Assembly: GCF_964355755.1 (NCBI RefSeq)
Contig: NC_092671.1
Span: 25,046,070 to 25,110,069 of the forward strand
Reading direction: 5' to 3'
Source: Antedon mediterranea
Lineage: Eukaryota > Echinodermata > Crinoidea > Comatulida > Antedonidae
DNA length: 64,000 bases
Shown here: piece by piece, positions 1 to 64,000 of the stretch
Numbering within the stretch: position 1 is the stretch's first letter
Layout: every line of letters begins with the position of its first letter
The notes under the pieces: generated by a model
The model's database searches: none
Told to the model about the DNA's origin: nothing
What the model saw: only the letters and a program-made list of their open reading frames with translations
Program-made: the position numbers and the translations under genes

Positions 1-1556
1 AAATGAATCATTATACTTGATGTTATTTTCTTTCAACTTTGAGTTAAATAAAATTCTTCATTTTATTGGTCAAGAAATTTATGTTGATTGATACACCATC
101 GAAAATACGTTTTGTTTCTACACATTACTGTATATAAACACATGCTGAGATCGGCAACAAAATAAGAATAATTTCATGCAGGGATGATTAAATTGAGAGA
201 CATTGTTCTATACTGTAGTTTCATCTTTAATGATAATTCTTTTCTTCAAACATGAATATTGATATTTAATTTTTATTATTCAATGCCGTATTGTAGCAAT
301 TTAAATATATTATGCTACAAGATGCTAAGGCATAATAATCCCTTGAATTATCATAAACAGTTAATCTTGATAATCTCTTTACAGGTTAATGCTGACTTAT
401 GTTAGCCTTGCCAGATTATTACTCAAATCATTTTGACCTCACCATTCAGTAGCTAAAAAATTGTTGTGCCAATGCGATGCATTCATTAGTAAACGTCTAA
501 GCTTTCTAATTTGTGCGTGTATGTACAGTCTCTCCCAAAACTGTGTTCAGATTCCATTCATGACAGTTAAAATGATAACATTAAGCCCGTTTTCCATATT
601 GCATATTTATTTGCGGTTATTCAATATTTTCGCATATAAAGAAAACGTAAGAAAATGTTAGCTGTTTTATTTGCAGGAGTGCTCATGAATGCGCGACAAT
701 ACTTCCTTGGTTGTGCAGATTTTAGTTAAGCAAAAAGTAGAAATGATTCAAACTACTCATTTTGCGGAATTAAACAACTCAAGGAAGTAGAATTTGTCAC
801 AGTAATGGATTTAAAATATGGAAATATCCATGAGCTAACACTTTCAACCCGCACAAATAAATAAAACAAGCTTTATGTTTATAACACCAACATCATTTTT
901 AGCAGCAGATCAATGAAGCTTCTTGTCAAATTAAATTATTTCATTAACATTGCTATATGCAAATAATCATGACCTTAGACTATCGTAATTAGATCCAAGC
1001 ATTAATACTTGTTTTTGTTTTTCAATGCTGCTAAATTACATATTCAAGGTAGAAAATAGTGTTGTAATCTGCGATATTCATTGCATACACCAATCTCAGT
1101 GTAATATTAGACACCTGATCATTCAAAATATTGTACTCTAAATCTGTTTCAAATGTCTATTATCAAAGACACTAATTTTAGTAGAAATGAACTACTGTGC
1201 TTCTAAAATGTTTAGCATATACATTTTGTCTCTATCATTCATTTATCATAAATATACTATATTATAATATAATATAAACTTAAGCTTGAGTGTCTGGACT
1301 ATAAACTAGTAACAACACAATTTGATGTGCCCAAATATGGTAGTGATATGATGTCATCGTGTCCATTATACAGGCACATCACATTTATTTGTCACATAAA
1401 GTTTAATAGTGTAGACAGAACCTAAATGTATTAATTTTTATTTGTTTAATTATTCAATTAAAATTCCCTTTCATATGATTATGTATGAAATGTACTCACA
1501 CTTGTGTGACTGATATTTACTGTATTGATAATATAAAATGTTTGTTTTCATTGTAG
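1..1556 (+). other. Intron upstream of the FRS2-like last exon
   Basis: No coding exon is recognisable here. The stretch is AT-rich, has only short spurious reading frames, and ends in a polypyrimidine-like tract with the acceptor TTGTAG at 1551-1556. It is most simply the last intron of the + strand gene whose final exon follows. It contains one MITE copy (1281-1424, listed separately). Confidence 0.6.
1281..1424. mobile_element. MITE, family A (TCTACACTATCAAAC ends)
   Basis: This is a degenerate copy of a ~140-170 bp inverted-repeat element. The right end reads AGTGTAGACAGAAC and the left end is a mutated complement. The core holds the family motif GCCCAAATATGGTAGTGATA followed by TGATGTCATC. 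No coding capacity. Related copies lie at 5438, 5589, 6385 and 34400. Confidence 0.6.
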
Positions 1557-2549
1557 GCATCTGGTCACACACCAAGCCATGATGGTTTTAGAGGACAACT
1601 GACCTCTGGTGCAGATGGAGGCAGCTATGCAGCACTGAAAGAAAACACTGCCAATGATAATGCAGAGTCTGCAATGTTAAATTATGCTCATCTAAGGTTA
1701 TCAGAAGATGAGGAAGGGGCCACTGCTGCTGGCCATAGTCTTGATGGTCATAGAAGGGAAAGAGGAACATTGTACAATGCCTGTTCTTGTGACGTAACAG
1801 ATTCTGGGGTTATTTGTCAAAAGAGCGAAACTGCATCTCGGAGCTCAAACAATTCTATTAGAGACGATTTGGATATCAGAACTAGGGATGAGAATGGAAA
1901 TAAATCAAAAGTGAAAGTAACGAAAACATCTCCAAAACCAAAGATACGCAAGTTCTCTGACATTGTCAATGGAAATGTGCATTTGAATGGTAATCCTCAT
2001 ATGGTACCAACCCCTGGTCCATTTACACCTGCAATGTCTTCACCTGTTCCAGGTGTTTATGTTAATCTAGACACTATTGGAGAACTTCCAAGTCGAAGTG
2101 CATTTGCATTTGCAGACTTACCGACTCCAAGGAGTGCAGCAAGTCGCGGAAGCAACGGCTCTGAGTTTGTATTTGACGCTCTTCATACAAGCACCAATCG
2201 ATCTCCTGGTGGACCTAATTATGCAAATTTAGATGCGATGGAACAGTCTAAACGATCGAGTATCATACCAGACAGTTTAAAACTTCAAGCTCCACCAAAG
2301 AAAAAAATAAACTATATCGAACTTGACTTAGATTCTTTGGAAGCTACTCGTAATGAGCGTGGCAATGCACGTTCAAGTACAAGTTCATCTCCAAAGACTC
2401 CGCAAACACCAAACCTGGATCCACGAGGTCCATATGCAATGATCGATATTGACCGAACAATTGCATTATCAAATACGCAACGACAAGTAGAGGATGATTC
2501 TAATCGTAGGACACGGCACGAGCGTGGAGTTCTTCCAAAACTTACATAA
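1557..2549 (+). CDS. FRS2: FGF receptor substrate 2/3-like docking protein, C-terminal exon (partial)
   Basis: FRS2/FRS3 are membrane-anchored adaptors that link FGF and neurotrophin receptors to GRB2-SOS and SHP2. This exon encodes 330 residues after the acceptor at 1551-1556 and ends with TAA at 2547-2549. It holds only the C-terminal tail; the N-myristoylation site and PTB domain must lie upstream of the window. Tyrosine motifs are visible: YVNL (Tyr at 2058) and YANL (Tyr at 2220) fit GRB2 SH2 sites (YxN). YIELDL (2313) and YAMIDI (2433) fit SHP2-type sites and match in position the last two tyrosines of vertebrate FRS2. The final block with RTIALSNTQR and RRTRHE closely resembles the vertebrate FRS2 C-terminus. 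Pro/Ser/Thr-rich spacers (SPKTPQTPN) separate the motifs. The reading frame opens straight from the splice acceptor, so the first internal Met (1674) is not the start. FRS2 and FRS3 cannot be told apart in an invertebrate; a single co-orthologue is likely. Confidence 0.82.
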   Translation, partial: ASGHTPSHDGFRGQLTSGADGGSYAALKENTANDNAESAMLNYAHLRLSEDEEGATAAGHSLDGHRRERGTLYNACSCDVTDSGVICQKSETASRSSNNSIRDDLDIRTRDENGNKSKVKVTKTSPKPKIRKFSDIVNGNVHLNGNPHMVPTPGPFTPAMSSPVPGVYVNLDTIGELPSRSAFAFADLPTPRSAASRGSNGSEFVFDALHTSTNRSPGGPNYANLDAMEQSKRSSIIPDSLKLQAPPKKKINYIELDLDSLEATRNERGNARSSTSSSPKTPQTPNLDPRGPYAMIDIDRTIALSNTQRQVEDDSNRRTRHERGVLPKLT

Positions 2550-2665
2550 CAACAATTTGTTTCTGCATTTTATTTTTAATAATTATTCCTATCAATTGTT
2601 GTATTCCTAAAAGAAGTATTATGAACCATGAAATGCTAGATGGAATAAATTGTTAATTTTAACCT
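2550..2665 (+). other. 3' UTR with poly(A) signal
   Basis: The AT-rich sequence after the FRS2-like stop codon contains a canonical AATAAA at 2644-2649, a plausible polyadenylation signal ~95 bases after the stop. The true cleavage site cannot be seen. Confidence 0.5.
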
Positions 2666-2669
2666 TTAT

Positions 2670-5430
2670 AAAATTATTTTAATGTACATGAGATGAAAAT
2701 GGTGTGTTATATTATCAGCAAATGTATTTCACAGTTTTATCTCCATTTTAATACAGTATTTTAAAAGACTGAAGATCTCTTAAGTTACCTTTATGGAAAG
2801 CAGTTTTATTTTGATACAAGATAAAACATTTTTTTTTCTTATTCATTTATATATTAAAAAATGATTTTACATTTTAAACACCAACATTTATTTTGGTTTT
2901 TTTATATTGTGATAAACTATTACAGTTTCATTGTATTCTTACATAAAATAATTTAAAATGTGTTTAAATTGGGTTAAAAAGTCAATGCATGATGCATTTA
3001 AATGTAAAGTGTTTTAATGTATATTGAATGTATACAACCTATAGCTATTATTGTAATTTGAATTAGGAGAAATAACTAACCATGGAGTCTCCATGAACTA
3101 ACTAAATATCTATATAATATGCATATGTTTCTTACATATTTGAATTGTATGCATTGTGATAAATGTAAATATGTTTGCCAGTGATCACATTAAACATCAG
3201 TACAATATAATCATTTTGTTTATATAATTACCAAAATATCAGTAATTTTTTTAATGAAATATCATATTGCATACATATTTTTAACTTATATTACATTTAA
3301 AATTTAAGAAATTGTTCCAAAATGAATGTATCAAGAATGTATATATTCATTTGATTATCAATTTTATTTTATATCATTTTGATATTTGAATTTTCCCCAT
3401 TCCATAATAGAAATTTTTAAACAAAAAGTTGGAAACTTTTCTTTTTAAAAAAGTTTTACCCTTATTTTTTTTTTGCGATGTTTAAATTTTTTTTAATAAA
3501 AGGATAAAATATAATCAACAAAGACTTGAATTTTATTAGTCAACCATAACTTGATTTTTTTTTACTTTAAATATATTGTCCTACATTATAGAAATGTTGA
3601 TTGATTGATTGCAAGAGTGAAATTAATCTACAGAATTCAATATTGTTTTCACTAATGTAAATCTACATACATTAATTTCTCTAAAACATTAGAACTACAA
3701 CTATAATCTATGATTCTTTGTCTCAGTATTATACAGTAATACCATATGTTTTATTGAGGTCAAAGATGTTTCATGGAGACATGTTATTAGAAATGGGCTT
3801 AAATTGGAGCGAACTCCAATGTATCCTCAGCTGAAATAGTATTTCACCATTTAGGGGGACCACAGAATATGACTGTATCTCTGTAATGCCAGTCACATAA
3901 CATTATCACATAACATTGTCATTTATATAGTGCCTTTACAATGATCAAAGTGGACAGATTGAATGGTTAGAAATCAGGGGTGGTAGGAGTGATAAAACGT
4001 TAAGGCCAATGAAGTGAAGAATTGGCAATAGATTTAAACAATATAAGTTATAACACTACAGTTTTAGAATTTTGTAAATGCAATACTGTTGGGCATTACA
4101 GTTATAGTTAAATAATTCATTATAACATTAAGACTTGCCTCGACTAACCAACTAGTTTGACATAAAAATATGGTAGTGATATGACATCATTTTGTCGCAT
4201 ACAAATTTACATTAGGTATTCAAACTAAATTTCTAAAACATATTAATACTGTACAACAATCATACCATAATAATTCTACAAAACAATGTTACTATATGGA
4301 TATTTGATGTCTAATTTTAATATCGATACATTAGAAATGTAAGTGTAACTTACATAGATTGTTTATCGTAAATAATAATTACCTACATTTTATACAAATT
4401 AAGAAATGATAATGCAAAGTTTTCTAGAAAATCCAAAACTAGGATTACTTAAAGGAACATTTCAGAATTATTCCACTGCAGTTATTACATTTGTTAACCT
4501 ATTTATTGTGTATTTGTTAATTTTTACATTGAGACAAACTAAATCATACATTATTGCAGTAACAAATTGTAGTTACGGTAGTAACTGCAGTATGATAATT
4601 TTATGTGATCCTAAGTATTGAACATGAATCATAAAATTTACTCAAAAAATGATTACAATGTCTACTATCGCATCTTCACCAGTTGACTAATGCACGTCTA
4701 GTGCATCTATCTTGCAACCTATGTACTGTACTTAAGTCAAATGAAGTGTTTGGAGCTTGGACATGTTTAAGGTGGTACAGATATAGATAACCTTTATTGT
4801 CCAAATAAACTGGAAATTGCATTACTCGGATATATATAACATGTCTACTCGGCTAATCATAGCCAATACACCTTTTATAATGAGTAGTAGTGTCAGACAT
4901 TATTTTGTTGACAATAATCACTATAAACGAATATTATTATAACATGCAAACCACCTATGTTTACAATTTTCTGCATGTATAAATTAGATGTTATTGATCA
5001 TAATAGTGCGAAGCCCACCAATTGATATACTTAATTGGTTGTAATAAGTTTAGTCTGGTTCAGTAAACACATACAGTAAGCAACTTGTATTATGGATTAG
5101 TTATAGCTTAATTATTTAATATCGATTTGAACATTTTTTTTTTACCACATATTACCATTAGTGCTGTAGTTTAATTTGGGGTGTGAAAACAAATACTTAA
5201 GTTAATAATTTATGAGTTAGCATGATATTTATTAAGTTTGTAAAATATTACTTTATGTAATTATTATCCTTGCTCCTTTTTAATCTAATATTATGAGACA
5301 ACTATTTTGTCTCATAATGTTGTAGAAACCAGTAATTAACCACCTTCATATGCCCACCATTAAATTTAACATTACAGATATTGTGTGTTGTTGTTTAACA
5401 TATCAGATCATTAGTGAAGGTGACTTTAAT
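2670..5430. other. Intergenic, no gene seen
   Basis: AT-rich DNA with long T and A runs. The only open frame of note (4406-4621, 71 codons) has no family resemblance and no splice context. A decayed family A MITE fragment lies at about 4125-4220 (core AATATGGTAGTGATATGACATC without clean ends). A motif at 3900-3960 (ATATAGTGCCTTTACAATGA) resembles the end of a dispersed repeat. Confidence 0.5.
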
Positions 5431-5437
5431 GCTTTCT

Positions 5438-5590
5438 TAAGCTAACTACACTATCAAACTAGTTTAACAAAAAAAAAATAAAAGAAAAAAAAGTGTGATA
5501 TTTCCAAATATGTTCGTGATATATGATGTCATCGTGTCCATATTTGGACATGTTTTTGTCACAAAGTTTGATAGTGTAGACTGAACTTAA
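5438..5590. mobile_element. MITE, family A
   Basis: Inverted ends CTACACTATCAAACTAGTTT (left) and AAACTTTGTGACA-complement then TAGTGTAGAC (right) flank a ~110-bp core with TGATGTCATCGTGTCCATAT. An A-rich expansion follows the left end. It directly abuts the next copy. Confidence 0.8.
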
Positions 5591-5726
5591 AGCTCTGTCT
5601 ACACTATCATACTAGTTTGATAAAAAGTGTGATGTGCCCAAATATGGTAGTGATATGATGTCATCATGTCCATATATGGCATATCACTTTTTTGTTGTCA
5701 CGTTTGATAGTGTAGACAAAGCTTAA
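5589..5726. mobile_element. MITE, family A
   Basis: The best preserved short copy. It has AAGCTCTGTCTACACTATCA at the left and GATAGTGTAGACAAAGCTT at the right, with the core motif GCCCAAATATGGTAGTGATA. The two AAGCTT-like termini suggest the outermost TIR bases. It sits head-to-tail with the copy at 5438. Confidence 0.85.
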
Positions 5727-6290
5727 TATATTAAAACAATTGCTTGTTTTTTTTTTGTATCTTTAGTGAGAGCGATGTTCATAGAATATTTTTGAGTAGT
5801 GAGCACATTAAGCTACATTCATATTTGATCTGTTTCACGGAACAGAAGCTGGCGCCGATCAATTCTGTATGATTTTGCATTGTTTACCAAAACGGCTCCG
5901 TCAAGTGTGAATGTTCCTTTATTGACGAAAATTACCTTGTTTACAAGGATTTGAATTGGATCAAAGTTTATGAAATGAGAAATGTGATCAAATTTTACTT
6001 AAAATGACTGAAAGACAAATAAAATAATGCATGTGAAATATTTATTTTTCTTAGTTTTAGCTATGTAGTGAGCATCAGCACTGACCAATTAGAATCCGAA
6101 TATACACCTTTACTACATTTAAGGTCTGTTGTATTCAATGATACCCTACTGTCTTGAGAAAAAATAAATTAAATTTGGTACTTCTTTGTCTCAAACCTCT
6201 TCATTTTAAGCATTCTGTACAGTATTAACAAGCTATTGGAAATAAATATTTCCTATGAAAATTATTGAAATGATATCAGTAAATTGTACC

Positions 6291-6384
6291 CAGAGCACAA
6301 CTAACCCCAGGACAACAACCAGCCGGACAAATAAAGAATCTGACCTTCCCGTTAGGACAATATCCATCAAAAACAACTACACCT
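6291..6384. repeat. Short relic related to the foldback element repeats
   Basis: The text CCAGGACAACAACCAG, CCGGACAAAT and TTAGGACAATAT repeats the GGACAA-plus-spacer pattern that makes up the arms of the 31.3-33.3 kb element. Only about five degenerate units are present, so the link is tentative. Confidence 0.3.
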
Positions 6385-6552
6385 TAAGCTATGTCTACAC
6401 TATCAAACTAGTTTGACGAAAAAAAGTGTGATGTGCCCAAATATAGTAGTAATATACTCAAATATGGCAGTGATATGACATCATCATGTCCATATATGGG
6501 CACATCAAATTTGTTTGTCACATAAAGTTTGATAGTGTAGACAGAGCTTTAG
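6385..6552. mobile_element. MITE, family A, with internal duplication
   Basis: Termini TAAGCTATGTCTACACTATC and AGTGTAGACAGAGCTTTA flank a core in which the ATATRGTAGTRATAT motif occurs twice (6441-6475). This gives a longer copy than its relatives. Confidence 0.82.
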
Positions 6553-6916
6553 GTTAACAACAATTTAGTAATTATGCGCATATAATAGCATGCAATAACG
6601 GAATTTTTTTATTTTCGAGAAAATTCATGTACTAGTAGGCCTACAGTGATTTTTACTCGGGGTACCCGAGTCTAGTACTTACTCATTTTCTCCTCCACCA
6701 TCTGGACACTATTGAGTAAAAAGTGCGATTTTTAAAGTACTACTCCTCCCTTATTAGTTGTAGTATTGAGCTGGGATTTGGCATGAACATACTACAGGGA
6801 CATGTCCTCAAAGCTATAGAGCCGGATTTTTAATTTTTTGTTAATTAATTTGTTTAATTAAGAATCCACAATGTGTGACACACACCACAGCGTTATGTAG
6901 TTATATGGTTATATGC

Positions 6917-6989
6917 GGCTTCTTGGCGTAGTGGTTATCACGTTTGCTTAACACGCAGAAGGTACCTGGTTCGAGCCCGGGCTAAACCT
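6917..6989 (+). pseudogene. tRNA-Val (anticodon AAC)-like, decayed acceptor stem
   Basis: The D arm (GGCGTAGTGGTTATCACG), anticodon loop TTAACAC (anticodon AAC) and T arm (CCTGG TTCGAGC CCGGG) look like tRNA-Val. The acceptor strands GGCTTCT and CTAAACC pair poorly, with three mismatches. A T run follows directly. It is probably a non-functional copy or a tRNA-derived repeat. Confidence 0.55.
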
Positions 6990-7198
6990 TTTTTCTTAAA
7001 CTTTATGGTGAAAAGTACTGTATACGCAATATGATAATTATACACAGTATATCTTATTATTATTTTTTAAAATACTTATTTTGTGTAATCGGTAATTATC
7101 ACTTTTACACATGTTTATTTTGCTTTGTGCTTATTACCATTTATTTGTAATTTAAATGGATTAAAAAACTTTCTGTAACCCACAATTTCAATGTAAGA

Positions 7199-7270
7199 GG
7201 TTTCGTAGTGTAGTGGTTGTCAAGTCTGCTTAACACGCAGAAGGTCCCGGTTCGAGCCCTGGCGAAACCT
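7199..7270 (+). tRNA. tRNA-Val (anticodon AAC), possibly decayed
   Basis: The acceptor stem GGTTTCG/CGAAACC pairs perfectly and the anticodon loop TTAACAC gives anticodon AAC. A T5 run follows within a few bases, as expected for a Pol III terminator. Defects are one mismatch in the T stem (CCCGG/CCTGG) and one at the base of the D stem. It could be a weak gene or a recent pseudogene. It lies ~280 bp downstream of the more decayed copy on the same strand. Confidence 0.6.
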
Positions 7271-7509
7271 ATTTTTCTTTAACTTTCTAACTGTATACGT
7301 CTGTATACAGCTTCTTTCGCTGTACCCCGAGTATTGCACATTCGTGCTTGTTTACTCTTTTTTTGGACATATCTGGTCGTAAGATGATAAAGTAAGTATG
7401 CTGTACTTTGTGCAAAAGAGAAAATTATTATTTTAATCGTTTAAATTTTACAGAACACAACCGTGTGACTACATAAGAACTTGGTTTCTTTATAAACATT
7501 TGTTCTCAA

Positions 7510-7848
7510 ATAATACATTTGCCCTATTATAATACATTTGCCCTATTATAATACATTTGCCCTATTATAATACATTTGCCCTATTATAATACATTTGCCC
7601 TATTATAATACATTTGCCCTATTATAATACATTTGCCCTATTATAATACATTTGCCCTATTATAATACATTTGCCCTATTATAATACATTTGCCCTATTA
7701 TAATACATTTGCCCTATTATAATACATTTGCCCTATTATAATACATTTGCCCTATTATAATACATTTGCACTATTATAATACATTTGCCCTATTATAATA
7801 CATTTCCCCTATTATAATACATTTGCCCTATTATAATACATTTGCCTT
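7510..7848. repeat. 19-bp satellite, ~18 copies
   Basis: Head-to-tail units of the 19-mer AATACATTTGCCCTATTAT. Copies are nearly identical; two carry single changes (GCACTA at ~7768, TTCCCC at ~7805). The array ends inside the stop codon of the - strand gene at 7847-7849, so it occupies that gene's 3' UTR or immediate downstream DNA. Confidence 0.95.
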
Positions 7849-10800
7849 ATTTAAGCCGATGACGTGAGCTTTTCGAAACAGTTTCACTTTGTGACTGCTT
7901 GGCATCTTTTAAAGAAAATAATCTCTTTTTTGGAGATTGATTTCGTGTTTCATTTTTAAAGTTAGTGTTTGAACCTTCTTCAATATCTTTTGAATTTCCC
8001 GTAAAAGCTCTTTTAGAAGAAAATATTCTCTTTTTTGAAGCTTTATTTAGTGTTTCATTTTTACAAGTAGTACCTTCATTTCTTAATTTTGTTTTAGAAA
8101 TTTGTTGACGATCTTTTGAAACATCTCCTTCAGTGTCTCTAGAATTCTCCGACGAACTTCTTTTTGACGGATGTCTATTTAATTGCCTTTTCTTTAAAGC
8201 AACTGTATGTCTGTCTTTTAATTTGCCACACTCATCGGTGTTATTGCATATAACTTCGTTATTCACAACGATGTTCTCAATTGCTGTTACTTCTTCTTCC
8301 CATTCGATGTCAAAACCTAATTCCTCATCGCGAGCTTGATCAACTCCAGTCTGAATTTCGTGAGTATTTGCTCTTTCATTATCCTCATTCCTTTTTTTTA
8401 ATGTCTTATGTTTCTTTTTCTTCGTAAACAATCGTTTAAAGAATCCGAATGGTGTTTTCTTGTCATTGTTATTGACTGTCGTGGATTTCGAATTACTTTG
8501 AATGGAATCCACAGATTTTTGTTGAGATAGTTCCTCTAATTCATTATCTTCATATTCACTTGAATCCTCTGAATGTGCCACTTTAGTACCAGTAGCTCCT
8601 TCAATTTGAGCTCTAGCAGGTTTTTCCAATATCTCCTCTTTGTAAGTATCTTTAATGTTGTAATCACATGTCTCATCGTTTCCTGATAGCGACAATAATT
8701 CATCTGCAGTATTTGTTGTAAATGAGGAATTCGAAGATTGATTATCGACACTGGTGGTTGACGCAGGAGTATACAATGCATCAAAGAACGCCTGGCATAT
8801 AGTAAAAGAACCTGAATTTTCTTTTTGGTTTTCTTCAAGTTTTTCATGTTTCGTAATTGCAGAGAGTGGTGCTGTTTCTTGAGACTCTTGCGATTCTCCA
8901 TATTTATTTAAGGTTTGATATTGTCCATCAAATGAACTCTCTTCTATATTATTTATTGATAAACCTTCGAAGTATTTAACCCGCTCTTTTGTTGGTGTTT
9001 CTGGGCTTGTAACAGCAACCTCATGCTTTGGAAGTGGTCGGAAATCTTTGAATTTTTCCCACACGTAAATTTTAGTGCTGATGCATGCAGGTTCTACGTC
9101 TCCTCCCGTTCGGAACTCATCTGTACCAATTAGCTCCTCTTTATTTACATTGGACGAAGTTGCCTCTGTGTTGACCCCGTCGTGTGTCATAATTCCACCT
9201 CCAGTCTCTAATTTTAATTTTGTTGAGGAGACTAGTTGATGACTTATAACATCCTCAACTGGAGTGACATTTTCTGATGTTTGCAAAAGAGTGTCTTTCA
9301 TCGGACATCCTAATCCAACAATTGAATCCTCACCAGAAGTCGTGTAGTGATCGTTTTTTACAAGATGTATCCTCTCATCAAGTTTACATATATATTTTTT
9401 GCAGCAATTGCAAGTTGTAGTTAGCCTTTTAATAGTACTTCTTTCGTGTCTCGTATTCCTATGTTTCTTAGAATGTGCTTGTGTTGGTACCTTTACAGTG
9501 CCATCACATGAAATATAGTCATTTGTGTTTAATATGTCGTCATACAATTCAGTAGGTGGGTGTGCAACAGGAGAAACGACGCCGTAATCTCCACCAACGT
9601 CTTGAACCGCATGTTTGATAGATAAAAGTTTACCTTTCATAAATTTTAAACTGTTAAATGTGATATCAGACAAACTTAACCCAGAGTCATTCATGGGTAT
9701 ACCTGGTGGTAGTGATGGGACGTTTAAATCTGTGGCATTGCTTACTGTTTTCTCCGTACGTATATCATATTCTCCAATACTTCGTAGTTCATCAGATTCT
9801 ACTTCCCTGGTTTCATTCATGTGATACTCTAGCGTATAATCACAATTGTCTGGTAATGTATTAACTAAACTGGTATCAATAATTGTGGTTGCAGATTCGA
9901 TTTCTTCTCTTGTGTCCTTTTCTAAATCATGAATTTCAACTTGGGTGTAATATTCTTTCTCTGGAGCATAATTATCAATGTTAATTTCTTCTAACTTTGG
10001 CGAGGAAGGAAGAAGTTTATCTGTTGATGGAAGTGATTGAACGTTTAAATCATATTCTCCAATACTTGTTGAATAGAATTCTTCAGATTCTTTTTCCAAG
10101 ATGTTATCTTTTATATCATGACTTCCAACTGGCATGTGATACTCCGCCGTAAAATCGTCATTGTCTTTTAATGTCAATGTATTAATTAAATCGGTATCAA
10201 TAGGCCTACTTGATGGTGTTGATTCAACTTCTTCGCATTCTCCTGTGTCACTTTCAAAATCTGAATGAATCTCAACTGGGGTGTACTTTTGTTTGTCCAA
10301 GGCATAATTATCAATGTCACTTTCTTTCAACTTTGACGAGGAAGGAATAAGTTCATTTGTTGATGAGAGTGATTGTACATTCAAATCATATTCTCCAATA
10401 CTTGTTGAATAGAATTCTTCAGATTCTATTCCCGCGATATCATTGTTTATATCATGAATTTCAGCTGGAGTGTTATACTCTAATGTTAATTTATTATTTA
10501 CATTGGTATCAAGAATCGTTGATGTTGATTCCATTTCTTCATATACTACTTCAGGAATGTTATTTTCAACTGGAGTGTAATATTCATTATCCGAAGTATA
10601 TTTATTGTAATCTGCAATGTGTATTGATTGAATCGCATTATTTATTATAACAGTAACAGTTATTCTTGCAATTGAGTTTAGCAACACGTCCAACACAATC
10701 TTTTTAGCAATTGTTGTAAAACCTTCTGATGGCTTAATATGTGTTTGTTCGGTAATACATTGAGTTTCAGTGACCACGTCAGGTTTTTGATCCCAGAGTA

Positions 10801-12765
10801 TCTCGTCTTCTATGTTAAATGTAAGTTGGGTCATGTGATTATTACAGGCTACATCATCACCTGACATATTAACATTCGATGTGAGTTCCTTATTGACAAT
10901 AAAATGCGAAGCGTCTTGTGTGACTCTGTTTACAAGCATGGGAGCTTGTGTCGACTGCATGAGTTTTCTTAAGAACGCTTTGGAACTTAGGTCAGGCTGT
11001 GTTGACGTCTCTATAATTAATTTCAAACTTCGGATATATTGGCTACACTCTTCGCAGTCACCACACTGAAGTGGATCAATATCTGTATTTTCTTTTTGCT
11101 TATTAGATAAGTGTTTGCTACAAGAATTCGTAAACATTTTTCTTCTTCGAGGAGATGTTGATTTTCCCGGTGTGTCATTCTTTTTATATGGGTACCAGCT
11201 CCATTGTCTGCTTATATTCAAGTAAGGATATACATCTGTTTTGTGTTCTTGGTTCATGGTAACGGTAGATTTCCATTTATTATCCATCGGATTATAATCT
11301 CCATACGTATCAATCCTTATTTCATGTCCATCATCATACGCATTGCAGCATCGTTCTTCAAGCTCAACGCTGGAATTTGATTGAACCTCTACATCCTCTA
11401 GTTTCCGTGTGGTACTGTATTCGAATGATCGACTTGCAATTGTCGTATAGGTGTTATCCTCTAAAAGACCACCATATTCATCCTCTTCATCTGAATCTAA
11501 CTTCGAATGGCAATCTTGCCAGCTCAAAATAGACTCTTGAGAACTTGTACTTACTTCTGTACGTTCCTTATTGACCAGGGTATGATATGTCATAGAAATA
11601 TCATCTTGACATTGATCTGGATCAAGGACCCTTGTATCTGAACACGATTTAGAATTACAAGTGTAGTTTGATAGATGATCAATCTGCCTGCCCAATAAGT
11701 TTTTATCCAGTTGTTTATGATCTGAGTAAACTCCATTCACTTTGTAAATACTTTGAAGTTGCGAAGGGTTAAAAGCAACTCCAACAGAACAAACACCACC
11801 ATCTAATTGCGCATTTGAGTGCGCAAGCGTAACGTAGTGCTGTGCATCAGCTTCTTGAGGATAAACACCATTTTTTGCTCTCATTAACATACTCGGTGTG
11901 AGTGTAATATCCCCAAGTTCCTTAGAGGACACACTGGGTAAAGCTGGTGTTAACACATCATACTCTGTAGCGGTTTGATAACAATTGTTGGTAGAATTAT
12001 GGTTGTTTTTTGTTTTCATTTTTTCAATGTCTGTTAATTCTGCAGATGAAGTATTTGTGCTTTCTGCGGGCAATGAGCTTATTTGCACCTGTGGATTTAG
12101 ACTATTGACTTTAGAATCATAATCCAATATCTGGCTAACCGTGCCATGATCATCAGCTATTGAACAAGTCAAAGGGATGTTATCTGACGAAAGTACTCTT
12201 GTCTGTTGTCGGAGTTTATTGGAAGTTTGATGATTATCGTTAATAGTATCGGATAATGTATTCAGTTTTGCTTGGTCCCTGTCCGCATGGTTAGGCTTAA
12301 CGTTTCCTGAAAAACTAATGCAATGTTTCTCTACAGTGTTACACGTTGATTGATAACTTGGTTTATGCGATGGTTCTGGATGTGAAGAGGAATGTAAAAA
12401 TTGGTTATTCGAAGAACTGGTATGTTCTTTTTTCATTGGATATGGATCTTCATTGTCAGGCAACCCATCTTCTTGGTCCATTCTGTAAAAAAGCAAAACC
12501 CATTTAAAAAATTAAATCTTCACGATTGTAAAGCAATAATAATTGATAAAGAAAAGAAAGATGTTTATATATAAATGTATATTATTTTAATGTGTCACAA
12601 CGAATTTGTTCCTTAACATTTCAAATGACAGTGAAAGGTTAATTTTACATCTTTTGTAAGAACAACCATGGCTAAAATGCATTAAAAAAAATATGTGTGG
12701 TGTCAGTATAAACATGGATTAATAAAGGTATACCTTGCAAGCAAACGAGCTAGTGCTTCCACCAT
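7847..12765 (-). CDS. Uncharacterised large acidic Ser/Thr-rich protein, two exons
   Basis: I do not recognise this protein. The main exon is 7847-12482 on the complement. It is preceded by a clean acceptor (TTTTTTACAG), so the first five residues of the naive open frame (MLFYR) are intronic. A short first exon fits at 12734-12765: ATG in good context (GCAATGG), encoding MVEALARLLA, then donor AAG|GTATAC. Splicing out the 251-bp intron keeps frame exactly and gives 1555 residues. Start at the Met just after the acceptor is an alternative. The protein is rich in Ser, Thr, Asn, Asp and Glu, with no signal peptide or obvious membrane segment. Three tandem ~113-residue repeats, including SIGEYDLNVQSL, lie at about 10560-9690. 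A short motif C-x2-C-x2-YI-x2-L occurs twice (about 11070-11030 and 9425-9385). A basic stretch RLFTKKKKHK (about 8440-8400) could be a nuclear localisation signal. The C-terminus has three KKR-[IL]F-S-like units. Likely intrinsically disordered. The stop codon lies in the last unit of the 19-bp satellite. Confidence 0.75.
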
Positions 12766-12896
12766 TGCTTTGTAGGACGTGTCTTGTTCTATCCCTAAGT
12801 GAGAAAGTATTAATACAGATTACGGTAAGATTTGGGAAGGTACGGATTTGGACTTTTTTTACGGTGTCTTGTGAATCCTGAAGAAGAAGCCTAAAG

Positions 12897-13051
12897 TTGG
12901 TTCCCACTACAGACGGAACGCAAGGACGTAGATGCAACGCAAGCGGGTTGACCAATTACGAGCGACTGTTCGAAAAATCCATCGCTTGTGATTGGTTAAA
13001 TCACTGGTACGTTGCGTTACGTCACTGCGTTGCATCTCTAGTGGGAACCAA
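12897..13051. mobile_element. MITE, family B (TTGGTTCCCACTA ends)
   Basis: A 155-bp element with near-perfect terminal inverted repeats TTGGTTCCCACTA and TAGTGGGAACCAA. Sub-terminal ACGCAAGGACGTAGATGCAA is mirrored by TTGCGTTACGTCACTGCGTT. Two CCAAT boxes face each other inside (GACCAATTACG and TGATTGGTTA). It lies ~130 bp upstream of the proposed first ATG of the - strand gene, so it may overlap its promoter. Relatives lie at 20764 and 49128. Confidence 0.85.
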
Positions 13052-13081
13052 TCTTTATACTCATAGGCTACGCCGTAAGTT

Positions 13082-13117
13082 GATTTTCCACTAGGCGAAT
13101 TCGCCTAGTGGAAAATC
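13082..13117. repeat. Perfect 36-bp palindrome without spacer
   Basis: The half site GATTTTCCACTAGGCGAA is followed at once by its exact reverse complement, centred on GAATTC. Outside it the inverted similarity continues weakly (GGCTAC left, GTAGCTAC right), so it may be the core of a small inverted-repeat element. Confidence 0.9.
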
Positions 13118-13980
13118 GGCTTAAAAGTAGCTACGGTCGTGCCTAAAGGCTCAGTTGACTAATTATTAATTCAATAATTTTTCTTTATTTCCAGCTTGCC
13201 TATCCTAATAATTACTCATGTTTCGCCTAGGCTAGTTAGGGCCTAGGCCTAGGCCTAAATAAATTTGCTAACATTATTGCACATTCTAGGTTACATATGT
13301 GAATCGCTTTTCCCCCAACCTCTTAGGCCTAGGCCTGGGCTGGGCTGCTAAGTAGGCTAGGAGGCCACCGTCTTATTTTATTCTAAATATTCATTTACAA
13401 GATGCATTCTAAATCGAAACAAAATCAATATAATAGGCTTACCCGTCATCTTGATGTTGTGTAGGCTATAATATACTACCACTACACATCAGCGATATAG
13501 ATCTTAGTTACCATTTTTTTCTTTTACAAAAGATTGTATATCGGGTATCCTTTTGCATGCTTTTTGACTTAATTCAAAAATAAAGTTTTACACAGTGCGT
13601 GAATTGCGGGTATTCGATTTTACGCACGCCCAGCGTACGCGCAAAACTAAAGAACAAAAAAGAGTATAATATAACGCCGATAGCATGCACGGCGATTTTA
13701 TATTATAAATATCTTAAAACCTCGAACTGCTAGTTAATTGTACATTTTTTCGGTTATAAACCTAAACTGTAAATCGTTTTATTTAAACAAGTGAATCTTT
13801 TCCGGATTTCAATTCAGTCATTTTTTAAGTCATTCCACAGACAATTGTTTTCTTTCACTTCACCCTTAATACTTTTGAAAATCGTTTTCAAATAACGAGT
13901 ACTGTAGTTTTATTCTTAGAAGGGGCGAATGCTGAAAAATCTAAATATAATGGGAGTCGAAATTCTACAATAAAAACTAT
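13118..13980. other. Intergenic, no gene seen
   Basis: Contains clusters of GGCCTAGGCCTA (13230-13260, 13325-13360), a simple motif repeated throughout this genome. No open frame of interest. Confidence 0.5.
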
Positions 13981-13984
13981 TTAA

Positions 13985-15240
13985 GGGGATTTGTAATTGC
14001 CAAGAACTACAAAGTCTTCAAGAAAAACAGTAACCATACGATCCAGAAGGAAAAGTTTAAAGTACACTTTGATTTTTATTATGCAGGCCCATTTGTGTCA
14101 TTCAGTATCCCTAATGAGCCAGAAGACCCTAAAAGTTGTCCACAGTTTTTCAATGATGAAGTCTGTATACAATCAATGAGGATCCACCATCTAGAAAAGA
14201 ACTAGAAGAGGTTATAACGTCTTTCAAAAAATGGAGGGACAGATAACATCAAGTCAAGTAAAGTAGGTCTACATTACAAGTGAACGCCTGTTTGAATTCC
14301 ATCATATGCTTATAAGTGTCATTTGGACAATAGGTCCCTAGCTCCTGGCAAGATTACTTGTATTTTTAAGAAGGAGAATGTCAGTGAAGCCACGAATTAC
14401 AGATGGATATCAATTGGATCAAATCTCAGCAGAATTCTATCCAAGATTATCACATGGAGATTAAAAGAGGCAAATTAAAGTCTTGTCAGTGAGAACCAGT
14501 TTGGATTTCGCAGCAATAGATCAACTGCTGATACTATATTTATAACCAGAAAGGTTCAATTATTGCTACCTATATTGATCTCACGGTTGCATAATATAAT
14601 CACATACCTCAGTAAACATAGTTTCACTTCTAAAAGCTATGTACGGTGGAACAACAACATGCATCAGTGGGATGAAATCTTTTTTTCAAATTTTAAAGTC
14701 AAAGTCGGATGCAGACAAGGCGACCAGGAATCGCCTTACCTTTTAAATTTTAAAATTGCTGCATCGAAATTGATAAGGAATTTTCAGATTGATAGCTACA
14801 GTATTGAATTTCATTATAATATTCCAGATGGATGCACAAACAGAGAACAGAGAAAAAAGCTAAGCAGAATTGATTGGAAAAAATGAAATGGATCTTTTTG
14901 CAGATGACCTTGCGTTATTCTCAAAAAGTGGCATGGGTTGAATGTCTCCCTGAAACGAAAACAACATCTAGCAGATAAAATCTGCTTAAATAAATGGAGA
15001 GGATATTGAAAATGTAAGAGATGTTGTTTATTTGGGGCATACTATCACAAATAGAGATTATGACTGCTTCACTGATCATAGAACCTCACGTGCTAAAAGA
15101 AGTTTTAAAAGATCATAAATGTATGTATAAGGACTAGAAAGTTTCAGAGGCCTGTCCAGACTGAGAATGAAGAGGTTAGTTTTATGTTGGTACAAAATAT
15201 TGAGACAATTGGTCAAGAGAGGGTTTGATAGGGCAAGAAA
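13985..15240 (+). pseudogene. Decayed non-LTR retrotransposon (reverse transcriptase fragments)
   Basis: Pieces of a LINE-type reverse transcriptase are readable across several frames. A SRKELEEV-like segment is followed by NGGTDNIKSSK (about 14190-14270). GCRQGDQESPYLLNF (about 14705-14750) corresponds to the RT palm motif before the catalytic box. Later ADDLALFS-like codons occur near 14900 (GCAGATGACCTTGCG). Frequent stops and frame changes show it is dead. The clade cannot be assigned by eye. Confidence 0.65.
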
Positions 15241-15257
15241 TGAGGCCGACCAACTAG

Positions 15258-15970
15258 ATGAGGATAACTACAGACTTTTTTTTTTATTTATTAGAAATTC
15301 GACACAATCGCAATACAAATACATCAATATTCATAGAGAAAAATGATGTACATAGACAATGGAACAATAATAATAACAACCACCATGTTAATGGTGTGTC
15401 TAGAGAGAATAATGGCATGATAGCCGACACAAAAGTGAATTCTCTCTAAACCACTAACATGCAATAAGAAAACAGAGTACATTCATTCAAAACATTTTTG
15501 TCTCAAATATATTTGTATATTGAAACAAAATGATATGTGAAATTGTTAGAGCATCGCCATTTAAAGATTATATCAGTCAGTAAATCCGATATATTGGTCA
15601 TATCTGTAGAGGACCGAATACGTAAATTACAAAAAAGGATGTTGTTTGCTGTCCCAACAAGACGGTACTATCGTGATCAGTTCTTACGTTAAATGAATGA
15701 ATGAAATTCTACAAATGTGTAAATCGTTTTCTTTAACAACATTAACTGATTAATTAACAGGAAAATAATAAAGTAGGTGCAGAATATGGATGAATATGGT
15801 ATAATCCTTAGGCGAATGTAAATGTTAAGTACGATTTCAAATAGCGCGAAGAATTCGTTGCGCAATTTGAATCTGCACAGCATTGTTTAATTGGAAATTG
15901 CGCAATTTTAATACAATTTTATTCTTTCCTTCCTGCATTGTTTATAAATTTATACGGGTTTATATGAGCT
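15258..15970. other. Intergenic, no gene seen
   Basis: AT-rich, with short spurious frames only. It separates the two dead reverse-transcriptase elements, which differ in sequence and so are probably independent insertions. Confidence 0.4.
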
Positions 15971-15979
15971 TTATTAAAA

Positions 15980-17117
15980 TATGGATCGGACGTTCTCGCT
16001 CCACTCATTGCGAACATCATTAACGATGTTTTCAGATACCACAAAGACATAGACATAAATAATGGCATTCTCATTACTCTACAAAAGCCAGGAAAGGCTA
16101 AATGTCCCGTGTGAAAAATCTTCGTCCATTCGTTCTATTGAACGTAATTAGAAAGTGTGTGTCTCTAATCACGCTGGCGCGTATACGACCAAATATCGAA
16201 GAGTTTCTGCCACAGTGCCAGAGTGGATTCAGACCAGGGCGCAGCACTGGCGACGTCGTATTCACACATAGATGGCTGATTGCAAAAGCACAAAGAGTAG
16301 ATATGGAAATCCATATTACAGGAATTTATATGAGCAGCGCGTTCGACACCATTAATAGAGCCAAATTAATTGAAATTCTAAAAAACATAGTTGACACGGA
16401 CGAGCTACGAATCATACGCTTTCTCTTAAGCAATACCGGTCTGACTCTAAGAATTAATGGAGCAGATAGCCAACCCCATTTTTGCAGCAACATTGGTGCA
16501 CCACAAGGTGATAGTCTAAGCCCTGTACTCTTCATCGTTTACTTGGAGAATGCCCTGCGCGGCCTAAGAGATGAGATTCAAGAATACATGATGCCTACAG
16601 AGGTGGCATAAGAACAACAATATAGAAATAATTACTAATCATCTAAAGTACCATAATCTATTCGTAAAAGCGGAAAAAACAGAATATAGAGTTGTCAAAC
16701 GCGATGAATCACAGTGGAAGGAAACAAAGAAGCTGGGTTCATTATTAGGAGATGCCGAGGACATAAAGAGAAGGAAACAACTCGCAAATGTCTGGATACG
16801 AAAAGATAAAGTAAAAGAAGAAACACGCATGAAGCTTTACAATTCGTTTGTCAAACCAATAGGCCTACTGACCATCTACAACTGCGGAACATGGGTTTAA
16901 CCAAAGAAATAGAAACTAAATTAGATACATATTATAGACGCCAATTAAAGCATATGATAAGAGTTCGGTATCCACAAAGGATTTCTAACATACATTTGTA
17001 TAAGAGATGCAACGCACGACCCTTATCTTTAGAAATCGTCGAAGCACGATGGAAGCTTTTCGGAAATATTATATTATATTGAGACAAGATAGGAATACAC
17101 CAGCAAATCTGGCACTA

Positions 17118-17153
<36 letters not shown>

Positions 17154-17172
17154 AATAATAATAATAATAATG
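15980..17172 (+). pseudogene. Second non-LTR reverse-transcriptase pseudogene with AAT-repeat tail
   Basis: A longer and younger RT remnant. Translation starts in one frame near 15985 (LITLQKPGKAKCP at ~16070-16100). It shifts into an open segment 16102-16611 with VKNLRPFVLLNVIRKC, QSGFRPGRSTGDVV, SAFDTI and GAPQGDSLSPVLF, the successive RT fingers and palm motifs of non-LTR elements. The [YF]xDD catalytic box expected just after is missing, because the frame breaks at ~16600. Downstream, KKLGSLLGDAEDIKRRKQLA (about 16720-16790) and LTKEIETKLDTYYRRQLK (about 16894-16950) are the usual C-terminal region of this RT type. The element ends in (AAT)n at 17119-17172, a common 3' tail for such elements. 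Several frameshifts; non-functional. Confidence 0.78.
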
Positions 17173-17620
17173 AGCTTTGATTTGATCAAATACTGAAATA
17201 ACATGCGCTGTTCGAAATATTCTGCGCAATTTGAATATCGATTCAATTTGGGCAAAACAAAAAGTTCATTTTAAATAAAATAATATAAAATCTAATGAAC
17301 TCAGTTCATTATGTTTTGTGAATTTCCTTTAAATAAGAGGACAACTATAATGGACTTGAATTTCAACGGTATGGAAGTTACCATCTCCATCCCCGGATAT
17401 GATTCTGATTTATTTTTTCAAAACAGCCTGTATTACTACAATTACATATGTAAGTTGTTAGAAAACGCGTGAATGTTTAGAATTAAGTTATCATCATTTT
17501 TAATCAACGATTTCGGTTGAAAAATGAATTGCACATTTGTAGAATTTCTGTTGCACATTTAACGTAAAAGCTGATCGTCTTTTCATTTAAGGCGTGATGT
17601 TTGCACATTAGTCGATTATG
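17173..17620. other. Intergenic, leading into the 23-bp satellite
   Basis: No gene seen. Scattered TTGCACATTT words from 17528 on look like highly diverged edge units of the satellite that follows. Confidence 0.4.
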
Positions 17621-17631
17621 CCTCGTTAAAG

Positions 17632-18747
17632 ATTTGCACATTTGAGGGCCGGGTGCCATATTTGCACATTGTGAGAGTGCTATGTTTGCACATTTGAGGG
17701 TGCCATATTTGCATATTTGAAGGTGCCATGTTTGCACATTTGAGGGTGCCATATTTGCACATTTGAGGGTGCCATGTTTGCACATTTGAGGGTGCAATGT
17801 TTGCACATTTGAGGGTGCCATGTTTGCACATTTGAGGGTGCCATGTTTGCACATTTGAGGGTGCCATATTTGCACATTTGAGGGTACCATATTTGCATAT
17901 TTGAGGGTGCCATGTTTGCACATTTGAGGGTGCCATGTTTGCACATTTGAGGGTGCCATGTTTGCACATTTGAGGGTGCCATGTTTGCACATTTGAGGGT
18001 GCCATGTTTGCACATTTGAGGGTGCCAAATTTGCACATTTGAGGGTACCATATTTTCACATTTGAGGGTGCCATATTTGCACATTTGAGGGTGCCATGTT
18101 TGCACATTTGAGGGTGCCATGTTTGCACATTTGAGGGTGCCATGTTTGCACATTTGAGGGTGCCATGTTTGCACATTTGAGGGTGCCATGTTTGCACATT
18201 TGAGGGTGCTATGTTTGCACATTTGAGGGTGCCATGTTTGCACATTTGAGGGTGCCATGTTTGCACATTTGAGGGTGCCATGTTTGCACATTTGAGGGTG
18301 CTATGTTTGCACATTTGAGGGTGCCATGTTTGCACATTTGAGGGTGCCATGTTTGCACATTTGAGGGTGCCGAATTTGCACATTTGAGGGTACCATATTT
18401 TCACATTTAAGGGTGCCATATTTGCACATTTAAGGGTGCCATATTTGCACATTTGAGGGTGTCATGTTTGCACATTTGAGGGTGCCATGTTTGCACATTT
18501 GAGGGTGCCATATTTGCACATTTGAGGGTGCCATGTTTGCACATTTGAGGGTGCCATATTTGCACATTTGAGGGTGCCATATTTGCATATTTGAGGGTGC
18601 CATGTTTGCACATTTGAGGGCGCCATGTTTGCACATTTGAGGGTGCCATGTTTGCACATTTGAGGGTGCCATGTTTGCACATTTGAGGGTGCCATATTTG
18701 CACATTTGAGGGTGCCATATTTGCACATTTGAGGGTGCCATGTTTGT
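17632..18747. repeat. 23-bp satellite, ~48 copies
   Basis: Units of the 23-mer GAGGGTGCCATGTTTGCAC+ATTT. Variants include CCATATTTG, CTATGTTTG, CCAAATTTG and ACCATATTTTC. The variant pair CCAAATTTG/ACCATATTTTC near 18021 recurs near 18366, 345 bp away (15 units), which shows a higher-order repeat. Because 23 is not a multiple of three and no stop arises in the complement, all three - strand frames stay open and give long artefactual frames with 23-residue periodicity. Confidence 0.95.
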
Positions 18748-20760
18748 ATGTATGTACAGTATACTGTAGGTGTGAACATTCGATGACTTGATTTACCCAG
18801 TAATATAAACAGGGTGCGCGGTCGTTGCTGCAACAAATTTGCAAGATTTAAACACAATTAAAATAGAATAATAAACGGTATATGTATTTTATTCATAATA
18901 ACGCATAATATAAACTTTCAACCAAAACAAGGCCTAATCACGGAGGAAAAATAAATAAATGTTTTCATCCATAGTCTAATCTTGCTCACAGGATTCTCCT
19001 ACACTACTAACGTACCATTTCTGCATTCAACCATGCTCTATCGTTCACCCAGACTTATTCCAGGTTCTAGACCGAGTTTTGACTTATTATTAGTAAAAGA
19101 AAAAATATTTTGGCGCATATGGCGTTTTATACGTTCAGACGGTTTATATATTCAGACAAAACTCGAAACGCCGATTGGTGGACTTACATTAAGGTCCGGT
19201 TTATAAGTAAAACATGAAGATGAGATTTTTTTTTAGCTCCTCTAAGAACATTTCAATACAAAAATAAATTACTTTTCTAGTAACAATTGTAGTGATTATC
19301 ATATTGACATATTACATGGATAAAATAATGGAAAACATTTTTCTCCCCCGAGGTAAATGGCAACCAACCACTCTGTAATCAGTAAACCTTAGTAAAGCTT
19401 AGGCTCGAACAAATTTACAAACATTAAAATTAAAATCTTTAAATTAAAAAACAGAACTGTATAATATAATAACAGTGATTGTACAATAATACACACATAA
19501 AGGATCGGTAGAAAATATACAATAATAATTAGACCAAAATAATAATTATAATAATAACAATAATAATAATAATAATAATATATACGAATTTTTAAAGCGC
19601 CAATTCCAGCAACAATTAGTGATCAAAGGCGCTGTGGACTTAGATGTTGTTGTTGACTAGGCCGATTTATTGTTTCACTTTGACAAACAATTTATCTGAT
19701 AAAATGGTTTTGAAAAATTCAACCAGTAGCACTTATCTAGAGGTAAACTGTCTTTTTTTGTATGAAGCGTAATCGTTTAATTAATTGCTGTAAGGAGGAA
19801 GTAGATAAGAGTCTTTATTTTCATATGATTTTCCCGAATTTTAATGTTCAGTATTATTGACACTGTTGTAAATAACTTGCAAACCATAACCGTTGTTATG
19901 CAGTGCCAGATTGGAATATCTTAAAGATGTATTGTCTCTTTGACTAAATTTAAAAAAAAAAAAAATTATATTTTCAAAAAAAGTGTGTCATTTTGAAGTA
20001 TCATAATAGTTATTAACTTTCACCAAAAATTAGTCGAAAAAAAAAAAAATTTAACCGAAATACAGACGTTTTTTTGTTCAAAAAAAAACTTTGACTTCCA
20101 GTCAATGTTTTCGCTTAAAACATATCTCATAATGCAACGCGCTTGTTTGGCTACTCTGTATGCATAATCATAAAACGTCAAACACCTTCTCAATCGCGAA
20201 GAGTTGTAAACAATCCTAATTAGCATCATGATTGCATAATGCATACTAATGGTTTGAAATCTTTGTTTACTTTCACTCGTGACGATTTTCCAGACAAAAT
20301 GTAATCAAATTAATTTACCTGTTAATTACGTAAACTTGTTGTTTTTGGCTCGAATTTTCGACTTAAAGTGAATAACTTTAATATTACTTTGATATGGCCA
20401 ATTTAAATTTAGAATATATATTTTTTTCATTTTTTGTGTTTCAAGGGACAATAAGAAAGAGACCACCACTATGGCAAAAAGAAAACATTACAAAAACTGA
20501 TTTTTTTTTTAGCAAAAGTTTGTTAAAACTACAAAAATGGCCTAGTGTTGTTTTATTTTCTGAATTATGCCAAGCAAAATGAATTTCCATTTGAAATTGG
20601 ACAGTACCATTTCTTGAATTCAAAGTTTGTTTCTATTTTTGGGGTCAATATATTTTTAATAATTGATACCTTAATATTTCCATGCATTTTAAATGTTTGT
20701 TGTAATTGTCACTAATGTACTCCAAAGTGAACAAGTTACGACACTTGCATCGTACCACTT
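18748..20760. other. Intergenic, no gene seen
   Basis: Contains (AAT)n at about 19545-19582 followed by a common dispersed-repeat end (TTTTTAAAGCGCCAATTCCA, then GATCAAAGGCGCTGTGGA, to ~19640). It also holds a possible inverted-repeat element at about 19925-20455, whose left arm (ATCATAATAGTTATTAACTT) resembles the complement of its right arm (AAGTGAATAACTTTAATATT). Short open frames here show no family resemblance. Confidence 0.4.
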
Positions 20761-20763
20761 AGT

Positions 20764-20925
20764 AAAGCTGGGTTCACACTAGGAATAAGGATGTAATGCA
20801 AGAACGTAAGCCAAACGCAAGTAATTCGACCAGTGATACATTGTGATGTAATATTCGTATGTCTCTTGTAATTGGTCAATTCACTTGCATTACACTTACA
20901 TCAGGTCCCAGTGGGAAGCAAGCTT
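20764..20925. mobile_element. MITE, family B
   Basis: Termini AAGCTGGGTTCACACTAGGA and CCCAGTGGGAAGCAAGCTT are imperfect inverted repeats. Inside, GTAATGCAAGAACGTAAGCC mirrors ACTTGCATTACACTTACATC, with CCAAT-type words (GTAATTGGTCAATTCA). It shows the same organisation as the copies at 12897 and 49128. Confidence 0.75.
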
Positions 20926-22060
20926 ACACTAGTCAGCCTGTCATGAAGTGGACGACTTAATAACCTCGTATACTAATATGGCAAGTGGAGTAAACATTTT
21001 GTACTAATATTGTACCAACAATATCGCCTAACTTTCCTAATAATGCGATCGTAACAAAACATTTTCATTTTAACAAATGGCTAGCATACATTTGTGCAGA
21101 ATGGATATTATTTGGCAGCTATGACACAATATAATTGAAATATAATACAATTAAAATACAATATTTATAATATATATACAGTATACATATTAAAGATGTA
21201 TAGTATTAAAGCCCCAACAGAATTTGAATACAATATTCACCTCTTTAGAAAAAAAAAAATCCATTGTTTAAATAGCAACATTAAAATGGTATATTTTTAA
21301 TAAAAGCATTACCATTTATATACTCAGAGATGGCAGTATAGTGCAAGTATAAATGCAAGTAATAAAAACAAATGGTTAAATTTAACCAGAAACTGTCAGA
21401 CATTTTGAATAACAATAAAATGGCATATAGGGGCAATATATCTTTTAAAAAAGGCTTTACACTTTTATGATTACAGATACAATACCATACAACTTTATTA
21501 CAATTATTATCATATAAAACAAATTGAAGTTGAACAATTTAACAGTATAGAGCAAGTAAAATCAAACTATCACAAAAGACAGCTATTAACAGTGGATTTT
21601 ATAAAGACAGTTATGTACCCAACGTAAAAAGTGTATTTACATCTTTAAAAATGTTTGTAAAGTCGGGTAAACGATGGTTGAAAGGAAGACGGAATGTTTT
21701 GGAAGAGTCAGTGGTGTCCAACTCTCATTTTCCAATACTGGAAAGATTTAGCAAAGTAGGAATTGCTGTATTTACACTATGTATTTTATTTGAATTAACA
21801 GAGGACTCCTTAATATCAGTTCTTTTTTAAAGAAGACTGGCACGAGTGATCCTCTTCGAACATAGTTAATACATAAACATATTTATAAACCTGTAGAAGT
21901 GGTTACCTGTCATTAATACTGTATACCATATCCACTAATGTATAGTTGTGTCATCCCAGAATCTGATCTTTTTCTATGAGTAAATGCCTATACTAATTTT
22001 TTACTACTGTAATATAATAACACCATAATGTAAATTAGTAAAATGCTTTAGAGCTACTTG
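20926..22060. other. Intergenic and probable 3' UTR of the NXPE-like gene
   Basis: No coding frame. The part next to 22061 is the presumed 3' UTR of the - strand gene; several AATAAA-like words on the complement could serve as poly(A) signals, but none stands out. Confidence 0.35.
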
Positions 22061-25000
22061 CTATTGTGGACATATATATGACAACAACATATTTATTTCA
22101 TTAGCAACAATAATTTCAGGTGGGTGAACTCTGTCTTTAGACTCATGACTCGCCGTCATATCCCATACATCCAGGATAATAACTTTGGAACATCCAGAGA
22201 ATATTTCTCGCATTTCTTGGTCAAGATCTTCGGCTAACCAATCACTAGTGTACAGACTCATAGATAAATTTGGATGTTCTCGTGTATTTGCACTTTTTAT
22301 CACCACTAAACTATCTGGACTACGTTTGTGATAACGATCAATTGCTGCTCGCAGTGTCAATAAACGTTGTCTATAGTATTGAACACTTGTTGCCGTAAAA
22401 TGAGCCCACAACGACAAACAAATAACTGTGTTTGGAGATGACGGAAGGTCATCAATGGCATTTGCTACATGTACTATTTCACTTACGTACATCCAACTAT
22501 TTCTTATTGGATACGCATGATGAATATAATAGAGTAATATATTGCGCGAAGAGTCGTACGCTTTTCTCGGACCAACCTTCATATAATAAAGCGCATCGGT
22601 GGTTTCTACTGTGTTGCTTAGTTTGGAAGAAAGAAACTCAAACCACTGACGTATAGTTGAGTCTCCGTAAAACAGAATTTCTTTGTTTCGTAGACAGGAT
22701 TCAGCCTCCTTGATTGTGTACTGATGGGAGCGACAGACATTTGAATACCATACGTCATTGTAGTAATACCCAGATGGTTTCACAAGTGGAAGCCCACGCA
22801 TACATTTTGGCAGATAATTCTTTGCGATAAGTTTGTTTTCAACTGAAAAATAAAGTTTCCAAAAACTAAACTTACTGACATAATAATGGTTTATTTTGAA
22901 ACTGAATTTAGAAAAGCATATGATTTTTTTTATTATCATTTTAAGATTTTCAATGGTTGGAAGTCTTTTTGTAACTGAGGAGAACCCAATATCTTCCTTT
23001 CCAACGTAAGAATTTTACCAAATCAATTCAAATCAGTGCGAATGGAGCTTTAAAATGCACATATTGCATTCCATATAAGCCCTGACACTATTTTCAGCTG
23101 GAAAACTTTGCTCAACTATACAATTTACTTAACTCAAGGTTAGCATTTTCTTAACAAAATCTCATGGCTCTGTATAGATAAGCCAACAACAAAAGTATGA
23201 AGTCACTTCTTTTTATTTTAGCCAAATTTAACTTGTATAACAAAACCCCTAACTCTAATGAGATTTTGAAATATCATAATGAAACAGAACATACAGTACC
23301 TTTAGCACTTTTAACGTATGCAAAATAATCCAAGCCTTGTATGGGAAACTTGTATCTGAAAAATTAAAAAACATGAATATTTTCATAGTGGTAGTTAAGT
23401 ATGATTGATTTAATAATTTTAAACCTTGTTTTCTAATAAGGTACTATACACTTTGTTAACCTGTGTAATCATGTGTCATTATTCGTAACCTACAGCTAAC
23501 CAATAAACTGTGTTGATGTGGGGAGTGAGGAAACATCTCTCATGTGCACAGTGAATAATGACTTTGGTCATCAGTTGTCCAAAATTATACTATGACTGTT
23601 TCAAAGTTACAATACAAAAGTAGATATTTGATATATAATTGTAACTATTGTAAAGAAGTTAATCAAATAATGTTGAAAAATAAACTTACTGTAATCTAAA
23701 TAGTTTAGCTTGATGTTTTGTGACTAGACTGTCTGCTAGCTGCTTAGCCATAGTACTATTAGTTGTGTGCATTTTCCAGTCAGAACATGTCAACACTGGA
23801 TTTGATGGTGCTACACAGAACCATGGTGAACCAGTTTTAATATCAGTGAAATTGCACACCTAAAAATAACAATTGATTTACGATTTTAATCAATTCAATT
23901 TGTAATAAAACTATTAAAAAAAATACTATAAATCTTTCAGCATCAAATGCAAATTATTGTTGGAAAATTTAGGAAGCTTCTAAATATTTTAAATTTTAAA
24001 AATCAATTGTTTGTTCAATTTATGTCTGAATATTGGTACTAGGTACAGATGTGTAGTCAACAGAATATGTCATTATATAGTCTGACTAATCAGCACACAT
24101 CACACCCTTTAAAGTCCTACAGTACATATCTCATCTTAACATAATAGACATGAGGTTCACATTGAATGGACACCAGTTAATTAGTGAATTCATCATGGCA
24201 CACATGCGACCTGACCTGATATATAGCCAGAAATTACTGAATGAAAAAGAAATTGGAGTAAAAACATTTATTTTTTTACAAGGAGATGGAGTTTTGGGTT
24301 TAATAGCACCATAGTGCCTCATAAAGAAACTCTGCCTTAAACTAGGCCAGTATAAAATTGTAATGATTGGTGGCATATTTTTTGTGTCGCAAAAAAAGAA
24401 TGTTAAATAATTGGAAATATTTTGGAAAAAAAAATGAACCTTTCTACTACTCTGATACATACTCAACTATAATATATATATTTCATTTAACTTTCCTCTA
24501 ATTTTTCTTTTTTTTCTAGTCAACTGTGATAACACATGGTTAGCATATGTATGGTCATTTTAAATTCAAAACCCAAGGTCAGAAAAAACCTAAAAAATTG
24601 TATGCTTTCTGGTTGATGACCGCAAGCGATTGCCTGCTTTCCGTTTGACCGCATCTTACAATGTCACTATTGTGTGCATACTAAACTTTTGACAAAATTT
24701 AGGATAAAATAACTTTCAATTTGAACAAAAATATAGATATATTTTTTCTTATATACATTTTGATTAAATGAATGAACTAACTAACCTTCTCAGCTTCAAT
24801 GCGTACATGGCAACGTGTTACTTCATGGATTTCAAAGTCAGATGAAGCAAACATTCCAAAATAAACAAACCGTTGTGGATGTCGTGCACGTACATCCTTA
24901 ATAATTTGTACCACCTCACTTGAATGAACCAAAACAACCTGAACTATTACCGAACCAGGCCACCATGCCGTAAAATATGCAGTATATGTACCGTCCTGAT

Positions 25001-26003
25001 TATCAACTATATCACCATTTTGACTTACAGCTGCAGCGTTTGAAAATGAATACATATTTGCACGGAAGTAATCTCCACCATACTTTTTACGCTGACCATA
25101 CAAGTTCCGAGCTTCAATTTTAATAATGATTTCATCGCATAAATTGTACGTCCTTTCAGAGTTCAGGTTGGAAATAGTAACCGTGGATGTCAGATGACTT
25201 GTTGCATTTTCTAAAGTCCCGTCATGATTATGTCTGTTGGGGACAGTGTTGCGTGTTTGTCGTGGTCGAAAACTTGGTGGGCAATACAGTTGCGTGTAAT
25301 CATCAGTGACCTCATCTGGTAGTATGTTGACCCTATCTACCTCAAAGGTCATAGGTAATACCTATAAGAAAAGATTAAAATTCATACACAACATTTGGAT
25401 AATAGATAATAAGGTTTACAAATTATTATTTTTTTATTGTAAGCCTCAAAGATCAGAGTCTTACTTTTTTACTTGACTTAATTACATACTTTAAATAACA
25501 TTCATAATTTTCAAGTCTCTTTCACACAGAGATGTTATTTAATTACTTTAATTCAGCAGCTTCTGTATGAACAAAATGGTAAAACATTTAAAATGCCAGC
25601 TTCTAGTATATCTATTACCATTTTGGTTTGAAAGGATCAGTGTGAAAGGGTTCTACTCTATAATGCACGCTTAAAATAAAGGTCAAAGTTGAGATTATCC
25701 AGTAAATTATTTGCAAGCTTTATTGTATGAGGAGATGCCAATTTTGCATATTTTGAATGTTTATAAAAATGCTTATAAAAACATGTTTTCAATTACCTGA
25801 ACAGAATCGATGTTTGTCCTCTGTTGCTGGTACAAAACTGTTGGACCATTAAAGAAAAAATATAGATAGATGGTACTACACACAGACAAGACAACCAGAA
25901 TGTAGAATGAGAACTCCATACACAGTGTACAGTGATAGCAAAACTGATGTCTTAGTGGCATTGCAGTGGTTTGCCGTTTCCTTGTGGTTGTATGCCTACT
26001 CAT
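22061..26003 (-). CDS. NXPE family member (neurexophilin and PC-esterase domain protein), five coding exons
   Basis: Complete gene. Exons on the complement are 25797-26003, 24786-25361, 23690-23859, 23300-23355 and 22061-22842. All junctions have GT/AG and keep frame, giving 596 residues, close to vertebrate NXPE proteins. Residues 1-30 are basic and cytoplasmic. Residues ~31-51 (FSFYILVVLSVCSTIYLYFFF) form one membrane anchor, giving a type II topology in the secretory pathway. Exon 2 carries the neurexophilin-like beta-sandwich (NQDGTYTAYFTAWWPGSV, LVHSSEV). Exon 3 begins VCNFTDIKTGSPWFC, a typical NXPE segment. The last exon holds the PC-esterase domain: block I FYGDSTIRQW with Gly396-Asp397-Ser398, and the C-terminal Asp573-x-x-His576 (DRVH), matching the catalytic Ser/Asp/His pattern of that family. 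Enzyme activity in NXPE proteins is largely untested, so the substrate is unknown. A 5' UTR acceptor lies at 26056-26057. Confidence 0.88.
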
Positions 26004-26055
26004 TGTGCTGGTGTGCCACTATAAATATCCCACCGTTTATTTGCTCATGGCATTA
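26004..26055 (-). other. 5' UTR segment of the NXPE-like gene with upstream ATGs
   Basis: On the complement, an acceptor (AATTTTTCAG) at 26056-26065 starts a 52-base leader before the first coding ATG. It contains two short upstream ATGs, one forming ATG-AGC-AAA-TAA, which could reduce translation. The upstream non-coding exon and promoter were not located. Confidence 0.45.
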
Positions 26056-26109
26056 CTGAAAAATTAAATTAATTTAAGTTATTAATAATAATAATAATAG
26101 TGTCTAATG

Positions 26110-26360
26110 TTGTGAAACCTCTAAGATCAAACACGTATGGAAACATACTCCAATAATGCAGCTAGCAATCGGCACAAAGTGGCGTCTTGACCTTACCAGG
26201 TTCCCATTTGTACAACTGGGGAGAGACGCAGGCAAACGTACGGACTTACTCAGTTACTGTAAGTAATGTGTCTTGCCTAAAAGATACAAGCAATGCGATG
26301 AGCGTTGGATTTGAACCCACGATCAGTAGAGTCCAACACACAGTGCCACATAAATAATAT
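26110..26360 (-). mobile_element. tRNA-derived SINE, reverse orientation
   Basis: The complement contains a Pol III B box (GGGTTCAAATC from GATTTGAACCC at 26309). The body includes CCAGGTTCCCATTTGTACAA and TGTGTCTTGCCTAAAAGATA. The CAGGT...AAATGGG body motif is shared with the SINE at 28732, so both belong to one superfamily. The head is decayed. Confidence 0.6.
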
Positions 26361-26585
26361 AATGAGTATAACATTCTGTACTGTACTTCTACATGACTTA
26401 AACACGTTGTGAGTGCAACATGGTTGGTTCAAAATGCAATGTGAATTATACAATTGTCAAAATAACAATTTGCTCAATTTTTAATTAATCTGAAAAATAC
26501 TTTAAATTGTAATGACTGTTGACAGCTAGGCAGATTACAGTTTATGTTTGTGTGCACATCAGTACCATCCTCATTCTAAGTCTGT

Positions 26586-28462
26586 GTAAGGTCCAAGTTC
26601 AGTGTGATATTTTGTCATGCACCTGGTTGTCTGATAAACGGTAAGGTCCACGTTCAGTGTGATATTTTGTCATGCACCTGGTTGTCTGATAAACGGTAAG
26701 GTCCAAGTTCAGTGTGATATTTTCTCATGCACCTGGTTGTCTGATAAACGGTAAGGTCCAAGTTCAGTGTGATATTTTGTCATGCACCTGGTTGTCTGAT
26801 AAACGGTAAGGTCTAAGTTCAGTGTGATATTTTGTCATGCACCTGGTTGTCTGATAAATGGTAAGGTCCAAGTTCAGTGTGATATTTTGTCATGCACTTG
26901 GTTGTCTGATAAACGGTGAGGTCCACGTTCAGTGTGATATTTTGTCATGCACCTGGTTGTCTGATAAACGGTAAGGTACAAATTCAGTGTGATATTTTGT
27001 CATGCACCTGGTTGTCTGATAAACGGTAAGGTCCAAGTTCAGTGTGATATTTTGTCATGCACCTGGTTGTCTGATAAACGGTAAGGTCCAAGTTCAGTGT
27101 GATATTTTGTCATGCACTTGGTTGTCTGATAAACGGTAAGGTCCACGTTCAGTGTGATATTTTGTCATGCACCTGGTTGTCTGATAAACAGTAAGGTCCA
27201 AGTTCAGTGTGATATTTTGTCATGCACCTGGTTGTCTGATAAACGGTAAGGTCCACGTTCAGTGTGATATTTTGTCATGCACCTGGTTGTCTGATAAACG
27301 GTAAGGTCCAAGTTCAGTGTGATATTTTCTCATGCACCTGGTTGTCTGATAAACGGTAAGGTCCAAGTTCAGTGTGATATTTTGTCATGCACCTGGTTGT
27401 CTGATAAACGGTAAGGTCTAAGTTCAGTGTGATATTTTGTCATGCACCTGGTTGTCTGATAAATGGTAAGGTCCAAGTTCAGTGTGATATTTTGTCATGC
27501 ACTTGGTTGTCTGATAAACGGTGAGGTCCACGTTCAGTGTGATATTTTGTCATGCACCTGGTTGTCTGATAAACGGTAAGGTACAAGTTCAGTGTGATAT
27601 TTTGTCATGCACCTGGTTGTCTGATAAACGGTAAGGTCCAAGTTCAGTGTGATATTTTCTCATGCACCTGGTTGTCTGATAAACGGTAAGGTCCAAGTTC
27701 AGTGTGATATTTTGTCATGCACTTGGTTGTCTGATAAACGGTAAGGTCCACGTTCAGTGTGATATTTTGTCATGCACCTGGTTGTCTGATAAACGGTAAG
27801 GTCCAAGTTCAGTGTGATATTTTGTCATGCACCTGGTTGTCCGATAAACGGTAAGGTCCAAGTTCAGTGTGATATTTTGTCATGCACCTGGTTGTCTGAT
27901 AAACGGTAAGGTCCAAGTTCAGTGTGATATTTTGTCATGCACCTGGTTGTCTGATAAACGGTAAGGTCCAAGTTCAGTGTGATATTTTGTCATGCACCTG
28001 GTTGTCTGATAAACGGTAAGGTCCAAGTTCAGTGTGATATTTTGTCATGCACCTGGTTGTCTGATAAACGGTAAGGTCCAAGTTCAGTGTGATATTTTGT
28101 CATGCACCTGGTTGTCTGATAAACGGTAAGGTCCAAGTTCAGTGTGATATTTTGTCATGCACCTGGTTGTCTGATAAACGGTAAGGTCCAAGTTCAGTGT
28201 GATATTTTGTCATGCACCTGGTTGTCTGATAAACGGTAAGGTCCAAGTTCAGTGTGATATTTTGTCATGCACCTGGTTGTCTGATAAACGGTAAGGTCTA
28301 AGTTCAGTGTGATATTTTGTCATGCACCTGGTTGTCTGATAAACGGTAAGGTCCAAGTTCAGTGTGATATTTTGTCATGCACCTGGTTGTCTGATAAACG
28401 GTAAGGTCCAAGTTCAGTGTGATATTTTGTCATGCACCTGGTTGTCTGATAAACGGTAAGAT
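26586..28462. repeat. 55-bp satellite, ~34 copies with an 11-unit higher-order repeat
   Basis: The unit reads GGTCCAAGTTCAGTGTGATA then TTTTGTCATGCACCTGGTTG then TCTGATAAACGGTAA. Variant units (CCACGTTC, TCTCATGC, CACTTGG, GGTGAGG) recur in the same order 605 bp apart (for example GTCCACG at 26646 and 27251, GGTGAGG at ~26917 and ~27522), an 11-unit block copied at least twice. The last ~12 units are almost uniform. It lies upstream of the NXPE-like gene. Confidence 0.95.
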
Positions 28463-28730
28463 CAGTATTAATTTAACAGTGAAGTACTTTTGATTAACAA
28501 CAAACAAAATCTTCAAAATATGTTTAGGAACCATGGCTGTACGGTAACTTTCATATAAGTATGATTGCGACGAACCATGTACTTCATAGCGTGACAAGAA
28601 AGCGCTAGGCCCCTTTAAACATCCCGTTGTTGCTATGGCGTGACGTAGTTCAAGTCGGACTTGCGCGAAGAAAATAATGTAATTTGTATACGGTTGTAAA
28701 TAAACATGATCAGCATTATTTTATTATTTG
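28463..28730. other. Short unique stretch between satellite and SINE
   Basis: Less AT-rich than its surroundings, with several CpGs, a TGGCGTGACGTAGT word (CRE-like TGACGT) and GTTGTTGCTATGGC. It could hold the promoter of the - strand NXPE-like gene, but no initiation site can be seen. Confidence 0.25.
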
Positions 28731-28731
28731 T

Positions 28732-29050
28732 GGAGCACTGTGGCTCAGTGGTTAGAGCATTGGACTTGCAATCAAGAGGTTGTCGGTTCAAGTCCCGGCT
28801 CGGTCACTGAAGTGTTGAGTCCTTGAGCAAGATTTTTTATCCACATTGTTCCTCCCCACCCAGGTGATAGAAATGGGTACCGGTATGTAAAAAGTACTGA
28901 GAAGGTAAATCAGACTCGTTTGTGCGGGAAGAGTGGCGTACCCCCCACAAACATACACACTTAGTGGAGTCTAGCCCAAACGCTAAAGAAATGGAGATGG
29001 GCACCACGGTCGTTTGCATTAGCTTAGGTTTTGACTATACCTTACCTTAT
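28732..29050 (+). mobile_element. tRNA-derived SINE, full-length looking
   Basis: The head has an A box (TGGCTCAGTGG) and B box (GGTTCAAGTCC) in tRNA spacing, but the anticodon stem does not pair, so it is not a tRNA gene. The body contains GAGTCCTTGAGCAAGATTTT and CACCCAGGTGATAGAAATGG, words typical of widespread deuterostome SINE bodies. A tail near 29035 reads CCTTACCTTATTTTT. Confidence 0.75.
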
Positions 29051-31325
29051 TTTTACATATACCAATGTATATTTAATTATTAATTAAGCTAATATAAAAA
29101 CAGATATTTTATTCTTCAATATAACTCAACTCAATGACTGTTACATTGTTTATAACCTTGTCATTTTTAAAGTTTAAGCTCGAACTACGAAAAAAATCTG
29201 GTTTAAGAATACGGGCTTTAGCCTACTCATACTAGCTAGGCCTACTCTGGTAGGCTACTACTAGCCTAGGCCTAGACTACTACTATAGCCTATGCCTAGT
29301 CCACTACTACTACTACACTAGCCTAATAATAAATAGATGAACAGGTCGGTCCTGTTGGGCCTAGCCTGGGCTTAGGCAAGATATGCTTAGTTAGCCCTAG
29401 GCTAGCCGGATACTAGCCTTCCCACCTACTAGGACTAGGCCTAGCTTCTAGCCTAGTAAAGTACAGCCAGGCTCATTCATATATAATAGTATTAATACGC
29501 ATACCCATTCGTATTAGGTTTACCTTTAAAATGTTATGTAGGCCTAGGCTTCATTTTGTTTGGTGTACATCATCATATCCAGGCAGCCCACGTCGCGCAC
29601 AGACTGTTCCTGGCGGGTGTCATTTTGAGTTTTAACGAAAGAGGGGGAGGACTGAGGAGTACACCAAAAAAGAGTGATATATTCTTTTATTTGGGATTAC
29701 CAAAGAATATTATCACAAGAATGAGTATTCCGCGATTTTTGCATGAAAAATTTGTAACAGAGAGCTCCAGAGAGTGATGCCCGCCCTCATAAGGGCGGAT
29801 GTATATAAATAAGACTTGATTTAATAGATATTATACATGTCACATTAAATAGAATTATGATAACATATTTTGCAATTGTAAACTATTTTATAATACATAT
29901 TTATTAACAAACTAGTGTACATTCACTTTTACAGACAATTATTTACTAACATGCTAAATTGGTTCACAAAAAAGGCCTAACACAGCAACACCAAAAATTA
30001 ACGAATCGTTACTCAACACGGCCTATTCTTTACCATTGCCGCGTAGCCTACTACTCTCTACGCCCGGTAAATTAAGTATTGTTTTTATGATATAAATTAG
30101 TATAAAATACATGTTATTAATAGGATAAAATGTTAAATTTCATTAACATTTATTTGTTTTACCAGAAACAAGTTAAATATAGGAATATTATTAAACTATC
30201 CTTCGTGAAAACGCGTAAACACCAACACGCCCGGTCACGCTATCGTAGCGCCCGGTTGATAAAGCGAACTGTTTATACGGCAGTTTTTACTAAATAAATT
30301 GCCTAAAGTTGTATACATCCCAGATACATCCTCACTTATGGCGGCGCCCTACCACATGGACAATATTACTGTTACAGGGAAAATCGCGGATTACTCATTC
30401 TTGTGATATATATTCATTCTTTGGGATTACCAACAACCACAATACTGTATAGCGCCACGCTATGCAAATTGCCGGCCGTCAACATAACAATTAGCCGTCA
30501 AAACAGTCAACCACTGTTGTTAAAATCGTTAAAACCGTATCCCGGATTCAAAACATTGTTACTCCTACTCCTTTTCAAACTTTCTTTGCAATTGAAATTG
30601 AAAAAAAAGATTTATAAATTGTTACAAAATAATATTAAATTTGCTTGTGGGTGCCTGTATCATGGTTATTATAATATTCCATATGAGAATCCGCTGTTTC
30701 TAGTCGCGTGCAAACGCGACTCTAGGGCCTACAGCTGACTATGTCGGTTGGTCGGTCAGTCGGTAAACACTAACTCAAATTTTAGCACGCGACTACAGCC
30801 ATATAAATAGCCTTGTTTGGGTGTAACATCATTCTAAGATTATACGTTATGATTTGTATTAATTACATTTGCACAACTTTTTATTATATTTAAATAAAAT
30901 AAGGCATCGTATTAAATAAATAATTGCTCTTTCTTATATTAACGTTCAATTTGACATATTCAATACTTACGAAAACATTATGATTTTTCCATAACTTAGC
31001 TAGCTCCACGCATAGCCTAAAAGCAGCGAAGCTTTATAGCCATACAGGTACAACTCAGCCCTAGTTCTTGTCTGTTATATATTAACCACTGGATGAAACG
31101 AATTTAACCAATTACAGTATTAATAGACTAATAATAAAGGAACTCATACACTTTAAAACTCGGCCGCCGCAACAAAATCGACTGATAGGCCTATAAACCG
31201 TTTCAGTTTTGTGAGGGAAAATATTAATACCATACCATAGTTAATGCGTCATCTATTAAAACCTATCTTGGTGGTATGTACGCATGGGAAGTCAATCACC
31301 AGCTAAAGTTATAACATAACCAAGA
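29051..31325. other. Intergenic, no gene seen
   Basis: Dense in AGGCCTA/TAGCCTA words (29220-29460). An inverted pair, AAGAATATTATCACAAGAAT at 29703 and its complement near 30390-30425, encloses ~700 bp. A CCGCCCTCATAAGGGCGG hairpin lies at 29782-29799. Open frames at 29556 and 30403 have no family resemblance. Confidence 0.4.
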
Positions 31326-33343
31326 TGTCCGGATACATCAATGGGTCTAGGACAACTACCCCCTGGACAACTACCACCCGGACAACTACCACCCGGACAA
31401 TTACCCCTGGACAATCACCCTCCTAGGACAACTATCCCCCGGACAACTACCCTCTTAGGACAACTACCCCCTAGGGCAATTATCCCCTAGGACAACTACC
31501 CCCTAGCACATCTACCCTCTAGGACAACTACCCCCTAGGACAACTACCCACTAGGACAATTACCCCCTAGGAAAACTACCCTCTAGCAGCTACCCACTAG
31601 GAAATTTACAATTGGCCCATAGGACAACTACAGCTTTGGACAACTACGATTGGTAACCAAATTAACAAGCTGATTCTTTTAGTGCCAATTGTATTGTAAC
31701 ATCAAAGTGTGAAGAGGGGACTACGAGGGCGTTGTACCACACTATACATTTAACAATATTTGACGTGAAATTATTAAAATATCGACGTATGTAGGCCTAC
31801 CTAAGATTTGTAGTCTATTTTGTAATAACTGTAGCGATATTTATTTTCTAAAAACTTCTAGGACAAACTATGAAAAACGATTTCCTCAATTGGCACAGTT
31901 AGTCCTGTCAAACGGGGGAGAGAGAGATTGATTTTCAAATCGTCTAATCTAATCAATTGATTAATAGTATCGGTTTTTTTTCTAAAGTAAAATTAGGAGG
32001 TTCTTTGCTGTAGAATACGAATTTGAATAAAATGAAATAAGTAGAAATGTGTAAGTCATAAACACGTCATGGATATAATTATTCTTTAGGTTCCAAAAAC
32101 GTTCATTGTCCTATTTTCTCAGGAGTGGGGAGAAAATGTAAAAAACAAATCAATTAAAGTTCTTCTATGAAGTAGTAACAGCCAAACCAATATTCCATTA
32201 TTACTGGACTTGTAGTAGTAAACGTATAATGTCATTAAACAGCATAACATAAGCTCTTACGGTAAAACATTTGTTTTCAAAAAGAAAAGAGAGAACAAAA
32301 TCGGGCCAATTTTATCGATAATAAGGGGCTGCTCTAGTCCCACTATCATACAACTACCCTCTAGTCCAATTGCTATGCCCCTAGGACAACTACCCATCTA
32401 GAACAACAACACTCTCTGAACCACCACACCTACACCTTAGGTTATAATTACGATCTTGTAAAACTTACTGAACTTCAAAACATAGGGAGAGAGATTGATC
32501 ATAAATGAAAGACTATTTGATTGACTGGTGCAGCTAAGTAAACTGTATGTTGTTCCTATTTATATGCGACATCTTCATGTCACACAAGAATAAAATAAGC
32601 CCACCCCTTTATTTTTCAAGATTGGAATACTTTTTAATAATTTGATCGATTCTCGTTTAATGTAAAATAACTGATGACGATACGCATATTAAAACATTCA
32701 AAAGCTTTCATTTAAGATCAATCTCTCTCTCTATGTTTTGAAGTTCAGTAAATTTTACAAGATCGTGATTATAACCTAAGGTGTAGGTGTCATGATATAG
32801 GTGTGGTTGTTCAGAGGGTGGTGTTGTTGTCCTAGGGGCATAGCAGTTGGACTAGAGGGTAGTTTTCCTAGGGGGGGGGGGGGGGTAGTTGTCCTAGAGG
32901 GTAGTTGTCCTAGGGGGCAGTTGTCCTAGCGGGTAGTTGTCCTAGGGGGTAGTTGTCCTAGGGGGTAGATTTCCGGGTGGGAGTTGTCCTAAGGGGGTAG
33001 TTGTCCTAGAGGGTAATTGTCCTAGGGGGTAATTTTCCGGGTGGTAGTTATCCAAGGGGGGGGGGGGGGGTCATTGTCCGGGTGGTAATTGTCCAGGGGG
33101 TAGTTGTCCTAGAGCGTAGTTGTCCTAGAGGGTAGTTGTCCTAGGGGGCAGTTGTCCTAGGGGGTAGTTGTCCTAGGGGGTAGATTTCCGGGTGGGAGTT
33201 GTCCTTAGGGGGTAGTTGTCCTAGAGGGTAATTGTCCTAGGGGGTAATTTTCCGGGTGGTAGTTGTCCTAGGGGGGTCATTGTCCGGGTGGTAGTTGTCC
33301 GGGTGGTAATTGTCCAGGTGGTAGTTGTCCGGATACGTCAATG
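31326..33343. mobile_element. Foldback (TU-like) element with minisatellite inverted arms
   Basis: The left arm (31344-31630) is a run of 15-16 bp units GGACAACTACCCCCTA. The right arm (~32860-33330) is the same unit in the opposite orientation (TAGTTGTCCTAGGGGG). An inner pair, CTTAGGTTATAATTACGATC at ~32440 and its complement at ~32760-32785, encloses a ~170-bp loop. The left half has ~700 bp of extra sequence (31635-32325). An 18-bp near-perfect direct repeat TGTCCGGATACRTCAATG starts at 31326 and at 33326, marking both ends. Sea urchin TU foldback elements have the same design, with outer arms of ~15-bp tandem repeats. No transposase gene is seen, so it is non-autonomous. Confidence 0.75.
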
Positions 33344-34399
33344 ACGGTAGATGCACTGTATCGTATAAGTTATAGTAAAGTACGTCAAGGTAAATAAAAC
33401 AAAATTGTTCTAATAGAAATATATTATAGCAAATGTTATATTTCCCCATTGTAACGAAGAAGGCACGTATTCTTTAATATTGAATGTGCTTCTATAGGCC
33501 TACTTGGGTAATTATATAATGTATCGTTTTGCTGCGCGAGCACCACTTAGTATTACATATTTATTAATTAGCACACACATTCATAATAGTAATTATTAAT
33601 TATTTTTACAAGAATCAAATTTTGTATACGTGAACACAATGGTAAACAAGTCAATAGGATAAACTTTTATATAGCCTAAATGATGAGAATTTATTTTGTT
33701 TCGGTTAACCTTTTTTGTCAATATTGCCAAGTCATCCAATTCAGAATATTAATTATTATTTTTATAAATAATATTAAATTTGGTATACGACGTACACGCA
33801 CAATGTTAAACTGTAGCATAATTTAATGAGCTGCGATAAAAAAAACAACAAAGGACAAAAATGGTGCCGAACATATTAACTTTAAAACACTATAAAAATA
33901 CGTGGGCATAATGTTGTTGAAGTTTAGGTCGTTAATATCTTCTTAGTCTTCTGATAAGTTGAGGAATTGGTAGCCCGCCTCCATTTTTGCGTTAATATAA
34001 CATCTCTCTATTTTATCCTAGGCTTAAAGCCACTGCTTTGAAAATGCACTAAACATTACTAAATGGAACTATATTAATTTGAAAAATAATACGTGAAACA
34101 AAAACGTGAAATAAAGTTTGTGCCTCATTGTTTCGTTCCTACGCTAGTGATGAACCTTAAGTTAACGTTGACATTGGAAAAGATAATAAATAATAAAAAA
34201 AGGTGATGTTGCCTTTATTATTATCATAAAGTTATAACAATACTTACAAAATACTACATAAATAAAACAGGAATAATGTACATTCATTTTCTCATTAATG
34301 TAATTGTAAATAACTTTAAATTAAGCATAAACATTAAATAAATGTTTAGAGAAAATGATAAAGGTTCCTTTCTGTGTCTGTCAATTAATGTTGTGGCTC

Positions 34400-34570
34400 T
34401 AAAGCTCTGTCTACACTATCAACATTTATGTTATAAAAAATATATATCACTACCATATTTGGGCATATCACTACCATATTTGGGCATATCACTACCATAT
34501 TTGGGCATATCACTACCATATTTGGGCACATCACACTTTTTTGTAAACTAGTTTGATAGTGTAGACAGAT
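34400..34570. mobile_element. MITE, family A, inverted, with a 21-bp internal expansion
   Basis: Termini AAAGCTCTGTCTACACTATC and ACTAGTTTGATAGTGTAGAC are clear. The core motif TATCACTACCATATTTGGGC is repeated four times in tandem (34441-34530, period 21), whereas other copies have it once. Confidence 0.88.
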
Positions 34571-35639
34571 ACAAACATCACCATATTATTTGATTAAACA
34601 CTGTGCTTTTATCCAAACATTGAGTCAGGTAAAACAGCAGTGGAAAGTCCCCCAAGATATTAAATCATGGATAAATGAATTAGATTCAATTCAACTAGAG
34701 TAGTCTAATGCAGCATACACCAAATATGTTATTAATAACGATATTGGTGAAGGTGGTTCGATTATCATTAGATCTATCATAATTACTTGATATATTGAAA
34801 ATCACATTGTTGTCTGTGAATAAAATAGAGTACAGAATTTACCCATTATGGTATTGCTAATATTTTTTAAAATTATGTCTTGCAACATCGCCCACACATC
34901 TTTCTATGATGTGAATGATGATTATTATGCTGATAAATTCGATATTTTTCACCTACGATTAAGCGTTTATTTCACGCGCACAGTCACATTTTGCATCTCT
35001 TGCCGGTTGTAAATTCCGCTCCATTTTTTTTTTCAATTTAGAAAAAATATTAATGAAATGTTTACTGATTCAAAACAAATTCAATATAATATATTATAAA
35101 TGAAATGTTTTGGTCGTAGCAGACCAAAAAGAAGCAGGACATTGTTTTAAATTAAAAATATCTAAAACATAAGAATTGCACAAAACTATCTTTTTGTATT
35201 GTATGATATAAAAGTTTATGGGTGCCGAAATATTATTATTATTGTTTCTCCAATCCTGAAAAAAGATATACGCAATCTGCTTAGATTGACGGAATAGAAA
35301 ACATATCTCAAGAGTAGCCTAATACTAAAATCATAAACTGCGTTTGATTTCATAAACTATTTATACCTTGTCTAAACATTGTCAATCTGCATAAATTAAT
35401 AATATATTAATATTATATTAGTATTGGCACAATAATGATGATGACAATACAAACAATAGTCAACAATTCACATTCAACAAAATATGCCAACTAATTACTT
35501 TTCCAATTTGATTGTTCGATTGCTACTACAAGCGAGGTGAGACTCATTGGTTATAATACCATGACGTACTCAAGGGTCGTTTTACCGCCTGCTTGTCAAA
35601 TCGTATGCTCAGTGTTGATGTTTCTGTCATATGCCACGG

Positions 35640-35934
35640 ACGACGACAGCAGTTAGCGCACTCAATTGTTTTTTTAAGTAGGAATAACCTTCGAAAGGAT
35701 ATTTCAGACATTGGCAATATCTGAATAGCGAATAATTGCAGATTGATAAATATTTATTTTGATATTGATATATAAACATTTGGTAGGTTAACCATCTTCC
35801 TGTTCCAATCAGTATAGGCCTACTGAGGCAAAGTTGTAAGGAAATGTTATTGGAAAATTTGTCTTCTCTGGATCCACTTTGGATTATCTGATTATATATC
35901 GTTATACGACATAGCCATCAATATAAAAACCAAG
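35640..35934 (+). other. Candidate 5' non-coding exon and promoter of GRIN1
   Basis: The first GRIN1 coding exon opens with a splice acceptor, so a 5' UTR exon must exist upstream. A good donor, AACCAAG|GTAGGT, ends at 35934, and the ~300 bases before it have a mixed composition with a CpG cluster (CACGGACGACGACAGC). This is only a candidate; other donors are possible. Confidence 0.22.
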
Positions 35935-37145
35935 GTAGGTTTAATGCATTGTTCAATTATGATATTGCCCCAGTCATATTTGAGTGTTCGAAAGTTGTTC
36001 GGCATGGCATACGCCCCTTGTACTGGACTACAACTGTGGTATGCGTACGAAAGTAACATTTAAACAAATTGACCAAATTGTAGTTACATTTCTGATATAT
36101 ATATAGTATATTTGATATTCTCAATACCTCACCACCAGATCGTGCATCAGTTCTCGTAGTAGACATATATCGGTTACCCTGCATGCATCAGAGGGAGAAG
36201 GGCAACACTTTTCTGCCATTATTTCTCTATCCCCATTTTCTGTTTTTCTAAATAGAATGTCTAGCATACCACAAAAATACTCTAAGAAGATGCTGTGCTT
36301 TTAAAACGTTTTATGAATCTTTGTACCACAACCAAATGAATCCCGGAGTTGGGATAATACAGTTTTACTGAATTGAATTGGCCTACCCCTAACCTCGCAC
36401 TTGTAATGCTGGATAATTCCCTTTAAAGCCCGGCTGTACATCATAGTTACTGTGTCACTATACCCTTCATTCAATTCAATTGATGCCGGATTTCACAAAC
36501 AATAAATAATACACATGCTAGACACTTTCAATGGAACTCGGCTTACCGAAAGGCGAACACAAAACGATTTAAAAGTCTGAATGTAAATGTTTCAAATCGG
36601 CTGTATACACGTTACGAATTTTTCTGTTATATGAAAATAAATAAATAATAATAATTACTAATATGAATTATACATTATTGCCAAATAATACAATAATGAC
36701 AACCGCCATTGAAATATTATTATTTGCCACAATGTGGTATATTGCTATACAGAAACTATAATATTCATGTAATTTTGTTTCGTTTTCTATGCTATTGTCA
36801 TGGTTATATTCTAACAAACAGGTGTACTATTCATGAATTCGTTTTTTTATTGAGATTTCCATGGAGATTTTAGGTAAAGGAACCAATAAACTACGTCACC
36901 ATAGTTGTAATAACAATGAGAATAAGGTACTGTAATTGAATTAATCAAATCATTCGGATAAGAAATTATAGGTATTGACAACATAATTATAATCGTGCAG
37001 CTCGTGTTACAGATGATTAGTAATTATATGAGATTGGGTTTTTATGGTAATCAGACTTATTTGATTTAAGTCCTCTTCGTCGATAAGTGACACTTGAAAT
37101 CTTCATTGAGTTCAACAGATCAGCTTTGGATTATATAATCTTTTC

Positions 37146-37271
37146 CATTCATTCATCATTCTTTTAGAGATACTATTACTTTAGAATTTTAAATATATAG
37201 AAATGGCTCATTCATTCATCATTCTTTTAGAGATACTATTACTTTAGAATTTTAAATATATAGAAATGGCT
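37146..37271. repeat. 63-bp tandem duplication
   Basis: Two identical head-to-tail copies begin CATTCATTCATCATTCTTTT and end GAAATGGCT; a third partial copy follows at 37272. Confidence 0.9.
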
Positions 37272-39435
37272 CATTCATTTATCATTCTTTTATTTACGAT
37301 ACAGTACTAATAACATAGAGTTTGAAACATAGTCAAGATTTGCAATTAAACTGAAATTTCCAACTGCACGTTGACTATAGAGCACTGCGCGTTGACGACT
37401 AGAGCACTGCGCGTCGGGAACCTCGAGAAACACCGCGACAATCAAGGCACTTCTTCGGATCTGGATTGTAATAATACATTGTTGTAAACTTAAGTGTAGT
37501 TTTATATCTGGTGACTCTGTTTTGGTTAAATTATCTAGGCCTAAATATTAATAATTTTTCCAAAATAAAGTCCACTTGGTATTCAGGGTTCATTGTTGGC
37601 ACGGGATAGGCCTACCAGTAAAGAAAAAGAAATAACATAAAATAAATAGCATAATAGTACTGTCTAACGACTGTAATTCTAAAGTAATTTTTAGAATTAA
37701 ATAATGTTATAACTGTGAATTTAAGCTTGTGGACTAGCATTCAATACCCATAATAGTGCGAAATTATGTCAATATTTGATAAAATAACAGTACTTAATAC
37801 CTTAATAGCCAGTACTGCTTTGAATTGCAAACAAGAATGGATATTATCTATACAATATATTAAATATGAACCACAATATGCTAATTAGTGTAGTTACCAG
37901 GTGTAGGCTACAGCTAATTAAAAAAATGCTGTATACATACAATTACATTATAATGCAACTATTATACTTATAATAATATCAGCCTATTATGGTGACTTTT
38001 TAATGAATTATTTTTCCTTTCGTCTCATTTTTGCCAAGCCATTCTACACTAAAATTCTCGCTGGTCCAGTTCTCGGACGTTATTGAAAATAAATGGTACC
38101 ATTTATGACAATGCTTCCTATAGTATTAATAATCAATTGACTTAATATTATGTATCTATGCATATAATATAGAGTTCTTCAATACATTGTGATGAAATTG
38201 AAAATGAGGTGATTGGAATTGGTATTGGTAGAATACTGCTCACTATTCTTTACTAACAAATTAATTTGTTGCTGATTTTCTCCCATGACAACAGTCTCGA
38301 CGTTAGTTAAAACATAATGCATTAGCTGCTGCTAGTTATGCTCAGTGCTGTTACAATATTTCCAGTTTTCTTCACTTATCAAACCAACCAATCAACCAAT
38401 CAGCCACCTAATGAACAATCTGTACCGTTTCAAATTTATATATAATTTTAATGTATGTATTTTCCGCAGGTATACGTGTCTTCACTTTTATTTAATTCAT
38501 CAAGAAGCCAATTAATTGACGTAGCTTTGCGTTTGCATTCGTTGCGTTATATTTTTTTGTAAAGACATATTGAAAATGTACAACTTGAATGCCATGAATT
38601 AAATAAGTCATCTTGTAACGATGTATGCGAACCTATTATAGTCTAACACTACAGTATGTACAAACACGAAATGCACAGACGCGCCAATAAGAACATATTA
38701 CCGTACTATTTATTTGTACTTTCTATTTTTGGAATATATATGTTTACAAAAACGGCAATAAATCTTCTTTCTGAGATCTATTATAAGAAAATTGTATACG
38801 ATATTGATTTATTTTAAAGTAAAAAAAAACAACACAGAAAGAACATACATAAATGGATACTAAATAGGTGAAGAAAATATGGAATTGAATGCCCGAATAA
38901 CCCAATTAAGACTGGTTACCATAATTGAGAGGAATTATTGTTGGATTAGGCCTAAGTGAATATAGGCATATAGTGTGGAAAAATTAGCCTGATAATTTTA
39001 CAAATACAATAAAATAGTAAAAATTAAGAAAACATCAGAGCCCAGCGCATGCGTTGTTCTCTTAGAAATACAATCTCATTAATCTGAAGTCAGCTGGAAC
39101 CTGGAAACTAACTCAATAACATTCAAAAACGTGTATCTTGAAAACATTCTTTTTTCCAAACCAATAAGATACTTATACCTACAAACCAGATGAACATTTT
39201 CAATCATTCAAAAACGTGCATTTTTAAAGGATCAACTTACCGAAAAAATACTAAACATAAGAAATTAACGTTTTCTCTCCTATAATACATTTCAACATGT
39301 ATACCAGTGTTGTGTATGTTAAACAAAAATGAATTTATAGTTTGAAACGTAAAACCATATTAGTCTAACATCGACATACCGTAATAGAGAATGTAACATT
39401 AGTAACACACACTAAATTGTATTTTATTCTTACAG

Positions 39436-42400
39436 GAATGTGTTGGATTAAAGTACAAATTGTTCTAGTTCTTTTCATTACACCGATAGTAACTTCACAG
39501 ACACCCTTTGTCATCGGTGGTGCGTTTGAATCTAAGAAGGACCGCGATGATTTCCACAAAGCAATTCATAATATCAATCAAAACAAGAACCACGCTCTTC
39601 CTAGAGGAGTAACTCTAATCGGTGTTTCTAGCATCTTTACTGACAATCCTTTAAATGCAACTATGGAACTCTGTCAAAGGATTGTACCTAAGAAAGTGGC
39701 CGCACTTATTATGTGTTTGTCCAAGCCCAACCGTCTGAGTGCCATGAGCATATCAAACATCATCGGTTCGTTAGAGATACCTGTTGTGGATATAGTAACC
39801 CGCTCTAATCTATTTGATGATCGGGTAAAGTATAGTAACGAGTGCTAAAATGTAATAGGTTATTAGTCATCACTTACTGAATGTGTACGAGACGTGCTGG
39901 TGTTAGTTTGCGATATTATTTTCATCTACTCTGGTGCACAGTGTCAACGCTAGAAAAACTGAACACACTTTCTATGTGTTGTGTGCATTCTCTTTACCAG
40001 GGTGTATGAAAGTAATTATGCACATAAGATTGCTATATGACGGCTTAAATGACAGTTATGAAATTTGTTAAATATATTCATCGATAGAGAGATACATTCA
40101 ATCTCTTGGGCTTTGTTTGCACTGTAGGCAATATTGCATATAGATATGTTGCATGGATAACGCATTTCATTTTCGATTTTGGTAGCAAAATAAATACTGT
40201 ACAACATTTATTTGTATGGATTTCACTATTTTTTTGTACCAAGGACTCTGAATAAATTGCGACTTGTGACAGTATGTAAATATATGAAACAAATATTAAA
40301 TATATTCATGGCAAGAACAAATATGGATTTTATAATATTATCTGCGCTAATGTGTTATTTCAAAACACATAGCCTTTAGCATACATACTGTATAACTTCG
40401 ATAAAGCAACATCCAAATCCAAATACACCAATGTAGAATGGTTGCTTTAGAAATGTTTCCAATGTATTGAAGTAAATTAATAATATCTTATCCATTAAAA
40501 TCTTTTTGTTGAAAACTCCCTTTACAGTATTTACCAAGGTCATTTTAATATAAAAATATCATTCATAATATGACCTTTTATAGGCCTAAGGCCGAATAAC
40601 ATTTTTCTAATCTCTCAAAATAACATATGTTGGAAACCAAATCTGTATTTTCTAAAGACTATTCTGTAGGCCTATAGCATATTTCTATCTTTCAAAAGAA
40701 TTTACAAATAACATTAGAGTCAATGTACTGCTTTTGAAATTTCTCAAAACATATTTATGACGTCAGTATGATTCTTTCTCAAACATACAAAAAGTAAAAT
40801 AGAAGTCATCCTTAAGATTTTCTAGCTAAAATATTTCCAGAAGCAACATATTTATTTCTGTAGGGATCTTCAGATAACGTAATCTAAACTCTCCAGATAC
40901 ATATTCTATAAATAACCAATAGAATTATTTCTAAAACCTCCCCAGATACACATTTCTAGAACCAATATAAGGGTTATTTCTAAAGACTCTCCAGATACAC
41001 ATTTCTAGAACCAATATAAGGGTTATTTCTAAAGACTCCCCAGACAAAATATTTCTATAAATAACCAATAGAGTTTCTTATAAAGACTCTCCATATAACA
41101 TATTTATAGAACCAATAGATTATTATCATTATAAACTAAGTCTCACTTGAGTCTTAGGGAGTGGACTTGAAAGAGTCGTTATTTCTAAAGACCCTCCAGA
41201 TAACATATTTCTTGAACCAATAGTCTAAAAACTCTACAGATAATTTTTATAGAACCAATAGATTTATTTCTAAAGACTCTCCAGATAACATATTTCTAGA
41301 ACCCAATATAGTTCTTTCTAACAACTCTCCAGATAACATTTCTAGAACCAATAGAATTCTTTCTAAAGGCTCTCCAGATAACAATTTCTAGAACCAATAG
41401 AGTTCTAAAATGGGAATAAGGGTTTGTCATATTTAATAGAGTTATTTATAAATTATACAGATAGCATATCAATAAACCTCTAATACTCTCAGGATAACAC
41501 AATTATACAGTTAGCCAATAGTGTTCTTTTAAATGGAAATGTTTAGAAAGAATCATATTAACTTTAACATATTCAATATTTTATCTGAAAAGTCTTAGAA
41601 AAAACTAAAAGAAGGTGTTGTTCAAAATTGACTAATATAATGTGGGTTCCCTTTTAGAATATCCACAATACCTATATGCGGAATGTACCTCCTTATACTG
41701 ACCAGGCACAAGTGTGGATCGACTTGATTGGACATTATCGATGGTCAAGTGTAGTAACAGTTACATCTAGAGATGATGCAGGAAGATCGATGCTAAATGC
41801 ATTCATGAGACTTGTAAACGACAGCAGCTCTAGAATGGGAATAAGGGTTTGTCACATTTATGTCTTCACTATATATTTCCTTTTTGGATTTTAAACATAA
41901 GAATAAAGTAAATTAAACAAACATTTTTCATATCAAAACAGATAGAGAACAGCATAATTTATCAATTTCAATTGAAAACAACCTTGCTTGTTTAATTGGA
42001 AGGTTAAACAAGCAAAACAAACCATTTCAAAAACATATTTATTGGAAAAGATGAGTTCAGCACATAACACTATGTAATAAAATAAGTTATGTATTGAGTT
42101 TTATGGAGTGACAATACGCATTTATTTGAGAATGTTACAAGCAGTTTAAAAGACACAGAAGGGTTGTATTTAAGTTCTTTTTACAATGTCCCTTTTTGTG
42201 ATCCATTTTCCTTAATATTGAAATCTATTGTAGGTACCACCGCCGTAAATTCATCAGTTGATATCTTGTTTGTAGATTGAAAGAGCAGTTTCATATAATA
42301 AAGGACAGACTAACATGACGGGTGTTCTTATGGAAGTCCGAAAAGCGCAATCTACGGTTATTCTTCTTCATGCATGGTAAGTTTTACACAATCACCACAA

Positions 42401-45400
42401 GTCCACGCCGATGTCGATGAATTTTTACAAAGGTTTAAATAACAAATTATGAAATGGAATTCTTTAGGTTTAGGCCTACAGTCTAATTCATCAACTGAAA
42501 ATAAGTCCCCTTAGATGGTTAATGTAAGTAACGGAATATTAAACTGTAGCTTAGAGATATATTGTCGGTATAGAATGTGAACAAAGGATAATAAATAAAA
42601 AAGATGTTGATAGCAATGGCAATCATAGCTTAAGATTCAGCGTATTAACATACGTAATTTCAATCGATGTTGATTTGATAAGTTAAAGTAAATGAATGCT
42701 AATGGCAAACTTTCGATCAAAAAAGACAGTATGTGATTTGTATTGCAGCGAAGAGGATGAGGTTGCAATATATTTAGCCGCTAAGGAACTAGGCCTGACC
42801 GCTGCTGGCTACACCTGGATTAGCGACGAACAAAGTATTGGCGACCGAGCCCTGCACTCAATACCTGAAGGAACGTTGGCTATGCGTCTACCGTATGGCA
42901 ATAACCACAAGGCTCATATTCATGATGTAATTAATATTCTGGTGAAAGGACTTCTTGATCTGGTTCAGAATGATAACATTACACGCCCACCGTCCACTTG
43001 TGCAGACCCGCCTTGGATAAATGGCATGCTGTATTACGGGTAACATGATTTGTTTTATGAAATACTAATTTTCCACTTCCCATTATTTATCATTATTATT
43101 TTCAATATCATATAATTCAAATGTAACTGATCACTTGATCATCGAGATATTTTGCTCCCTAGGCAAAATATCTGTCATATGTGAATGCTATACCATAGTA
43201 AAAAAAAATAAAATAAAAATGTTATAATATATTGAATGATGTGACACACATGCCCTGTATCATAATTTTTGCCGAAATATAAATTATGTCATGAGCCTAT
43301 ACAGAGAATCTGGTACTCATTTTTTTAAATAGTGCACTAATAATGAGGTCTATGTTTTTTTTATACCTGGTGATAGCCCATATTATGGTCTATCACCAAG
43401 TATCAAAAGCAACGTTTAGAGCTTGGATTGAAGACCATCTGGCAAGGTGCTATAGACCTTGCTGAGAGAAATATGTCGTAATGATAAGAGATATCGGACT
43501 ACCATTTGAAAGGCACTGTTCGAGACCACCTGTCTGTAACATATTGCTTGTATTCTTAGAAAAGATACTTTACTATCATTGCCTCGTCCTTTTGATGGGA
43601 CGTGAAGCCGTTAGAGCCAAATGATAATGTAAAATGTATTTTGTAATAAAACGATAACAAATCACCATAGTTGAACAAACCATAGTCAAGACATCAATAA
43701 TTACTGGTAACAACCTGTAGTTTGATGCAAAAGCTAGATTGCTTTCAATAAGTACACTCACAAATTATGCAATTTTGATATGCGAACGTGAAATGACGCA
43801 CATTTATCATAATTACCTTAATAACATACTGGTACATAATTGTCTATTGCGATAAATATATTGATAAATTATTTTATGCATAAATAATATTATATAAGTC
43901 GAACAACCGGTGTCTCGGAAGGGATTATTTGTGTTTGTATGTCCGTGTTTGTAGATTTTAAAACGTATACTTGGCATTATTGCATGCTTGTTATTTGCTT
44001 AGTGAATCCAACACCTAATTTATTTTCCTCGTTTCCCATTTCCATAGGCAGTATATATTATACTTGTAAATTAATATTCAAATAGGTTAAGTAACTTTAC
44101 AATGGGTTTTGTGACATACGCTATACTTTGGTTTTGACAAATCGTTTATAAATGAATACTGTATACATTAATACTTTATCAGGGTGTTAAAAGGTACAAA
44201 ATTATCGGAACTATACTCTGAAACCGGGGAAATATCATTCAGTCAAGAAGGTAATAGGATTTCAAACCACTATAAAATTGTCAACCTACAAAATGGAGTT
44301 TTCAAAACTGTTGGCAAGTGGACTAGAACATCAAAAGTTATTATGAATTCTAAGGTGATATGGCCTGGTGGAAAACCTAACAAACCTGAAGGGTATCGCC
44401 TTTCGACGCATTTGCAGGTAAAGTAAAAATTACATTTTTGTATTTATTTATATTATGTACAGTACTCACATTTAAAATACAACGAATAAGATATTTTTTA
44501 AGTTAATAGGCCTACAAGTTTTCATATACTATTAACATCGTTAATAAAAAAAGAATTTACACTAAGAGTCCATGGCCAACACAATGTTTTTAAATAATGC
44601 TGTAAATACGATTTAACATGATTTAACGATACTTAAAATAAAAAATAGATTCTTAAAATCACTAGTTAATAATATTATGTTATCAATCAAGGTCAACAAA
44701 TCATATTTACAGTATTTGATTCGTTCTAACCTTTGATTAAAACTACTATGCAAATAGATTATTTTTAAATTATGTTATAAATTAAATATATATATATATA
44801 TATTATTGTAACGCCTTCTGTTTAAACTTTTATCCATATCATGAAATATTTATTATGACGTTGTAAATGACGTCACTATATCGATTTATATTAACAACGT
44901 GACGTAATTCCATCCACAAGTGCCACATTAAGTTATCGGAATATAATGTAATTTGGTTAACGACACTTGGTTAACTATCGTAGCTCACTAAGCATACCCT
45001 AGGGATTACATAGACACAAGACAATTTTTTTATTGAAAGACTCATAATACATTTCTTTTGCAATGCAATTATGTATTAGTGCGCTTATTAGATTCTGATG
45101 ATTACTGTTAAATCATTCTAAATAAATATTTCTTTCTTTTTCCTAAAATAAATCTATAAACACTTTAAAACATGATCATAATACATCCTGGGAATTAAAG
45201 TACTAAACATTATTTAAAAACATCAATTTAGTTCCTAAACATTGAATATGTAAATGCATACGACCTATTATTAATAAGGATAAGTTTTCTAATAAAGCAA
45301 TACATATGTTTTCTAATAAAGCAATACATATGTTTTCTCTTTCTAGAACATCTATATATAAATTTACGTAAGGGCAAAATTCGGTAAATCGCGCCTTACT

Positions 45401-48400
45401 TCTAGAATTTTTACTCGATGGTATGTAAAGTTGGTTCGTACTTTCGGTACTGATTTTAACCACCTGATGTAACCCTGTTTACTAATTAAATTAAGTTAGA
45501 TAATTAGTTATTGACGATTAAAACGAATTTAGGTTCAACGATTTGCCCCAAATAGGGGTGTTTTCCGATCGTGGTATACACTGTCTAATGGATGTCCATC
45601 TTGAAAAATACCCGCCACAAAAATGCGAGGAGGCTTCGCATTTTCCTATCTCCTCCTACGATAATTGTTTTTAATAGCTGAAAACCGGTTGAACAGTTCG
45701 AGTACAGCATCATAATGTTGAAGACAGGCCGATTTTCTTTAAAAAATACTATTTTGATACATTTAATATACGTTTTTACAAATGTATTGATTTGTGATGA
45801 ATGGAACATTCCAAATTATTTGGTTTAACCATACAGGTATAGATTTAGATTTATGGGCCCCCTTGGAGAATAAACATAAATAGTATTGCAATGCTGTACA
45901 ATACTGTTAAGGTATTAACCACTTTTGATCGCAATTTGAATCGCAAATTTCTTACTGTGAGTGTTGGTACTGTTAGATGTAATATAAAAATATATACAAA
46001 TAAACTTTATTACTGTGAGTGTGGGTAGGCCCTACTGTTAGATTATAAACATATAATATACAAATAAACATTCCAAATTATTTGGTTTAACCATAGAGGT
46101 ATAGATTTAGATTTATGGGCCCCCTTGGAGAATAAACATAAATAGTATTGCAATGCTGTACGATACTGTTAAGGTATTAACCACTTTTGATCGCAATTTG
46201 AATCGCAAATTTCTTACTGTGAGTGTTGGTACTGTTAGATGTAATATAAAAATATATACAAATAAACTTTATTACTGTGAGTGTGGGTAGGTTCTACTGT
46301 TAGATTATAAACATATAATATACAAATAAATAAACGTTATTACTGACAGTTGCTTCTCAACGTTTGTATTAATTAATAATTTAAAAATATATAAACGTCA
46401 TAGTGGTGTATCGTTACATGTACTTTACTATTTCAATCGACTATGACAGTGAGAGTTTTAACAAAGTACCGTATTAAATCGTAAATGTTTTACTGTATTT
46501 AGGGGTATATTATTTATAGGCCTATAAAACATTAAAACCAATATTTCGTTACTGAGTGGATAAGAATATATTTTAAAATGTTTCCTCTTTGTACCTATCT
46601 TCTTCCCCCATCCCTCAACCCTTAATGTTACATACAAAACACAAATTGGGTTTGTTTAAATGAGTCCAAATAAAAAAATTTGACTCATTTTATTTCTCTC
46701 TCGGAAGTAATTCCCAGGGTGCTAATTTTGGTTGACTACATAAATCATTGTGTATATTTATTCGTTTCTGTAAACGACAATGTATTATAGTCCTGCGGTA
46801 CGTACATTTGAAATCTCCATTTTTTTTCTCGCTGGAAATACTGTGTATTCGAGAACCATCTGTGGGCACGACCTAGATGGTACGCGAGCGAAGCGAGCGT
46901 GCCATCTAGTCTATATAAATTTACGTAAGGGCAAAATTCGGTAAATCTCGGTTTATTTCTAGAATTTTTACTCGATGGTATATAAAGTTGGTTCATACTT
47001 TCGCTACTGATTTTAACCATCTGATGTAACCCTGTTTACTAATTAAATTGAGTTAGGTAATTAGTTATTGACGATTAAAACGAATTTAGGTTCAACGATT
47101 TGCCCCAAATAGGGATGTTTTCCAATCGTGGTATACACTGTCTAATGAATGTCCATGGAAAAATACCCGCACACAATGATAGGAGGTGTTTACTTTATTA
47201 CTGACAGTTCCTTCTGAACGTTTATATTAATTAATAATGTAATTACTGTACAAAAAAATATAAACGTCGTATTAGTGATGTATCGTTACATGTACTGTAC
47301 TATTTCAATCGACTATAAGGTGACAGTTTCAACAAAGTATTAAATAGCAATGTTTTACTGTGTTTAGTCATGGAGGTATAAATACCTCCATGGTTTAGTG
47401 GTATATTATTTGTAAAACATGAAAACAATTAATATTTCGTTACTAAATGGATAAAGAATATATTTAAAAATTGTTCGTCTTTGCACCCATCAAACTCTTC
47501 CTCATCCCTCAACCCTCATGTTGCATACAAAACACAAATTCAGTTTATTTCAAAACAATTGGTCTTATTTTGTGACAAGTTTCTCTTTCGGAAGTAATTC
47601 CCAGGGTGCTAATTTTAGTTGAGTACATAAATCACAGTGTCTATTTATTCGTTCCTGTAAACGACATGTATTATTGTCCATGCGGTACGTACATTTGAAA
47701 TCGCCAGTTTTTGAACGCTGAAAGTACTATGTATTCGAGGACCATCTGTGGGCACGACCTAGATGGTACGCGAGCGAAGCGAGTGTACCATCCAGTAATA
47801 ATAATTGTCTGTCAGTTTTTGTTTAAATTTAGCGCCCTTTATTTTGTCTTTTTATAAGTGAAATAATTATTCTTGTTTGGCATCGTAAACTGCAAAATGG
47901 CATATTGATCTTCCTTACAATACATTTCATTAAATTGTTTTCTGTTTGGCAAAATTGCGTGAGACTAATTGGCCATATAATATAACATGTATCCCAAATA
48001 TTTTGTTATTTTATTAAGACTTTATTTAGGTTGTAGTCATGTACAGTATTATGTGTTGTTCTATTGAAACAGAATTTCTACCTTTAAGAATTAATTAATT
48101 CATCGTTATTATTGGCAATTTCCTAAATATATAAAAACACTAAGAATAGGTCTAGTTAAAATAACATTGTTTGCATAAACATTTTAAATACGTCATCATT
48201 TTGATATATTGTCTATTCTCTAGCATTATTCCCATATTCTCGTAAAAGTACTTTCTGCCTTGATTTTTCCATGACTTGTTTAATGTTTTCGAGTTTGATG
48301 GCATTTTTAATTCCATGTCTGACATTTAATTGTCCGTTGTTGAATTAGAATTTAAAATAAAATACACTACGCAAGAACTCTTGTTGTCAAAACCTAATCC

Positions 48401-50426
48401 AATTACTGTTGGGATCGAAATGAGATTTATGCAGACATCCGGGTATGCTGATACTTCAGATAAATGTATCAGAGAAAATTGAATTATTATAATAACTAAT
48501 ATGTTTTAATTACCATTGAAATCATTGCAGTCTGTCTCATGGCCTGTATCATGTAGATACAATTTTCTCATTGTGATTGGTTTATTTGCTGGTTGAATTT
48601 GGTAAATTAATTACTTTTAGTGCCTCCTACTAGGCTGCAGGCTTACATCGTAGGCTGTGTTATGTTCAAGCTGTTAGCTCCTTAGATGATTATAATTTCC
48701 CACTTTCATAAGAGTAGGCCTACTACTGCTTTCAATTCGAATAGAACATTTTGTAATAAAAAGTAGAGGAAATAAATTCATACATTTAAAATAGGCATTT
48801 CAAGGGCATTTCTTAACAGTATAGGCCTAATACCTGCTATCCTATATGATTAGGAGGGAACCTACACAATTAAATGTAATTGTTTATATTTATTTTATTT
48901 GATGGCACAACTCCGGATCATTTTTCTTTTTTGCTAGCAGTGTAAAATGGTATTATTATTCATTGTAGGTGGTAACAGTAAAAAGTGTGCCCTTTGTATA
49001 CACTGATAAGCCACACCCTGTGAATAGATGTGATGATCAAGGTGGTTTCACATGCTCTGACGGCAAAACAGGTTAGTTTAATTTCATAAAGGTAACACAA
49101 TGTTGTGATTGATAATGGATATATGTTAAGCTTGGTTTCCCATTACTAGAATGCAGCGCAAGGACGTAACGGATTTGACCAATCTCAAGCGATGGATTAT
49201 TCGACCTGTCACTTGTCAACTCACTTGCATTGCGTCGACGTGAGTCCTTGCGTTTCGTCTATAGGCCTACAGTGGGAATGAACCAGGCTTTCGGTAAAGA
49301 TTCTATTGAGTGAGCCCGTATACAAATTGTAACCTCCCGTTGTGCATGCCTTCATTTGTGAATTATTAATAGGTAATACATATTATCGGTGCTGTTCATT
49401 TTACAAACATTGTTTGATTGTTTTGATATTAAAACGCCAGGTGCGGGCAAAATATTATATTGATCATGTCCAGTAATTATCGATCTATAGTTTCCATAAA
49501 ACGGTGTGGTACAAAAGGTTATCAGACTGATGACTAAATATAGGAAATGTAACTTTAATTTCACGTTAAAGTTTGTTATAGCGGTATAGGGGTATTCTTA
49601 TGTAAGAACATTATCTTAGAAAATCGGAGTGCCCTCTATAAGTTTGTTAGTTGTTACCTTGAATATATATTTCGTTCGTGGTGTAGCTGGCCAATGGTAA
49701 CCATGGACTTGGTCCATGATGATCAATGTGCCTGTTAAAACTGTTGTTAGACATTTCACACTGTGTGTTTATTTTTGTTTTAGGTGATTTATTGTGCTGT
49801 AAAGGATTTTGTATCGACCTACTCGCAAATCTTTCAAACTTTTTAAATTTCACCTTTGACCTCCATGTTGTAGCCGATGGACAATATGGTGACTTAGTGA
49901 GGGTAATTTCAATTAATGTTCTATTATATAGATAACATACAGATAAAGTTTACTTACCATTTGACATTAATCTCAAAACATTCTCGTACTAATTCTCCAG
50001 TGGACTGCATTGTGTACTATACCGTGGTGTAAGACACCATTGGCCGACTTCATCTAGGCTACTCACTTTACCTTACTAAATAACCTATTTGTTTTTATCA
50101 TTAGTGGTCTTTTCTTAAATGCGTGTACAATCCATGTAGGCCTACATACATATTTGCAGTTAAACAACATTCGTGTTTAACTTATTCGCCATTATAGGCG
50201 TATTGTTCGGAAGTTAAACTAGAGGCCTAATATATATTATTACATATCTTTTTACTGACAGGTACCTAACTCGACAGAGAGACGATGGAACGGTATGATA
50301 GGAGAAATGTTAGACGGCAAAGCTGATATTATAGTGGCACCATTAACTATTAATAAGGAACGAGTAAAACACATAGATTTCTCAAAACCATTCAAATACC
50401 AAGGACTTACAATCCTCGTGAAAAAG
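39436..50426 (+). CDS. GRIN1: NMDA-type glutamate receptor subunit GluN1, N-terminal eight exons (3' partial)
   Basis: GluN1 is the obligatory glycine-binding subunit of NMDA receptor cation channels. Exons are 39436-39824 (ATG at 39438), 41658-41846, 42276-42376, 42749-43039, 44183-44417, 48969-49071, 49784-49902 and 50262-50426. All have GT/AG borders and join in frame to 530 residues with no stop. Residues 1-20 ([20 protein letters not shown]) are a signal peptide. The start ATG lies two bases after an acceptor, so codons before it are intronic. Residues ~22-380 are the bilobed amino-terminal domain ([21 protein letters not shown]-like [24 protein letters not shown]). S1 of the agonist-binding domain follows ([21 protein letters not shown]). 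Pro502, Thr504 and Arg509 in [11 protein letters not shown] match the glycine-contacting residues of mammalian GluN1. [16 protein letters not shown] ends the last visible exon, just before M1. Membrane segments, S2 and the C-tail lie beyond the window. The next intron is at least 13.5 kb and holds the tRNA array. Confidence 0.93.
40600..41410. repeat. Degenerate ~46-bp tandem repeat in GRIN1 intron 1
   Basis: Repeated words CTCCAGATAACATATTTCTA, GAACCAATAGA and TTATTTCTAAAGACT recur in order about a dozen times with many indels. Non-coding. Confidence 0.75.
45807..46330. repeat. 262-bp tandem duplication
   Basis: The text CATTCCAAATTATTTGGTTT begins at 45807 and again at 46069. The two copies differ at only a few positions, so the event is recent. 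Confidence 0.88.
46340..47796. repeat. ~0.85-kb tandem segmental duplication ending in a palindromic motif
   Basis: Both copies start near TTACTGACAGTT and end with AGATGGTACGCGAGCGAAGC (46875 and 47760), in which ATGGTACGCGAGCG is mirrored by GCGAGCGTGCCAT. The first copy is separated from the second by the block shared with 45352-45600. Confidence 0.7.
49128..49290. mobile_element. MITE, family B
   Basis: Termini AAGCTTGGTTTCCCATTACT and ACAGTGGGAATGAACCAGGC with mirrored inner words (GCGCAAGGACGTAACG and GCGTCGACGTGAGTCC). Located in the GRIN1 intron between the sixth and seventh exons. Confidence 0.75.
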
Positions 50427-50538
50427 GTGAGTTGTTTTTAAAAGAAAATTAATATTTAAATAATAATTAGTCAATATTATAAGTTTAATTGTCGATTAGA
50501 TTCATAGAACACAGCATAACTCGTCGATTGTAGTACGT

Positions 50539-50610
50539 GCGTTGGTGATGTAGTGGTTAACATAGTTACCTTCCAAGCAATTGTCCCGGGTTCGATTCCC
50601 GGCCGACGCA
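50539..50610 (+). tRNA. tRNA-Gly (UCC), edge copy
   Basis: Acceptor GCGTTGG/CCGACGC pairs with one G-U. The anticodon stem has an A-C mismatch (GTTAC/GCAAT). Confidence 0.6.
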
Positions 50611-50678
50611 GACATTATAGTTTCATTGTCGATTTGATCCATAGAAACACAGAAAACTCGACTGTAGTAGGCCTACGT

Positions 50679-50750
50679 GCGTCTGTGGTGTAGTGGTTAA
50701 CATAGTTGCCTTCCAAGCAATTGTCCCGGGTTCGATTCCCGGCCGACGCA
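50679..50750 (+). tRNA. tRNA-Gly (UCC)
   Basis: One acceptor mismatch (GCGTCTG); other stems pair. Confidence 0.65.
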
Positions 50751-50815
50751 AACATTGCGTAGTTTTATTGTCGATTTTATTCATAGAAACGCACCAAAAC
50801 TCGATTGTAGTACGT

Positions 50816-50887
50816 GCGTCGGTGGTGTAGTGGTTAACATAGTTGCCTTCCAAGCAATTGTCCCGGGTTCGATTCCCGGCCGACGCA
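50816..50887 (+). tRNA. tRNA-Gly (UCC), intact
   Basis: Consensus copy. Acceptor GCGTCGG/CCGACGC, D stem GTGT/ACAT, anticodon loop CTTCCAA and T arm CCGGG TTCGATT CCCGG all pair. It closely resembles metazoan tRNA-Gly(UCC). Confidence 0.9.
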
Positions 50888-50952
50888 GACATTTTATAGT
50901 TTTATTGTTGATTTCATCCATAGAAACACAGCATAACTCGACTGTAGTACGC

Positions 50953-51024
50953 GCGTCGGTGGTGTAGTGGTTAACATAGTTGCCTTTAAAGCAATTGTCC
51001 CGGGTTCGATTCCCGGCCGACGCA
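50953..51024 (+). tRNA. tRNA-Gly body with UUA anticodon (would read UAA stop)
   Basis: Every stem and both promoter boxes match the intact copies, but the anticodon loop at 50984-50990 is CTTTAAA instead of CTTCCAA. The anticodon is therefore TTA (UUA), complementary to the stop codon UAA. Two bases differ from the array consensus. TTTT follows within ~12 bases. Whether it is expressed, charged with glycine or used in decoding is unknown. Confidence 0.82.
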
Positions 51025-51086
51025 AACATTTTATAGTTTTATTGTCGATTTAATCCATAGAAACACAGCATAACTCGACTGTACAC

Positions 51087-51160
51087 GCGTCGGTGTGGTG
51101 TAGTGGTTAACATAGTTGCCTTCCAAGCAATTGTTCCGGGTTCCATTCCCGGCCGACGCA
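51087..51160 (+). pseudogene. tRNA-Gly (UCC)-like with TG insertion
   Basis: Two extra bases between acceptor and D stem, and T-loop TTCCATT instead of TTCGATT, which damages the B box. Confidence 0.6.
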
Positions 51161-51225
51161 AACATTTTACCGTTTTATTGTCGGTTTGATCCATAGAAAC
51201 ACAGCATAACTCGACTGTAGTACGC

Positions 51226-51300
51226 TCGTCGGTGGTGTAGTGGTTAACATAGTTGCCTCCTTCCAAGCAATTGTCCCGGGTTCGATTCCCGGCCGACGCA
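51226..51300 (+). pseudogene. tRNA-Gly-like with enlarged anticodon loop
   Basis: The anticodon loop is 10 nt (CTCCTTCCAA), and position 1 is T. Confidence 0.6.
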
Positions 51301-51364
51301 AAATTGCATAGTTTTATTGTCGATTTAATCCATAGAAACACAGCATAACTCGACTGTAATACGT

Positions 51365-51436
51365 GCGTCGGTGGTGTAGTGGTTAACATAGTTGTCTTCC
51401 AAGCAATTGTCCCGGGTTCGATTCCCGGCCGACGCA
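51365..51436 (+). tRNA. tRNA-Gly (UCC)
   Basis: All stems pair; the anticodon stem uses one U-G pair (GTTGT/GCAAT). Confidence 0.82.
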
Positions 51437-51498
51437 AATATTTTATAGTTTTATTGTCGATTTAATCCATAGAAACACAGCATAACTCGACTGTACAC

Positions 51499-51572
51499 GC
51501 GTCGGTGTGGTGTAGTGGTTAACATAGTTGCCTTCCAAGCAATTGTTCCGGGTTCCATTCCCGGCCGACGCA
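51499..51572 (+). pseudogene. tRNA-Gly (UCC)-like with TG insertion
   Basis: Same two defects as the copy at 51087, from which it is one ~412-bp block away. Confidence 0.6.
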
Positions 51573-51637
51573 AACATTTTACCGTTTTATTGTCGGTTTG
51601 ATCCATAGAAACACAGCATAACTCGACTGTAGTACGC

Positions 51638-51712
51638 GCGTCGGTGGTGTAGTGGTTAACATAGTTGCCTCCTTCCAAGCAATTGTCCCGGGTTTGATTC
51701 CCGGCCGACGCA
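51638..51712 (+). pseudogene. tRNA-Gly-like with enlarged anticodon loop
   Basis: Same 10-nt loop as at 51226, plus T-loop TTTGATT. Confidence 0.6.
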
Positions 51713-51777
51713 AACATTGCATAGTTTTATTGTCGATTTAATCCATAGAAACACAGCATAACTCGACTGTAATACGT

Positions 51778-51849
51778 GCGTCGGTGGTGTAGTGGTTAAC
51801 ATAGTTGCCTTCCAAGCAATTGTCCCGGGTTCGATTCCCGGCCGACGCA
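51778..51849 (+). tRNA. tRNA-Gly (UCC), intact
   Basis: Consensus sequence throughout. Confidence 0.9.
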
Positions 51850-51913
51850 AATATTTTATAGTTTTATTGTCGATTTAATCCATAGAAACACAGCATAACT
51901 CGACTGTAGTACG

Positions 51914-51987
51914 ACGTCGGTTGTGTAGTGGTTTTAACATAGTTGCGTTCCAAGCAATTGTCCCGGGTTCAATTCCCGGCCGACGCA
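51914..51987 (+). pseudogene. tRNA-Gly (UCC)-like, D-loop insertion
   Basis: Acceptor begins ACGTCGG (A-C at position 1), D loop has two extra T, anticodon loop is GTTCCAA and T-loop TTCAATT. Its counterpart on the right arm is at 58748. Confidence 0.6.
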
Positions 51988-52042
51988 ATGTTTTCAAAGT
52001 TTATTAGTCAATGTGATCTGTAGAAACACAGAATAACTCCCT

Positions 52043-52118
52043 TGTAATGTGGTGTAGTGGTTAACATAGTTGCCTTCCAAGCAATTAATTGTCCCGGGTT
52101 CGATTCCCGGCCGACGCA
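52043..52118 (+). pseudogene. tRNA-Gly-like lacking the 5' acceptor strand
   Basis: The 5' acceptor bases are replaced by TGTAATG, which cannot pair with CCGACGC. The variable region has a 4-base insertion (ATTA). Counterparts on the right arm are at 57536, 58621 and 62730. Confidence 0.65.
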
Positions 52119-52183
52119 AACATTTAATAGTTTTATTGTTGATTTCATCCATAGAAACACAGCATAACTCGACTGTAGTACGT

Positions 52184-52258
52184 GCGTCGGTGGTGTAGTG
52201 GTTAACATAGTTGCCTTCCAAGCAATTAATTGTCCCGGGTTCGATTCCCGGCGACGCA
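52184..52258 (+). pseudogene. tRNA-Gly (UCC)-like, variable-loop insertion
   Basis: A 4-base insertion follows the anticodon stem (GCAATTAATTG), and one C is missing at the T stem/acceptor junction. Confidence 0.55.
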
Positions 52259-52326
52259 AACATTGCATAGTTTTCTTGTCGATTTTATTCATAGAAACAT
52301 AACAGCATAACTCGACTGTAGTACGC

Positions 52327-52398
52327 GCGTCGGTGGTGTAGTGGTTAACATAGTTGCCTTTCAAGCAATTGTCCCGGGTTCGATTCCCGGCCGACGCA
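52327..52398 (+). tRNA. tRNA-Gly body with UUC anticodon (reads Glu GAA)
   Basis: Identical to the intact consensus except for anticodon loop CTTTCAA, giving anticodon TTC. All stems and promoter boxes are intact. Confidence 0.82.
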
Positions 52399-52450
52399 AA
52401 CATTGTCGATTTTATTCATAGAAACACACCAAAACTCTGCTGTAGTACGT

Positions 52451-52522
52451 GCGTCGGTTGTGTAGTGGTTAACATAGTTGCCTTCCAAGCAATTGTCCCG
52501 GGTTTGAGTCCCGGCCGACGCG
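52451..52522 (+). tRNA. tRNA-Gly (UCC), last copy of left arm
   Basis: Stems pair, but the T-loop is TTTGAGT and bases 8-9 are TT; the B box is weakened. Confidence 0.6.
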
Positions 52523-52760
52523 CAATGTTTCCAAAGTTTATTAGTAAATGTGACGTATGGTAGTTTCCCGATTAATCGTACGATCAAACGGTACTGGGTA
52601 TGATCAACTAGCGTTCGTGTTCCCACTTAATCATCCATTCATAGAAGTAGTGATGAAGATATCAATCTGTGGCGACAATAGAATGGACCCGAGACCTGGC
52701 TATCTTCGACTTTTAAATAATAGAAAGTTTAGAATTTTTTTTGTTAGACTAGAAATGTAC
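52523..52760. other. Unique spacer between left arm and transposon
   Basis: About 240 bp. Its first ~30 bp (AATGTTTCCAAAGTTTATTA) match a spacer variant of the array; the rest shows no repeat and no gene. Confidence 0.45.
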
Positions 52761-55700
52761 TAGTCAGGCAGCATTTGTCACTATATTAACTTTACTTCAT
52801 ATATTTAGCCAAGTTTGATTTTTTACTTTTAAATGATCAAGGACATCACAAGAAACAACTTCCAACTTGTTGTCCAAATTCTAAACGCGTTTTTCATTCG
52901 CTGGAGGCGCTTTTTCAAAATGGCCGCCTATGTTATCAAGTACTTATATCTCGGCAACCACTAATTGTAGAGACTTGGTTTTAGTCTTAAAATGTTCGTA
53001 AGGTACATAATTCTATTCACTATAATGGAACATTTTGCCCTAAAATGACCGGAAATACTATTTCTGACCATTTAACCTTTGACCTGATCTTATCATATCT
53101 CAATAACTATTGGTCAGAAAGAGTTGATATTTATCCCAAATTTTTCAGAAAATACATGTTTCTATTTGCCTTAATGCAAAGGTTTGTTTCAAGATGGCCA
53201 GAAAAACCATATCTGACCTTTGACCATAACCTGTGTGATATCCACAACATGTTGGTTATAGATAACATTTTTCGACAGATTGCTCAGAACATCCATATTT
53301 GTAACACATTATTGATTTTTCAATTATTGATGCTTTAAAACATTCACTTAAGCTTGGAAATTAAAGTTTTAAAATAAATAAAAGCCACTCATTATCTCCA
53401 TACATAATCCTAGCCTGTGATTGGCTGAAAGTTCAAGCAGATTAGATTTCATGAGTTTAAATGGTAAGTGTTTTTTAAACCGATTTAAACAGTGTTTGCT
53501 GGGAAATCATACTTATTATTAGTACATATACATTTACTTGTATAATAATGTACCTATGCTGATATAAATGTTGTACAGAGAGGCCTTAGTTAAATAGTTA
53601 TAAACTATAATTCCAGCCTAGGCCTTGTCGCTAACACCTAGCAAACAATGCTAGCCTGGTGAGATCCCCGTGGAACTCAGTGACAAGCCAACTCAGTGCA
53701 TGTGGACCTCCGATGATGTCAGTCAAACGATTGAAAAGCGAGTCTAATTAGGAAAAGAAGCATTGGATAAATTTGTGACTTCACGAATGGTTGAAAAAAC
53801 CGTAAAATTTTGGGACCCTCAAAAGAAAAACAACTTCTCTTATTTCAAGGATGTAGGAGCAGTGGTGAAAACCAAAATTAAAGGTCAACTAGTTTCAATT
53901 AAGCAAGAGAGAAAGATGCTGTCTAGGTTGTTAGTTGTGGCAAAGAGCAGGCCAGAGTTCGCTCTAAAGGATGTCATAGGCAACTATGAGTTCAATAGCA
54001 CTCCACCATCAAATTTCCATCCAGATGGAAGAATGGTATTGCAGTCAATAACAGAACTCCCTCTACCAGATAATGTCAGCAGGCCTGTACAGAAAGATGA
54101 TAAAAAGCAGCATCAATCCTAATTATTGATGGAATGTGTGTCGTCAATATGGTAAAGAAGGTGTCTGAAAAGTTCAATGCTTCTGACTTTGCATCTGAAT
54201 TTGTTAACCTGATTGTTGGTATGAGCAAACCATATGATGAAGTTCGTCTTTTATTTGATCAATATCTATCAGGATCTTTAAAAGAATCTACACGAGATAA
54301 GAGAAAACAGAAAACAACTACCATTCACTACCATGACATTTTTATCGCACAAAGAGACCAAAGCTGAACTTACAAAATATCTGTCAGAGAAGATACCTAA
54401 TCACTTCAAGAACAACACGAAGAAGGTCCTAGCAACACATCACACGTCCATGATGGCAAACTGCAATCTCTCAGAAGTTATCAAGATACCAGAGATGACA
54501 CACGGACAACACACATTGGAAGAAGGGGACCAACTGGTCTTATTGTATGCCTTTGATTGTATGAACAAAGACCCAAGTGCCAATGTTGACATATTTTCTG
54601 TAGATACTGATGTCTTTATCCTTTTAACAGGAAGCTATCCTCTACTTCCTCCAATGACCACATTTTGTAGGAAAAGAGGGTAAAAAATACCTATATGGCA
54701 ATGCTATTACCGACTTTGAAAACAAATATCAGCAGCACTGATTGGATGGTACGCATTAGGTACAGATAACATAGGTACATTTGCTGGAAAAGTAGTGTCC
54801 GCCCATTTCAAAGCATTTCAATGCATTTGCTGTATATGGACTGACCTCTGAAATACCAAATTGGATTTTCAGGCAAATGGAAAGATATGTTTGCATATTA
54901 TACAGTACTTCTAAGATCAAGGCAGATTATGTCACAGACTTGAGATGGATGTTATTTGCACCGAAAGGCAAGGAAGGACAACAATTACCTCCAACCATGG
55001 GAACTCTTAGACCACACGTGGAAAGAGCATACTACATATCTATTGTATGTAATTCATCATGCAAGCCAACTCCATCTATTCCACCAGCAACTGACTACTC
55101 CTGGCAACTAGAAGATGGTCACTTGAAGCCGGTATTTTGCAACAATCCACCAGCACCAGAAGCTCTTCTAGAAATTCGTCGATGTACCTGCAATGGTTCA
55201 TGTTCAACAAATCGCTGTAGTTGTAAGAAAAACAACTTGCTCTGTACTGATGCATGTGAGTGTGGTGATGGATGTGAGAATACAAAGGACTGGAATGTAG
55301 AGCTAGTAGACGATATCGATGAACTTTATTGACTGGAGAGGGTAATCTGACTATATTCAATATTTATGGTATGTATTTATTTATTATAACAGTTCCATTG
55401 GTGATTTGAAATATTGATTTTGGAACAAGGGATATCATCAACAAAACCACAAGTACAGGTACAAGTTATAAACAATACTAGACAAATCTATAGTCTCTCA
55501 GTTATGGATATTACATGCATTAGGGCAAGAGGTCAGATATGGCATTTCTGTTTGCTTTAAAACAAAACATTTAATTACAGTAAATATAAAAAGGCATACT
55601 GTGAACAATTTGAAACAAATTTCAAGTCTGTGTGACCATTAGTTACCGAGATATGATGATAGGTCAAAGGTCAAACGGTCAGAAATGGCATTTTCAGTCA

Positions 55701-55977
55701 TTTCTGGTCAAAATATTCCATAGGGGTAAATAGAAATATGTACCTTACAAACATTTAAAGATTAAAACAAAGTCTCTACGATTAGTGGTTGCCAAAATAT
55801 AAGTACTTGATAGCATAAGCGGCCATTTTGAAAAAGCGCCCCCAGCGAATGAAAAACGCATTTAGAATTTGGACAACAAGTTGGAAGTTGTTCGTTGTGA
55901 TGTCCTTGATCACTTAAAAGTGAAAAATCAAACTTGGCTAAATATATGAAGTAAAATACAAATGCTGCCTGACTATA
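52761..55977. mobile_element. ~3.2-kb transposon with long terminal inverted repeats
   Basis: The left end starts TAGTCAGGCAGCATTTG at 52761 and the right end finishes CAAATGCTGCCTGACTA at 55977. The similarity continues inward for several hundred bases on both sides (for example TTCCAACTTGTTGTCCAAAT at ~52859 and its complement at ~55870; AAAATGGCCGCC at ~52917 against GGCCATTTTG at ~55821), with roughly one difference per 8-10 bases. A TA at each tip may be the target duplication. The middle (53763-55332) carries a broken protein gene. It sits exactly where the tRNA array changes strand. Confidence 0.8.
53763..55332 (+). pseudogene. Broken gene of a multi-copy uncharacterised CXC-motif protein family
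   Basis: Four open pieces (53763-54122, 54134-54367, 54333-54683, 54877-55332) follow one another in shifted frames, so at least three frameshifts plus internal stops (~54720-54800) break one original gene. Visible motifs are LIIDG near 54125, SVDTDVFILLTG (54597-54632), a degenerate TDNIGTFAGK block near 54765, and the C-terminal cysteine cluster CTCNGSCSTNRCSCKKNN plus CTDACECGDGC (about 55190-55275). The same order (DTDV box, T-x-x-DN-x-x-F-x-GK box, QLPP, PAPE-x-LLE, then CXC-type cysteines) occurs in a large unnamed family often predicted in invertebrate and fish genomes. DTDV recalls PIN/FEN-like nuclease acidic motifs, but function is unproven. It is probably the element's own protein. 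Confidence 0.65.
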
Positions 55978-56300
55978 CGTTGTATGTATAGGCCTATAGA
56001 AAAATGGTTGTAGTTTTCAAAATTACGTTGTATAAGTTTTCAAAATTACGTTGTATAAGTTGCGATGTGAAAAACTGTTATTTGATCGTTAGTTGTCCTG
56101 TACATAAAGCAAAAACATAAATATAATAAAATAAAATAAAAATCGTTAGTAAAAATTTTAAAAAAGAGTAAAGATATAAGGAAGAAAAGCAAAGAGATCA
56201 TGGAGCGGCTGTACCAGAATATACAACACTAAGTATTGTAAAGTTAAAAACTAAAAAATTAGGCGAAACAGGTAGAAACACAGAATAACTATAAAATATT
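55978..56300. other. Unique spacer between transposon and right tRNA arm
   Basis: AT-rich, no gene. It contains a direct duplication of TTTTCAAAATTACGTTGTAT (56014 and 56036). Confidence 0.5.
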
Positions 56301-56372
56301 TGGGTCGGACGGTAGTCGAACCCGGGACAATTGCTTGGAAGGCAACTATGTTAACCACTACACCACCGACGC
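56301..56372 (-). pseudogene. tRNA-Gly (UCC)-like, edge copy
   Basis: Acceptor C-C mismatch and two T-stem mismatches; the first unit of the arm is decayed. Confidence 0.6.
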
Positions 56373-56438
56373 ACGTACTACAGTCGAGTTATGCTGTGTT
56401 ACTATGGATTAAATTGACAATAAAACTATAAAAATGTC

Positions 56439-56510
56439 TGTGTCGGCCGGGAATCGAACCCAGGACAACTGCTTGGAAGGCAACTATGTTAACCACTACA
56501 CCACCGACGC
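56439..56510 (-). tRNA. tRNA-Gly (UCC)
   Basis: One acceptor mismatch (3' strand CCGACAC); other stems pair with wobbles. Confidence 0.62.
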
Positions 56511-56575
56511 ACGTACTACAGTCGAGTTATGCTGTGTTTCTATGGATTAAATCGACAATAAAACTATAAAATGAT

Positions 56576-56647
56576 TGCGTCGGCCGGGAATCGAACCCGG
56601 GACAATTGCTTGGAAGGCAACTATGTTAACCACTACACCACCGACGC
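56576..56647 (-). tRNA. tRNA-Gly (UCC), intact
   Basis: Consensus copy. Confidence 0.9.
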
Positions 56648-56712
56648 ACGTACTACAGTCGAGTTATGCTGTGTTTCTATGGATTAAATCGACAATAAAA
56701 CTATAAAATGAT

Positions 56713-56784
56713 TGCGTCGGCCGGGAATCGAACCCGGGACAATTGCTTGGAAGGCAACTATGTTAACCACTACACCACCGACGC
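56713..56784 (-). tRNA. tRNA-Gly (UCC), intact
   Basis: Consensus copy. Confidence 0.9.
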
Positions 56785-56849
56785 AGGTACAACAGTCGAG
56801 TTATGCTGTGTTTCTATGGAGCAAATCGACAATAAAATTATAAAATGTG

Positions 56850-56921
56850 TGCGTTGGCTGGGAATCGAACCCGGGACAATTGCTTGGAAGGCAACTATGT
56901 TAACCACTACACCACCAACGC
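56850..56921 (-). tRNA. tRNA-Gly (UCC), compensated acceptor
   Basis: Acceptor is GCGTTGG/CCAACGC: both partners of pair 5-68 changed, so pairing is kept. One T-stem mismatch (CCCAG). Confidence 0.72.
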
Positions 56922-56987
56922 AGGTACTACAGTCGAGTTATGCTGTGTTTCTATGGATTAAATTGACAATAAAACTATAAAAATGTC

Positions 56988-57059
56988 TGTGTCGGCCGGG
57001 AATCGAACCCAGGAAAACTGCTTGGAAGGCAACTATGTTAACCACTACACCACCAACGC
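56988..57059 (-). tRNA. tRNA-Gly (UCC)
   Basis: Acceptor mismatch at pair 2 and U-G at pair 5. Confidence 0.58.
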
Positions 57060-57124
57060 ACGTACTACAGTCGAGTTATGCTGTGTTTCTATGGATTAAA
57101 TCGACCATAAAACTATAAAATGAT

Positions 57125-57196
57125 TGCGTCGGCCGGGAATCGAACCCGGGACAATTGCTTGGAAGGCAACTATGTTAACCACTACACCACCGCCGC
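57125..57196 (-). tRNA. tRNA-Gly (UCC)
   Basis: Consensus except one acceptor mismatch (GCGGCGG). Confidence 0.68.
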
Positions 57197-57261
57197 ACGT
57201 ACTACAGTCGAGTTATGCTGTGTTTCTATGGATCAAATCGACAATAAAACTATAAAATGTC

Positions 57262-57333
57262 TGCGTCGGCCGGGAATCGAACCCGGGACAATTGCTTGGA
57301 AGGCAACTATGTTAACCACTACACCACCGACGC
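57262..57333 (-). tRNA. tRNA-Gly (UCC), intact
   Basis: Consensus copy; the flanking spacer is a divergent variant (GCATTATTATCGAG). Confidence 0.88.
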
Positions 57334-57398
57334 ATGCATTATTATCGAGTTATGCTGTATTTCCATGGATCAAATCGACAATAAAACTATGCAATGTT

Positions 57399-57470
57399 TG
57401 CGTCGGCCGGGAATCGAACCCTGGACAATTGCTTGGAAAGCAACTATGTTAACCACTACATCACCAACGC
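57399..57470 (-). tRNA. tRNA-Gly (UCC), altered loop
   Basis: Anticodon loop TTTCCAA, acceptor 5' GCGTTGG, one T-stem mismatch. Confidence 0.55.
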
Positions 57471-57535
57471 GCGTACTACAGTCGAGTTATGCTGTGTTTC
57501 TATGGATCAAATCGACAATAAAACTATAAATTGTT

Positions 57536-57607
57536 TGCCTCGGCCGGGAATCGAACTCGGGACAACTGCTTGGGAGGCAACTATGTTAACCACTACACCA
57601 CATTACA
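57536..57607 (-). pseudogene. tRNA-Gly (CCC)-like lacking 5' acceptor strand
   Basis: Anticodon loop CTCCCAA gives CCC (Gly GGG), but the 5' acceptor strand is replaced by TGTAATG and cannot pair. Confidence 0.65.
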
Positions 57608-57662
57608 ATGGAGTTATTCTGTGTTTCTACAGATCACATTGACTAATAAACTTTGAAAACAT

Positions 57663-57733
57663 TGCGTCGGCAAGGAATTGAACCCGGGACAATTGCTTGG
57701 AACGCAACTAATTAACCACTACACAACCGACGT
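57663..57733 (-). pseudogene. tRNA-Gly (UCC)-like
   Basis: Loop GTTCCAA, D-arm deletion, poor T stem, A-C at acceptor pair 1. Confidence 0.6.
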
Positions 57734-57797
57734 CGTACTACAGTCGAGTTATGCTGTGTTTCTATGGATCAAATCGACAATAAAACTATAAAATGTT

Positions 57798-57868
57798 TCG
57801 TCGGCCGGTAATCGAACCCGGGACAATTGCTTGGAAGGCAACTATGTTAACCACTACACCACCGACGA
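57798..57868 (-). pseudogene. tRNA-Gly (UCC)-like
   Basis: One base missing from the 3' acceptor strand, and a T-stem mismatch (TACCGG). Confidence 0.55.
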
Positions 57869-57933
57869 GCGTACTACAGTCGAGTTATGCTGTGTTTCTA
57901 TGGAACAAATCGACAATAAAACTATAAAATGAT

Positions 57934-58005
57934 TGCGTCGGCCGGGAATCGAACCCGGGACAATTCCTTGGAAGGCAACTATGTTAACCACTACACCACC
58001 GACGC
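57934..58005 (-). tRNA. tRNA-Gly (UCC)
   Basis: Consensus except one anticodon-stem mismatch (GTTGC/GGAAT). Confidence 0.65.
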
Positions 58006-58070
58006 GCGTACTACAGTCGAGTTATGCTGTGTTTCTATGGATCAAATCGACAATAAAACTATAAAATGTT

Positions 58071-58143
58071 TGCGTCGGCCGGGAATCGAACCCGGGACAA
58101 TTGCTTGGAAGGCAACTATGTTAAACCACTACACCACCGACGT
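58071..58143 (-). tRNA. tRNA-Gly (UCC), D-loop +1
   Basis: One extra T in the D loop and A-C at acceptor pair 1; the rest is consensus. Confidence 0.58.
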
Positions 58144-58209
58144 GCGAACTACAGTCGAGTTATGCTGTGTTTCTATGGATTAAATTGACTATAAAACTAT
58201 AAAAATGTC

Positions 58210-58281
58210 TGTGTCGGCCGGGAATCGAACCCAGGACAACTGCTTGGAAGGCAACTATGTTAACCACTACACCACCAACGC
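58210..58281 (-). tRNA. tRNA-Gly (UCC)
   Basis: Same pattern as the copy at 56988: one acceptor mismatch plus wobbles. Confidence 0.58.
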
Positions 58282-58346
58282 ACGTACTACAGTCGAGTTA
58301 TGCTGTGTTTCTATGGATTAAATCGACAATAAAACTATAAAATGAT

Positions 58347-58418
58347 TGCGTCGGCCGGGAATCGAACCCGGGACAATTGCTTGGAAGGCAACTATGTTAA
58401 CCACTACACCACCGACGC
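58347..58418 (-). tRNA. tRNA-Gly (UCC), intact
   Basis: Consensus copy. Confidence 0.9.
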
Positions 58419-58483
58419 ACGCATTATAATCGAGTTATGCTGTATTTCCATGGATCAAATCGACAATAAAACTATGCAATGTT

Positions 58484-58555
58484 TGCGTCGGCCGGGAATC
58501 GAACCCTGGACAATTGCTTGGAAGGCAACTATGTTAACCACTACACCACCGACGC
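58484..58555 (-). tRNA. tRNA-Gly (UCC)
   Basis: Consensus except one T-stem mismatch (CAGGG/CCCGG). Confidence 0.68.
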
Positions 58556-58620
58556 GCGTACTACAGTCGAGTTATGCTGTGTTTCTATGGATCAAATCGA
58601 CAATAAAACTATAAATTGTT

Positions 58621-58692
58621 TGCCTCGGCCGGGAATCGAACCCGGGACAACTGCTTGGGAGGCAACTATGTTAACCACTACACCACATTACA
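58621..58692 (-). pseudogene. tRNA-Gly (CCC)-like lacking 5' acceptor strand
   Basis: Same as 57536: loop CTCCCAA, acceptor replaced by TGTAATG. Confidence 0.65.
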
Positions 58693-58747
58693 ATGGAGTT
58701 ATTCTGTGTTTCTACAGATCACATTGACTAATAAACTTTGAAAACAT

Positions 58748-58819
58748 TGCGTCGGCAAGGAATTGAACCCGGGACAATTGCTTGGAACGCAACTATGTTA
58801 ACCACTACACAACCGACGT
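58748..58819 (-). pseudogene. tRNA-Gly (UCC)-like
   Basis: Loop GTTCCAA, T-loop TTCAATT, weak T stem, A-C at acceptor pair 1. Confidence 0.58.
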
Positions 58820-58883
58820 CGTACTACAGTCGAGTTATGCTGTGTTTCTATGGATCAAATCGACAATAAAACTATAAAATGTT

Positions 58884-58955
58884 TGCGTCGGCCGGTAATC
58901 GAACCCGGGACAATTGCTTGGAAGGCAACTATGTTAACCACTACACCACCGATGA
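58884..58955 (-). pseudogene. tRNA-Gly (UCC)-like
   Basis: Two acceptor mismatches (TCATCGG) and one T-stem mismatch. Confidence 0.55.
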
Positions 58956-59020
58956 GCGTACTACAGTCGAGTTATGCTGTGTTTCTATGGAACAAATCGA
59001 CAATAAAACTATAAAATGTT

Positions 59021-59092
59021 TGCGTCGGCCGGGAATGGAACCCGGGACAATTGCTTGAAAGGCAACTATGTTAACCACTACACCACCGACGC
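59021..59092 (-). tRNA. tRNA-Gly body with UUC anticodon, T-loop altered
   Basis: Loop CTTTCAA gives anticodon TTC. Stems pair, but the T-loop is TTCCATT, which weakens the B box and tertiary fold. Confidence 0.65.
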
Positions 59093-59157
59093 GCGTACTA
59101 CAGTCGAGTTATGCTGTGTTTCTATGGATCAAATCGATAATAAAACTATAAAATGTT

Positions 59158-59230
59158 TGCGTCGGCCGGGAATCGAACCCGGGACAATTGCTTGGAAGGC
59201 AACTATGTTAAACCACTACACCACCGACGT
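59158..59230 (-). tRNA. tRNA-Gly (UCC), D-loop +1
   Basis: Same form as the copy at 58071. Confidence 0.58.
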
Positions 59231-59295
59231 GCGAACTACAGTCGAGTTATGCTGTGTTTCTATGGATCAAATCGACAATAAAACTATAAAATGTT

Positions 59296-59367
59296 TGCGT
59301 CGGCCGGGAATCGAACCCGGGACAATTGCTTGGAAGGCAACTATGTTAACCACTACACCACCGACGC
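59296..59367 (-). tRNA. tRNA-Gly (UCC), intact
   Basis: Consensus copy. Confidence 0.9.
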
Positions 59368-59432
59368 GCGAACTACAGTCGAGTTATGCTGTGTTTCTAT
59401 GGATCAAATCGACAATAAAACTATAAAATGTT

Positions 59433-59504
59433 TGTGTCGGCCGGGAATCGAACCCGGGACAATTGCTTGGAAGGCAACTATGTTAACCACTACACCACCG
59501 ACGC
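59433..59504 (-). tRNA. tRNA-Gly (UCC)
   Basis: One acceptor mismatch (CCGACAC), otherwise consensus. Confidence 0.68.
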
Positions 59505-59569
59505 GCGTACTACAGTCGCGTTATGCTGTGTTTCTATGGATCAAATCGACAATAAAACTATAAAATGTT

Positions 59570-59644
59570 TGCGTCGGCCGCCGGGAATCGAACCAGGGAC
59601 AATTGCTTGGAAGGCAACTATGTTAACCACTACACCACCGACGC
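59570..59644 (-). pseudogene. tRNA-Gly (UCC)-like, 3-nt insertion
   Basis: Three extra bases at the acceptor/T-stem junction (GGCCGCCGGG) and one T-stem change. Confidence 0.58.
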
Positions 59645-59709
59645 GCGTAATACAGTCGAGTTATGCTGTGTTTCTATGGATCAAATCGACAATAAAACTA
59701 TAAAATATT

Positions 59710-59781
59710 TGCGTCGGCAGGGAATCGAACCCGGGACAATTGCTTGGAAGGCAACTATGTTAACCACTACACCACATTACA
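59710..59781 (-). pseudogene. tRNA-Gly (UCC)-like lacking 5' acceptor strand
   Basis: 5' acceptor replaced by TGTAATG, as at 57536, but anticodon UCC. Confidence 0.62.
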
Positions 59782-59811
59782 ATGGAGTTATTCTGTGTTT
59801 CTACTACAGAT

Positions 59812-59849
59812 GTAGAAGGCAACTATGTTAACCACTACACCAACGACGC
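59812..59849 (-). pseudogene. tRNA-Gly 5'-half fragment
   Basis: Acceptor 5' strand and D arm only, ending at the anticodon stem; T arm and 3' acceptor are missing. Confidence 0.6.
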
Positions 59850-59914
59850 GTGTATTACAGTCGAGTTATGCTGTGTTTCTATGGATGAAATCGACAATAA
59901 AACTATAAAATGTT

Positions 59915-59986
59915 TGCGTCGGCCGGGAATCGAACCCGGGACAATTGCTTTGAACGCAACTATGTTAACCACTACACAACCGACGT
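59915..59986 (-). tRNA. tRNA-Gly body with UCA anticodon (would read UGA stop)
   Basis: Anticodon loop GTTCAAA (59946-59955 region) gives anticodon TCA. D, anticodon and T stems pair, and the T arm is consensus. The acceptor has an A-C mismatch at pair 1 (ACGTCGG/CCGACGC). It derives from the GTTCCAA-loop subtype by one further change. Confidence 0.68.
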
Positions 59987-60050
59987 CGTACTACAGTCTA
60001 GTTATGCTGTGTTTCTATGGATCAAAGCGACAATAAAACTATAAAATGTT

Positions 60051-60122
60051 TGCGTCGGCCGGTAATCGAACCCGGGACAATTGCTTGGAAGGCAACTATG
60101 TTAACCACTACACCACCGACGA
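60051..60122 (-). tRNA. tRNA-Gly (UCC), weak
   Basis: T-C at acceptor pair 1 and one T-stem mismatch. Confidence 0.55.
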
Positions 60123-60187
60123 GCGTACTACAGACGAGTTATGCTGTGTTTCTATGGAACAAATCGACAATAAAACTATAAAATGTT

Positions 60188-60259
60188 TGCGTCGGCCAGG
60201 AATGGAACCCGGGACAATTGCTTGGAAGGCAACTATGTTAACCACTACACCACCGACGC
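60188..60259 (-). tRNA. tRNA-Gly (UCC), T-loop altered
   Basis: T-loop TTCCATT; other parts near consensus. Confidence 0.58.
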
Positions 60260-60324
60260 GCGTACTACAGTCGAGTTATGCTGTGTTTCTATGGATCAAA
60301 TCGACAATAAAACTATAAAATGTT

Positions 60325-60397
60325 TGCGTCGGCCGGGAATCGAACCCGGGACAATTGCTTGGAAGGCAACTATGTTAAACCACTACACCACCGACGT
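60325..60397 (-). tRNA. tRNA-Gly (UCC), D-loop +1
   Basis: Block copy of 59158. Confidence 0.58.
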
Positions 60398-60462
60398 GCG
60401 AACTACAGTCGAGTTATGCTGTGTTTCTATGGATCAAATCGACAATAAAACTATAAAATGTT

Positions 60463-60534
60463 TGCGTCGGCCGGGAATCGAACCCGGGACAATTGCTTGG
60501 AAGGCAACTATGTTAACCACTACACCACCGACGC
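60463..60534 (-). tRNA. tRNA-Gly (UCC), intact
   Basis: Consensus; block copy of 59296. Confidence 0.9.
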
Positions 60535-60599
60535 GCGAACTACAGTCGAGTTATGCTGTGTTTCTATGGATCAAATCGACAATAAAACTATAAAATGTT

Positions 60600-60671
60600 T
60601 GTGTCGGCCGGGAATCGAACCCGGGACAATTGCTTGGAAGGCAACTATGTTAACCACTACACCACCGACGC
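60600..60671 (-). tRNA. tRNA-Gly (UCC)
   Basis: Block copy of 59433, with the same single acceptor mismatch. Confidence 0.68.
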
Positions 60672-60736
60672 GCGTACTACAGTCGCGTTATGCTGTGTTT
60701 CTATGGATCAAATCGACAATAAAACTATAAAATGTT

Positions 60737-60811
60737 TGCGTCGGCCGCCGGGAATCGAACCAGGGACAATTGCTTGGAAGGCAACTATGTTAACCACTAC
60801 ACCACCGACGC
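60737..60811 (-). pseudogene. tRNA-Gly (UCC)-like, 3-nt insertion
   Basis: Block copy of 59570. Confidence 0.58.
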
Positions 60812-60876
60812 GCGTACTACAGTCGAGTTATGCTGTGTTTCTATGGATCAAATCGACAATAAAACTATAAAATATT

Positions 60877-60948
60877 TGCGTCGGCAGGGAATCGAACCCG
60901 AGACAATTGCTTGGAAGGCAACTATGTTAACCACTACACCACATTACA
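60877..60948 (-). pseudogene. tRNA-Gly (UCC)-like lacking 5' acceptor strand
   Basis: Block copy of 59710. Confidence 0.62.
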
Positions 60949-60975
60949 ATGGAGTTATTCTGTGTTTCTACAGAT

Positions 60976-61013
60976 GTAGAAGGCAACTATGTTAACCACT
61001 ACACCAACGACGC
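60976..61013 (-). pseudogene. tRNA-Gly 5'-half fragment
   Basis: Block copy of 59812. Confidence 0.6.
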
Positions 61014-61078
61014 GTGTATTACAGTCGAGTTATGCTGTGTTTCTATGGATGAAGTCGACAATAAAACTATAAAATGTT

Positions 61079-61150
61079 TGCGTCGGCCGGGAATCGAACC
61101 CGGGACAATTGCTTGGAAGGCAACTATGTTAACCACTACACCACCGACAC
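61079..61150 (-). tRNA. tRNA-Gly (UCC)
   Basis: Fully paired; acceptor GTGTCGG gives a U-G at pair 2. Confidence 0.82.
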
Positions 61151-61215
61151 GCGTACTACAGTCGAGTTATGCTGTGTTTCTATGGATCAAATCGACAATA
61201 AAACTATAAAATGTT

Positions 61216-61287
61216 TGCGTCGGCCGGGAATCGAACCCAGGACAACTGCTTGGAAGGCAACTATGTTAACCACTACACCACCGACGC
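61216..61287 (-). tRNA. tRNA-Gly (UCC)
   Basis: Fully paired using wobbles in the T stem (CTGGG) and anticodon stem (GCAGT). Confidence 0.82.
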
Positions 61288-61352
61288 ACGTACTACAGTC
61301 GAGTTATGCTGTGTTTCTATGGATTAAATCGACAATAAAACTATAAAATGTT

Positions 61353-61424
61353 TGCGTCGGCCGGGAATCGAACCCGGGACAATTGCTTGGAAGGCAACTA
61401 TGTTAACCACTACACCACCGACGC
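61353..61424 (-). tRNA. tRNA-Gly (UCC), intact
   Basis: Consensus copy. Confidence 0.9.
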
Positions 61425-61489
61425 ACGTACTACAGTCGAGTTATGCTGTGTTTCTATGGATTAAATCGACAATAAAACTATAAAATGAT

Positions 61490-61561
61490 TGCGTCGGCCG
61501 GGAATCGAACCCGGGACAATTGCTTGGAAGGCAACTATGTTAACCACTACACCACCGACGC
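61490..61561 (-). tRNA. tRNA-Gly (UCC), intact
   Basis: Consensus copy. Confidence 0.9.
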
Positions 61562-61626
61562 AGTTACAACAGTCGAGTTATGCTGTGTTTCTATGGAGCA
61601 AATCGACAATAAAATTATAAAATGTG

Positions 61627-61698
61627 TGCGTTGGCTGGGAATCGAACCCGGGACAATTGCTTGGAAGGCAACTATGTTAACCACTACACCACCAACGC
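61627..61698 (-). tRNA. tRNA-Gly (UCC), compensated acceptor
   Basis: Same paired double change as 56850 (GCGTTGG/CCAACGC). Confidence 0.72.
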
Positions 61699-61767
61699 AG
61701 GTACTATACAGTCGAGTTATGCTGTGTTTCTATCGATTAAATTGACAATAAAACTATAAAAATGTCT

Positions 61768-61837
61768 GTGTCGGCCGGGAATCGAACCAAGGCAACTGCT
61801 TGGAAGGCAACTATGTTAACCACTACACCACCAACGC
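61768..61837 (-). pseudogene. tRNA-Gly (UCC)-like, T-arm deletion
   Basis: 70 nt; two bases are lost in the T stem/variable region (GAACCAAGGCAAC). Confidence 0.6.
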
Positions 61838-61902
61838 ACGTACTACAGTCGAGTTATGCTGTGTTTCTATGGATTAAATCGACAAATAAACTATAAAATG
61901 TT

Positions 61903-61974
61903 TGCGTCGGCCGGGATTCGAACCCGGGACAATTGCTTGGAAGGCAACTATGTTAACCACTACACCACCGACGC
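61903..61974 (-). tRNA. tRNA-Gly (UCC)
   Basis: Fully paired; T-loop TTCGAAT, a tolerated change. Confidence 0.86.
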
Positions 61975-62039
61975 ACGTACTACAGTCGAGTTTTGCTGTG
62001 TTTCTATGGATTAAATCGACAATAAAACTATAAAATGAT

Positions 62040-62111
62040 TGCGTCGGCCGGGAATCGAACCCGGGACAATTGCTTGGAAGGCAACTATGTTAACCACTAC
62101 ACCACCGACGC
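62040..62111 (-). tRNA. tRNA-Gly (UCC), intact
   Basis: Consensus; block copy of 61490. Confidence 0.9.
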
Positions 62112-62176
62112 AGTTACAACAGTCGAGTTATGCTGTGTTTCTATGGAGCAAATCGACAATAAAATTATAAAATGTG

Positions 62177-62248
62177 TGCGTTGGCGGGGAATCGAACCCG
62201 GGACAATTGCTTGGAAGGCAACTATGTTAACCACTACACCACCAACGC
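62177..62248 (-). tRNA. tRNA-Gly (UCC), compensated acceptor
   Basis: Block copy of 61627 with a different T-stem mismatch (CCCCG). Confidence 0.7.
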
Positions 62249-62317
62249 AGGTACTATACAGTCGAGTTATGCTGTGTTTCTATCGATTATATTGACAATA
62301 AAACTATAAAAATGTCT

Positions 62318-62387
62318 GTGTCGGCCGGGAATCGAACCAAGGCAACTGCTTGGAAGGCAACTATGTTAACCACTACACCACCAACGC
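62318..62387 (-). pseudogene. tRNA-Gly (UCC)-like, T-arm deletion
   Basis: Block copy of 61768. Confidence 0.6.
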
Positions 62388-62452
62388 ACGTACTACAGTC
62401 GAGTTATGCTGTGTTTCTATGGATTAAATCGACAAATAAACTATAAAATGAT

Positions 62453-62524
62453 TGCGTCGGCCGGGAATCGAACCCGGGACAATTGCTTGGAAGGCAACTA
62501 TGTTAACCACTACACCACCGACGC
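62453..62524 (-). tRNA. tRNA-Gly (UCC), intact
   Basis: Consensus copy. Confidence 0.9.
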
Positions 62525-62589
62525 ACGCATTATAATCGAGTTATGCTGTATTTCCATGGATCAAATCGACAATAAAACTATGCAATGTT

Positions 62590-62664
62590 TGCGTCGGCCG
62601 GGAATCGAACCCTGGACAATTGCTTGGAAGGCAACTATGTTAACCACTACACCACCACCGACGC
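62590..62664 (-). pseudogene. tRNA-Gly (UCC)-like, 3-nt insertion
   Basis: Three extra bases at the acceptor/D junction and one T-stem mismatch. Confidence 0.55.
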
Positions 62665-62729
62665 GCGTACTACAGTCGAGTTATGCTGTGTTTCTATGGA
62701 TCAAATCGACAATAAAACTATAAATTGTT

Positions 62730-62801
62730 TGCCTCGGCCGGGAATCGAACCCGGGACAACTGCTTGGGAGGCAACTATGTTAACCACTACACCACATTAC
62801 A
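62730..62801 (-). pseudogene. tRNA-Gly (CCC)-like lacking 5' acceptor strand
   Basis: Third CCC copy, same defect as 57536 and 58621. Confidence 0.65.
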
Positions 62802-62856
62802 ATGGAGTTATTCTGTTTTTCTACAGATCACATTGACTAATAAACTTTGAAAACAT

Positions 62857-62928
62857 TGCGTCGGCATGGAATTGAACCCGGGACAATTGCTTGGAACGCA
62901 ACTATGTTAACCACTACACAACCGACGT
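62857..62928 (-). pseudogene. tRNA-Gly (UCC)-like
   Basis: Loop GTTCCAA, two T-stem mismatches, A-C at acceptor pair 1. Confidence 0.58.
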
Positions 62929-62992
62929 CGTACTACAGTCGAGTTATGCTGTGTTTCTATGGATCAAATCGACAATAAAACTATAAAATGTT

Positions 62993-63064
62993 TGCGTCGG
63001 CCGGTAATCGAACCCGGGACAATTGCTTGGAAGGCAACTATGTTAACCACTACACCACCGACGA
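62993..63064 (-). tRNA. tRNA-Gly (UCC), weak
   Basis: T-C at acceptor pair 1 and one T-stem mismatch, as at 60051. Confidence 0.55.
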
Positions 63065-63129
63065 GCGTACTACAGTCGAGTTATGCTGTGTTTCTATGGA
63101 ACAAATCGACAATAAAACTATAAAATGTT

Positions 63130-63201
63130 TGCGTCGGCCGGGAATGGAACCCGGGACAATTGCTTGGAAGGCAACTATGTTAACCACTACACCACCGACG
63201 C
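63130..63201 (-). tRNA. tRNA-Gly (UCC), T-loop altered
   Basis: T-loop TTCCATT, as at 60188. Confidence 0.58.
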
Positions 63202-63266
63202 GCGTACTACAGTCGAGTTATGCTGTGTTTCTATGGATCAAATCGACAATAAAACTATAAAATGTT

Positions 63267-63338
63267 TGCGTCGGCCGGGAATCGAACCCGGGACAATTGC
63301 TTGGAAGGCAACTATGTTAACCACTACACCACCGACGC
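63267..63338 (-). tRNA. tRNA-Gly (UCC), intact
   Basis: Consensus copy. Confidence 0.9.
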
Positions 63339-63403
63339 GCGTACTACAGTCGCGTTATGCTGTGTTTCTATGGATCAAATCGACAATAAAACTATAAAAT
63401 GTT

Positions 63404-63478
63404 TGCGTCGGCCGCCGGGAATCGAACCAGGGACAATTGCTTGGAAGGCAACTATGTTAACCACTACACCACCGACGC
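63404..63478 (-). pseudogene. tRNA-Gly (UCC)-like, 3-nt insertion
   Basis: Block copy of 60737. Confidence 0.58.
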
Positions 63479-63543
63479 GCGTACTACAGTCGAGTTATGC
63501 TGTGTTTCTATGGATCAAATCGACAATAAAACTATAAAATATT

Positions 63544-63615
63544 TGCGTCGGCAGGGAATCGAACCCGGGACAATTGCTTGGAAGGCAACTATGTTAACCA
63601 CTACACCACATTACA
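63544..63615 (-). pseudogene. tRNA-Gly (UCC)-like lacking 5' acceptor strand
   Basis: Block copy of 60877. Confidence 0.62.
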
Positions 63616-63642
63616 ATGGAGTTATTCTGTGTTTCTACAGAT

Positions 63643-63680
63643 GTAGAAGGCAACTATGTTAACCACTACACCAACGACGC
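63643..63680 (-). pseudogene. tRNA-Gly 5'-half fragment
   Basis: Block copy of 60976. Confidence 0.6.
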
Positions 63681-63745
63681 GTGTATTACAGTCGAGTTAT
63701 GCTGTGTTTCTATGGATGAAATCGACAATAAAACTATAAAATGTT

Positions 63746-63817
63746 TGCGTCGGCCGGGAATCGAACCCGGGACAATTGCTTGGAAGGCAACTATGTTAAC
63801 CACTACACCACCGACGC
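63746..63817 (-). tRNA. tRNA-Gly (UCC), intact
   Basis: Consensus copy. Confidence 0.9.
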
Positions 63818-63882
63818 GCGTACTACAGTCGAGTTATGCTGTGTTTCTATGGATCAAATCGACAATAAAACTATAAAATGTT

Positions 63883-63954
63883 TGCGTCGGCCGGGAATCG
63901 AACCCAGGACAACTGCTTGGAAGGCAACTATGTTAACCACTACACCACCGACGC
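63883..63954 (-). tRNA. tRNA-Gly (UCC)
   Basis: Fully paired with wobbles, like 61216; last complete copy before the window edge. Confidence 0.82.
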
Positions 63955-64000
63955 ACGTACTACAGTCGAGTTATGCTGTGTTTCTATGGATTAAATCGAC

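Follow-up and report, generated by a model that had tools for sequence, protein, structure and literature searches.

The window analysed, a stretch of 64,000 nucleotides of the Antedon mediterranea genome (C2:25046070-25110069; genome searched 354 Mb, 18 contigs), carries on its forward strand the first part of the gene for the NMDA receptor subunit GluN1 (GRIN1) and, in the intron following exon 8, an array of tRNA-Gly(UCC) genes (Table 1). The gene was traced over 14 exons and 877 amino acids on the + strand, the final C-terminal exon lying outside the trace; the frame of the spliced translation is unbroken and all 13 introns traced are of the GT...AG type. The original prediction of eight in-frame exons ending at 50426 with a normal donor (AAG/gtgagt), the M1 exon being next, was borne out, and the M1-M4 exons, whose presence downstream, in frame and on the + strand had been set beforehand as a test, are found beyond the window as exons 9-14 (C2:25127123-25129684), continuing the frame at phase 0. 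The best PDB match of the protein is GluN1 over residues 26-854, that is over the whole receptor (E 2e-238), ahead of GluN2B (2e-104). A genome search with the whole protein, which returned at least 41 matches, revealed neither a second GluN1 copy nor remaining exons at another place: 14 of these 41 are the 14 exons at the locus and the other 27 are 21-54% identical. With an intact spliced frame and no GluN1 exons matched at another locus, a GluN1 gene that is broken or located elsewhere is unsupported for the 14 traced exons.

Table 1. Features of the GluN1 locus, in positions of the window
Feature	Position	Strand	Remarks
GluN1 exon 1	39438..39824	+	starting at the ATG used; covers signal peptide and beginning of amino-terminal domain; spliced translation, GluN1 match
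GluN1 exon 2	41658..41846	+	spliced translation
GluN1 exon 3	42276..42376	+	spliced translation
GluN1 exon 4	42749..43039	+	spliced translation
GluN1 exon 5	44183..44417	+	spliced translation
GluN1 exon 6	48969..49071	+	spliced translation
GluN1 exon 7	49784..49902	+	spliced translation
GluN1 exon 8	50262..50426	+	ends ...TILVKK immediately 5' of M1; donor AAG/gtgagt; spliced translation
GluN1 intron 8, window part	50427..64000	+	ends at C2:25127122, 17,053 bp past the window
Sense block	50539..52521	+	15 tRNA-Gly(UCC)-derived units, 137-bp period; tRNA calls, nhmmer, Rfam
Insert, DNA transposon copy	52556..56268		within + spacer; borders approximate, by eye; inverted arms 52791-53085 / 55661-55955
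Antisense block, window part	56302..64000	-	tRNA-Gly(UCC) units; continues to C2:25126316, then 4 + matches (2 fragments) to C2:25127040

Intron 8 measures 30,627 bp, the remaining 12 traced introns 147-4,551 bp. Over the whole intron nhmmer detects 197 tRNA-Gly(UCC) matches, 172 of them full length, and ARAGORN makes 175 tRNA calls, of which 168 are Gly; the other seven (two Arg, three Glu, one Stop and one SeC) are array copies with a changed or shifted anticodon. An array of about 70 copies had been predicted inside the intron; array and intron stand, but this figure holds for the window part only (66 calls, 60 called Gly), the whole intron having about 175. The predicted start of the first tRNA-Gly at 50539 was likewise confirmed, as was the presence of the array on both strands, yet the strands are unequal, with 16 full-length copies in sense and 156 in antisense to GluN1, and the array does not take up all of the remaining window, as the stretch 52,522-56,301 is largely a transposon insert. 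The consensus unit consists of one tRNA and a spacer of about 65 bp, so that more than half of it is tRNA, and the sense and antisense blocks have the 137-bp period in common. Chance is excluded: between 50427 and 53000 Rfam yields 15 matches, every one of them a tRNA at 41-70 bits where the gathering score is 29, and both blocks keep the same period. Within the array there are near-identical duplications of 2,299 bp (99.2%) and 3,087 bp (97.5%), which are consistent with recent unequal exchange, and the intron also contains an inverted repeat of about 2 kb (91.7%). The 3.8-kb insert, a copy of a dispersed DNA transposon in which no Pfam family was found in six frames, is the only gap in the array of more than 1000 nt.

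Since tandem arrays are difficult to assemble, an array from elsewhere might have been joined into GluN1 by mistake. We consider this very improbable: the assembly has no N anywhere across intron 8, the two halves of GluN1 lie in order on one strand with matching phase 0 and no second copy was found, and the outermost tRNA matches of the array lie 112 nt from exon 8 and, for the last fragment, 82 nt 5' of exon 9, the M1 exon. Furthermore, when one 137-bp unit was searched against the genome, the spacer was matched, among the best ten candidates, on C2 only and there solely in the array. In the same ten candidates the matches on other contigs cover the tRNA alone, and a tRNA-derived SINE, whose dispersed copies would carry a body unrelated to the tRNA, was rejected on this ground.

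The locus can be assigned to several known classes. By the definition of Bermudez-Santana et al. 2010 (PMC2888827) it is a homogeneous tDNA cluster, as the 137-bp period keeps the genes less than 1000 nt apart and 168 of 175 calls belong to one isoacceptor family; a strict reading of the anticodon makes the other seven heterogeneous, and the gap caused by the insert splits the run into two clusters under the same definition. The tRNA genes are at the same time intronic (nested), being flanked in frame by exons 8 and 9 of a protein gene, and the long head-to-tail array with its near-identical internal duplications corresponds to a homogenised satellite DNA. Clusters of at least 50 tRNA genes are reported in Nematostella and teleost fishes, and tRNA pairs are described as mostly heterogeneous in Nematostella, clawed frog and zebrafish and mostly homogeneous in Tetrahymena, Monosiga and drosophilids (PMC2888827). 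Eukaryote clusters of this type share with our array the close spacing, the single isoacceptor family and a mostly parallel orientation; in distinction to the mostly heterogeneous pairs of Nematostella, clawed frog and zebrafish, each array sampled here is dominated by one amino acid, and the GluN1 array is intronic. Entamoeba also has tRNA genes in many tandem arrays, with units of up to five tRNA genes and short tandem repeats between them (PMC2652664), whereas here the unit is one tRNA with its 65-bp spacer, in an animal and in an intron, and an array of the Entamoeba type was thus discarded. In C. elegans, introns of Pol II genes are described as housing individual tRNA genes, transcribed by Pol III, in either orientation (PMC4999229), while here about 175 copies, mostly antisense, fill one intron. 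The human tRNA VNTR at 1q23.3 is a tandem repeat with a tRNA and is implicated as a boundary element; its GC-rich, CTCF-binding units of 7.3 kb, present in 9-43 units per allele, are less than 6% tRNA (PMC4041453), against more than half in the present 137-bp units.

Out of the 49 exact copies of the 71-nt tRNA-Gly(UCC) in the genome, 44 sit inside intron 8, so that one stretch of DNA serves both the receptor and the bulk of the exact tRNA copies; the five others are dispersed genes identical to the array consensus over 71 nt. All 44 exact copies, out of 172 at full length, have a T-run within 50 nt. Taken one by one as sequence signals, the A box is kept in 138, the B box in 130 and TTTT within 50 nt in 168 of the 172, and 103 retain all four signals considered (these three and the anticodon loop), the other 69 missing at least one. 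We favour as reasonably probable, judging from the sequence, that a satellite of tRNA genes arisen by unequal exchange inside the GluN1 intron serves as a redundant reservoir of tRNA-Gly(UCC), in which single copies drift. Each good unit, having A box, B box and T-run, would be a self-contained Pol III gene, and the array would then be the main canonical tRNA-Gly(UCC) stock of the genome. Alternatively, the satellite may be transcriptionally dead and the few dispersed genes may supply the tRNA, a reading which we regard as rather unlikely; the five identical dispersed genes and the 69 copies lacking a signal speak for it, the 44 exact copies with their T-runs and a consensus still equal to five unlinked genes speak against it.

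The variation among units bears on the same question. A comparison of full-length copies with a same-strand neighbour (156/172) gave 0.021 for the tRNA and 0.049 for the spacer, but constraint on the whole tRNA was rejected as an explanation because picking full-length tRNAs biases the result. Variation was therefore re-measured on units anchored at the spacer, the A box, the B box or the anticodon, and by counting changes on a tree; the bias of the spacer anchoring is opposite to that of the full-length choice. On the tree of units the tRNA outside the anchor has 2.49 changes per site and the spacer 2.38; once CpG sites are set aside, the tRNA without its positions 10-29 is on a par with the spacer, and stems are uncompensated, with 0.304 of single stem changes retaining pairing against 0.301 expected. 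These results agree with a dead satellite, but drift of single copies is expected as well in a redundant, active array. When changes are counted, positions 10-29 (A box and D arm) are the sole exception, their number being 3-6 times lower there than in the spacer under four anchors, the contrast shrinking to 1.94 vs 2.74 with a looser anchor inside this block. CpG decay was ruled out as its cause, since the contrast persists without CpG sites; the quiet block is missing from the Cys array. Pure drift does not predict such a paucity of changes in what is the least variable part of the unit, and this counts against the dead satellite, but also against unconstrained drift of single copies in the favoured reading. 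The frequency of variants is also lower in the tRNA (0.036 vs 0.061 in the spacer, p 0.058), which holds for every array and anchor compared (e.g. Cys, 0.055 vs 0.066), and singleton variants per site are 0.0048 in the tRNA and 0.0079 in the spacer. The rarer tRNA variants, which likewise speak against a dead satellite and against drift alone, fit weak selection against the spread of faulty copies.

Ten further tRNA arrays were sampled, with Lys, Cys, Thr, Ile, Leu, Phe or Pro as the prevailing tRNA; with the GluN1 array they occupy at least five contigs, so the process forming such arrays is general in this genome. A candidate array suggested by B-box pairs at C2:10.334 Mb was discarded, as ARAGORN finds no tRNA there. 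Two 5-kb flank stretches each of the Cys, Pro, Phe and Leu arrays were scanned in six frames against Pfam, a procedure by which the GluN1 exons, as positive control, were detected. No host gene was found in these flanks, a weak test given that two stretches are partly and two mostly array. Matches were to retrotransposon domains, with one Myb-like match below cut-off, and in the stretches that are mostly Leu array to short parts of bacterial families, with ANAPC4 below cut-off; the remaining stretches gave no match. In the flanks of two Lys arrays, for which lists of open reading frames were inspected by eye, a reverse-transcriptase-like frame adjoins the Lys-CUU array.

An effect of the array on GRIN1 splicing, expression or insulation, as originally predicted, is plausible in that the sequence features allow it. 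The array might even be retained as a regulator of GluN1, acting as insulator, polyadenylation trap or transcription brake: AATAAA occurs 168 times in sense and 21 times in antisense in the intron, the 2-kb inverted repeat is present, 156 of the 172 full-length units are head-on to GluN1, and the human tRNA repeat is a candidate boundary element (PMC4041453). This seems to us improbable, since the AATAAA excess traces to one hexamer per repeat unit, and the four like arrays without a detected host gene in their scanned flanks make a GluN1-specific role unneeded. Equally doubtful is a coupling of the two genes, in which Pol II passing head-on through the antisense tRNA genes would cut tRNA output where GluN1 is on, while the sense hexamers and the inverted repeat would set the rate of GluN1 truncation; the truncated product would be a membrane-less fragment of 530 residues from exons 1-8, comprising the amino-terminal domain and the N-terminal half of the ligand domain. 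A narrow literature search on Pol III genes within introns and Pol II elongation found nothing. For C. elegans intronic tRNAs an influence of the host promoter and lower Pol III occupancy, less so if antisense, are described (PMC4999229); by analogy the same may apply here.

For the favoured reservoir we propose that a founder tRNA-Gly(UCC) gene in intron 8 was multiplied by unequal exchange into the satellite-like array of 137-bp units, that at least one inversion gave the short sense and the long antisense block, and that a common transposon inserted later. Redundant single copies would drift under little constraint, turnover maintaining a pool of perfect ones, and good copies would be transcribed by Pol III. 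Pol II would read GluN1 across the array, which would be removed with intron 8 by normal splicing.

Both tRNA genes in large clusters and lone tRNA genes within introns are known; about 175 copies in one intron unite the two at an extreme scale and place the majority of a tRNA's exact genes under a neuronal receptor gene. The array is a natural test of Pol II passage through dense Pol III territory, and if the coupling were true, variation in copy number would tune both tRNA output and GluN1 truncation. The genome of this crinoid offers a case for studying the evolution of tRNA genes that are treated in the manner of satellite or ribosomal DNA, in which single copies would be only slightly constrained as they drift, the consensus of the array remaining equal to the dispersed gene.

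The GluN1 (GRIN1) gene, encoding an NMDA receptor subunit, continues beyond the right end of the window. In the adjoining 50 kb, which contain no N, Pfam Lig_chan is matched on the + strand at C2:25127168 and C2:25127889 (C1, C2 and so on are contigs of the source assembly, C2 being the one which carries the window, at 25046070-25110069; the assembly has 354,431,138 bases in 18 contigs). Fourteen exons, traced as far as the one before the final C-terminal exon, join into 877 residues free of stop codons. All 13 introns joining these exons have GT...AG borders, and the reading frame passes through intron 8 at phase 0. Residues 26-854 of the translated protein align with GluN1 at E 2e-238; the GluN2B match is far weaker (2e-104). 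The original prediction, that a tRNA-Gly array sits within an intron of this gene and that further exons follow in frame on the + strand, is borne out: exons flank the array on both sides, the joined frame is unbroken, and as assembled the array truly lies within the intron. A genome search with the GluN1 protein, with 52 of 53 candidates scored, gave 41 matches; 14 are these exons and the other 27 are only 21-54% identical, so that GluN1 looks single-copy. In relatives on C6 and C11 a single stop-free match spans the position of intron 8, so that related receptors do not all share it.

Intron 8 measures 30,627 bp, against 147-4,551 bp for the remaining 12 traced introns. A search with the 72-nt tRNA found 197 matches in it, 178 antisense and 19 sense to GluN1, including 172 full-length ones (156 antisense, 16 sense); ARAGORN called 175 tRNA genes in the entire intron, 168 of them Gly. 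The first match starts 112 nt past exon 8 and the last fragment stops 82 nt short of exon 9. The sense and antisense blocks cover 26,653 bp and share a 137-bp period (TRF), and all 15 Rfam matches at window positions 50427-53000 are tRNA. For the part of the array inside the window (50538-63955), about 70 copies had been predicted; ARAGORN made 66 tRNA calls there, of which 60 are Gly. The array does occupy both strands (15 calls on +, 51 on -), but it does not fill the rest of the window, since 52,522-56,301 is largely non-array. Between the two blocks lies a DNA transposon copy with inverted arms of 295 nt (89% identity). One arm has at least 41 genome matches at 92-100% (40 of 797 candidates scored), so that the insert represents a dispersed family. 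It interrupts a + spacer, both halves of which are legible by eye at its sides, and is thus younger than the array. Read by eye, 53700-55340 resembles coding sequence and is rich in cysteines at one end; Pfam matched no family in six frames of the transposon copy.

The array consensus is identical over 71 nt to five dispersed tRNA-Gly(UCC) genes (three on C1, one each on C3 and C11), and 44 of the 49 exact 71-nt copies in the genome are in intron 8. An A box is present in 138 of the 172 full-length copies, a B box in 130, the anticodon loop in 139 and a TTTT within 50 nt in 168; all four signals are found together in 103, and 44 copies have the exact consensus. Altered anticodons were called by ARAGORN in four copies, Stop(tta) at 50953-51024, Glu(ttc) at 52327-52398 and 59021-59092, and SeC(tca) at 59915-59986. 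If expressed and charged with glycine, such copies could misread codons.

On a tree of 181 units, the tRNA outside the anchor (the unit segment used to pick copies for alignment) shows 2.49 changes per site and the spacer 2.38. The least changed stretch, with four anchors and 130-184 units, is positions 10-29, which hold the A box and the D arm. Counted at non-CpG sites, changes there amount to 0.25-0.75 per site versus 1.48-2.17 in the spacer, or 3-6 times fewer, one anchor lying inside this stretch and three outside; the remaining tRNA equals the spacer, and the B box has no such deficit. At a looser setting the contrast is weaker with the anchor inside positions 10-29 (1.94 versus 2.74) and clear with two anchors outside. 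In 114 ungapped copies (45 distinct), pairing is retained after 17 of 56 single stem substitutions (0.304, 0.301 expected), and compensated double changes occur in two distinct copies. Variant frequency is lower in the tRNA (0.036) than in the spacer (0.061; p 0.058), as in all four arrays compared, and so are singletons per site (0.0048 and 0.0079), which speaks against a purely neutral reading. Pieces of the Lys-UUU (46-47 units), Cys (45-47) and Lys-CUU (17-25) arrays have tRNA changes per site similar to the spacer, with no p below 0.08, and a quiet A box sought in the Cys array was absent. Two near-identical duplications inside the intron 8 array (2,299 bp, 99.2%, shift 2,530; 3,087 bp, 97.5%, shift 2,877) point to recent unequal exchange. 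Single copies thus look redundant, and constraint on them would be at most weak; the consensus is still that of the dispersed gene.

B-box pairs spaced as in tRNA arrays occur 1,003 times in the genome, versus 32 for the reversed pattern; further patterns gave 792 versus 5, with a subset of 553 versus 2, and 461 versus 1. These searches overlap, so the counts are not additive, and the places in the table are among the matches listed, with identities from ARAGORN on sampled stretches. Including Gly, there are at least 11 arrays for at least eight amino acids on at least five contigs. Many tRNA genes thus sit, in the sampled stretches, in long tandem arrays that each consist chiefly of genes for a single amino acid. 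Anticodons for the same amino acid are mixed in the Leu, Thr and Pro arrays, and lone copies with foreign anticodons are present in several; at C1:30.281-30.2825 Mb, two of eight copies in the Pro array were called Thr(agt) and Ser(aga). An intronic position was established for none of the ten other arrays (Pfam tests at four). The window also contains a lone tRNA-Val(AAC) at 7198-7271, which precedes the first traced GluN1 exon by about 32 kb (ARAGORN).

Other tRNA arrays of the genome and further repeats of the window
Feature	Location	Method
Lys-UUU array	C8 about 23.58-23.675 Mb	ARAGORN
Lys-CUU array	C3 8.1 Mb	ARAGORN
Cys-GCA array	C2 14.17-14.19 Mb	ARAGORN
Thr (AGU/UGU) array	C4 34.57-34.60 Mb	ARAGORN
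Ile-AAU array	C1 41.05 Mb	ARAGORN
Leu (AAG/UAG) arrays, one with a CAG	C3, two places	ARAGORN
Phe-GAA arrays	C1, two places	ARAGORN
Pro array, AGG/UGG/CGG anticodons mixed	C1 30.28 Mb	ARAGORN
Minisatellite, 55-bp unit, 34 copies	window 26586-28460	TRF
Minisatellite, 23-bp unit, 48 copies	window 17651-18746	TRF
Minisatellite, 19-bp unit, 18 copies	window 7510-7851	TRF
262-bp tandem duplication, 98%, GluN1 intron 5	window 45805-46330	TRF

Earlier papers describe tRNA arrays in Entamoeba (PMC2652664), a human tRNA VNTR (PMC4041453) and Drosophila tandem arrays which expand and contract (PMC7919458). Among the open-licence papers listed by searches that paired tRNA arrays with GRIN1, or that looked for tRNA satellites or tandem tRNA arrays, none places such an array in GluN1. 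The array of intron 8, homogeneous and intronic at once, combines known kinds, and one of comparable scale was not found in the literature searched.

Intron 8 carries 168 AATAAA hexamers on the sense strand versus 21 on the opposite strand, and base shuffles give about 20; 162 of the 168 lie within the antisense block, the count being high because each repeat unit carries one hexamer. The density is 5.5 per kb, compared with 2.5 per kb in the other 12 introns (27 in 10.9 kb). Along about 2 kb the sense and antisense blocks could pair with each other, at 91.7%. On paper, the AATAAA excess and the block pairing would both be hazards for GluN1. For intronic tRNAs of C. elegans, PMC4999229 reports an influence of the host promoter and reduced Pol III occupancy, with a smaller effect on the opposite strand; by analogy, the GluN1 promoter may influence the array in intron 8.
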